Shown here: one piece after another, positions 1-64,000 of the stretch
How positions within the stretch are numbered: the first letter of the stretch is position 1
How the letters are laid out: the number at the start of each line of letters is the position of its first letter
Source: Ulota crispa
Lineage: Eukaryota > Streptophyta > Bryopsida > Orthotrichales > Orthotrichaceae
Direction of reading: 5' to 3'
DNA length: 64,000 bases
Assembly: GCA_963920765.1 (NCBI GenBank)
Contig: OY987244.1
Location: 9,116,501-9,180,500, forward strand
Position numbers and translations under genes: made by a program
Notes under the pieces: generated by a model
The model's database searches: none
The model's input: only the letters and a program-made list of their open reading frames with translations
What the model was told of the DNA's origin: nothing

Positions 1-2820
1 TAAGCTCCAATGAGTTGCTGGTGTGCTCAAAGCTATGACTTGTTATTTTGTACCAATTCAAAAACAACACAAAAGCCTTGATGACATTATCCTCAAAGAG
101 ATTGATAAGACAAAACATAATCACCTGTTCAAAACACATATAAGAATGCCTTTGTAAGTGTTATAAAAACATTTGGTATGAAAATAATCAACTGAAAAAT
201 AAAACTCTTTCTTGTACTTGCATTATAGCCCAATGCTCAAAAGCAGCAAAATTGGCATTGGAGTTGAAGTGCCCTCTTGCTTGGAACTATAATTAGAGTA
301 CCTTGACTCCTTGTGTATTGTTGCCAAACGCTTGTCCAATTCACAAATAGTCTTAGAAGTGCAAACCAGCCCTTCATTAGACATATCTCTCAAAATTGAA
401 ACCAAGGTTTTAAAGATTAAATATCTGCTTGGTGGAGTACATCTACATTGATACTTGCATATGGATTGCCAAGTTTAGTAGTTCCCCCACTGAATCCCCA
501 CAAAGCACTTTGTAAGAAAACACACACCAAGCCAACCATCAGCATGCATTAATCCCTTATTTTTATGCTAATTCTTCAAAGACTTTTTTTATTCTTTATT
601 GAGGCTAATCCTTCAAGAGACAATTCTCTAAATCTTTTAATTGATGTTAATCTTTAAAGGACATAACTTTCTTGAAGTCCTTACCTTTCAAAGACATCCC
701 TTGATTTTACTTACTAAAATTTTTGAATGCTTACCTTAATGAACATGGCTTATTTTTATTCAATATTTAATGCTAACCCTTCAAGTCACAACTTCCTTTA
801 ATTCTTTATTGATGTTAACCTCAAAACAACATGGCTTTTTTTTTAATCAATTTTAGGCTATTAGTTTCTCAACAATTGAATAATATTAAACAATTAAGTA
901 CTTGAGATATTGCTTATGCTTAAAATAAAAACCAATTTACCACAAGAAGATGGAGTGACCACACCTTGGGCAATTTATCTAAATCCTTCTTGGTGTTTGG
1001 ATTTTTCCTTGCCTCCATCATTGTAAGATATATCTTCTTTATTTCTTGCTCTGTACGCATAGAAAACTTCTTATCAACATCATTGAGATGGTCTTTTCCA
1101 CACTTACAAATGCTACAAGGTGATTGGCACTTGTTGGTGTTGTATGTACACATCACCTGACATATCAAATTTTAAAAAATCAAAGTTAGGGGTCAATAAA
1201 TAATTCAACTAAATCATCACCACTTAATTTAATAACTTTTCTACAATCTAATGGGATAAAGAAGATAATACTCTCTTTGTTACTTTCATCAATTATAATA
1301 ACAATAGAAAAATCAAATACCTTACATCCTTCAGGATGGTCACATATATAAGAGAATATAAGTGGGAAAACCCAATGAGAAGAGCCCCATGGATCCACAA
1401 GTTGAAGGCCACTGCAAATAGTTTGTTGAATTTTATTTTAGATCAAATATCAAACCTTCTCATACAATCTTTGAATCATACTTGAATCAAACAACATGTA
1501 AATATCATTCACCATGACCATATAAAAGCAATGTATGTTGGCCTTACTCAAAATTGACTCGCTTCAAGGGCTCCATTACAATAGAGAGACATTTGTGTAG
1601 AATCTGCAACTTTCTCTCATAACATTCAAATCTAACCTTCTTTGCACAAAAGACCAAGTACCAAAATGAGTATCAATAAAAAAAACAAAAGAAATAAATA
1701 AAATAAATATTAATAAACAAAGCTAACAAGATAAACAAAATAAATTACATTTTTTGATGTCATTTATTCTAAAGCATTCTAATTTAGATCTTACTACACA
1801 TAAATTAATACAATATTTAGAATAGAAAATGTACCTATATTCATCACAATAGGAAGAACGGCAAGCAAGACATGTCCAGTTGGCAATGACCTATTTTTGC
1901 AAGCAATATTGGCAATGACATCACTAAGGGATAGCTTGCAACCCTTCAATCATTAGAGAGTGTTGTTTGGTCGCTATAGAAAATCAATCCAGCCACAACT
2001 CCACCCTTGCAATTGATGTGTACCTGAAGTATAAAATGTCATGGTCAATTGTTAGAGATCACTACTATAGTATCTTGAAATGTGTTCATTATGACATGAA
2101 ATGAACGAAAATAAATTTGAATTCTTTTGTAAACAAACCTGCATTTCATGCCACCACAAAGCAGTGTCAGGTGTGGTGATAATAGAAGGACTGCTTGGAT
2201 GCAATTTAAAGCCTTGTGCATTACTTGGAGATGCAAACAACTCCAACAATGCTTCAAGTGGATCTTTGTAGTAAAGAATGAGCTCTTGTGTATCAATTGG
2301 ATTTGGAGCAATGTGATGTTCAATCCATCCCTATAAAATACCACAAAAAATTGTAAGTTATTGCATAAGTTAAAAATTATAATAAAAAATTCTTCAAAAG
2401 ACTTCAAAGATATGTAACAAAATAATATACTTACATGTTCTTGTTTATATAGTTCTTTCGCATATTGAGATAGATCTCTAGCATTCCGAAATGGCACCGT
2501 GGACATGTCAAACAATGGGTGATGGAGTAACTCTAGTAATGCATTTGTATCATTCTCAGTGAGCCCCATCTTATTTCTACAATTTCTAATGAAATAGACA
2601 AGATGATTGGTTGAGTTGTAGCTTTCTTTCTTGTGCTCATCATAACCTACATTTGAAAGTGATAAGTCCACACTAATTGAAGCCCTCATGTGGTCACCTT
2701 GTGTACAACATGGATGGTTTGATACATTGTCAACTTGCTCTGAAACAAAACCTTCAACTATTAAATTAATTTCTGGTCCATGAGCCTCATGTAAATGCTT
2801 TTGCTTCAAGGATTGTCAAT
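1..2820 (-). mobile_element. Remnant of a Plavaka/Tnp2-related DNA transposon
   Basis: Several minus-strand segments read in order like a transposase of the Plavaka/KDZ branch of the CACTA group. About 2,809-2,440 gives an N-terminal part with LVYFIRNCRNKMGLTEND and TVPFRNARDLSQYAKELY. About 2,340-2,050 gives LELFASPSNAQGFKLHP and DTALWWHEMQ. About 2,010-1,830 gives SDQTTLSND, then MSLANIACKNR and LLAVLPIV, the region that family places around its first catalytic Asp. 1,398-1,186 contains ICDHPEGCK, and 1,168-920 contains a cysteine-rich CSICKCGKDHL segment followed by RTEQEIKK. The segments lie in different frames with stops and possible introns between them, so the gene looks dead or heavily intron-broken. 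No terminal repeats were found, and the element may continue left of the window. The family call rests on motif order recalled from plant and fungal relatives, not on a search. Confidence 0.5.
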
Positions 2821-4663
2821 TGCACAACATATGCTCCTTGCTTGATGGGATGCCAATGCTCCATGATTGCTGAAATTGATTGCACCACACCTTGTACATG
2901 CCAATTTTACAAATTCCATCTTAAAACTTCTGGTGAAGCTCAAAATTTCTCTGTACACACAAAAACAAAAGAGTGCTCAGCACTCAAATTAGTAAAAACC
3001 TTTGATCACTAGAACCTTTGACCACCACAGCTTGCAGCATTGAACAAAACAAAGCTCACTGATTCCAAAAATTACTAGACAAGTTTTACTTGTGAAGTTA
3101 CAGAGCAGAAAAGCTTTATCTTGTACTTCTCACAAATCCATTTGGCTTCAACTTCAAACTTTGGAGAATTGGCATTTGGACAGTGAGCACATTTGGCTCA
3201 ACTTCAAACTCTAGAGAGTTGACATTAGGACACTGAGCACAGTAGTCAAAGAAGAAATAAGTGTTAAGTCTCAATGAGTAAACAAACTTGAGGAGGATCT
3301 TCAAGCTGGCTCTTGGACAATTGGACCCCGAGCCTTGACTATAACTCAAACAAGGACGTAAATGTGAAAAAAATTACCAGTTCTACCACACAAATCCTTA
3401 GTAGCATATGCAATCTTTTGCACGGCCTTCACAACCTGTTGAACAAACAGCAAGGAATGTCAAAGAAAGCTCAACATTCCGTACTCAAGCCATCCTACAT
3501 TGTAAAAAAGACTATATGAGATCATCAAGACGTCCGTTAGGGGCTAATCCCAGTCTGGGATTTTAGTGGGACATTGGACGTAGTGTGAACCGCCCATTAC
3601 ATTTGAGTATGCATTTGGATTAAAACAAGGGTGTATAACAAGAAAAAAACAGGCTTTACATCACACAGATTTGTTGGCTTGATATGTTTCCACCTTCTAG
3701 AGCAATTTAGAAGCAAATCTAGTGAACTGATCTTACTGAACCCAAACCAGTAAGCATTATCAACCTACCACAAGCAAACCATCACGGCTAGAGCAGAACA
3801 TGAAGCCAACAACTAAATAAATTATAATAAAAAAAAAGCAAAAGAACTGGACATGTACTATAGAGGCAAAGCAACATGAGCAAACTCTATATCTGCTCAA
3901 TAAAACTTCAACATTCAAATAAATCTACAATATAATCTAGGATTAGCCAAACTGAAAGCATGTGGTCGGCCATGGCAATACTTACTGCTTTCCAATAATG
4001 AAACCTCTGAACAAACAAGAACTAGAGAATTGGTCAACCTGTCCTTATAGATCCACAATCAAATGTACAAAACAAAGTCTTACAATACACGTATTGTAGT
4101 ACATGGTACATCCAAACACCTTTATTTGCGAAACCTTGATTTGCAAATCTCACCTCGATAAAGCTTGGTGAATGGTGGTGATCTCTCAACGCAATCTCCG
4201 AAGGTTTGTCTTTGCAGAATAAGCTTCCAAAAGGTTCGGGCACAACATCAATTGAATGACAGTCTCGGCAAGTGAGCATTCCTAAGTAGTAGCATCAACT
4301 ATCCATGCATGCCTTGGAATCCATTCATGTTTACTTGCATTTTGATGAAAATAGAAACAAGTTAGAAAATGAACTTTTAGCAAAATAGGTTGAGCTCCTT
4401 GCTTCCTACCAAAGCAATGTGAAAAAATTATATGCAACTTCACAGTTCCTTTGAATTTCTTACATTTCACTCATTAAAATTACCGCCTAATGACGGATCA
4501 AGAGCCGACTTTACAAAGTAGCAGCAACAAAGAGAAGGATGCAATTTGATCATAAGAGATTCAATTCCCAGGGATTTGTATATCAACTACACATCCACAA
4601 GTACACGTGCAACTAATTGTCTTTTCGTCATGTGATAATGTTGAGGTGAGTACACAAACCACA
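2821..4663. other. AT-rich stretch without a recognised gene
   Basis: Only short open frames without recognisable motifs are present. The stretch may hold the 5' part of the decayed transposon to its left, since related transposases carry an N-terminal zinc-binding region, but I cannot see one. It contains a small tandem duplication near 3,141-3,242 and ends at the left terminus of the CACTA element. Confidence 0.5.
3141..3242. repeat. Two degenerate tandem copies of a ~51-bp unit
   Basis: Both units start with GGCT(T)CAACTTCAAACT and end in a version of GGACAGTGAGCACA. The copies differ at several positions, so the duplication is not recent. Confidence 0.6.
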
Positions 4664-4689
4664 CACTAGTAGAAACCCCCGTTTTTTTC
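4664..4689 (+). repeat. Left terminal inverted repeat of the CACTA element
   Basis: This 26-bp terminus starts with CACTAGTAGAAACC and matches the right terminus at 22 of 26 positions. It is preceded by the ACA target duplication. Confidence 0.92.
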
Positions 4690-5154
4690 AACATTGGACC
4701 TTGGACATCCATGTTTTTCTAGATGATTTTTGGCCCAAAACCTTTCTAAAAAAACCCTCCATTTTCTTGGACATCCAATTTGCATCCGTGTGTCAAATGT
4801 GCAAATGTCTGAAAAAACTACAAATATGTTTACTCAGACATTCACATTTATACAAACATCAAAATAGACGTAAAGGTGAATGTCACTGACACTCTGACAT
4901 TGGGATTCGGTTTTACTATGGGTAACTCTACAAAAATTACCATAACAATTTGGTATTCAAAAGCTGCCCAAGGTAAAAAAAATTAGCTATGAAAACAACA
5001 ACATCCAAGTACATGTTTTCATAGACGTCAACATAAACGGTTTTGCAACTTGGCAAGAACATATTCTTTTACCTAGGGGTAACTTGGGCACAGTTAATTA
5101 GGGTTATTAGGTAAAAATTGAGCTTATTATAAAAATACTATGTTCAAAATATAT

Positions 5155-5935
5155 GACATCTTCTTAGACATTTTGCTTGACATCAAAGTCCACGTCTATT
5201 CCAGGGTGGCAAGATTGGGATATTTTCAATGCAGGTAAATTTTTAGCATTTATTTTGTAAGATGGGGTGAAAAAATTACCCTTTGGTAAAAACTTGGGTT
5301 CTGTACTTTCGGATGTCTACTCTTATGTTAACCTAGACGTCCAAATGAACAAACTTGTCTGGTTGGCAATAATGGAGCAATTTCACGGCAGGTAACTATT
5401 TGGAAGTTACTTTATAGGCTTGGGTGAAAAAAAAATCTTTCCATAAAAAATGAGGTTGTTCTCTAGGACGTCTATTCTTGTGTTGACTTGGATGTCCATA
5501 TGAACGTCCGAGCCAAGGTGCCAGTAACGGGACTTTTTAACGCTAGGTAACTTCTCTGAAGTTACTTTCTAGGTTCAAGTGAAATATTTGCTCCTGCGGA
5601 AAAAATAATTGTGAATTTTTTCGGACGTCCACTTACATGTTTACTTACACATCCAATTGAACATGCATCTCACATTGGCATAAATGAGACTTTTTAACAG
5701 CATGTAACTTCTTTGCAGTTACTTAGTAGGTTTAGGTGAAGAACTTGTTCCTAAGAAAAACATTTGTCTTGACATTTTTGGACATCTATTCAAATGTTTG
5801 CATAAACCTCTCAATGAACATTCATGTCAGGGTGGCAATTGCGGGGCGATTTCACCACACGTAACTCTTAAACAGTTACTTCCCATGTTTAGGGTAAACA
5901 ACTTCCCTACTATAAAAAGTTTTTGCTGAAAACAC
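5155..5935 (+). repeat. Left subterminal tandem repeat, ~157-bp unit, about five copies
   Basis: Units begin near 5,311, 5,466, 5,623 and 5,780, spacings of 155-157 bp, with a weaker copy near 5,155. Each starts with a version of GGACGTCTATTC, continues through ATGAAC and a TGGCAAT-like segment, and ends with GTAACT...AGTTACTT and GGTGAAA. In other CACTA elements short motifs repeated near the ends bind the TnpA-type protein. Here the repeated GGACGTC core would be the candidate site, which is inference. Confidence 0.75.
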
Positions 5936-6226
5936 TTTGTCGTCTACTAGAACATTTGGTAATACGTATAAAAAAACAAGTCTGTCATGTCATTTAGAAC
6001 TTTCATGAAGACATGCACCTTACCACAACTGTGTTCCAATGGCAACGTGTAACCGTTTGGTTCAGTGTACTTCACTTTCTAGTATAACATCTGTTGCAAT
6101 ATGCAATTGTATTCATAACCTGTAAACGTATACAACAATGTCCAATCACGCATCCATTTTGACAATGTCTCATACAACGTAAGCGCCTCTATGACATCCA
6201 TTGGATTTCTAAAACTCCATCATCTA

Positions 6227-9200
6227 TCAATCCTCCTTTGCAGTTGCTTCCTCTTCCAATCCAGCAGCTGCTGCTCTCACAATAGTAGCACCCACAAGGG
6301 TTGGCCTCCTCCTTGGCTTCGTTTCTAATGAAGTGGGTATCAAACCTTCAAAGTCAACGTTGTTACTGACATCAATGATGGCAGGAGGTGGCTGTAATGG
6401 ATGTGGTGTTGTACGTCGGCCTTGAACATTTGTCCTATAAACAACCTTCCATATGTTTCTTTGTGGATTGTCTAAAAGGAATACTTGCTGGCAATGCAAT
6501 GGAAAAGCGAATGAGTCAGTGTTCACTAAGTTGTCCATGCGGTTGAAATTGGCAACACTAAATCCATATCTATTGCGCTCAACGGTAGGGGCACGTGCAT
6601 CATGCGTGCTCTTCACCCAACTGCACAGCAATAATGTGGCGCAATGATTGCTTTAATCCAACTCTAGAATTTCTTCAATATACTCCACATACTCCACAAT
6701 TCTTTCGATGGGCCTCCCCGTCAGAACTCCCCATTGCAACTATTTGGTGAAGGCTGCAACGACACATGAATCACGTGTAACAAGGCCCCCCTTTGTAGTT
6801 TGAAAATGGAAATGACTTCCAAACAAATGCATTTGCCGGTGCATAGTTGTGTACCTCTCTGGTGGATATGCATACTAAACGAAGTCTTCCTCCAATTGTT
6901 CCCCACTTTGTTGTGTAGTGCTTACTTGATGCCTCAACCAATCTACAAATGGTGGTACCTCATCTAGCTCACGTGGAAACCTGTGTTGTGCATACGGACA
7001 ATTTCGATGAAATTCAATATGGTAGGACTCTTGCTCTCTCCATCTGTGCGTCTTTGCAATTGTGTAATCCCTATAACAAATTTCAAAACACAATATTAAG
7101 TGTTTTGATACACTGGTCCAATTGAATATGTCCATTTCAACATCCATAAATATCTGATTATGTGTCAAGTAAAATGGGACTTTGATTTCATGGATGTTGT
7201 TGCTAATGTTGTTAAAATCTAACACTCAAATGCTGTTCATGAGGTTGTTTTAGTCAATGTCCAACTTCATAATTTCTAGAATCCTCTCTACAAAGAATGT
7301 TGCTCTAATTTATGTTAAAATGATCTACAAACCTTTACGCCGTGTGAGTGACTGGATGAAGGCATTCAAAATTTGTGTGACTTCTACAAAGACGTACTGA
7401 AAGACAATTCTTTGTTGCAAATGACATTGATTAAACATAATCACAAACATGAATATTGCAATGTTTAGAGCGGTTCAACATTTGCAAGGATGTCAGTGCA
7501 CTTACTCTCTCCATTGCTCTAGACACGCCGCATTGTCAATGACAAATGCGTGTGCATGGCCACAATTGGCATCCGACATCTTTTGCTTTGTAGTTTCATT
7601 CGGCTTCAAGACTTCATTGTTCATGGTCGGGTCTTCATCTGCATCCCATACACATTGGGTTGTTTCTGTGTGTTGTGCCATGTACTTTGTGCAAAAGCCT
7701 AGAGCATCTTCCATGCGATATCCTTCAACGATGCTCCCTTCAGGACAAGCGTAAGTCCTAACATAATCTTTTAATGTCTTCAAATACCTCTCAATAGGAT
7801 AAATCCACCTGCAGCGGACAGGGCCACACATATACAACTTTTCCACTAGATGGATAGGGAGGTGGGTCATAATGTTTAGAAAGGTCGGTACAAACTCCTT
7901 TTCCAAAATGCAAGTTGCATTGATCACATTCTCCATGAGCTCTTCTTTGCTATCCTCGTTTACCTCTTTCTCACACAACCATTGAAACACTCGACAAATC
8001 TTGATGATGGTTGCGCATATCTCTTTGCCTAAGAGATTACAGATTGCCACATGAATCACCTGCATACCACAATTCCCCGCAACGTATTTCTATATCAACT
8101 GGAATGTATTCCAAAATATTTTAGGGTACACTGCAATGTTCTATATTTCATTCTATTGTCAATCAATACAACCAACATAATGTCCCATTCTAGCAGACAC
8201 GTCAATTTTATCATTCTACTGAACACCAACAAATTTTCCACTATGTTTGGTTAATTGACTAAATGTTTTTTTAGACACGTAGAAAGAACGGACAGTTGTT
8301 AATGAAAATGTACTGACTTACATGGAAGACAATACACTAGCACAACACACTAGATTACATGTTGCATGAGGATGTAGTAGTCATGGGTCTTCATGTACTA
8401 CAGTTTCCCATCCTTCAAACGCTTTTGAATACTCCCCACGTAGTTTGAAGAAGTGCAAATATTTGACACTATTTGCACAAACTCTTTACGCTCATCAGGC
8501 TTCAGAATGTACAGAGGATGTGGCATAAAACAGTCCATCCCATGATGTTGTCTTGGGTGCTTCCCATGTTGGAGCCACAATTCTTCTCAAATTTGCAAAT
8601 CCTCCACATCCTGACAACTTCCTAGGCTGTCATTCAAACTAAATAGTGTCTTCAAAATGTTTTCACAAATATTCTTCTCGCAATGCATGACGTCCAGAAC
8701 ATGACGGACCATCAAATGCTGTCCATGACAAAGTTATGATCCATCAGACATTATACAACAATATATTACTGTCCCTTCTAATGTAAAGATGATTCTTGCA
8801 ATGTTCTCCAACACATTGCAATGTTTTGTGTGACTTGCACTACAAACATGACTTTTAATACTGCTATTTAATTAGATGTCCTCCCCAACTTGGCAGTGCA
8901 TTGAACGACATATAAAACTAACAACTACTCATGACGGTAACATTTGTATAGACATACAATTTAACATTATAGCGCATCTAATAGAACAACTTTGTAATGC
9001 CTGCAATTATGATGAAAAACATAACAACGTCAACTTCCGTGCTTACATGCGTTTCTAGAAACATCATACTCAGCAACCACATATTTCAGTTGTTGTCATT
9101 TGCATTGTAACCATAGTCTTATGCATGAATTGAAGTTGTAGAATCCATTTACTTGCCAATAAAGAAAGTCCAAAGAGGGCACTCAATCGTTTTACACCAG

Positions 9201-10635
9201 TAGAATGGACAGGATCATCTCTTGCATCCTTGCGAGCACCTGTATCTAAGTAGTTTTGTCATAGAGCTGCATGACTGAGGACATTTGGTCCCAACATCAC
9301 TTTTGGCTTTCCCCTTTGCTCATTACATCTGTTGAATCTAAGATTATGTCAATATGGGTGTTGTTTATGTAAGTATCTCTGCATTCCACCGTACACAATC
9401 TTGCTGCCCTTCACAATCTTGTCCGGCAACAAGTTGCCGGTTTTGGCCATTTGAGAATTGATGTCAGGCCCGCAGCTTGGACATCCTCGATAACCTTAGC
9501 AGTAGACGCTAGATATCAATCCGTACGCCAAAAAATCAGAGATTGTCCACATTAGCATTGTCCGCGAGTTGAAACGTTGAGATCCCTCCGGTTGAGAGTA
9601 ATCTAATGTTGGGATGCCTCTCCACAAGGTGTGCAACTCCTGCAACAATGGACGTATGAAGACGTCAATGTTTTTTGCGGTTAGAGATTGCTTGCCTAAA
9701 ATCAGAATGCTGAGAGAGATGAAGAACTTTTTTGTTACAAACCATGGCTCCAAGTTGTAGATCAAAATCAACACTGGTCATGTTAACCAGTTTATGTTGC
9801 TAAGCTTGAATGGGTTGACGCCATCCAATGCCAACGCCAAACACATGTTTTTCTTTTTGACGCCAAAATTACCAAAGGCAACTTCCGTGTTGATGTGCTT
9901 CCAAGCAAGGCTGTCCACAACCAAACGCATAATGCCATCCAAACTGACGTGTTTGGTATAACCAATAAGCATGTCAGTAATTGCCGATGATTTCCACATC
10001 CGTTTCAATTGGAGTATAAGCAGAAAGTGGCGAACAACCTTTGCTAGTACTGTATCTGTGCCCTCCATCCAGCGCAATTTTGAACATATTGGACATCTAT
10101 ACAGCGTTGAATGCACGTCAGTATAGAGTACACACCTGTCTGAACAAGTATGGATGTTATTGTACTCCAAACCCAATCTATGAATGGTCTTCTTTGCCTC
10201 ATAATGGCTATTTGGTAACTTGTTTCCTAGTGGTAACAAATTTGTTGCCAAGTAATTCAGCAACTTGTTTGCAAACTTGTTGCTAATACCAAAGATCACG
10301 CACATGTTAATCAGAGCAATAGTGGCGGACACCACATTTGTCTTTGTACCTGTATATAATGGTGTCAAAGCAAGGTCATACAATTCTTGCAATCCATCCA
10401 TTGTTTCATCATTCTGGTTGTCATACTCTACCGTGTTGACATCAGCCACGACATCTTCACGTAATTTGTCAACACGGTTAAAAGCTTCCATGACCTGTCT
10501 CTGGACGTCATGAAATTTGTCCAGAACAACGTCCTCTTCAGCGTCTGGAACATCTCTATGAACACTTGCGTTGTCGACATTGTTGTTGCTAGGGATGTCA
10601 CAAGTGTTAACAATGATGTCATTGTTGTATGTCAC
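6227..10635 (-). pseudogene. Decayed CACTA Tnp2-type transposase gene
   Basis: Reading from the 3' side of the window, 10,635-9,778 gives the Tnp2 N-terminal half, with CPICSKLRW and ALALDGVNPFKLSN (the DG motif includes a conserved acidic residue of the family). After an in-frame TGA at 9,778-9,780 the same frame continues to 9,496 with IYNLEPWFVTKKFF, LTAKNIDVFIRPLLQELHTLW and MLMWTISDFLAYG, all typical of the tnp2 domain. 8,065-7,502 is a DUF4218-like block (LPIHLVEKLYMCGPV, RWIYPIERYLKTLK, PEGSIVEGY). 7,225-6,227 contains a DUF4216-like block (NRYGFSVANFNRM, CQQVFLLDNPQRNIWKVV) and a basic RRRP tail. At least two in-frame stops and further frame breaks are present. Some breaks could be introns, but the stops at 9,778 and 9,496 argue for decay. 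It runs divergently from the plus-strand gene of the element. Confidence 0.85.
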
Positions 10636-12159
10636 ATCCTCAACCCATAAACCTTGGGTTAGGAATCTTTAGGGGGATCTCCACCTACAATGGAGCGGGT
10701 CAAGAATGAATCTCTACCCACCAACGCATGGTGGGTTCTAATGGTATCAACGCGTCTTGTACGTCCTCCATGACACCCCGTGCATGGACAAAGGTAGGCT
10801 CTATAATTCTTCTTTGTTGCTACATGCAACTCTATCTACAATATAAGATTGCCTATTGGAATGTGCCATAACGTGCGTTCGTCACTGGCAATGTGGACTC
10901 TTGCACCGCGGTTGGACATGTTGGATTGCTAACAACTCAGTCTATGGTGTAGGGTTTAGGGTATTGTCCCATATGTTGGCATCTGAGATAGCAATATACA
11001 GCAGAACATATTCAGTGATACATAATACATAACATGTTTAGTAACTCATGACTGTTGCGCAGCCTTCTTAAGCAAGGTCCATGCACATCCAACATACTAA
11101 ACTAGACACAAAGATGACTGTGCAAATGCTCTAAGATTCCATGAAAATGTTCCTACATATGGTTTTTTTCACGTTGGTTGTAAATATTTGTAATTAAAAA
11201 AAATTGTCCACATTGACATCAACATTCCTTTATAATAATGCCAATGAAATTTTTGTTAAAGCTCAGCCATATAGAATCATGAAACAAATATAAAATCTAA
11301 GAACCAGATGCTTATGAAATAAATATATTGGTTCTCATTCAACCTAAATTTAAAATTCCAATGCACTTTCTTTGTATGCATTATCACTGTAATGGATTAG
11401 GCAACATGCTGACACTTACATAGACGTCATTAATAACATACATAGAGGCCATTATTAATATTTGAATTCTCCATGACAAAATTATGACCTAAGTATTCCA
11501 TGTCTACGCTTTGTGTACAAGGTGCACTGAAGTCATTCTATCACTACAATGGTTTCTTTGCCATTTACATTACACATTTTGGACACTGCAAAGCATCTAT
11601 GATTTATATTGATATTGGCATATGCAACATTTCCTGCTCAAAACCTCCGTTTTTGGACTTGGACAAGACATTCACAAGGTTCAATCAGTTACGGCTTCTT
11701 ATTTTATTTACAAACGGTTAAATTCTTATTAAATAGTCTTCATTCCATCCTTACCACATCTACTGTATCTGACGTCAACTTTAACAATAGTATGTTTGAT
11801 TGGACGTCTTGTATAACATTGTTTAAAACGTCTAAGCTCACGTGAACAGTGACTGTGGATAAAAATTAAAGTTCACCAAATCCACGTGGTCTACTAAATA
11901 AATAGTTGCATCTTTACAACAATGTGTACGCCAGAGGTAGCAAGGTACCCAAGGTTGCAAGGAAGAGTTGTCTCACACAACCCTTACTTTGCAAGAAACA
12001 ATGAGGCTTTAAAAACTGCAACATGTATTACAAGAGCTTGAATGCATTACATTACAACAATTTTAGGGTTTCTAGCGTAGAAATTGTGTACCGCTAGATT
12101 TGGAGGTTACAAGCACAACACTTGCAGCATTCACAAATTTTGTGTTCCAAGTAAGTGTA
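10636..12159. promoter_or_regulatory. Central intergenic region between the two divergent CACTA genes
   Basis: About 1.5 kb separates the apparent starts of the minus-strand Tnp2 gene and the plus-strand gene. It is AT-rich and has no convincing coding frame. By position it should hold the promoters of both genes, but I cannot point to a specific promoter motif. Confidence 0.35.
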
Positions 12160-15100
12160 ATGGCTCCTCCTATAGCTCCAACCACGCGATCCATGAGATC
12201 CAAGACTAGGAGAGAGGAGCAAGGAATCTTAGAAGAAGAACAATTGAGAGCGGCGGTGGTTGACGACAATCGCCTTCAAAGAGCGGGAGCAGCAGAATGA
12301 GCCGGAGTAGGGAAGCAAATGACAGCAGCGGCTACAAAGAATGCCATGGACAAGTTTTGCCAGGTACATGATGGTAGGGTCCGCCAAATTTTTTGTTGTA
12401 GGTCATCATTTTATCGTGCTGTCGTCTGCTGGAATGTCGTAATGAATGTCCACAAGTGTTGTCGTGGAGCGTTAGTTTTGTTGCTAGTTTTGGTTGGATT
12501 AGTTTTGTGCACGGTGTTCAAGTAGAGAATTGCCGATCTTCGATAAGTTTGGCTTCAGGTGAGCAAGTAAACTACAGATCCAGTGGTTGTGAACACGAGC
12601 TTCACTAAAGTTTGTAGTAGTTGTAGTGGTGCTTTGGGATTATTGTGCACTGAAGCTCTTGTTGGCACGAATTGTCATTCCAACCTTGGCACGCAAAGCA
12701 ACGCAGGATGGGGAAGAGGTCAAATAGCAAGAAGCGGGCTAGGTCTGACACTATAGAGATCAAATCCAAAGACGATGGTAGTTTTCAAGAAGAGCCTGGA
12801 CGTTGGAAAAGCAAGGAACTGAGGTCAAAGGCAAAACACAACCGTCGAGGAGCCTCGACGTCTAGAGGGAAGGCAAAGTTACCCGCGAAGCAGATTGCAC
12901 AAAAGGGACAGGTGATCCGCACTAGCAAGAAGACAAACAATTGGCGCGTTTGAGAAGAGGAGCCGCAAGAAGAGAGGTAAGAATCAACATCTACAAGTTC
13001 ATAAATTGTTTGTTTGATTGAAAACTGGTTGTATACAGGACTTGGGGTAGGGGTGTTTTTTTGATTTTGTGGATTTAATTACTTAGGTAATCTCTGATTA
13101 GTATTTGTGACTTACCAAAAAGGCCAAAATTTTGTAAATTGTTTGCTTGATTGATTTGAAATCCTGTGGTTGTATACGGACTTGGGGGATGGGTGTTTAT
13201 TTTTATTAGTGTGGATTTAATTGACTAGGTAATCTCTAATTAGAATTTGTGACTTATTAGGAGGCCAAATTTTCATGTGTCGTTTGTTTGATTGATTTGA
13301 AATTCCTTGGTTGTATTTGGGGTTTTGGGGATGTGTTTAATTTTTATTTTTTTGGACTTAATTGACTTGGGTATTCAGTGATTAGTGATTGCGACTTATG
13401 CAAAGGCCAACTTTTCATGTTTTGTTTGTTTGATTGATTTGAAATGCACTGGTTGTATTTGTGATTTAGTGGATAGGGGTATGTTTTTTTTGTGGACTGA
13501 ATTGAGTGGGGTATGCACTCATTTGTATTTTGGACATAGTTGGGGGCTAGTTTTTGATATTTTGTGGGGTTAAGTCATGTCATATGTACTCACATGTATT
13601 GGGGCCTCTTTGCTTTAATTTGGATTTAGAAGATGGGTCCATTGAAAATTGCAATGATTTAGTTGGGACCCTATTCTTGTTGCATAGACATTGTATTTGG
13701 TGTTTGTTGGGGGGAAGTGGGTTGTTGTGTTATAGACCCCTAAATTGTGTGCCAAGATGATGTACGTTGTTTTGGATGGGTTGTTTGACACCGGCTAATG
13801 TTTTTATGTAGTCCATTACAACAGTTATGTAGGGTTGAACGTTTTTGTGGATGTAACTTTTGCAATTCCAAACATTTCAATGTCACTCCCTAATTATATC
13901 TTTGGAAAGCCTTGCTAGCGAGGAATTTGAAGAGGGCAAAGAGGGTGATGCCTTTGAGGGAGAGGATGACATGGACAAGGAAGCGTTAGAGGAAGAGGAG
14001 ACCACCCCCCCTCCCCCCCTCCTCCCCGCGGGGGTTGAAGAGGATGAAGGAGAAGCCCTTCGTGAGATATGGGTGTGCTAAGGGGGAGAAGAAGGTCATT
14101 GAGGTTGATTGTAGTGACAATTCAACGGGGATGATAGTTGACACGTTGGAAAAGGATGTCAGGCTCCTAGCAAAGGACCTAGACCCTTACGACAACTAGA
14201 GTAATCAATCGGATTATGCAAAGGACCGGTTTTGGGAGCGGTTGTATGGCGGTATGCCTTTATTACTTGCATGCCTTTCTTTTCTATAATATCTATAGAA
14301 AGTTATGTTGAAGTCGACATGTTTGTTTGGATAGGTTATTCAGGTATTTGTGAACTAGGATACTGAAACCAACATTTAGATGTTTATATCAACACAAGGG
14401 TCAACATCAAATGAATGTGCAAGAAGCTGTCCAAGGGAACATTGATTTCTCCATGTGAATCTGACACTGTTGTTATACAAATCCATTTGCAGCTATTTAC
14501 AGCTGTATAACTTGCGTTTTGGTGTGTGTTTTGATGCTTGTAGATTAGCGTGGGAGGGAGGGAAGGGCAAAATCAACACCAAGTGGATTGGACCAAAGAT
14601 AACCAAAGTTCTCATTGTCAAACGTCACAAGCTCAATGCGCTCATTATCGACAACAAGCCTAAACCTCCTGAGGTGACAAAGGAGATATGGGCAAGATTT
14701 GTAGTGAAGCATAGAACGGCCAAATTCTAGGAGAAGTCTCAACAAATGAGTGCAATATCCAAAGGGAAAGGGGCCAAGGCGACATAGTTGGGTGCCCTAA
14801 AGATATCTGTTGCATACAGGCTGGTGAGGAATCATATGTTTCTGACATCTAATTTGGTTTTTCATAATCTATCATGGAATAGGTCCAAGTATATGAATGT
14901 GCTGTGTAAGATGGACTATTTATTGTTTATGTTCCTGCTGACATGGTTTATAACATTTGTACATGTTGCCCTTTGTATGTTTATTTTAGTAGACGTCAAC
15001 GGTGAAGTTTTTGAGATTTTAGCTGTTATATTGATGTTGTTTTTTATGTTGCTAGTGACATTTGAGAAAATGTTATAGCATGATAATGTTGTCATGGATA

Positions 15101-16245
15101 TTTTATGAGATGTCTTATTTGACACCCTTCTTGTTATTTTGTTAATATGGCCAATTGCTTAGCAGGGAACCCTTTGAGACAGAGGTGAATGATGAGGTTG
15201 TCAGAGAGTACCAGCAGTTGGAGGATGAGAAGGCAAGAAAACATGCAGACCATGGTAAGAGCATGGAGGACATATGCACAAGGATGGGGGAAATGAAGGA
15301 GACGATGACAAAATTAGCATCAGGCACAACGGCAACAGACCTTTGCATTGAGAAGACATTTAAGGACGTAATTGCAAGCATGGAGCTCTTCACTAATAAG
15401 GTTGTGCAGATGGAGGAATGTGGCATGGTGGCATCAAAAGGGGGATTGGAGGAGGTTGAGGTAGGTGAAGAGAACACTGTGGTGGAGGTGGAGGTTGCAA
15501 ATGGGGGGCTAGTGGATGGCAAAGGTAGTGAAGTTGTGGTTGTTAAAAGAGAGGGCGTGGAAGCACAAGTGCTAGAGAAGAACGGCAATAAGGAGGGAGT
15601 GGAGGAACCACGCATGGTAGATGGGAAGAAGGCGTCTGGCATCTTGGACATTAACCCTAAACCTACAGGAGTGGAGGCGGCAGCAGTAGCGCCAATGCAA
15701 GTAAAAAACAAGTACAAAACATTCTTGTATAGGTGTGGATGTATATTGTTATGTCTTTGTAGACATTCATTTGTTGTATCTGATGTTAATGAAGATGTTT
15801 TAGTACACGTGAACTTCATGTTTATTATGTTCATCTAAACGTTCAAGTTGACATTGGCTGAACCTAATTGGATAGAAAAGAGTGCATGGATGTTTTTTGC
15901 ACATATCCTTAATTTGTTGCAATGCTTAGGATTTGTACTACTGTCTTTGACTTTGTCTTGCAGCAAATGTCAGCCAATGATGACCTGTGGAAACTGAACA
16001 TTGCTGCAAAGGGAAACTTGAAAGCAACAAGAGCAATAGCAAAGGCATCTTGTGTTTCATCACCAAGGAAGGTGGGTGCATCAAAGCCAAACAATGTTTT
16101 GAAGAGCAACCAAAAGGTTAGGATGCTAATCATTAATCATTGAATTTGGTTACAAAGAATGGCTTAGTCATAAGAACATGATGTATTGATTGTGGATATG
16201 TAGGAAGATGCAACAACAAGGGCGGAGGCGGCAAAGAAGAAGTGA
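12160..16245 (+). pseudogene. Second CACTA gene, Transposase_24 (Ptta/En/Spm, TnpA-like) type
   Basis: Exon-like blocks can be followed on the plus strand. 12,160-12,298 starts with MAPPIAPTTRSMRSK. About 12,709-12,975 is very basic (MGKRSNSKKRARSD). An acidic, proline-rich block lies at 13,890-14,080. 14,544-14,790 contains WIGPKITKVL and VTKEIWARFVVKHRTAKF, which fits the Transposase_24 core (KE.W..FV...). 15,166-15,700 is helical and charged (VNDEVVREYQQLEDEKARK), then 15,964-16,116, and a last exon at 16,204-16,245 ends in TGA. The last three blocks have clean GT-AG borders with matching phase. In-frame TAG codons at 14,728 and 14,785 break the core domain as read. The product would be the DNA-binding partner of Tnp2. 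The assignment is by motif resemblance, and the outer exons are unrecognised. Confidence 0.6.
13008..13565 (+). repeat. Four tandem copies of a ~140-bp unit in an intron
   Basis: Units start at 13,008, 13,141, 13,282 and 13,424, each opening with GTTTGTTTGATTG or a one-base variant and continuing with GGTTGTAT, a G-rich block, GGATTTAATTG and a GGCCAA(A)TTTT end. They sit just after a GTAAG donor near 12,976, inside an intron of the plus-strand CACTA gene. The copies are clearly diverged. Confidence 0.75.
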
Positions 16246-16752
16246 AGGGTAGCCAATTTTGGAAGTTAGGTGAATAATGGTACTTGAGTCATGTTGTACG
16301 AAGACATTGTGTGCAATGTTTTCATGTTTGTGAAATCGGTGACACTGACATCTTTGATGGCATGATAGATGTCATGTGCAGCACGCGACGCCACTATTTT
16401 CCATCAAAGTGGCAGTCGCGTTGAACATCACTGCCAGCACCAAACATGACATTAGTCTTATTATCATTTGCTAGATTCTTCTCTACATATGAGGAGTTGT
16501 AGCACACTCTCCAGACTATGGTGGAAAAATGGACTTCTATATGTGTACTTGGAGATATTTAATGATGTATTGAACTATGTTTTGTATGTTGCCTTCAATG
16601 TAAGTTGCTTGACTAATACCTAGAAATTGCAACTTTTATTAGTTGTAGTACAACTAATTCAAGTGCTACATATGTTTGGACAAATGTTGATATGAATGTA
16701 GTATGGTTAAGCAGTCACCTGAGAGAACGCCAAATTAGACGTTAAGAGAAGG

Positions 16753-16923
16753 CTATTACGTGACAATTCCATCATATCAAGATCATAGGCAACGTCTGTA
16801 TGGTCAGGACTATTACGTGACAATTCCATCATATCAAGATCATAGGCAACGTCTGTATGGTCAGGACTATTACGTGACAATTCCATCATATCAAGATCAT
16901 AGGCAACGTCTGTATGGTCAGGA
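16753..16923 (+). repeat. Three essentially identical copies of a 57-bp unit
   Basis: The unit starts with CTATTACGTGACAATTCC and repeats at 16,753, 16,810 and 16,867. Copies look identical by eye, so the expansion is recent compared with other repeats in the element. It lies 3' of the Transposase_24-type gene. Because 57 is a multiple of three, the repeat creates open frames on both strands that should not be taken as genes. Confidence 0.9.
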
Positions 16924-18343
16924 CTTACGTTATGTTGATTTTCTTTCTGAACACAAGGGCACATTCAATACACCAATTATTTTTTCTATAAAGATGCCGT
17001 GACAAACAGTCCCCATGAATGTAAATGTCGGGGAAATCATTTGGTTGGTCTTGTATATGGTCAGAGTAACATATCTAAAAATAGAAGATGACGTAAACAA
17101 ACATCATTTGAATACTTCAAATGTTGCTGTGAGCATCCCTGTTGACAAGTTTAGCATTGTCACGGACGTCAGAGTAGACGTTCCTCTTTGTGCGTAACGT
17201 GACAAGGAACAATTTGAATAACAAACCAAAGGACGCAGCGTACATGCCAGATGACATAGAGGTAGACATATTAGGAACATGGATTGTTGTCAATAATGTC
17301 AAGGAATCCATGGAAATGGACAATCAATGCGTATTCAACGACGTCGTAATTGCCTTGAACCGTAGCTGCTGTTGTCAAAGTTTATATTGTTTTAGATGTC
17401 TCGCTGCACATTTTTTAGTCTTCCAAGACATCCAAACAAACACCTTTCAAGCATGGAGCAGAGCTAGGGAGCATGCACCCAACGACCATGAAGGCAGTTA
17501 AGTTGTATATTTGGATGTCTAATAAAACATATTTTTTCAAGCAAGATGTCAAAAGAATTGTCTAAACAAATTATGTTGTGTATTAACAAACATGAAAATC
17601 AACACATGTTTGATTATCCATGTTCTCTCCAACACTAAGGGGGACAATAATAAATGTCCATTTGGAATGCCATTGTGATTTATTGGATGTCAATGATGAC
17701 ATTGCTTGTTGTTTATTGAGGCATTATTGACCCTTGAACCCCCTAGATCTTATGTTTAATGAGACATTATTATTGATATCCAATTTCAGTACCTAGGTTT
17801 CTGTAAGCGCTACAGGAGATGGAAAAACATTGTATTTGACATTGATGTAAACGCACGCATCATTTTGTTGAAAAGAAGAGTGTTGACGGGGATGTTCAAG
17901 AATATATGCGTTTGGACATAGTCATGTTAGATTTTATGTTTTGATTTTCACCATGACTGTTGAAGTTGACATTTTTTTCTCATGGGTTGACATTTAATTG
18001 GACATCCATTTTAATGTTTTTTCCATTTTTGAAATTCTCAAAATGGACGACGTAGTTGTTTGCCACGTCAGATTTTGAAGACTGTGCATGTCAAATTTTA
18101 TGTTAGAATTGGGCCAGATGAAAATTTCTCTAACAGGATGAAACTTTTGGGAGGAGATGCCCCTAGAAGGTTTTTTTTTACTCCCACAGGGCAGTGTTTT
18201 TTTGGACGTCCACAAAAAACATGCGCATGTTTTTCCAATTTTTTGGACATATTTTTTGATTTTTCTAGACGGATTTTTTTGTACATCCATGTAGATGAGG
18301 AAAATGCAAAATAGGATAGAGTGGAGACATTTTTAGAGACATT
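16924..18343. other. Right subterminal region of the CACTA element
   Basis: No gene is recognised. The region contains scattered GACGTC, AGACATCC and GGACGTCC motifs like those in the left subterminal repeats, for example GGACGTCCAC near 18,205 and AGACGTTCC near 17,175. It does not show the regular 157-bp period seen on the left. Confidence 0.5.
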
Positions 18344-18369
18344 GAAAAAAACAATGGTTTTTACTAGTG
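18344..18369 (-). repeat. Right terminal inverted repeat of the CACTA element
   Basis: Read on the minus strand it begins CACTAGTAAAAACC and matches the left terminus at 22 of 26 positions. ACA follows at 18,370-18,372. Confidence 0.92.
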
Positions 18370-18988
18370 ACAAGATGGCTGAGCTTTGGGGCTTGACAGA
18401 GAAACTTGATGTCACAAAGCTTGGTGAAGTAGAAGTCATGTTTCTTCTCCAGATTTTCAACTGAAAGCTTCAAATTTGCAATTTTCTCCTTATCGTTTGT
18501 TACACTATCGTGACTAAATTTTCTTTCTCCAATACACGCCCATCTACAATAGCACCAATACAAACCAGAAAACACAAGAGAGAAATGCCAAGAGATACCC
18601 GAGCAAAATATTAGCACAAAAGTGTGATTGCTACCTATGGGGTTACACTATGATTGAACGATTGCTCCTCCGCTACCATTGATTGGCTACTTTCAAGAAA
18701 GCTTACTCTCAAAAAACTTAGATATGTACAAAGAAGAAGGTAAGCAAAGTAGCAAACCCTTGCATTGGATGAATATGATGCACGGATGAATTTTGAGGCA
18801 ACTAAATTGTTTGGATGGTCGACAAGGCCATTGTGCTTGATTGTGATAGGTGTCCTAATGATTGTGCTTGATTGTGATGTGTTGATGATTGAGATTTTGA
18901 TTAGATGTCTTAGTTGTTTTGAATGGATTTCTCTAATTAGTGGAAAACCGCTCTTGTTATTGCCTGTACCGTGTAAGCTTATTTGTGC

Positions 18989-19215
18989 GAGTTGATGATC
19001 CTTGCAAAGAGAGCAATCTCTCACCAGAGTTGATGATCCTCACTGCGTTTGATTTAGAGAGAGTAGTCCTCACTAGAGTTGATGATCTTCACTGCGTTTG
19101 ATTGAAAGAGAGCAATTTCTCACCAGAGTTGATGATCTTCACTGTGTTTGATTAAAAGAGAGCAGTTCCAGACTTGATGATCCTTGCTGCCTTGATTTCA
19201 AGAGAGCAATTTCTC
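18989..19215 (+). repeat. Five degenerate tandem copies of a ~40-50-bp unit
   Basis: GAGTTGATGATC(C/T)T occurs at 18,989, 19,027, 19,076 and 19,126, with a GACTTGATGATCCT variant at 19,171. Copies are separated by versions of CACTGCGTTTGAT and AGAGAGCAATTTCTCACCA. The spacing is uneven (38-50 bp). Confidence 0.8.
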
Positions 19216-20224
19216 ACCAATGCTGAACTGAGCACTCTCAGCATTATTTAGAGGAGGTGCCATGGTAATCATTTTTCACATTTGTGTTCTAAAGCAAAAT
19301 GGTGATGCTAATTTTTGAAGTTTATTTGAAGAGCAACGTTTTTTTCGTCTTTTAGTTCACAAAAAAGTGCTAACAATTTTTTTAGTGCTTGTCCTTCTTG
19401 TTCTTGCAAGAAAAGATTTGCTTTGGAGTTGCTTTGATTGTGGTTCTTAGCAACAAGAGCGCTTGTGAGGAGGAAAGTTTTGAAGGAAATTGGTAAGACA
19501 ATCAGATGTTTAGACAATGCAAACACGAGATTGTTAAATAATTGCTAGCATGTTTTGTCCTATGGAATTGCCAAATTAGAAAGTTCTACTTGAGAGCATT
19601 GGTGATCATCTTCAATTGTGCATTCTACCTCTTAATACCCCTCCAGTGGTGACGATGACACAAGCTCGTTGAATCTAGAATTAAGTAAACGGGAAATGTG
19701 CGCAGGCTCGTCTGAGGAGCGACATTGGAGTTCGGCAATTTGATTGCATGAGGTAGGGTTTCATTGAGTTGGATGGATGAAAAAAGAAGGCTCCTTACTA
19801 AAGAACAATCCATCTATGATGACAAGAACAATTGGTGGGGTTTGGTTCCGGAGACAAATGATTTTGAACTTTACCAAGGTGTAGCTCCTACTTCTCCAAT
19901 TTGTGACTCTCTTTGTCTTGCTTGTGTGATTGCAATTGTTATAAGCATATTGAGAGATTGTAGATTGATTTTTACTACTTGCATTGATATCAAATGGCCT
20001 TATAATTGATTGCAAGAGTTTGCAAGAAATTACGCCCAAGAGGTTGCACCTTCAATATTTTGTGGCAATTTGATAAGGCAAGTTCCAAATATATTTGACT
20101 TTGCGTTTTGTACTTTTGTTGACAACTTTTTGTTTTCTCTCTTGATTTAGGATGCACCAAAGCAATTTTTTCTCTTTCAACTCAGAGCAAAAGCAATTTA
20201 TAGTGATAAGTCACGCTGAATTTT

Positions 20225-20397
20225 TTGACGCTGGATACTTCATAGTTTTAAAATCAATATGAATTCCTTAACAATTGATACTTTGTAGTTTTAAAATCAA
20301 TAAGAATTACTTGACACTTGATACTTCATAGTTTTTAAATCAATATGAATTACTTGACGCTTGATACTTCATAGTTTTTAAATCACTTGATGCTTGA
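20225..20397 (+). repeat. Four tandem copies of a 43-bp unit
   Basis: Units start at 20,225, 20,268, 20,311 and 20,354, exactly 43 bp apart. Each reads TTGACGCTTGATACTTCATA or a close variant, followed by GTTTTAAAATCAATATGAATT. The last copy is incomplete. Confidence 0.85.
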
Positions 20398-21224
20398 AGT
20401 TACAAAATGAGTATTATGAAAACTAATTGTACATTCCTAATCACTACAAATGGATGATTGGCAAGTTAATTTTAGTAGAACAATGATAGGGGCAAAGAAC
20501 AGTTCACAACTTTGTTACACAAGTGCCTTTAAAAGGCTTGCAGGCCGGAATAGAAGAGTAGTTCTAAGCCAAAATGTCATGAGGTTGAGCCAGACCTCAA
20601 ATGGAGGTTGTGATGAAACTAATGTTTTTCAAAACGAGCTAGATAGACTATAACCAGATACAATATTGGAAACTCCTTTGGACAGGCAAGCACAAAATAA
20701 ATGGTTTTCTATTTAGTTGAAGATATTTTTCATTTACAAATTGTTTTTAATCCTAAGTTAATTTTTTCTCTGAGTACAGAATTTTAAGCACTGTGATCAA
20801 GTCTAGTGAGTGATAATTTGTCAAATTTGGTTAGAATCTTCTCTTTGTATTAAAGAAAATAAATTATTTGTTACAAAAATAACTATATTTTTATATAATT
20901 TCAATATTTTGCTACATGTAGATTCTAAAAGATGCTTTGATTGATAACATTGGTGTTTGCATGCTACATTTGAATAATTTGCAAAGAGAAGAGGTTGTGG
21001 TTGGCAATAGAGGTCGATGAGGAGTGATTTAGGTCCAAGTACAAAAAGAGTGAATCATCTTGGACATAGGTACGTATCACTTGTACATGTTATATTAGTA
21101 TAAGATGGTTGATTTGTTGTTAATTTTAGACAATTTTAATATAAAGTAGTTGTTTCTAAGTATTGCAATTTGTTGTAATGGGGCAATTGTGATTGTTATA
21201 GTTTTGGAACAGAAGAGCCTATTG

Positions 21225-22500
21225 TTGCTGGTGGTGGATGCTAAGATCAAATTATGCGAGATGCAAAGGCCAAGAAAAACCCTTTGTCTAAACATATGTA
21301 AGTTTGAAAGTATAAATTTATATTATTTTGATGCCAAGTGATGCGTCGTTTGGTATATAACTTATGTATATGTTTAATGTGGTTTACAAGACATTGATTT
21401 ATGTTTGTATGTATTAGGCATAATGTTTTGGAAGATCTTGTAGAGGGAAGACAAAATGGAGTTGAAGGTTTTGGGGATCACATTACATTGAAGAGAAGTT
21501 CATTACAACGGCTTTGAGATGATCCTTGGAGGAAAAATGCCAAAGATCTCTCAAAAGAGAACCTTGTTCTCATAGAATCCTTGAAAAGGTTTCAAGAGAC
21601 CATTGCTTCAAAACCAAAATGTGCCAATTGAAGCATGTAAAGATATGTTAATGTATTTTTATTTACAAACATGGTTCTTTCTTCAATTGTTGGTAAATCT
21701 TTTGGGGGATATTTTGTATCCCACAGAGGACACTTTGGTTGAATGCATCTTGGCTGCCTTTGATATATCCCATGATGACCACATTACACGTGAAAAGTTT
21801 TTGAAAGAATGGGGACCTCTTGGAGAGGAGGAATCTAGCTTACATCATTTGCCACATGAAACATTTGTAAAAGAAGAGGTTCTATAACAAGAGATTTGAG
21901 AAATAAATTGATCAAAGTTCTTGGTTTTACAAAACCAAAAGAAGATGCTACACCTCAAGAATTGCAAACATATGCAACGCTACAAACATTGTGTGAAGGT
22001 ATGTCAGTTGTTAATTTAAATCATATGAAAATTTCAAGCATTCTATTGAAATACTATAGTGTACCTAAATGTTAATAAATTTTTCTAATAAATCACTTAT
22101 GAATAATGTGAATTGTGTGTATAGGAGATTGTTGGAGGTTTGGAACTAACTCAAATGGAGTTTTAGATCCTTAAGGATCACAGACATTGCAATTGCTAAA
22201 GTTGTATTAGGTAGGAGGTATGATTGAAAGGGCACTGTGTGTGTGACTTTGGAGCAATGTAGTTTCTTTTACCGTGTGATGAGTCAAGTTCTTCTTAACC
22301 TTGCATCTTTTAAAGCTCTAATATTAATGATGTAATTTATCCAAATGATGCGGATTGGTTTTAATTCTTATTGCAGATGAATTTGGATATGCATGGGAAA
22401 AATTTGACAAAAGGCCATGCATCTATGCATATTTGTGCTATGAAGTTTGCTGAAGATGATATCAAGAAAAATTGTCACCAAATGTTGCAGGTGATCATAG
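21225..22500 (+). pseudogene. Unrecognised decayed coding-like stretch
   Basis: Several plus-strand blocks have protein-like composition but no family I recognise. Near 21,250-21,300 one frame gives MRDAKAKKNPLSKHM just before a GTAAG donor. After an intron-like gap, about 21,420-21,620 gives HNVLEDLVEGRQNGVEGFGD, then a lysine-rich helix-like segment. 21,718-21,886 contains LVECILAAFDISHDDHITRE. About 21,905-22,000 gives KLIKVLGFTKPKEDATPQEL, and 22,376-22,490 gives MNLDMHGKNLTKGHASMHIC. The blocks are separated by stops and frame changes. It could be a decayed host gene or a hAT-like transposon gene. The GT donors suggest it once had introns. Confidence 0.3.
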
Positions 22501-22798
22501 TTGAAGTTGATGCAGAGTAATGAAAATGGGCTATTTAGATTTTAGAGGAGATCAATGAAGAAATTCATGTGTTTGTTCCTTTGATTTGATAGAGCTTAGG
22601 TGCATACAACTGATTGAACATTTGAACATTTTGTGAAATTACAAATTGAAGAGAATACTTTGTGTTTGTATGTATGAAGCGTTACATTGTGTGCATTTTT
22701 GTTTGGCAAAAACTGTTACAATGTAGGCTATTGTTTGAATTTAAAAATCAGTTGCTTGTATTTACTAGATAATTAACTATTTGAAACTGACTACCTTG

Positions 22799-22895
22799 AA
22801 GGTGAAGGGATATTAAAACTGTGATTAAAAATGCAGAGTTGTTTTTAAGGTGAAGGGACATTAAAAGAGTGATTAAAAAATGCAGAGATGTTTTT
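22799..22895 (+). repeat. Tandem duplication of a 48-bp unit
   Basis: Two units begin with AAGGTGAAGGGA(T/C)ATTAAAA at 22,799 and 22,847 and share GTGATTAAAAA and TGCAGAG. They differ at a few positions. Confidence 0.8.
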
Positions 22896-24084
22896 ATGTT
22901 GTTATAATGTAAACTTTAACAATTGTATTTCAATATGCAAATGACATATGAAATCATCATGTTCATGATAACACTGTTTTTATTATTATTGCAATGTGAA
23001 ATGTAAAAATTATGTTTCAATGTGCAAGTGATATAAAAAATCATCATGTTTACAATATTGTATATGCATTGTGATAATGAATATTGTTTAGGTATTGTGA
23101 ATGCTATATTTCAAAAAGCTTTGTTTTCCCATTGTTTCTCCATTGCTACATTTTTTATTGGCTCTATATTGTTGACTTGATGTTATTATATTGTTCCCCA
23201 AAATAAATGGAATAGTATTGTTTAGACAAAAAAATCTCAATGAAACAAGCATTTGCTATCTTTGAGATGTACATATGGCAAGGAGAGATTAAGACCATAA
23301 AATTTAGTAATCCACTAGCACCAATTTGAGTTTGACACTAATTTAAATCGCATACATGGTAAAAATGTCTAAAAAAGTAAACATGTACCACAATATCAAC
23401 ATTCAGTCACTTTTTAGAAAATAGTGTAAATTATATACTTAATATTATTCCTCTCTCTAACACATATTTTGGTACTAATTAGTGAATTTTGTGTTGTTGC
23501 TACAACTACAATGGGCCAACTTATTATCAATGTCCTTTGACTATTTAACTATTTTTGACGTAGTATTTTAGAAATACAAGCAATATAAATTTCACCTTGT
23601 GTGTTCAAATGTATTAAATTAACAAATTCACAATCTTTGTTAACAACATTGGAATAGTATCAAGTACCTTCTTGACTTTTTGGTCAAACATACCTTGATT
23701 GCATAAATAAAAAAGCAAAAGTAAATAAATAAATAAATGAATACATGTACAAATCTAATATAGTATTAGACTCTTATAACCACAACAATTCAATCTAAAT
23801 TTAATCTATTTTCAAAAAATGTTGTTTTAATAGTTTTATTAATATAGGACTTTTTATTTAAAATCTCAAACTTGATACATTCAAATATTGGGAAATCCCA
23901 TCCACACATGTGTCGCCCTTTGGAATTTTTTACAATACCGTATATGCATTTTTTGATGATAAGATCACAAAAATCTTGGCATCTTCTACTTATATAATTG
24001 AATATGCGGTGGTGGTGAAGGTTATTGCAACTCAACGGTTCAATAAGTGAGGAGGACAAGTTTGCAAAGTCCATCTTTATATCC

Positions 24085-24985
24085 ACTTAAAAATAGGGTA
24101 GTGGTACTGCCACTCTCCTTTTTGATATTGCCACCCTCCTTTTTGATATTGCCACCCTCCTTTTTGATATTGCCACCCTCCTTTTTGATATTGCCACCCT
24201 CCTTTTTGATATTGCCACCCTCCTTTTTGATATTGCCACCCTCCTTTTTGATATTGCCACCCTCCTTTTTGATATTGCCACCCTCCTTTTTGATATTGCC
24301 ACCCTCCTTTTTGATATTGCCACCCTCCTTTTTGATATTGCCACCCTCCTTTTTGATATTGCCACCCTCCTTTTTGATATTGCCACCCTCCTTTTTGATA
24401 CTGCCACCCTCCATTTTGATACTGCCACCTCCTTTTTTGATACTGCCACCCCTCTTTTTGATACTACCACCCCTCTTTTTGATACTACCACCCCTCTTTG
24501 TGATACTACCACCCCTCTTTTTGATACTACCACCCCTCTTTTTGATACTACCACCCCTCTTTTTGATACTACCACCCCTCTTTTTGATACTACCACCCCC
24601 CCTCTTTTTGATACTGCCATCTCCCTCATTTACATCATTATTTAAATTTTAGTGGTTTTTGGGGACATTTTGTTAAACAAAATTAGAATTAAATATGTAT
24701 AATTTTTTGTTGGTGTTTTTCAAAATGATAAATTGCAATCAAAATTTTTGATAAGAAAAGACAACACTATTATATTTTCTTATCAAAATTTTTGATTGCA
24801 ATTTATCATTAAAAAAAAACAACAAAAATCACTAGGTTTTATACATATTTGATTCTAAATTAAAATAAATTTGTCCCCAAAAACCACTAAAATTTGAACA
24901 ATGATGTAAAAGAGGGGGGGTGGAAGTATCAAAAAGGGGGGTGGCAGTATCAAAAAGGGAGGTGGCACTATCAAGAACCTAAAAA
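24085..24985. repeat. Foldback structure with a 21-bp minisatellite in both arms
   Basis: The centre lies near 24,768. A perfect core pairs about 24,727-24,759 with 24,777-24,809 around a short loop. Further out, TTTTAGTGGTTTTTGGGGAC (from about 24,648) is the inverse of GTCCCCAAAAACCACTAAAA (from about 24,873). Beyond that, the left arm carries about 25 copies of a 21-bp unit (TTTTTGATATTGCCACCCTC plus C) from about 24,099 to 24,625, and the right arm carries about three inverted copies from about 24,910 to 24,975. The left array changes variant along its length, from GATATTGCCACC to GATACTACCACCCC. No transposase and no clear target duplication were found. The unit is a multiple of three, so long repetitive open frames on both strands are by-products. 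Confidence 0.85.
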
Positions 24986-26049
24986 TAGAGTAAAGTACAA
25001 GTTTAACTAAAGTCAAAAATGGAATAAATTAAAATTTAAGGGGCACGGGGATACAATGCATGGGATTAGGGGAGCAGGGATAGGGAGAAGGCATGGGAAT
25101 AGAGAGCATAGGGATAGGGGGTCATGGAGTAGAAGGGAATATGAATAGGGGATACAAAGATCACCAATAGGTGAGTAAACTAATGAATAATAAATCACAA
25201 GTCCTCCGTACTCGTCGTACTGACGGGGTCATGTGAGAAACATTCTCAAGCATGAATGCAAGTTTAAAAAATGTATTGACACAAAAAATGTTTTGAGATT
25301 TGAAAATTTTGAGCCTTCATCAAGGCCCTATGGCCCCCTATGACCACATGGCCCCTCCAATGTTTTGAGATTTAAATTTTTTTAACCTACCTCATGTCCA
25401 AGGTGCCCATGACCCCTGGCCTACCCATGACCCCATGCCCCTCCCCCCATGGCCCCCTCACCCATGGTCCCCTCCCCCCATGGCCCCCTCATCCATGGCC
25501 CCCTCCCCCCATGGCATGGCATCCATCTCCATACCATGCCATCCACACCCATGTTATGCCATCCATCTCCATACCATGCCATCCACCCCCATGTTATGCC
25601 ATCCACCCTCCCATGCCATGCCATCCACCCCATGCATTTAGGCTTCTGATCACAGCCTGCTTCTTCCGTCTTGGCTGTTTTTGCTTTCGTCCAACTGACT
25701 CAACCTTCAGCACTCTTCTTCTCAGGGTTTGCACTTTGCTCATGGTCTTTCCTTCTCCCGTATCCCTTCCTTCTCAAGGTTTGCTTGCTGTTGGAATGAA
25801 TTGGATGGATTTAGTTATAGGATTGTTATGTTGCCATGTAGGATGAATTAGCCTTCAGCCAATCAGGTGGAGGACTACAGCTTGAGACAAAATCAGACCA
25901 CATTATATTATATATATAGATAATCAAAGAAATTAAGTAAAACTAGATATGGTCAATCTCGCCAATGTCCTATGGTAATTGGAGAAGTAGTTGGAGATAG
26001 AAATTGCTTCCCAAACTCCATTTGATCAAGCAAGCAGAAAACGAACGAA
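24986..26049. other. Intergenic, G/C-skewed low-complexity patches
   Basis: No gene is recognised. 25,040-25,160 is purine-rich with repeated GGGATAGGG, and 25,430-25,640 is the CCCCATGG / CCATGCCATCC repeat listed separately. The rest, up to the MFP2 upstream region, shows nothing specific apart from a short TA-rich run near 25,900. Confidence 0.5.
25438..25635 (+). repeat. Two adjacent small tandem arrays, ~31 bp and 40 bp
   Basis: CCCCTCCCCCCATGG recurs at about 25,438, 25,469 and 25,499. A second unit, ATCCATCTCCATACCATGCC, recurs at 25,521 and 25,561 and is followed by truncated ATCCACCC copies. These give open frames on both strands that have no gene character. Confidence 0.75.
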
Positions 26050-26496
26050 GCCAATCTACTAGCGTAGTCCACGTCAGCACTGGACCTGTCAATTCTGCAC
26101 GGAACAACGAAAACGACCACTTTTGAGTGCTGAAGTAAGCTATTCTAGTAACTCAATACTTCATGGTAAGTTACGAGTCCAGATCGGCAATATAGTAACT
26201 CACGCAAGTAAGTGACGATAGTGACAAGAGCTGCGTGGGCCCGCCCGACCGCCAGAAAGGCAGAGTGTGCACAGGAAGCAAAAGGCGATTGCCAGTGCGG
26301 TGGGAAGCATGCTCATCAGGTGCCGTGTCTTCTCCAATTCCCCTTCTCGCTACCTTAACTTAAGTTACTTGAAACACTCGATCGATCACATGCCAGCCCC
26401 TTCGTTTCAATCGACTCACACTTCACCTCGAGACGCGCACAATTCTTGAGGTTTTGCTGTGCTTTGCTGTGCTCTACTTTGCTTTGTTTTGCTGCC
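26050..26496 (+). promoter_or_regulatory. Upstream region and likely 5' UTR of the MFP2 gene
   Basis: The stretch directly before the start codon is less AT-rich than the DNA further upstream and ends in a pyrimidine-rich segment with repeated TGCTTTGCTGTGC-like words, typical of a plant 5' UTR. No TATA box or start site can be fixed by eye. Confidence 0.4.
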
Positions 26497-34760
<8,264 letters not shown>

Positions 34761-35289
34761 ACTCGGTTGTTGTTCATAAGTAAGCAGCCTCCGTTATACA
34801 TGGTCAGGACATATGTTGAGAGTCCCTTGAGGATACATCAGTACATATATTGAGCACCTAGTTAGACACTAAGCCGTTTTAACAGTGACTATATCCCAAT
34901 AGGTGGTGTAATGCTTCTCTTATTTAAATAAGCTCGCAGAAGCTTACTGGCAGACATTTTGTTTCGATTATCTATCTTTGATTCAAACCCGTTGTTGAGG
35001 CTTGTGGCGTTAATTTTCTTTAACATCCTACTTAAAATTTTGGGTAACCCCTAATGGCCCAAGCAACCAGAATGTGGTCTGTTGCTTGTGCAGGCCACCG
35101 CAGGTGCCATTATCAACTAAAACTTGTTAGCCTTTAGCTCTTCCGGCTTAAAGCTTAGGTTTGGGGCAAAGTTCCAAATCTGTCAATAGATAGACGATTT
35201 GACTATGAATTTTGAGAGAAATACATACGAGTGTGGAGAAGTCAACTGGCTTGGTGCCATTCATCTTACAAAATGGGATTGCCCAGTCT
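34761..35289. other. MFP2 3' flank, no separate gene
   Basis: The first few hundred bases after the stop should contain the MFP2 3' UTR. No polyadenylation site can be fixed. Towards 35,290 the sequence runs into the 3' part of a minus-strand LINE, whose untranslated tail may already begin near 35,040. Confidence 0.4.
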
Positions 35290-37516
35290 TCGACAAAGGC
35301 TTTTCATAATTCTTGACTCAAGTCATTAGTCTTAGGAATAGCTGTGATCAATTTCAGATTGCAATGCCGGCATGGAGGGTTACTGTCCACGCACTGGCTA
35401 ACGGTTGCTTGACGATCTGCAGATCTCCATTGTAACTCCTGCTGCATTGTTCTCTCCAGATAAACCAGAGAAGAAAACCTTGAAGCAGGCTCCACGGCTG
35501 CTCTTTGTGCACGTAGTGTATCGCTTTGTCAATGGTAAGTAAAACCTTCAAGTTGTCTAACAGTGCTTCCTCCCTTCCTGGAAAGGCGGTTTCTCCATGA
35601 ATGCTTGCTAATCGCTGGTACCGCCTCCATACCGTGGATGCAAATTGACAACTCGAGAACAGATGGCTTATCTTTTTTTCCCTCTACTGCTGTGCGAAGG
35701 ACACAATTCTGAGGGTGTATCATGCCTCCAGTTTGTAGCCGGTCACATGTGGTTACTGAGTTACTCCCTTGTTCGTGAGGGACCACAGGAATGTAGCAGG
35801 CTTTCCGGCCTCGATCCATGTCATAAGAAATCATGGGGATCTGTTGGGGTGTGTATCCTCTTGACTCCAAGGTTCTGGTTGCCGTGAATGCCGTACCAGC
35901 CTTTATGAGACCGATCCTGTACCCCTTTTTGTTTGTGTAACTGAAGAATGGGACTCTCTTCAACAGTGTCATCTCTTTCCGTTCTTTCTCTCCTGGATCC
36001 CACGGCAACTCGCTCACATGGCTATTGGGAAAATGCCAGAGATAGCTCTTTGGGATCACATTCTCCAAATGCTCGTGCTTGAAGCGACCACTATACGACC
36101 CTGATGGATCGATATCGTTGATTGGGGAGTGTGAAATATTCTTCTTCTAGGGTGACGATCCCGCTCTCTGGATTGACGGAGAACCGCTTAGCCATCGTCT
36201 TTAATTAGCTGCTGGTTAATCTCCGTGATGGAAAAAGCGTGTTTTGGCTCCTGTGCAGTGCTGTGCCCGAGCCAGTCTCTCTCTGCAGCTGCATGGACCC
36301 CTCAAGAATCCCATGGGACCAGAAATATTGCTTTGGTTCGTCTCCTCCTGTAATGGAACTTGTGAGCATCTGGTGTGAAGTTGAGTCTTGATCACCTGAT
36401 TGGTCTTCCAATCCATCGTGGCAAAATTTCAAAGGGCACCAACCTTGTTGACGTTTGGCCCATAAATGGTACCTTACACTGTCTCCAAAGCCTAGGGGTT
36501 TATTCTGTGCGTCTGTGATTAGGGGATTTCTGTAGAGCGGCTGTCACAATATTTGTGACTCTAGGGTCGGGTCCTTGAGATCTAGTTTGTGTTTGATCGA
36601 TGTGAAAGCCTTAAAGGCTGTCATCTACTAGGTATGAGATCTGACCTTTATGAGCTGCTTTTAAGTAAAAAAGTTAGTTTGTGGAGGTCGGCTACCGTTG
36701 TTCTCTTCTATCGACCTTCTTTTGCTAATCCTTTATCTAAGCAGTGCCTTCCACGGCTCTGCTCCTGGGCTCAAGCTCCTGACTATAAGCTTCGAGAAGA
36801 CTGAGGCTCTGTGTTTGCAGGTAAGGGCCTAAAACTGTAATGCCTCCTTGCGTGATTGATAAAATCCACGAGCTCACTTCACTCTGGCGCATGCCTACCC
36901 CACATCCTTACCAGACAACAGTTAATTTTTGACAAGGCTCCATATTATATCACGTTTCCCTTTATTAAGCTCGCAGCATCCAACTATTTACCAGCAGGTT
37001 GCCAATAAGTTATAACTTGATTACAAATCAGGATTCTTCCTGCTAAGGAAAGGTTTTTCCCGGCCCAGGTGTTAAGCTTACCAGCAAGGGTGTTCACGAG
37101 TGTTCAGTGAGTTCGAATGCGGCCACAGATGAAACCCTACTAATGGTCCTAAGTACTGTACTCCCTCCCCATGTTTGACTCATTGGAGTGCACGCTCTTC
37201 TATCTTGTCGAAGATTTTGAGGTTCGGGAAGTCCCCTTAGGGCGCGTGTTGTTGGTTCCAATTAATTTTTGACCCGGATGCTAAGCAGTATGTGCCCAAC
37301 AGTGTCTGTGCTTTGTCAAGGTTTACTTAGTTGCCATACAGATATAAGGCGGTATCATCTGCATACGAGGCATCCCTTACGGTTTGACACCCTGGGAGCT
37401 GAAATCCTTCCATCTGGTATTGCTCACTGATTAGAGGGTAGCCGAGGGCATCTAAGGTTATAATGAAGAGAAACAGTGCTAGAGGACCTCTTCATTGACA
37501 ATAACTTCTTCATTAA

Positions 37517-37876
37517 CCCTTAAACGTCCAGAAGGACAAAAAATGTCCTCAGACCTTGAAAAAAGATTTTGTGTCATAGGAAAATGTTGTTGTTCTTCTG
37601 ATTTTTTTCAGAAGTGATCATAAACACATGGTCCATCATGGAAGGCAAAAAATTATCTCATCAGATGCATTCATATTTATGGGGAACCCAAGTTTTGATA
37701 AGATTCAAAAACACAGTGTTAGGTTCCAAGCTACCTTTTTGCGATTTTCATGAAGGCACCATGCACTGTTGACTTCTTCAGTTATAAGAATTTTTTTAAT
37801 AATTAATGGGCATTGAGATGAACAATACTTATACTGTAACCAGGCTAGTCACAGTGACCAATTCAGCGTTTAAGGG
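37517..37876. mobile_element. 360-bp piggyBac-type MITE inserted in the LINE
   Basis: The element starts CCCTTAAACGTCC and ends GCGTTTAAGGG, giving a perfect 10-bp terminal inverted repeat (CCCTTAAACG). It is flanked on both sides by TTAA (37,513-37,516 and 37,877-37,880), the piggyBac target duplication. LINE sequence continues on both sides. A subterminal GTCC...GGAC hairpin lies near the left end. There is no coding capacity, so it would need a transposase in trans. The ends resemble those of the 6.67-kb piggyBac element at 48,008. Confidence 0.85.
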
Positions 37877-38049
37877 TTAACAATGATTGCAGAGGTTGAG
37901 TTTTTGTAAAGGGCCATAGAGCTTTTGATGAATTGGTCATCTAAGCCTCTAGCTTTCATGACCTCTTCCATAAAGACCAAGTCAATGTGGTCATGGGCAT
38001 TTTCAAAATCAAGGTGCAATATGACAAGACCTTGATTGTTCTAATTTAA

Positions 38050-38421
38050 CCCCTAAATGCCCAAGGCACCACATTTTGGTATCGACAATATTTTGAAGTT
38101 CTATAAAACCTAACTAGGCTGCTATTTTTAGGATTAGTATTTTAGAATAATTATTATTGAAGTCTAGTTTTAGCATTAAAAACCGGATTTTGAAAGTTAT
38201 TGATTGTGAATTGTCTATTCAAGATTTTGTGCAAGGGTGTCCATTACAATCTTAAGTGATATTGTTGTGTTTTCTTTTCCAATGTGATGTTTAACATATG
38301 TAGTTTGAATTTGTATGGTTACAGTTAAAAAAAAATTTATACAACCTATCAAAATGTTGGCATTTTGTTCAATTTAGAGAAAATTCCTAGAAGCTCAAAA
38401 AAGGCCTTGGGCATTTAGGGG
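38050..38421. mobile_element. 372-bp piggyBac-type MITE at the 5' side of the LINE fragment
   Basis: The left end CCCCTAAATGCCCAAGGC is the exact inverse of the right end GCCTTGGGCATTTAGGGG, an 18-bp terminal inverted repeat. It is preceded by TTAA (38,046-38,049) and followed by TTAG, one base off the duplication. LINE-like sequence appears on both sides. The longer, perfect repeat and the different internal sequence make this a separate subfamily from the MITE at 37,517. Confidence 0.85.
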
Positions 38422-38450
38422 TTAGGGAGGCTTTTTGTACCAATAGATTT

Positions 38451-39959
38451 CATTATTTTGATTGTAATTTTTCAAATTAACTATTATAATAGAGTTGGTC
38501 ATATGCCTAAAAAATTTCATAACATTTTGAATTGGGGAACACATACATACTAAAAAAAAATAGAATGTCTAACTAGTTTCAAGAAAATTTTCATACAAAG
38601 GTATTTTTTCAACAATTTTTAGCTTCCGCATACAATGATCTTTTCAAAATGCATACGGTAGAGTTTTAGGTTTTAGCTAGCTTCAAAGGAGGGTGGAAAA
38701 AAGAAAGGAAATTGGCCAAAAATTGTGGTTTTGATCAATAAGCTTGATCAACATAGAGCCACTTCAACAAAAGTAAAGTAAATAATGATAAGCAAAAACA
38801 AGTTCCTTCATGAAATGAGGTTGGGTCAAATTTAAAAAGAAAATATCTCCTCCCCTCAACCTTTGGGGAAGATCCCAAATTGTTAGTTGCATTTAAACAA
38901 ATGTGCTTATGCTGCCCTACAAGTAAACAAAAGTATATATTCCATCATCTTATTTTCCACAAATTTAAATGGTTTGAAAATTGGTGCATTGGAAAGCTCT
39001 TCTCTGGACACACATCCTCTAAATTTTAGTAGGGCATTTTTTTAGGACAAATTTGTTTTTGCCAGATTTGCAATGGCGCCAGCCCATTGCTTTATAAATG
39101 GCGGAATGATGAATTATTCGCTATTTTTTTTGCCAACTAGCAAAAAATTGCCAAAAAAAAATCTGCTGGTCTTTAGGGGTAAATCCTCTAATCACAAATG
39201 CTTTGAGTAAATCTCACGGCTAGTGTTTGTGTGTGTATTCTGATTATATTTTGCCACTCATTATGACTTTGAATATACCAAGTAAGCAATGTAGTAAACT
39301 TTCTTTGGGTACAAGCAATTCTCTAATATGATTAAAAAACTAATGCATAAAAAAATAGTTTCTTGCCTTTGAATTGCAAAGGAGAAAGCTTTGCATCAAG
39401 CAAAACTACAAAATACAAAGTTGGAATAGGTACTTTACTCAAAAAGCTAACCAACGCTATAAGTACATAATCAGTTGTAGTGTAGCTCCTTGTACGCTCA
39501 TACAAAGATAATAACTAGCAAAAAAATATGTAACTAATTGCAATGCTAGTAAACTCTCTTTGGGTGCAAACACTTGTTTAGTATACTTAATGACCACATG
39601 ATGCTTAGGTATCCTCTCCAATTTTACTAAATTGAATTTTCATGGTGTGATTACGTTTGAAATAGATTTTTTCAAGAGAGTGAATTTTTCTTTTAACATA
39701 TGGCTACTTGAAAAATCTATACCTTAAATCAGGTTGTTTGTTTGTTTGTTTGTTTGGATGTTTGTTTTTTTGTTTGTCACATCGAGATCTTGCAGACCAT
39801 GAGTTCCCCATTGCATGCTTGGTATCATTGGAAAGCTCTTGACAATGAGAAGTACATGAGCTTGGTTTGGTGACATTTAAACCTATGGTGAGAAAATTAT
39901 TGAATTTCAAAGTCTTTTATGGGTTGATAACCAAAACCCAAGAAACCAAAGTACTGTAA
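38451..39959. other. AT-rich intergenic DNA
   Basis: No gene is recognised. CATTGGAAAGCTCTT occurs twice, near 38,988 and 39,829, suggesting diverged copies of an unnamed repeat. A TTTG-rich run lies at about 39,728-39,778. Confidence 0.45.
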
Positions 39960-40360
39960 AAGCAAAAACAATAATAAGAGGAAAGGGAGGGCGGGCAGCA
40001 ACAATGGGCAGCAGCAACACAATTGAGGCAGTTGTCGTGCACTTCCGTTGCCATTCAGTTCAGTTCAGTGTTGTTTGCCGAGGCTCTCACGACGCGGCAC
40101 TTCTCCGTCTCGCCGGGCTATGGCCATGGCTATGGCCGACCTCCGCCTCTGACGCCCTCTCTCCTCTCCTCTCCTCTCCCTTCTCCCTTCTCCTTCTTCC
40201 TTCCCCCTCCTCCCTCTCCTCCTCCGCACCGAAGCTCGTTCATGGAGTGAGAGGTTCGCGATTCCCTTTCCTCGTTCTTGGTAGGTAGTGAAACACGACA
40301 CACCCCGATTTATAGAGGTGGTTCTGGCCCAGGGTTTGAGGGAGTGCCGGATCGGCAGCC
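39960..40360 (+). promoter_or_regulatory. Upstream region and likely 5' UTR of auxilin-like gene A
   Basis: Composition switches from AT-rich to GC-rich within this stretch. A long CT-rich tract (about 40,150-40,230, repeated CTCTC and CTCCTC) precedes the start codon, as is common in plant 5' leaders and core promoters. No specific start site is visible. Confidence 0.45.
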
Positions 40361-43300
40361 ATGGAGGACTTCGCCAACATCTTGCACCGCGACTACGGCC
40401 TGAAGCCGGGCGGCAAGAGCGCGCCCATGACCGGGGGCAGCCACAGCCGAGCTGGATCGTCGGGCGGTGCGGGCCTGGGCCAACGCTCGGGATCGGCGTC
40501 GCGGATGGCCAACGACGACGTCTTCAGCTCTGTTTTCAACCCCTCACCTGTCAACGGAGTGGGCGCCAGGTGTGTACGTCTGCTTTGTCTGTCTTGGACC
40601 GCGAATCCTCGGAGTTCAGTTTGGTCTCTCTGGCTCAGGGTTGCGAAAGTTGTGAACCGCTTGGTGTGCAAAGATATGCGACATTTAAAGTTCTCAGCCT
40701 GTGGAAATCCGAGGTCGAGGATTCGCTCTATGGTGCAATAATTAGGGATTAGATGTCTGCTTCGGTGGAGTGATTGACAGAAATTCACGGGGTGTTTGGT
40801 ATTTTGTGTTAAGAATGCTTTCGATGCAGTTTTCTTTACGCGGATCGGCTCATCGTTGTTGATCTAACAAATGCGAACCAGTCCTGTGATAGGGTTTACG
40901 AGTCAATACATTTCTATAGGACTCGATCTTTGTTTCGAATGGACCCTGAACTTTTTCTTACTAGCGGGTATGTGTAACTTTCCAGTCGCTTATCACGGAA
41001 TATAGGCCGTTGGTCATAAAATCGGCACTTCAGGCACGTAAAGAATGTAGTTTATTATTTTTGGAATTTCCAGATTTTTAGATACTCTCTTTAGCTTTCG
41101 TAAGGGAATTTAAACACTCCAGGGTATGAATCACCTGGATGTGGTATGCAAATGCTATCAAGTTTTATTGGTACTGGTAGATGACCTAAACCGAGACAAT
41201 ATCTGAAGTTCAGATGTTCGACGTCGTTACACTCGATATGGATTTATTGCGCAAGATTTTGGGTGTCCGGTTAGGTAGGTGTTGCAATTATCCAGTTAAA
41301 TCCGGACTCGAAGCAGGTCTCTCTCTAGCAATCATTTAAGTCATTTAGAATTTTATACACAGAAGAAGTATTGAACATATACTTTCAGTTACTCAGCTCA
41401 TAAACCAGCTATGTTGTTCGATTTAGCGTTCTCTTTTTAAAGATGCCAGTAAATAGTCATACCAGAACGGTAGCGTGTCGATGGAACGAGGTTGTGGTAA
41501 ACAACGACTAAGGCAACTCGAATTTTGGCTGAAGTCTTTGAAAACCAGTCCTTACCTCCATTCTGCTTGTATACCCTTTCCTCAGTGCAGGGCAATTTCT
41601 GACACTGATATAAGGCATTAGAAATTTTGTCGACCAAGCTGTCTACTGGAACTGCATCTAAAGGTGTTGACCCTTTCTGATATTGCTCGTGTCTTTTACC
41701 GAGGCGTGTGTTTAATCCCGTTCCTGACCCTACCATCTCAGAAAATAGATTTCTTGGCACCAATTCCATGATCAAATAGTGAAAGATGCTCCCTTGTGTT
41801 GGCCTCTCCATGAGATGCACATGATAACAAGAAATATCGTTCAAGCACTTAAACGGAGCTTGCTGTCCTCCAGCCAAACTGTGAGAAAAGATGGGCTCCT
41901 TCGTTTTCCAAATACCCTATGTCAAAACTAAGATTATTTCATCCTCAGGTCCAGATACAGAGGCATTCACCCTGTAACCCACTACCACCCCGAGCTGACA
42001 TAGATCGCTCTGAAGATCGTATTCAACTCTTCATCAGTACAAATACTTCCATCCCATCACTTCAGAAAAATCTTAGCTTTGCCCAAACATTTGTGGAAAA
42101 TCCTAGTCTCAGGGTCTCTGCTACTCACCGATAACAACAGTTATGGCACCTGCAACAGATCTCGCAGTACGTGCTCAGCGGGTGCATGGTGCAGTTTGCA
42201 CACGTTTGGTAGGACGAGGCTGTGAACGTGGAGTGGCATGTTGCAAATGTGCAGAAGCAGTAGCTCGGGAGCTCTCTACGACGACGTTTTCGGCGGGGCC
42301 CCGACCGGAGTGAGGCCGTCCAGCAATGACGCCTTCGGCGACCTGCTGGGAGGGTTCAACGCCTCCGGCACCAGGCCGCCGCAGGCCAGCCAGAACTCCT
42401 TCACCGAAGACTTGCTGGGAGGATTCGGCGCCTCCAAACCGGCGCAGGCAGCGGCGGCCCACGGGTCTTCTAGTTCTTTGGACGACATTTTCTCCGGGGG
42501 AGTGGGCACGCACGGGCGATCGTCGTCGCACAACAGTTTCGCGAACCACGACGACGACCCGTTCGGGTCGTTCGGCGTGCCGAAGGCGGAGGCGAAGGCG
42601 ACGCAGTCTCAGGCGCTGTTCGACGATGATTGGAGCTTCGGCGCGTCGAAACCGAGGCCTTCGTCGAGAGGGGCGGCGGCGTTGCACGGCTCGATGGACG
42701 GCGACCTTCTGGGGGGGTTTTCGAGCTCGTCGGGGCGATCGAAGCAGGCGACGGTGTTCCGATCTCCGCAGTCCAGCCCTCCGCGAGCGAAGCAGTCGGA
42801 ACCCGTGTTCGACGAGTTCCTGCCGGGGTTCGGCGGTGGCGAACAGGGCAAGGCGAAGGCGGTGTCGGACGCGGATGCGATGCGGGGCATTCCGATCATA
42901 AGCGCGGACGAGGACGACGTGTTCGGCAGCGTCCCGAGCTCGACGTCGGGGGCGACGCCGGATCCTTTCGGGGACATTCCCGGCGCCAAGTCGAGCGGCG
43001 AGGGCGATCCCCCTCGGGGGCCTGGCAGCGTTGCGGCCTTGGATGCGGACGAGATGCGCGGAATCCCGGCCATGAGCTCGTCTCCGATACCTGACGACGA
43101 TCCGTTCTCATCGGGTGCGGAGGCGGATCCTTTCGCCAACATCATTGCAGGATCGGTTCCTCCGCCCGCGGCGTCTTCTTACGCGGACCCGCTGGACGTG
43201 TTCGACCTGCCTCCCGCCGCCTCCGTTCCGTCTGGCGGCGGTGGCGGCGAGGGAGCGAGCGGGGGGTTCGGCGACGGGAGCGGATCGTTCGACCCGTTCG

Positions 43301-45234
43301 ACGGGTTTCCGCACCCTCCGCCCGTGGCGACGGCGAAGGCGAAGGCGAAGGAGGATGGCACTCCGAGTCGGTCGGGATCCGGGTCGGAGGGCAGGGAGGC
43401 CGGATCTCGCGGTTCGAGCGCGTGGGAGGAGAGGCAGGGTTCGAGGAGGGGCTTCGGCGGCGTTCCGTTCAACGTGGACCTGAACGAAGCTCCGGAAGTG
43501 GCGTCGCCGTCTTATCCGTCGGGAGCGGCGTTCGAGGAGGGGACGGAGACGGGGTCGAACGGGTTCGCGGCGAAGGCGGACGGCGAGCCGAAGTTCGACG
43601 AGCCGTCGGTGGGCGCGGGCGACGAGCGGCGGCGGAAGCACGACACGGACAAAGTGCCGGTGGACATCTTCGGGGAGAGGTGGGTGACGGTGGACGACGT
43701 GAAGCTGGTGACGGCGCCGTCGGCGGCACGGGCGCCTTCGCGGGCCCCTCCGAGGCCCGGGTTCGAGAGGAGGAGGAGCTCCAGGGGCTCGGCGAACCAC
43801 AGGGACAGCGCGGGCGAGAGGAGCAGGGGGAGGTCGGACGAGCTGCCGGCGTACAGGGGCAGCAGCAGGTCGAACGGGGAGGAGGCGTCGAAGGAGGCGG
43901 AGCTGGCGCGGGAGCGGGCGGCTGCCCGAGACCGGGAGGTGGCGCTGGTGCAGAAGGAACGGGAGGCTGCGGACCGGGAGAGGGCGGCGAGGCAGAGGGA
44001 AAGGGCGGAGAGGCAGAGGGAGAGGGAGAGGGAGCGGGAGCGGGTGAGGGAGCAGGAGGCGGCGGCGAGGAGTGGCGAGGCTGCGAGGGAGAGGGCGGAC
44101 GGCAGAAACGAGGCGTCGAGCGGTCGAGACGACGAGGCCGCGGAGAGGGCGAAGAGAGCCGGGGACAGAGCCGCCAGGGAGGCACAGCAGCGGGTGGAGA
44201 AGGCCGCCGCGGACAGGGCGATCGCGGAAGCCCGAGAGCGCGCGGAGAAGGCGGCATCGGCGAGAGCGGCGGCGGCGCGGGAGAGCGCCCGGGAGAAGGA
44301 GCAGCGGGAGAAGGAGCAGAGGGAGCGAGAGGAGCGGGAGAGGAGAGAGCGCGAGGAGAAAGCGAGAAGAGCGAGGGCGAAGGAGGAGAGGGAGCGGGAG
44401 CGGGAGCGGCGGGAGAAGGAGGAGAGGGAGCGGGAGCGGGAGCGGCGGGAGAAGGAGGAGAGGGAGAAGGAGCGGGAGCGAGACAGAGAGCGCGACCGGA
44501 GGCGGGAGAGAGAGAGGGGCGCGGCCGAGCAACCCCGAGGCGCGAGCGCGAGCAGTCGGGCGACGAGCGAGCCGAGGCAGCGACCGTCCACGAGCCAAGC
44601 CGCCGCCGCCGCCGCCGCCCCCGCCGGAGTCGACGTTCGGCGGCCGTCGGCTGGAAATCCCGTGTACTCGTCGACGGGAAGCTCGCCGGCGTTCAGCCCG
44701 GCGCCCAGGAGACCGCAGGCGCCGGTGAAGGCCGTGGACGACTGGACGACTCTGCTGACGCAGACGGCGCCGACGGGCGACGAGTTCCAGGACATGCCGG
44801 GGGAGACCGCGGAGAGGAGGAAGCTGCGGCTGGAGAGGCACCAGAAGACGATAGAGCGGGCGCAGCTGGCGCTAAAGGAGAAGAACGACCGCGACAAGGC
44901 GTTGCTGATGGAGCAGGCGGAGAGGAGCAGGTCCGCGGGGAACCTGGATGCGGAGGTACGGCGGTGGGCGACCGGCAAGGAGGGGAATCTGCGGGCTCTG
45001 CTGTCGTCGCTGCACCTGGTGCTGTGGCCGGAGTCGAACTGGAAGCCGCTGTCTCTGACGGACCTGATCACGGGCATTTCCGTGAAGAAGGCTTATCAGA
45101 GGGCGATCCTGTGCGTGCACCCGGACAAGGTGCAGCAGAAGGGGGCGACGGTGCAGCAGAAGTACACCGCAGAGAAGGTGTTCGACCTGCTGAAGGAGGC
45201 GTTCGCGAAGTTCAACTCCACGGAGCTGTATTGA
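40361..45234 (+). CDS. Auxilin-like J-domain protein, copy A, two exons, intact
   Basis: Exon 1 (40,361-40,569) and exon 2 (42,255-45,234) join at GT-AG borders to give 1,062 residues. The N-terminal half is low-complexity and carries three DLLGGF segments and several DPF tripeptides ([30 protein letters not shown]), the kinds of motif that bind clathrin and adaptor complexes. Residues ~612-825 are almost entirely Arg/Glu/Lys/Ala, probably a long charged helix. The last ~90 residues form the J-domain typical of plant auxilins ([20 protein letters not shown]), with HPD at 1025-1027 and the family end [17 protein letters not shown]. Such proteins recruit and activate Hsc70 to strip clathrin from vesicles in the cytosol. 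Exon 2 is very GC-rich compared with its surroundings, and that lack of stops produces long false frames on both strands. Convergent partner: the copy at 58,532-63,420. Confidence 0.93.
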
Positions 45235-46449
45235 GCCAAGGGGGGCGACGGAGGACGACGCCCGGCGAGAGGAGGCGGACGGGGTGGGCTTCGGGTCGGG
45301 GTCGCTTCCGCTGGTGTGTACAGGAGTCGAGAGGCGGCAGTCGTGGGCGTCCGTCCGTGGCGGTGCAGATTCGAGAGCCAGCGGTCGTGCATGAGGTGCG
45401 GCCGTCCCCCTGGGAGCAGGAGGACGGCGAAGGAGAGCGCAAGGCGAGAACGACGCGTTGCGCACGGCGGCGACGGGAGGCGGGTGCGCATGGTTTTCGA
45501 GACGTACCGACACATAGTGTAGGCTTTCTTACAATCCACGTGGTGGATGGTGATTCTTGAGCGCCTTTAGGGCTGCGGCAAGCAACGTGCAGCCGGAGTG
45601 GACGCCGTGAGGGCATCCTTCTGTTCATAAACGTAGGTAGCGGCAGCGAGGCTTTGCAAGCCGCCATTGGCTGCAGAGGGTGGTAGGAAGTAGCCGTTGG
45701 AGATCGGCGCCGGGGGCTCCGTTCTATTCTTGAGGGGAGGAGGGGGTTGGGTAGCAGCCATTTTGGTCTCTCGCTTGAATGGGCGTGTTCGGAGACAGTA
45801 GGATAGGAGCGCCGAACGCAAGTTGGGGCACATTTGGCGAAGTGTATGTTAAAACGATTTATTGTAATTTGTGGATGCCGATGCCGGCGGTCTTTTCAAC
45901 GAATTGCATGGGCGAAGACGATGTGAGGGTGCGTGGTCGGTTCCGGTTGCGGGAAGGTCGCGGTGTATGATGGGGTCATGTAAGGTGGTGAGGAGGCACT
46001 GACGGTGGCCTAGGGCTGGTTCTTGGACGCTTTGGAGTGCAGCAGCAGCTGTTTTGTTCTGCATGTGGTGTCAACGGACGGCCAGTTTGGAGGATCGGTG
46101 GACGTTCACGTGGAGCATTTGTTTGGTGGCAACAATATTGGGTATTGCAAAAGCGGTGCTTTGGATGCAAATAGACTTCATGGAATGGAATGGATAACTC
46201 CGATGCAAATGCACCTTGGCACGAGTGATTTGAGTGATGTTCCATTGAGTCCATAGATTGGGGTGATTCGTGCGAGTGTAACGTTGTTGGACCGCTTGGA
46301 TCGGATGCAAGGGTTTGGCAACAGGAGTCCATCCAATGATGTGAGTGCGATGTTGCTACGAAGGTGTTCGTTCATCGTCTACATTGCGACTCTGAGCATC
46401 TTGTCCAAGTTGCTCGTCGGTTTTTTTGTGGTGGCGAAGGAGGATGTCT
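42158..46449 (+). repeat. Arm 1 of a long inverted duplication (4.29 kb)
   Basis: The arm begins at GATCTCGCAGTAC, 97 bp before exon 2 inside the auxilin intron, covers all of exon 2 (42,255-45,234), and continues 1.2 kb past the stop to GGAGGATGTCT. Arm 2 at 57,317-61,771 is its inverse. Lengths differ by 163 bp, fully explained by a 200-N gap standing for 35 bp plus two single-base differences. Wherever I compared them the arms looked identical. The 1.2 kb after the stop (45,235-46,449) contains the 3' UTR and no recognised gene. Confidence 0.93.
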
Positions 46450-46771
46450 GCGTTTGTTTGTTGCGTTTATTTGTTGTGTTTATTTAATAACCTTTATTTA
46501 GTGTTCATGTCCCACTGAGGTTCGCCCTTTATTTGAATCCGAAATGGCGAAGGCACCAAATTATGGTGGTGAGTAAATTTTGGAATCTTCCTGAAGGAGG
46601 AGCTGCGATTTGAAGTAAGTTTAGTGTTCAATTTGAGTTTCCTCCATATTGCATTCCTGTTGTTTTGGTGGTTAGTGGAAGCTAAATTGGAAGTACGCCT
46701 CTTGCCCACTAAAAATTTGGATGAATGTTGTCACAAGAGAACCTATGACGAGGTTTCATATTTAATTAAAT

Positions 46772-46833
46772 GGGGAACAAGTAAAAAAAGGTGAAAAACT
46801 CCGGGGAACAAGTAAAAAAAGGTGAAAAACTCC
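46772..46833 (+). repeat. Two identical tandem copies of a 31-bp unit
   Basis: GGGGAACAAGTAAAAAAAGG starts at 46,772 and again at 46,803, and the two 31-bp units are identical by eye, which indicates a recent duplication. Confidence 0.9.
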
Positions 46834-46910
46834 TTTGGGCTCTCCTGTGGGTAGTGATGGCCCTTCTATTGAAATTTCAAGTGAAATTCAAATATGTTTT
46901 TGGACTAATT

Positions 46911-46990
46911 TCACTTGGAATGTTTATGTTATACAAATCAAAATTCATTCACTTGGAATGTTTATGTTATACAAATCAAAATTCATTCAC
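46911..46990 (+). repeat. Two identical tandem copies of a 38-bp unit
   Basis: TCACTTGGAATGTTTATG starts at 46,911 and 46,949, and the copies are identical by eye, with the first few bases of a third copy at 46,987. Confidence 0.9.
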
Positions 46991-48007
46991 CTTTGAATTC
47001 TTTTTCATTCATAGGGGTTTCCGGTCACTATTTGGAACTAAAACATTTCTTTGTATTAGGTGGTAGCTACTTGATAGTTGCATTGCATGCTCATTTGAGA
47101 AATTAGGGTCATGGATTTGGAAGGGGCTCTTCAATTTTGAAGTGACAACAAGAAACACTATATCATCATAAGTGGTTATTGCCTAATTTTATACACAAAA
47201 ATTCCCATTTTTTCATTAGAAGTTCTTGTAGCTCCTAAAAAACTTAATCTTTATGCTCATCCTCATTCAATCACAAGTATTTTAAAAATTGTTTGGATTT
47301 TTGGCATTCTTTTATTGTAGCACCATCTAGAACCCTTGAAGTTCAAAATCCTACAATGACTATTATATTTTAATGTTTATTAGTGATCTTATAACAATTA
47401 TTCAAAAATTTCAAAATTGCCTTATAGAAACAAGAAAAATACCCTTGACATTTAGGAGTTAAGAAAGAGTGATTTAATTATGTGTTTTGTGTTTTTGCTC
47501 AACATGCGCCCAAGAATGCAAGCAAACCACAAAAAAAAGGATATTATCATCCCATGTGCCTGTTTATCTTTCATAGTATACAATTAGTAGTAATTTTCAT
47601 CCAAATTTTGCCAAAAATAGTGTATGTTTGAGATAAATTTAACAACTGTTTCTAGTTGAGTTTTTTTTAGTGTTGAAGGGGCCATGCCAATTAATATATT
47701 GTAGTTAAAAAGTTGGAAACGAGTGCCTTCCATTTTGTGCTCTTAAAGTCTTAGTTTACCTTCTATGTTTGTACCAATATTAACTTGTTGCCCATGTTGG
47801 AGTTGCCTAAGTTTAACATGGTTACATCCACATACTTTGCTAGAGAATTTCAAGTTCATTTTTTTGGCTACATAAATGATGTAGCAAAGGCTTTTTTTTC
47901 CATATTTTGAGGATTGGCTCACTTAACAAGGCATTATGAATATTTCATCTATTTAGATTTTGTTTATTCTAAAGACTTTTGATCCCAAAAAAAATTCATT
48001 TTCTTAA

Positions 48008-51000
48008 CCCTTAAATGTCAAACCGTGCCACAATGACCAATACAGAGGGTATTTAGTGTATTTGAGGACCCTCTGGTATGCGGATTCAATTGGAAATTTC
48101 AGGGGTGTGTACCACCATCTTCCTCATCAATTTGCAATTGTTGTGAAGGAATTTTGATGTGTTTTGCAATTTCTAGAAGCAATTATACAGTGCTCCTGCT
48201 ACGGCATATGTTGTTCTTTGCTTCCTATGGAACCCGGAGGACTCTCGGGTGCGTTTTGGTTCACGAGTTCATCCACTTTGCAAGTTGGCAGCCCTTTTTG
48301 GGTTTTGGCAGGATGGAGCCGTTCTCTACGGATGTTGAATGGCGCGGAGTGGGGAGTCTTTCTGCTACCTTTGCAATTTCAAGAGAGTGGTGAGGATGGA
48401 TTGTTCATGCTCTTCAATGTTGGGACGTAGCGAGAATTAGGTTTTCGGCGATTTTAGAGGAGGCGCTTGTAATGATTGTAGGTAGTGGTTTCTATTTTGG
48501 GCAGGGACTAATGTGGGAGGTGAATTTCGTGTGTGTGAGGGTGGAGGTCTTGGTCTCTCCTGTGATGAGCTCCACATGCTTGCCGTTGCAAGCGGTGGAG
48601 TTTGTTGAGGAAATTGCAACCCTGTCTGAGTGGGCGCGAGACCATGGAGCAACAAAATTGCAGCTGAGATTCATTATTCAATTGACATGCCCCTTTTGGA
48701 TGTGTGAGCAACGACCTCCCCCTCATACCTTTTGATCTGCCGGCACAACCGACCCCCAGTGGCACAAGTTTTTATTTAGACGCCACATTCAACACATTCT
48801 CCGTTGGAGAATGGCTAGACAAAGGAGATCCTCAAGGATTTAGTTCGGATGTGAATTGATTGACTTGTTTCCGTCTTATCCAGATTTGGTAGCCTCCAAC
48901 AATGGTTTGAAGGAGGCAAGGGGCCTACGAGGCAACAAGCGCTCAACAAGCACTTCAATCTCCGCGTTCTTAGGCCCTCGGCAAGGCAGCACAATCTCTG
49001 AGTTCTCACGTACAACAATGACAAAGATTACTTGCCAATTCAGAGGAAGTAGTGCAACACAAAATGGCCCAATTTCCACATCTGCAAACCGGTATTATTC
49101 CACCTGCAACCAACCATCTCGAGAGTCTAGATCAAGCATCAAACGGGTCAGCAACAACAACATTGCAAGAACAACGTATAGACAAGAGTGGAGTGGCAGT
49201 GTTGGGTCACCCGCTTTGGCTAGGAGGCCAGGAAGGATGCTTCCCACATCCTTTGGAAAGGGCAAGTGATCCATTCAGTGATCTCGCGGCAAATGAAGGG
49301 AGCATGTTATTGGACGCAATTCGGGAAGGTGGAGACGACGGGATGGTGGGACAAGGCCGGGCGGGGGAGAAGGGATATACAACAATCCGAGTCTTCAACC
49401 CCTACAACAGCCAAAAACCGTGCTACTGCGATTGGAACAACGGGTCCGTCTCGTGGAGCGGATCAACGTGGGCGGGTCAGGCGCGGCCATGGACGCAACA
49501 TTAGTGGGGGCAAAAAAGCTTCTCAATCTGCTCTCGAGAGGGGGGCATTTCATCAATGACCCCAAGCTCTAGAAGGTTGGATTCCTCCCAAGATTGCAGT
49601 GCTTGAAAGGAGTCCAATTTCTTTGCGTTCACAATTGACAACACAAGCAAGGGCTAGGTAATTCTCTGAACTTACTTTTTCCTTGAGGTGTACATGCATG
49701 GGCTGCTGCAATAGCTACATTTTGTACAGCTAGCTCAATAGTGGAGAACTGCTCAAGTTTAGCAGTGCTTGCTTTTGTCTCCGATTGCAACATTCAAGTT
49801 CATGATAATCTTCTATAAGTGTTACTCCTTTGCATAATTGGGGAAGAATAAGAGATCCTAAACACATGCATGTTGTAGAGTTCTCACTATCAAATGATAA
49901 GTTTAGGGTGCATCTAGTGTTATGGTATCCATAGTCTCATACGTTTCTTTGAGGTAAATTACACTCATGCTTCTCACTCCCCATGTGTGTTTGCCTCTGT
50001 CAATTGAGAGTTAGTGACGATGTGCAAAAAGAATGTGTTGTCCATGTGTTTGTAGGAGGTCCCCTTCAACTTTGTGCATGGTGATTGGCTTGAAAGCGAG
50101 CAATGACTTTGATTAGGCGCTCAAAATTCCTAACAACGGAGATGTCGAAATGAATAGAACTGCGGGTTACAAGAGACGCTCCCAGGCTGGGTATGCCGCT
50201 TCAAGTTGTCTGGTCTTCAATTTCTAGTACTAGGTTACTACTTAGTTCGATATGACAATAATTGACTTAGACATCTGCTAGAGGAGATTGGCTCTATTTC
50301 CTCGATCAATTTTGGCAGTCATGTTGAGTGCCAATGACCTCCTGAAACTGCTCCATTTTCATTCAATTCAAATTTTTAGTCATGGACTTTGTGAACAGAC
50401 ATTCTACTTGCCACCACTGTGTACTGAATTCCTTAGCTTGGTCAATGTTCATGGCACTAATCTCTTATTCCATGCTGCAGGGACGCAAATTCTACATCCA
50501 ACAGAGTTCTGCCAAAGTTGATACTGGAGAACAGGGTTGTCACTTTTGAGGGGGGCCACACTACTACCGGGGGGAAACTAATCACGCATTGCTATAGCAA
50601 TATACCAACTTCTGATTGCTATCCATGCATTCCACACTCCGTGCCGACAGGCAAAGACGGAGGTACTTTTGACACCCTGGGCACTCAACGGGCACTAAAT
50701 GTTGAAGGCTTTGTGACTGAACCAATTTTTGCCACAAATTTTGCACCTCTAGATGATACAACACTTCTTCTTGTTGCCAAATCTCTGTCTGATCCAAGTG
50801 ACATGGACTGGCAAGGGGAGTTTCAAGACTTCAACAACGATAGCAACATCAACATACCACCATCTCCCACATGTTTATTTGAGGAGCTTCCACTGTCGGA
50901 GCTTGGGATGTACAATTGCGCCAAAGACACCTCTGGGTGGACATTTGAGCAAATATGGGCAGACGACCAATGACAAGAGTCAGTCCTTGCACTCCATGGC

Positions 51001-54000
51001 ACGTGTGACTTCCATGGACCCCAGCCTAGTGCAATGGGCGTGCTTTGCCCTTTGCCAGCAGACCCAATCTACTATTTCATGAAGTTCTGGACTCCTCAGA
51101 TGTTGCAACTAATTGTCAAAGAAACAAATAGGTCAGCTTCATTGCTTTCAATTTCAATCTTTATTTTTTAGCAAGTAACCTCCATATTTGTGATATATGA
51201 AGTATCCTAAACCACGGAAGTGTTGTATGTTGTTCAGGTACGCTAGTTACCCTGACCACAAGAAGCCTTATCTCACGAACGGGCGTAAAAGTTGGGTGGC
51301 ACTGACAAACAAGGAATTCCTCTGCTAGTTTGGTGTACTCATTCTGATGGGTTTGAAAGTGCTGGCGCATTGGAGGCTATGCTGGTCTATAAACCCTTTC
51401 TATAGATGTCTAATCATAACCTCTGTCATTAGTCGTAAACAATTTGAAGCGATTGTACAATGCATGCATTTGGTGAACAATGCCAAACTAGTCAATGACC
51501 GAGAGGACTAGAGTTACAACAAGATAGGGAAGGTGCAAGCACTGATTGAGGGTTTTTCTTGAATCAGCTAGTCCCTATACAACAAGGAGGCAAAATGCTC
51601 TATGGATGAGATTATGGTACCCTACAAGGGACGGTAATGCGGAATTAGGCAATACATGAAAACAAAGCCTGTCCGTTTTGGAATCAAGATTTGGGCATTG
51701 GTGTCTAGCCAATCCAGATACACTTCCAAATCCAATTTATAATAATATCAATTACGTTTTTCTTGAATGTCTTCTAAATTATTTCACTGACTATGTTGCA
51801 AAATCTTTGTGACATCTTTCTCTTCACCTCTCATTGTCTTGCAATGGACAATATCCCCTAAGCATACAGATGTGGGTATGAGAGTCATTGTCTTCTGGGG
51901 CATTCAAACCTTCAAGTGTAGATCTAGTAATGAAGCATTGCATTGAAAAGTATTAGAGTGGAACTATGTATCTCTGTTTCAAAGAATAATGGCTTATCTT
52001 TTACTAATACTAGCTTGGTGCTTGTGCATGTAGGTACGTTTCTAATGTAATGGTGTACTTGGGTGCTAGATCTGAAGTAGAGGTTGGGGTCTTGGTAGGA
52101 GAAGACGCTGTTCTTCAAGCAATATGTGGGCTTGAGCATTGTGGGCACACTATCGTTACAAATTACTTTTTCACAAGTGTGAAGCTTTTCATGAGACTCT
52201 TGGAGAGAGGCTTCTACGCTACTGGAACGGCTAGGAAGGGGTCTAAGGGTTTTCCACCCTCCCTTGCAGGTTTCCCAAATAGTAACCTGCCTCCAAGGAG
52301 GACCTTGATAACCAAGATGCATAGGTCCCAAGTTATTTTAGTCATTTGCTGGATAGATTCAAAGCCCGTTTGGCTTCTCAGCACCGCAACAAATCGTGTT
52401 TGAGAGGGCACTGTAGCGGGGCATTGGGTCAAGCATGACCGGGTTGACTTTTCCACAAGCCTGATCTTGCTGGAGTATCAAACCAACATGCGCGGAGTCG
52501 ACGTGGTTGATTAGCAACGTGGGAACTATACAGTTCAAACGCAATTCCACAAACGGTGGCACAAGATTCTAATGTTTGTTTTGGATTCGTCATGCCTCAA
52601 TGCTTGTGTGTTGTATCGAGAGGATGTTTTACGGGTGGGCTTATCGGTTCAACCGCGGTTGCAGTGGCACTAGGACTTGGTAATGGCGCTTATGCATCCA
52701 CGGGTGGAGGCAAGAACTATACAAGGCTCGCTTTGCAATCTTACTCGTCCAAGGTTCCACAAGATTGAGGGGCAGCCTACCCATTGTTGAGCATGCGTAG
52801 TTTGTAAAAAATGCACTCGACATTTTTGCGGTGGCTGCAGTTGCAAGTTCATGTGCAATGGTGCATGTTACGTGCTGGCACATACTCAGCTTGACTATGT
52901 TCTACGTGGTTGCCGTCGCTGTTGATCGTGAAGGAGGGTGACATGGTTGGATTGTTTGGACATGATGCATAATACCGTAGGAAGAACGATTCAACATGCA
53001 GTGTTTGTGTGAGGTGATTTTTGGGACAATGAAGTGGTCGGCTAGCGATATGTTATGGTAGTAAACTTTTGCAGGACAGATACTGAAGTGGGCTTTGTAG
53101 TAGATGCTTTGTTTGTATGGTAGGTACCGAAGCAGGCATTGGTAGTTCACAGCCTCGCATACTAGTTTTGAAGTTTGAAAAGTTTCAATGTTTGTACCTT
53201 GTTTACCTTGTGCTAGTAAAGTCAAAATATATATTTTCTTCAGATGTTGGGCCTTTCTTGATACAATACCATTGAGCTTGAATGTTTTTGTTGAAAATTT
53301 TGACAACCGTCAATGTTTGAGCAACCTAGCATGCATCCCTTTGCGTACATGAACCTTCTTTTGTTATGTATAAAACGCACCTCTGCCTATCACACGTCGT
53401 ATGCAGCTCCTCATAGGAAGCATGGAAGGGGTACTATCTTCTTGTGCCACAGATTTCAATAGGATGTGAATATCTAAAGTTGATTATGTTTTCTTCAAAA
53501 AGCTAAACCCCCCAATACATGATTTGTCGAGCACCGACTGCAACATGTCTAGCCATTGTTATGGCACTCATCGATTTGGAAAGACAAAAGAGAGCTTTGG
53601 AATTACCTTGGATCATCGTAGTTTGTGAACTGTGTGTGCTGCCCCTTTTTGTCATCAAGTGCTAGAGGTGTAGTGGCGCTTGTTCTAGTCTTTCCAATTG
53701 TTCTCACAATCCATGGCTCTCTCTTGGCCATTCAACCATGCACGTAGTCTGACGTAACCGCTCTACAAAAGTCCCTTTTTTTTACGTGAATTACAAAGAG
53801 TATTGTCTCATGTGATATCTGACTTTTGTATCATTGAAAGAAAGCCATGAGAACATGGATTATAGTGGGACATTCTTTCCCAACAGAACAGCGGACTCGC
53901 TATACTTTGGATAACGTTGTTCTCTGCTTGTATGAACCCTAGAGGACAATGAACCTCAAGACAACTCGTTTGATGATTCAATGTATTTCTGACCGTTGTT

Positions 54001-54681
54001 TCTTTATCCTCTTGCAGTGCTGGGTGCGAGTAAGTGCACACTCATAGAATGAGAAGGCAGATCCTGCTCTACGATCGTCGATGCTTACTCTTAGAACCAA
54101 GCACACCAGCAGAGAACCAACCTGTCAACATAATCTTGAATATCAAGGGGAATGAAGTTGTTTGATCCACCTTAGTACTAGGATACTGCAGTAGCTGCCA
54201 AGTTTGATCCATGCATTCATGGCAAGCTGAAACGGCTAAAGCCGTGGCAAAGCCTTGTCTCCCAGATTTGCAAACTCTATCATCCTTGCCTATGTCAAAC
54301 TAATGAAAAGATAGCGGTCTTCATGAACAAAACAGTGTTTTGTTCAAAGCATCCCGCCATCATGATTGCAAGGCGTGCTCACCCGCCATCTCAAAAGTGC
54401 ACCCGCTGACATAGGGTGTTGCCGTGGCGTGTACACTGCCAAAAACTGCTCAAATACCCGTCACCTGTTGTGACCGTAGACCCACAAGTGAATCCAGAGC
54501 TTTTGTAAATCACCGATTGATTGTTTTGAAAGAAATTGCATTCGGACCAAGTGCTCGCTAAAGAATCATCAAATCGGTTTGACCATGTAGCAAGACCGCC
54601 AAATCCACAATCGTGCCCCCCAAATGACCGTATCCGTGCTCTACGGTCCTGCTCATACGGAGCTCACGGGACGTTTAGGGG
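48008..54681 (+). mobile_element. Decayed piggyBac transposon, 6.67 kb
   Basis: The left end CCCTTAAATGTC and the inverse of the right end, CCCCTAAACGTC, agree at 10 of 12 bases. TTAA flanks both (48,004-48,007 and 54,682-54,685). A broken piggyBac transposase lies inside in the plus orientation. The stretch 48,008-50,500 has two open frames (48,856-49,269 and 49,052-49,504) without recognised domains, and 52,930-54,681 has no gene I can identify. The element is much longer than an animal piggyBac of 2-3 kb, so it may have picked up or received other DNA. It lies wholly within the spacer between the two auxilin arms. Confidence 0.8.
50518..52925 (+). pseudogene. Broken piggyBac transposase gene
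   Basis: 50,518-50,973 gives the N-terminal side (WTFEQIWADDQ). Then, in other frames, YYFMKFWTPQMLQLIVKETN (~51,070-51,130) and SYPDHKKPYLTNGRKSW (~51,245-51,295). SMDEIMVPYKGR near 51,600 carries the first catalytic Asp, followed by MKTKPVRFGIKIWALV. 52,050-52,403 contains GHTIVTNYFFTSVKLFMRLL and FYATGTARKGSKGFP, where the family's second catalytic Asp (VTDNYFTS) is Asn. Then come CWIDSKPVWLLSTATNR and NMRGVDVVD with the third Asp, directly followed by a stop. RWHKILMFVLD and a Cys-rich end (CVVCKKCTRHFCGGC) match the C-terminal zinc-binding domain. Multiple stops and frameshifts plus a lost catalytic residue make it inactive. Confidence 0.88.
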
Positions 54682-54685
54682 TTAA

Positions 54686-55395
54686 ACAACTTGTTAACCA
54701 ACTCATACTAAGTTAACATAGTTGCTCTTTAGTGTTGTGTTAATTGCTTAAGATAAAGAGGTTACAGATCAAGCTTAACAACAAGCTACAAAAGTGTGCA
54801 AAGTATAAAACTCACAAGGCTTTTGTTAGACAAGTTCATTGAATCTTAGCCATAGATTGGATGTACTAATAAAAAAGAAATCCATACTTGTTGGCATTTG
54901 GGAATCTTGAATAGAATGAGAACCTTTCAAAATACATGATATTAATCTCTATAATAAATTGACACATTTGCAACCTATTTTTAACTTAGTCCCCACTCAA
55001 ACATGACTACATAAGGCAAAATTAAATGATAAAAGACACTACTAAACTCACACAAAAAAATCCATCATATTCTACCCCCACCACAAAACTTCCAACACAA
55101 ACAACACTTTCACTAATCTAATTTATCAATGGAGGGGCTTTTGTATTACCAATGCAAAGGCTTCAAATTTTTTAAATAAATGACAAGAAAAAAAAATTCC
55201 CTCATCAAATATTAATAACTTCTTAGAGGCACAATTATTTCTTCATGCATGATGTCAATGTAAACAAAACCTTGCAGAGTGATGTTCACTACAAACCATA
55301 TCATCAAATTCAACACTTCAAGCAATTTATGAAATGATTATAAATACTAGAACTATAACAGCCAACACACCATCATGAACATAAAAACATACATA
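54686..55395. other. AT-rich DNA between the piggyBac and Tc1-type elements
   Basis: No gene, array or element end is recognised here beyond the TTAA at its left border and the TA at its right border. Confidence 0.5.
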
Positions 55396-56921
55396 CAATG
55401 ACTCACAAAACCAAGTCAATGCCTAGTGTTGCTTAATTTAACTTACTGTATCTACTTCATAAATGAGAATCAACATGTGTCATTAAAGGTAGGTGAGAGG
55501 TATCCAGGTATCCACTAATGCATGGAAGCCTTAATGAAAATTTTGAAAAAGTGACTGGACATTTCATTTTCAAATGAGAGTTGCTCACTAACTTAGCAAT
55601 GAGTCTTGTTAGTAGGAAATGGCCACTGTTTCTTCTCTTTTAGTAGTACATTGCACTTTTAGTTCTTCTACACCATGACAAGGCCATTATCTTTTGAAAA
55701 GCAAAATATTGTAGTATCCTTGCTACAAAAGGGATGGAGCACAAGGAGAGGAGCCAAATGGCTTAACTATTAGTCAATCTAGAGTTGAGAGAATTCAAAA
55801 GAAACAATTTCTTAATGCTAAACCATCTTTAAGAGGAAGACCAACTATAATTTCAGACCATTTGATATGAGGGCATGTGTGAGAGCATAGACAATTGGCA
55901 AATTTGATATTGCTATAGAAGCATGCAAATTGGTTAAGCAACAATTTGGTAATAAGATGAGTGTCTAGATATTGTGATGTGCTTTGACTTTTGCTTGTTT
56001 GAAGGCTTGTTGTGTGAAGAAGAAACCTCTTCTTTCACAAAAGAATATTCAAGTTTGTTTAGATTTTACCAAATCTCATGAAAATTGGAGTGTTGCAAAT
56101 TGGAAGCAAGTGATTTCCTCAAATGAGACCAAGATCAACCATCCTTGCTCAGATGGTTGTTATTGGTGTTGGGCTCAAGAAGGAGAGGGTCTTACAGATC
56201 AAACAGTGAAACATGGAGGAGGTTGTATAATGATTTGGAGTTGCATGAGTGCAATTGGACTTGGTTTGATTTGCAAAATAGAAGGTGGAATGAATCAATA
56301 TATCTACCATGAAATATTAGAGGCTAATCTTTATGGCACTTTTCTAAAGTATGGCATAGAAGCATCTAGAATCATTTTTCAACATGACAACAATCCTAAA
56401 CACACAACAAAATCAATGAAAGAGTGTTTGTCTAAACAACCTTCCAATGTTTTAAAGTGGCTTGCTCAATCACCTAACCTAAATCCTATAGAACATCCAT
56501 GGACAACTCTAAAACTAGAAGCTCAATTATTATCCAACACCTCCAAAAGGTCTTCTAGAATTATGGGAGCGTATATTTCATACTTACAATTCTATCACTT
56601 CCACAAAGTCTCAAAAACTCTATGAGAATATGCCACAAAGAATGCGGACAATTATTTATGCAAAGGACAAGTGACCTGATTTTTTAGTGTGTATTGATAG
56701 ACAAGTTCAAAATTAAGTCAGTGGGGGTTTGATTCTAGATTTTTAGTGTTTCCATATAATAAGTTAATTTTGTCTTTGATTTCCATGTGAATAATCAATA
56801 CAGCTTCTACTCTTTAAAGTGAATTTTAACTTGCTAAATAGTTGAATTGTTCACTCCCTGTGATGACATTGCTAATTTACTGAAAAGTAGTGAAACGCTC
56901 ACTTAATATTGTGAGTCACTG
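55396..56921 (+). mobile_element. Decayed Tc1-type DNA transposon, ~1.5 kb
   Basis: The right end read inward is CAGTGACTCACAATATTAAG, flanked by TA at 56,922. The proposed left end is CAATGACTCACAAAACC at 55,396, flanked by TA at 55,394. The ends share CARTGACTCACAA and diverge beyond, so the left boundary is less certain than the right. The length and TA flanks are as expected for Tc1/mariner elements. A broken transposase lies inside in the plus orientation. Confidence 0.75.
55680..56625 (+). pseudogene. Broken Tc1-type (DD34E) transposase
   Basis: About 55,685-55,860 gives an N-terminal helix-turn-helix region (SFEKQNIVVSLLQKGWSTRR, then SLRGRPTIISD) with stops. The open frame 55,984-56,625 gives the catalytic domain: NWSVANWKQVISSNETKIN, VKHGGGCIMIWSCMS, IIFQHDNNPKHTTKS and LAQSPNLNPIEHPW. 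The spacing of the last two fits DD34E. The family's first catalytic residue is the Asp of SDETK, which here is Asn (SNETK). The second Asp and final Glu are kept. Besides the lost Asp, upstream stops show it is dead. The sequence resembles fungal and animal Tc1 transposases rather than the plant DD39D mariner type, by recall of motifs. Confidence 0.88.
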
Positions 56922-56923
56922 TA

Positions 56924-57316
56924 TGAAGGAAACATACACAAGAAACAAACATTTAACATTGTTAAAAACGTAAAACCCTTGGAAACAAAATAACAAATGT
57001 AAAAGATTCATCGTAAAATTTAATTTATGCCTAAAAATGATAAATAAATACGCCCTCACAAATTACTTTAAGATGATCACATTAGCATTACACCGAAAGG
57101 AGAAATCACACGAAAAATATTTCAACCAGAAATAGTGTCAACAGGTGTTCTTCGGTTAGTGACCCACATATTAAAAACAAGTTCATCCTCAATCCCCAAA
57201 GACAATTGACACATACTCAACCCACCCAACCAACATTACTCCCCTCGTCATGTCCACGACTGTCACGTAAAACAAGGCCATAAAGTACCCACAAACAAAA
57301 AATCTGAAGGCATACA
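56924..57316. other. Spacer between the Tc1-type element and arm 2
   Basis: About 390 bp without a recognised feature. It differs completely from the DNA next to the matching end of arm 1 at 46,450, so the duplication stops cleanly at 46,449/57,317. Confidence 0.6.
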
Positions 57317-60300
57317 AGACATCCTCCTTCGCCACCACAAAAAAACCGACGAGCAACTTGGACAAGATGCTCAGAGTCGCAATGTAGACGATGAACGAAC
57401 ACCTTCGTAGCAACATCGCACTCACATCATTGGATGGACTCCTGTTGCCAAACCCTTGCATCCGATCCAAGCGGTCCAACAACGTTACACTCGCACGAAT
57501 CACCCCAATCTATGGACTCAATGGAACATCACTCAAATCACTCGTGCCAAGGTGCATTTGCATCGGAGTTATCCATTCCATTCCATGAAGTCTATTTGCA
57601 TCCAAAGCACCGCTTTTGCAATACCCAATATTGTTGCCACCAAACAAATGCTCCACGTGAACGTCCACCGATCCTCCAAACTGGCCGTCCGTTGACACCA
57701 CATGCAGAACAAAACAGCTGCTGCTGCACTCCAAAGCGTCCAAGAACCAGCCCTAGGCCACCGTCAGTGCCTCCTCACCACCTTACATGACCCCATCATA
57801 CACCGCGACCTTCCCGCAACCGGAACCGACCACGCACCCTCACATCGTCTTCGCCCATGCAATTCGTTGAAAAGACCGCCGGCATCGGCATCCACAAATT
57901 ACAATAAATCGTTTTAACATACACTTCGCCAAATGTGCCCCAACTTGCGTTCGGCGCTCCTATCCTACTGTCTCCGAACACGCCCATTCAAGCGAGAGAC
58001 CAAAATGGCTGCTACCCAACCCCCTCCTCCCCTCAAGAATAGAACGGAGCCCCCGGCGCCGATCTCCAACGGCTACTTCCTACCACCCTCTGCAGCCAAT
58101 GGCGGCTTGCAAAGCCTCGCTGCCGCTACCTACGTTTATGAACAGAAGGATGCCCTCACGGCGTCCACTCCGGCTGCACGTTGCTTGCCGCAGCCCTAAA
58201 GGCGCTCAAGAATCACCATCCACCACGTGGATTGTAAGAAAGCCTACACTATGTGTCGGTACGTCTCGAAAACCATGCGCACCCGCCTCCCGTCGCCGCC
58301 GTGCGCAACGCGTCGTTCTCGCCTTGCGCTCTCCTTCGCCGTCCTCCTGCTCCCAGGGGGACGGCCGCACCTCATGCACGACCGCTGGCTCTCGAATCTG
58401 CACCGCCACGGACGGACGCCCACGACTGCCGCCTCTCGACTCCTGTACACACCAGCGGAAGCGACCCCGACCCGAAGCCCACCCCGTCCGCCTCCTCTCG
58501 CCGGGCGTCGTCCTCCGTCGCCCCCCTTGGCTCAATACAGCTCCGTGGAGTTGAACTTCGCGAACGCCTCCTTCAGCAGGTCGAACACCTTCTCTGCGGT
58601 GTACTTCTGCTGCACCGTCGCCCCCTTCTGCTGCACCTTGTCCGGGTGCACGCACAGGATCGCCCTCTGATAAGCCTTCTTCACGGAAATGCCCGTGATC
58701 AGGTCCGTCAGAGACAGCGGCTTCCAGTTCGACTCCGGCCACAGCACCAGGTGCAGCGACGACAGCAGAGCCCGCAGATTCCCCTCCTTGCCGGTCGCCC
58801 ACCGCCGTACCTCCGCATCCAGGTTCCCCGCGGACCTGCTCCTCTCCGCCTGCTCCATCAGCAACGCCTTGTCGCGGTCGTTCTTCTCCTTTAGCGCCAG
58901 CTGCGCCCGCTCTATCGTCTTCTGGTGCCTCTCCAGCCGCAGCTTCCTCCTCTCCGCGGTCTCCCCCGGCATGTCCTGGAACTCGTCGCCCGTCGGCGCC
59001 GTCTGCGTCAGCAGAGTCGTCCAGTCGTCCACGGCCTTCACCGGCGCCTGCGGTCTCCTGGGCGCCGGGCTGAACGCCGGCGAGCTTCCCGTCGACGAGT
59101 ACACGGGATTTCCAGCCGACGGCCGCCGAACGTCGACTCCGGCGGGGGCGGCGGCGGCGGCGGCGGCTTGGCTCGTGGACGGTCGCTGCCTCGGCTCGCT
59201 CGTCGCCCGACTGCTCGCGCTCGCGCCTCGGGGTTGCTCGGCCGCGCCCCTCTCTCTCTCCCGCCTCCGGTCGCGCTCTCTGTCTCGCTCCCGCTCCTTC
59301 TCCCTCTCCTCCTTCTCCCGCCGCTCCCGCTCCCGCTCCTCTCCTCCTCTCCCGCCGCTCCCGCTCCCGCTCCCTCTCCTCCTTCGCCCTCGCTCTTCTC
59401 GCTTTCTCCTCGCGCTCTCTCCTNNNNNNNNNNNNNNNNNNNNNNNNNNNNNNNNNNNNNNNNNNNNNNNNNNNNNNNNNNNNNNNNNNNNNNNNNNNNN
59501 NNNNNNNNNNNNNNNNNNNNNNNNNNNNNNNNNNNNNNNNNNNNNNNNNNNNNNNNNNNNNNNNNNNNNNNNNNNNNNNNNNNNNNNNNNNNNNNNNNNN
59601 NNNNNNNNNNNNNNNNNNNNNNNGCTGCTCCTTCTCCCGGGCGCTCTCCCGCGCCGCCGCCGCTCTCGCCGATGCCGCCTTCTCCGCGCGCTCTCGGGCT
59701 TCCGCGATCGCCCTGTCCGCGGCGGCCTTCTCCACCCGCTGCTGTGCCTCCCTGGCGGCTCTGTCCCCGGCTCTCTTCGCCCTCTCCGCGGCCTCGTCGT
59801 CTCGACCGCTCGACGCCTCGTTTCTGCCGTCCGCCCTCTCCCTCGCAGCCTCGCCACTCCTCGCCGCCGCCTCCTGCTCCCTCACCCGCTCCCGCTCCCT
59901 CTCCCTCTCCCTCTGCCTCTCCGCCCTTTCCCTCTGCCTCGCCGCCCTCTCCCGGTCCGCAGCCTCCCGTTCCTTCTGCACCAGCGCCACCTCCCGGTCT
60001 CGGGCAGCCGCCCGCTCCCGCGCCAGCTCCGCCTCCTTCGACGCCTCCTCCCCGTTCGACCTGCTGCTGCCCCTGTACGCCGGCAGCTCGTCCGACCTCC
60101 CCCTGCTCCTCTCGCCCGCGCTGTCCCTGTGGTTCGCCGAGCCCCTGGAGCTCCTCCTCCTCTCGAACCCGGGCCTCGGAGGGGCCCGCGAAGGCGCCCG
60201 TGCCGCCGACGGCGCCGTCACCAGCTTCACGTCGTCCACCGTCACCCACCTCTCCCCGAAGATGTCCACCGGCACTTTGTCCGTGTCGTGCTTCCGCCGC

Positions 60301-61771
60301 CGCTCGTCGCCCGCGCCCACCGACGGCTCGTCGAACTTCGGCTCGCCGTCCGCCTTCGCCGCGAACCCGTTCGACCCCGTCTCCGTCCCCTCCTCGAACG
60401 CCGCTCCCGACGGATAAGACGGCGACGCCACTTCCGGAGCTTCGTTCAGGTCCACGTTGAACGGAACGCCGCCGAAGCCCCTCCTCGAACCCTGCCTCTC
60501 CTCCCACGCGCTCGAACCGCGAGATCCGGCCTCCCTGCCCTCCGACCCGGATCCCGACCGACTCGGAGTGCCATCCTCCTTCGCCTTCGCCTTCGCCGTC
60601 GCCACGGGCGGAGGGTGCGGAAACCCGTCGAACGGGTCGAACGATCCGCTCCCGTCGCCGAACCCCCCGCTCGCTCCCTCGCCGCCACCGCCGCCAGACG
60701 GAACGGAGGCGGCGGGAGGCAGGTCGAACACGTCCAGCGGGTCCGCGTAAGAAGACGCCGCGGGCGGAGGAACCGATCCTGCAATGATGTTGGCGAAAGG
60801 ATCCGCCTCCGCACCCGATGAGAACGGATCGTCGTCAGGTATCGGAGACGAGCTCATGGCCGGGATTCCGCGCATCTCGTCCGCATCCAAGGCCGCAACG
60901 CTGCCAGGCCCCCGAGGGGGATCGCCCTCGCCGCTCGACTTGGCGCCGGGAATGTCCCCGAAAGGATCCGGCGTCGCCCCCGACGTCGAGCTCGGGACGC
61001 TGCCGAACACGTCGTCCTCGTCCGCGCTTATGATCGGAATGCCCCGCATCGCATCCGCGTCCGACACCGCCTTCGCCTTGCCCTGTTCGCCACCGCCGAA
61101 CCCCGGCAGGAACTCGTCGAACACGGGTTCCGACTGCTTCGCTCGCGGAGGGCTGGACTGCGGAGATCGGAACACCGTCGCCTGCTTCGATCGCCCCGAC
61201 GAGCTCGAAAACCCCCCCAGAAGGTCGCCGTCCATCGAGCCGTGCAACGCCGCCGCCCCTCTCGACGAAGGCCTCGGTTTCGACGCGCCGAAGCTCCAAT
61301 CATCGTCGAACAGCGCCTGAGACTGCGTCGCCTTCGCCTCCGCCTTCGGCACGCCGAACGACCCGAACGGGTCGTCGTCGTGGTTCGCGAAACTGTTGTG
61401 CGACGACGATCGCCCGTGCGTGCCCACTCCCCCGGAGAAAATGTCGTCCAAAGAACTAGAAGACCCGTGGGCCGCCGCTGCCTGCGCCGGTTTGGAGGCG
61501 CCGAATCCTCCCAGCAAGTCTTCGGTGAAGGAGTTCTGGCTGGCCTGCGGCGGCCTGGTGCCGGAGGCGTTGAACCCTCCCAGCAGGTCGCCGAAGGCGT
61601 CATTGCTGGACGGCCTCACTCCGGTCGGGGCCCCGCCGAAAACGTCGTCGTAGAGAGCTCCCGAGCTACTGCTTCTGCACATTTGCAACATGCCACTCCA
61701 CGTTCACAGCCTCGTCCTACCAAACGTGTGCAAACTGCACCATGCACCCGCTGAGCACGTACTGCGAGATC
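57317..61771 (-). repeat. Arm 2 of the long inverted duplication
   Basis: Inverse copy of 42,158-46,449. It contains exon 2 of auxilin copy B (58,532-61,674), the last 97 bp of the intron, and 1.2 kb of 3' flank. It looks identical to arm 1 except for the run of N at 59,424-59,623 and two single-base deletions within about 20 bp near 59,340-59,360. Confidence 0.93.
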
Positions 61772-63420
61772 GATTGCACTGACCACGATCAAAATTGAAG
61801 ATTAAAGAGAGTTCTGTGAAACTAATTATAGTAAGAAAATCGGACTGATCGACGATATAGTGGAGGGTCCATTCTAACTTATCGACGTTTATGCATTCAG
61901 CAATTCGTAGCAGGTGACCGGGGTATGGTTTTTAACAGAAGATGCGGACTGCTATGTTCCCGATACCCATCTTTCTGTTATCTCTGGGATCCTCCGGATT
62001 GGAACATGTTGTAAACCGAAACACAATGTTTTGTCAGGCCAACTTAGAAAGGCGACGATAAACAGCCAGTTAATGCTTTTCCATATGCATTCGGGATTTT
62101 TACTTAATATAGGATATATAAGCGAGCATCTGGAAATGAGACGTGGCTATCGATTCCGACATTTCGTCACGACCTAAGTAAGCTATATTGAATCTGTCAA
62201 AAAATATAGTTTCGATCTGGAATCGAATTTACGGGACAACAAACGTAATTCTCACAATAAAAGGCGACCTAGAGAGCCACCTTTCACGTCTGTTGTTTCT
62301 GAAGATCCTGTGTCAAGAATCGGCACTTGGACACAAGAAATGAACGATTGAATCTCGTTTAGGCGAGGGTAGAGACAGTAAGAATGTCACATTGGAGTGT
62401 CTAATCTGTTCAGGATTTGTCAGAAGCCTTTACAAAGAGTGAGCAGCAAACTGAGCTTCTTCAGATGAAAAGGAGAGAAGAGGAAGTACGCGGACTGGCG
62501 CTGATACCTATCAAGAGCAGATAAACACTTCAAGAACGGTGTAACATTCGGCTTTTCGCGACATATCTCACTTGGAGAAAGCGCCGAGAAAGGCGCGGAG
62601 TGTACGAGAAGACGTAAAATACAACAAAGACGTTCCACCAGAAAGCACGTCTCCTTTAAACTAAAAGTCTGGCAATCACTCTACTATCGTATAGATAAAC
62701 GGAGGTCAAAATTGCGTTTTAGACAGCATAAAATAAGGCTGTCGTCGTTATGGCACTCAGTGACGCGATTAAAGCTCATGCGCACGCAACAGTTTCCGTT
62801 GATCTCACCTACCGATTCTGAAAGAAAGCTTTAGGGTTCGCTCAAAAGAAAATGACAACGTCTACCGGTCAAGTAAATAAACCCTACCGTAGAGCAGCTC
62901 ACTCCTCAACAACCTGATCTCGTACAAACCTAAGTCCTTGACAACCAGATCCCGCACAATCTATTATTTGTGAAGCTCTGTGAACACCTCAGAGGAATGC
63001 GTATTATTCTCGGAATAAACCGCGCGAAAATTCGATCGCAAGGAATTGGGACGATGTGCAGTTGTGTGCTCATCAGATATTAAATCAGTGGGTGCAGTGC
63101 GTGACCATAACCTACTCAAGCAGAGCCTGAAGACGAGATCCGCATCCGTCATCAAAACTGCCAAAGCCTCGTCTGCTGTCGCCACTCTCGAACAGAGGTA
63201 CATACCTGAAGTTGCCGCCGTTGCCGGAGGGCGATGGATTGAAGACGGAGCTGAAGAGGTCGTCGTTGGCCATCCTCGGCGCCGATCCAGAGCGTTGGCC
63301 CATTCCCGGAGGGCCCGACGATCCAGCTCGGCTGTGGCTGCTGCCTCCGGCCATGGGCGTGCTACTGCCGCCTGGTTTCAAGCCATAGTCGCGGTGCAAG
63401 ATGTCGGCGAAGTCCTCCAT
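58532..63420 (-). CDS. Auxilin-like J-domain protein, copy B, two exons, interrupted by a gap
   Basis: Exon 1 is 63,420-63,206 (start [18 protein letters not shown]) and exon 2 is 61,674-58,532. The 1.53-kb intron (63,205-61,675) has GT-AG borders in the same phase as copy A. Exon 1 differs from copy A at about 15 of 70 residues and its intron shows no visible similarity to that of copy A until the last 97 bp. Exon 2 looks identical to copy A, with the same DLLGGF and DPF motifs, charged helix and HPD J-domain. In the assembly the Arg/Glu-rich stretch contains 200 N, and two nearby one-base deletions shift the frame, so the J-domain is out of frame as written. Both faults sit in low-complexity DNA at a contig edge, so sequencing error is more likely than a true lesion. 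Role as for copy A: clathrin uncoating with Hsc70. Confidence 0.82.
59424..59623. other. Assembly gap of exactly 200 N
   Basis: The round size suggests a placeholder. By comparison with arm 1, only 35 bp (44,306-44,340) lie between the matching flanks, so the true gap is probably much shorter. Confidence 0.97.
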
Positions 63421-64000
63421 CTTCGTCGCTCCAAACCCTGGCGCCGCGCCTCCAGATCTGCGGCTTCCACGGCGCCGACTAAAGCAGGCGAATTAGGGGC
63501 CGCGCCTCAGGAGGAAAGGAAGAGGCATTAGAATGGCAGGGAGGTCATGGCCGGGAGCGGCGCTACCACCGCCATAGCCAGGAGGCGAAGCAGCAAATGC
63601 GAAGGGGAGGAGTGCGTTGGGCCTCAGTCACACGATGATGAATGCGTCGAAAGCGTCTAATGCATGATGCGACGAGGATGGGGGTCGGTCTCGGACAAAC
63701 AAGCATGCCAGTCCCCACCAGTCAAAACGTTTTGTGCTAATTATCGGTTTTTGCTACGGCTAATTGTAAAATATTTAGCTATACACGGGTTTGGGAGTAG
63801 GAGCCCAAGGTTCAAAAATTTATAAATTATTTTGAAATTGTGCTCATATTTGTAATATTTTTCATTTTCATGGCCCTACTAGTAATTTCTCCTAAAATAA
63901 ACTTATTTTTGAAAGCATTGCCCGTTTGGGCTTTTTTGTTACAAGTTTCCATTTATGAACTTCTTGTTTAAAATTTACTATACTTTTGTTTTTATTTTAA
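63421..64000 (-). promoter_or_regulatory. Upstream region of auxilin-like gene B
   Basis: GC-rich up to about 63,620, then AT-rich to the window end. Just before the start codon it shares a CAGGGTTTGGAG-like word with the same place in copy A but is otherwise different, so the two copies probably have different promoters. No other gene is recognised here. Confidence 0.45.

Follow-up and report, generated by a model that had tools for sequence, protein, structure and literature searches.

Two convergent auxilin-like genes of the moss Ulota crispa raise the question of how neighbouring genes can share a body without a single substitution behind first exons that have clearly diverged. Both lie in the window analysed here, a stretch of 64,000 nucleotides (contig OY987244.1, here C3, 9116501–9180500; coordinates given without a contig are those of the window) taken from an assembly of 274.8 Mb in 157 contigs. 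Gene A is on the plus strand. Its exon 1 (40361–40569, 209 bp) is an open frame from an ATG, ends at a GT donor and joins in frame to exon 2 (42255–45234), and the spliced product is a single open frame of 1,062 amino acids. Gene B runs towards it on the minus strand, with an exon 1 of 215 bp (63206–63420) that also has an ATG start and a GT donor and agrees with exon 1 of gene A in splice phase. Its exon 2 (58532–61674) begins behind the copy of the acceptor at 61674 and has an assembly gap inside, and its stop position is projected from the first arm of the repeat described below. A variable-first-exon cluster of the UGT1 or protocadherin type was rejected, because the constant exons are not common to the two transcription units; each first exon has an exon 2 copy of its own.

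The C-terminus of the gene A product gave its best match among the structures of the PDB with 3ag7_A (2.3e-35), followed by five auxilin chains (5e-19 to 2e-17); the auxilin J-domain structures matched after 3ag7_A were 1xi5, 1n4c and 1nz6. Gene A therefore carries a C-terminal J-domain of the auxilin type, while the generic Pfam DnaJ model scored 17.9 bits on it, below its cut-off. With these auxilin and auxilin-like proteins the moss pair has in common the C-terminal position of the J-domain and its HPDK motif, and its N-terminal part contains repeated DPF motifs, as in auxilin-like proteins. DPF motifs bind adaptors. From its domain, we infer that the product of the pair is an auxilin-like cofactor of clathrin uncoating. 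Unlike the auxilin references, the moss genes form a near-identical pair in which nearly all of the difference is confined to roughly the first 70 residues.

Comparison of the window with itself yielded the inverted repeat in two pieces, 42151–44305 against 61778–59624 with two mismatches, and 44341–46449 against 59423–57317 with two 1-bp gaps. The mismatches of the outer piece are at 42156–42157, just beyond the arm, and the outer 2.15 kb of arm 1 itself is free of mismatches. The four limits that the preliminary description had proposed proved correct: arm 1 occupies 42158–46449 on the plus strand (4,292 bp, made up of 97 bp of intron 1, exon 2 and 1.2 kb beyond the stop), and arm 2, its inverted copy, occupies 57317–61771 on the minus strand. 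The start of exon 2 (42255), which lies 97 bp into the arm, was likewise borne out, and the splice model built on it gives one open frame. Between the inner 2.1 kb of arm 1 and arm 2, the sole differences are single-base deletions at two places in arm 2, near 59348 and 59339. In all, there are 0 substitutions over about 4,255 comparable bases (95% upper bound of about 0.07%), and this identity covers synonymous sites, the 97 bp of intron and the 1.2 kb past the stop. The divergence of exon 1, if applied to the arms, predicts about 766 differences; the identity of the arms is far from chance. The arms had been described as identical, and a count of their real differences had been advised. Made on the assembly, that count leaves the statement standing for substitutions, and not for the two deletions and the 200-N gap of arm 2, the latter being untouched by the comparison.

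Outside the arms the two genes are very different. The first exons are 82% identical over 228 columns of DNA and 82% identical over 66 residues of protein, with a dS of about 0.43 and a dN of about 0.10, values that come from a small sample of 67 codons. In the rest of intron 1, in the upstream 5′ flank and in the inner flanks, no homology between the two loci was detected, a sensitive search included. Both the divergence of the first exons and the lack of visible similarity in the remainder of the intron had been noticed in the preliminary description. A search for the remnant of an older exon 2 (tblastn, E ≤ 1, with the low-complexity filter on) found none in the rest of the window and the following 20 kb. 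The arms are separated by a spacer of 10.9 kb (46450–57316), the ends of which have no homology to each other. It contains, on the plus strand, a transposase fragment at 55978–56625 (DDE_3, 1.1e-07; HTH_Tnp_Tc3_2, 0.0059, below its cut-off), which we read as Tc1/mariner-like. Elsewhere in the window, a tandem array at 24040–24977 consists of a short unit that is read as GGSIKKR/GGNIKKE repeats and has an inverted partner at 24908–24977.

The limits of the arms are also marked by their base composition. The noncoding 3′ part of the arm has a GC content of 0.57, compared with 0.40 in the spacer and 0.42–0.44 in the rest of the intron, and GC steps occur at the arm ends (0.43 to 0.55 at 42158, 0.49 to 0.36 at 46449 and 0.55 to 0.38 at 61771, with a weaker step at 57317). 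The steps would fit a long-term footprint of GC-biased conversion, but this cause was rejected: the median GC3 was 0.62 in 10 near-identical inverted pairs and 0.67 in 16 apparent singletons (p = 0.98), the single-copy status of the latter being judged from the scored candidates alone. The step at the arm ends may be partly the composition of the gene itself.

We consider it probable that the twin genes are best explained by recent gene conversion between old inverted paralogues. An old inverted duplication would have given rise to the two auxilin-like genes, and some 4.3 kb of one gene, beginning 97 bp ahead of exon 2 and ending 1.2 kb beyond the stop, would later have been copied into the other. 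Non-crossover homologous repair, either intrachromosomal or between sister chromatids, is the presumed route, and it would have spared exon 1, its promoter and the greater part of intron 1. The duplication looks old, judging by the dS of exon 1; the conversion event itself and its recency are what we infer, the recency from the complete lack of substitutions in the arms. In support of this reading, the sequence passes at both ends of the tract in an abrupt step from 0 substitutions to no detectable homology, and beyond it lies exon 1, at 82%. The pair thus combines a tract of near-identity with older homology elsewhere, and the near-identity reaches noncoding and synonymous sites, as expected of converted paralogues. 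Gene B probably had its own exon 2 replaced in place, since no remnant of it was found nearby and the J-domain matches in the genome (E ≤ 0.001) are limited to this pair and one other, on C10. Conversion would explain why an old first exon stands before a new body, why the splice phases agree and why no leftover exon 2 could be detected. Its likely effect would be a pair of almost identical uncoating cofactors, each under its own promoter and with an N-terminus slightly unlike that of the other.

The assembly gap inside arm 2 bears directly on this reading. The gap, which like the two deletions had escaped the preliminary description, is a run of 200 N (59424–59623), and only 35 bp occupy the matching place in arm 1. 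Arm 2 therefore consists of two contigs set side by side, and no contig spans it, which counts against conversion. The two 1-bp deletions lie within about 85 bp of the contig end at the gap, and they shift the exon 2 frame of gene B in the assembly as given. An assembly artefact could be suspected, in which a collapsed repeat consensus was written at both loci and masks a modest true divergence, and the gap with the two single-base deletions beside a contig end is what such a collapse might leave. The outer and inner junctions of both arms are, however, all free of gaps. The composition of the site also matters here. The 150 bp adjoining the gap on its low-coordinate side are 89% pyrimidine, and the gap is contained in the arm 2 copy of a stretch of 84% purine (44234–44533, plus strand), and no other 300 bp without N in the window have so strong a strand asymmetry. 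This position makes sequencing drop-out a natural reason for the break, and two contigs that end 35 bp apart, by the measure of arm 1, in such a stretch fit a drop-out better than a break at a repeat.

Further evidence on both readings came from other inverted pairs in the genome. A J-domain search of the whole genome (E ≤ 0.001) returned four matches, the pair of the window and the pair on C10, which is also on opposite strands. The first exons of the C10 genes bear only a weak resemblance to those of the window (about 50%, E of about 0.08), suggesting that the two genes of the window are each other's closest relatives, although this is not a comparison with an outgroup species. The C10 genes point apart, and the alignment of their arms covers 6,409 columns with 98.5% identity, with the differences concentrated before exon 1 and 2 differences in the outer 5.2 kb. 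Together with this pair, those on C4, C6 and C8 were chosen for having matches on opposite strands of one contig, loci with matches on a single strand not being taken, and all four have a near-identical core: 5.74 kb with 1 mismatch on C4, 5.75 kb at 98.6% on C6 and 6.3 kb at about 99.7% on C8. We examined the homology of the flanks in eight comparisons across the five pairs, each with a wrong-strand control. The outer flanks of C3 (82%, exon 1) and C8 (74%) show collinear diverged homology, and the control gave no match for either. The two longest stretches in the outer flank of C4 (64–70%) and the three longest in that of C6 (74–80%) had much weaker matches in the control. No homology was found in the inner flanks of C3 and C4, and the two C10 flanks were no cleaner than their control. 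From these alignments, four of the five pairs, that of the window included, look like a recent core within an older duplicate.

Some of these loci also have gaps at or near them. The C4 arm ends at C4:5865962, which is exactly a contig end, and is followed by a 200-N gap (5865963–5866162), so the assembled length of the arm may be short. On C8, two direct copies of 4.14 kb that are 100% identical (9768774–9772911 and 9773112–9777249) surround a 200-N gap; they look like an unmerged overlap of contigs and are probably a false duplication in the assembly. These places add to the case for a collapse at the auxilin-like locus as well. Against it, the same assembly keeps differences of 2.2%, 0.5%, 0.3% and 0.1% in four domain pairs, 1.4% at C6, 0.3% at C8 and 3% in the inner part of the C10 arms. 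Since differences of 0.1–3% are written in these pairs, any difference hidden in the arms should be small compared with that of exon 1. The collapse that the preliminary description had offered as an alternative keeps the room that the gap in arm 2 leaves it, is weakened by the gap-free junctions and the differences kept elsewhere, and appears unlikely to us.

A recent partial duplication, in which exon 2 and the 3′ flank of one gene landed, inverted, downstream of another and older first exon, would agree with the complete lack of homology immediately outside the tract on C3. It demands, however, that the insertion hit the correct site, in the correct orientation and splice phase, beside a first exon that is itself paralogous (82%, same phase), and that this gene lost its own exon 2, of which the window and the following 20 kb hold no detected remnant. 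The diverged collinear flanks at C4, C6 and C8 also suggest that old pairs become homogenised in this genome, and we regard such an insertion as quite improbable. Purifying selection alone, which would have kept the copies alike, finds its sole support in an arm that is mostly coding and is hardly credible if the assembly is right, given that synonymous sites, the 97 bp of intron and the 1.2 kb past the stop likewise carry no substitution and that exon 1, coding too, has a dS of about 0.43.

Recent gene conversion is supported, short of proof, by the dS of exon 1, the homogenised body, the search nearby that found no leftover exon 2 and the other inverted pairs. Several observations speak against it in addition to the split arm 2. 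With a dS of just about 0.43, some residual homology would be expected in the intron outside the tract, and none was detected; the C10 flanks are not clearly above their wrong-strand control; and the inner flanks on C3 and C4 show no homology.

We then surveyed neighbours across the genome, taken as genes of the same family 2.5–250 kb apart, and called a pair near-identical when the profile scores were within 0.6 bits and the frame lengths equal. Five Pfam families were counted with 293 of 368 rows (kinase 123/132, DnaJ 45/68, P450 75/93, ABC 17/19, LHC 33/56). The 75 omitted rows had low scores, belonged to second exons or domains or, in a few cases, were of another kind; among them were one direct and one inverted pair of diverged DnaJ neighbours and the LHC copy at C4:21771311. 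Pairs starting in the LHC cluster of C4 were removed from both classes. Large families were scored in part (for kinases, 124 of 1,009 candidates), and the pair counts are lower bounds. As run, the survey found 11 of 15 near-identical pairs inverted, versus 39 of 101 other pairs (p = 0.02). A pair on C10 (3.26/3.31 Mb) with a DNA difference of 0.12% had been misplaced by rounding; with its reclassification, the counts become 12/16 versus 38/100 (p = 0.007), the pairs being non-independent. Against an even split, 12 of 16 alone gives p = 0.08, and direct near-identical pairs (4/16) also occur; both points count against the conversion reading. Twelve of the 16 near-identical pairs were checked as DNA. 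Among the ten inverted ones (out of 12), six were identical, three differed by 0.5% or less and one by 2.2%; the two direct ones (out of four) were both identical. Three further families had no near-identical pair within 250 kb and gave three diverged pairs (two inverted, one direct), which stand outside the 100. When these three were added and the diverged class was limited to consecutive neighbours, a hand tally gave 23 inverted versus 36 direct pairs (p = 0.013).

These counts would be in keeping with a lasting regime in which gene conversion acts between inverted neighbours separated by tens of kb to some 200 kb. We put this forward tentatively, as a possibility somewhat short of an even chance. 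Inverted neighbours would be repeatedly homogenised and retained and direct ones lost or left to drift, and tracts ending in introns would produce genes with a common body and two independently evolving promoters and N-termini. The inverted placement would help such pairs to persist, as a crossover between inverted copies would flip the spacer and delete no gene. If this is true, pairs that are near-identical within older flanks, for the most part inverted and at distances of up to about 200 kb, would preserve traces of homologous repair in nature, with tract ends that can be measured; ages and trees of such paralogues would mislead, and short-read expression counts would be unable to separate the copies. 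Two other groups of similar genes were seen in the genome. Seven LHC (antenna-protein) genes at C4:21391382–21499621 lie on both strands and have just two distinct profile scores, likely a case of concerted evolution. Another antenna protein, at C1:24478100–24478900, has its best PDB matches in chains 8htu_9 and 7xqp_9 (449 and 425 bits), followed by long 9vfj chains at 347 bits or less and by 7dz7_V at 208 bits; 8htu_9 and 7xqp_9 are Lhcb9 of the moss Physcomitrium patens, which would point to a moss. For a second one, from C4, a long 9vfj chain ranks first, ahead of 8htu_U and 7xqp_a, with many other plant chains close behind, and its ranking does not discriminate. Two 2OG-oxygenase genes on different large contigs (C1:37234712 and C3:10336741) agree in both score and frame length for two exons, possibly the outcome of a recent copy between chromosomes.

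The 2008 Physcomitrella genome paper reportedly discusses the orientation of tandem genes and an inverted orientation bias. Among the matches listed in a literature search, the titles and abstract openings held nothing on this auxilin pair or on a regime of inverted pairs in mosses, and passages of PMC3729371, PMC13120521 and PMC4030171 contain nothing on inverted pairs. Efficient homologous recombination is known in Physcomitrella (PMC13120521), and PMC3045890 describes its tandem genes as highly similar and possibly evolving in concert via gene conversion. As in the Physcomitrella arrays, neighbouring paralogues are highly similar and gene conversion is proposed; unlike in those arrays, the tract of the auxilin-like genes ends within an intron and exon 1 stays diverged. 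Palindromes of sex chromosomes are homogenised by gene conversion in mammals and in willow (PMC7023750). The auxilin-like pair resembles them in its inverted copies and near-identical arms within divergent surroundings, and differs from them in that the arms are short (4.3 kb), the spacer is longer (10.9 kb), each arm carries one gene, and similar pairs are found on several large contigs of the moss.
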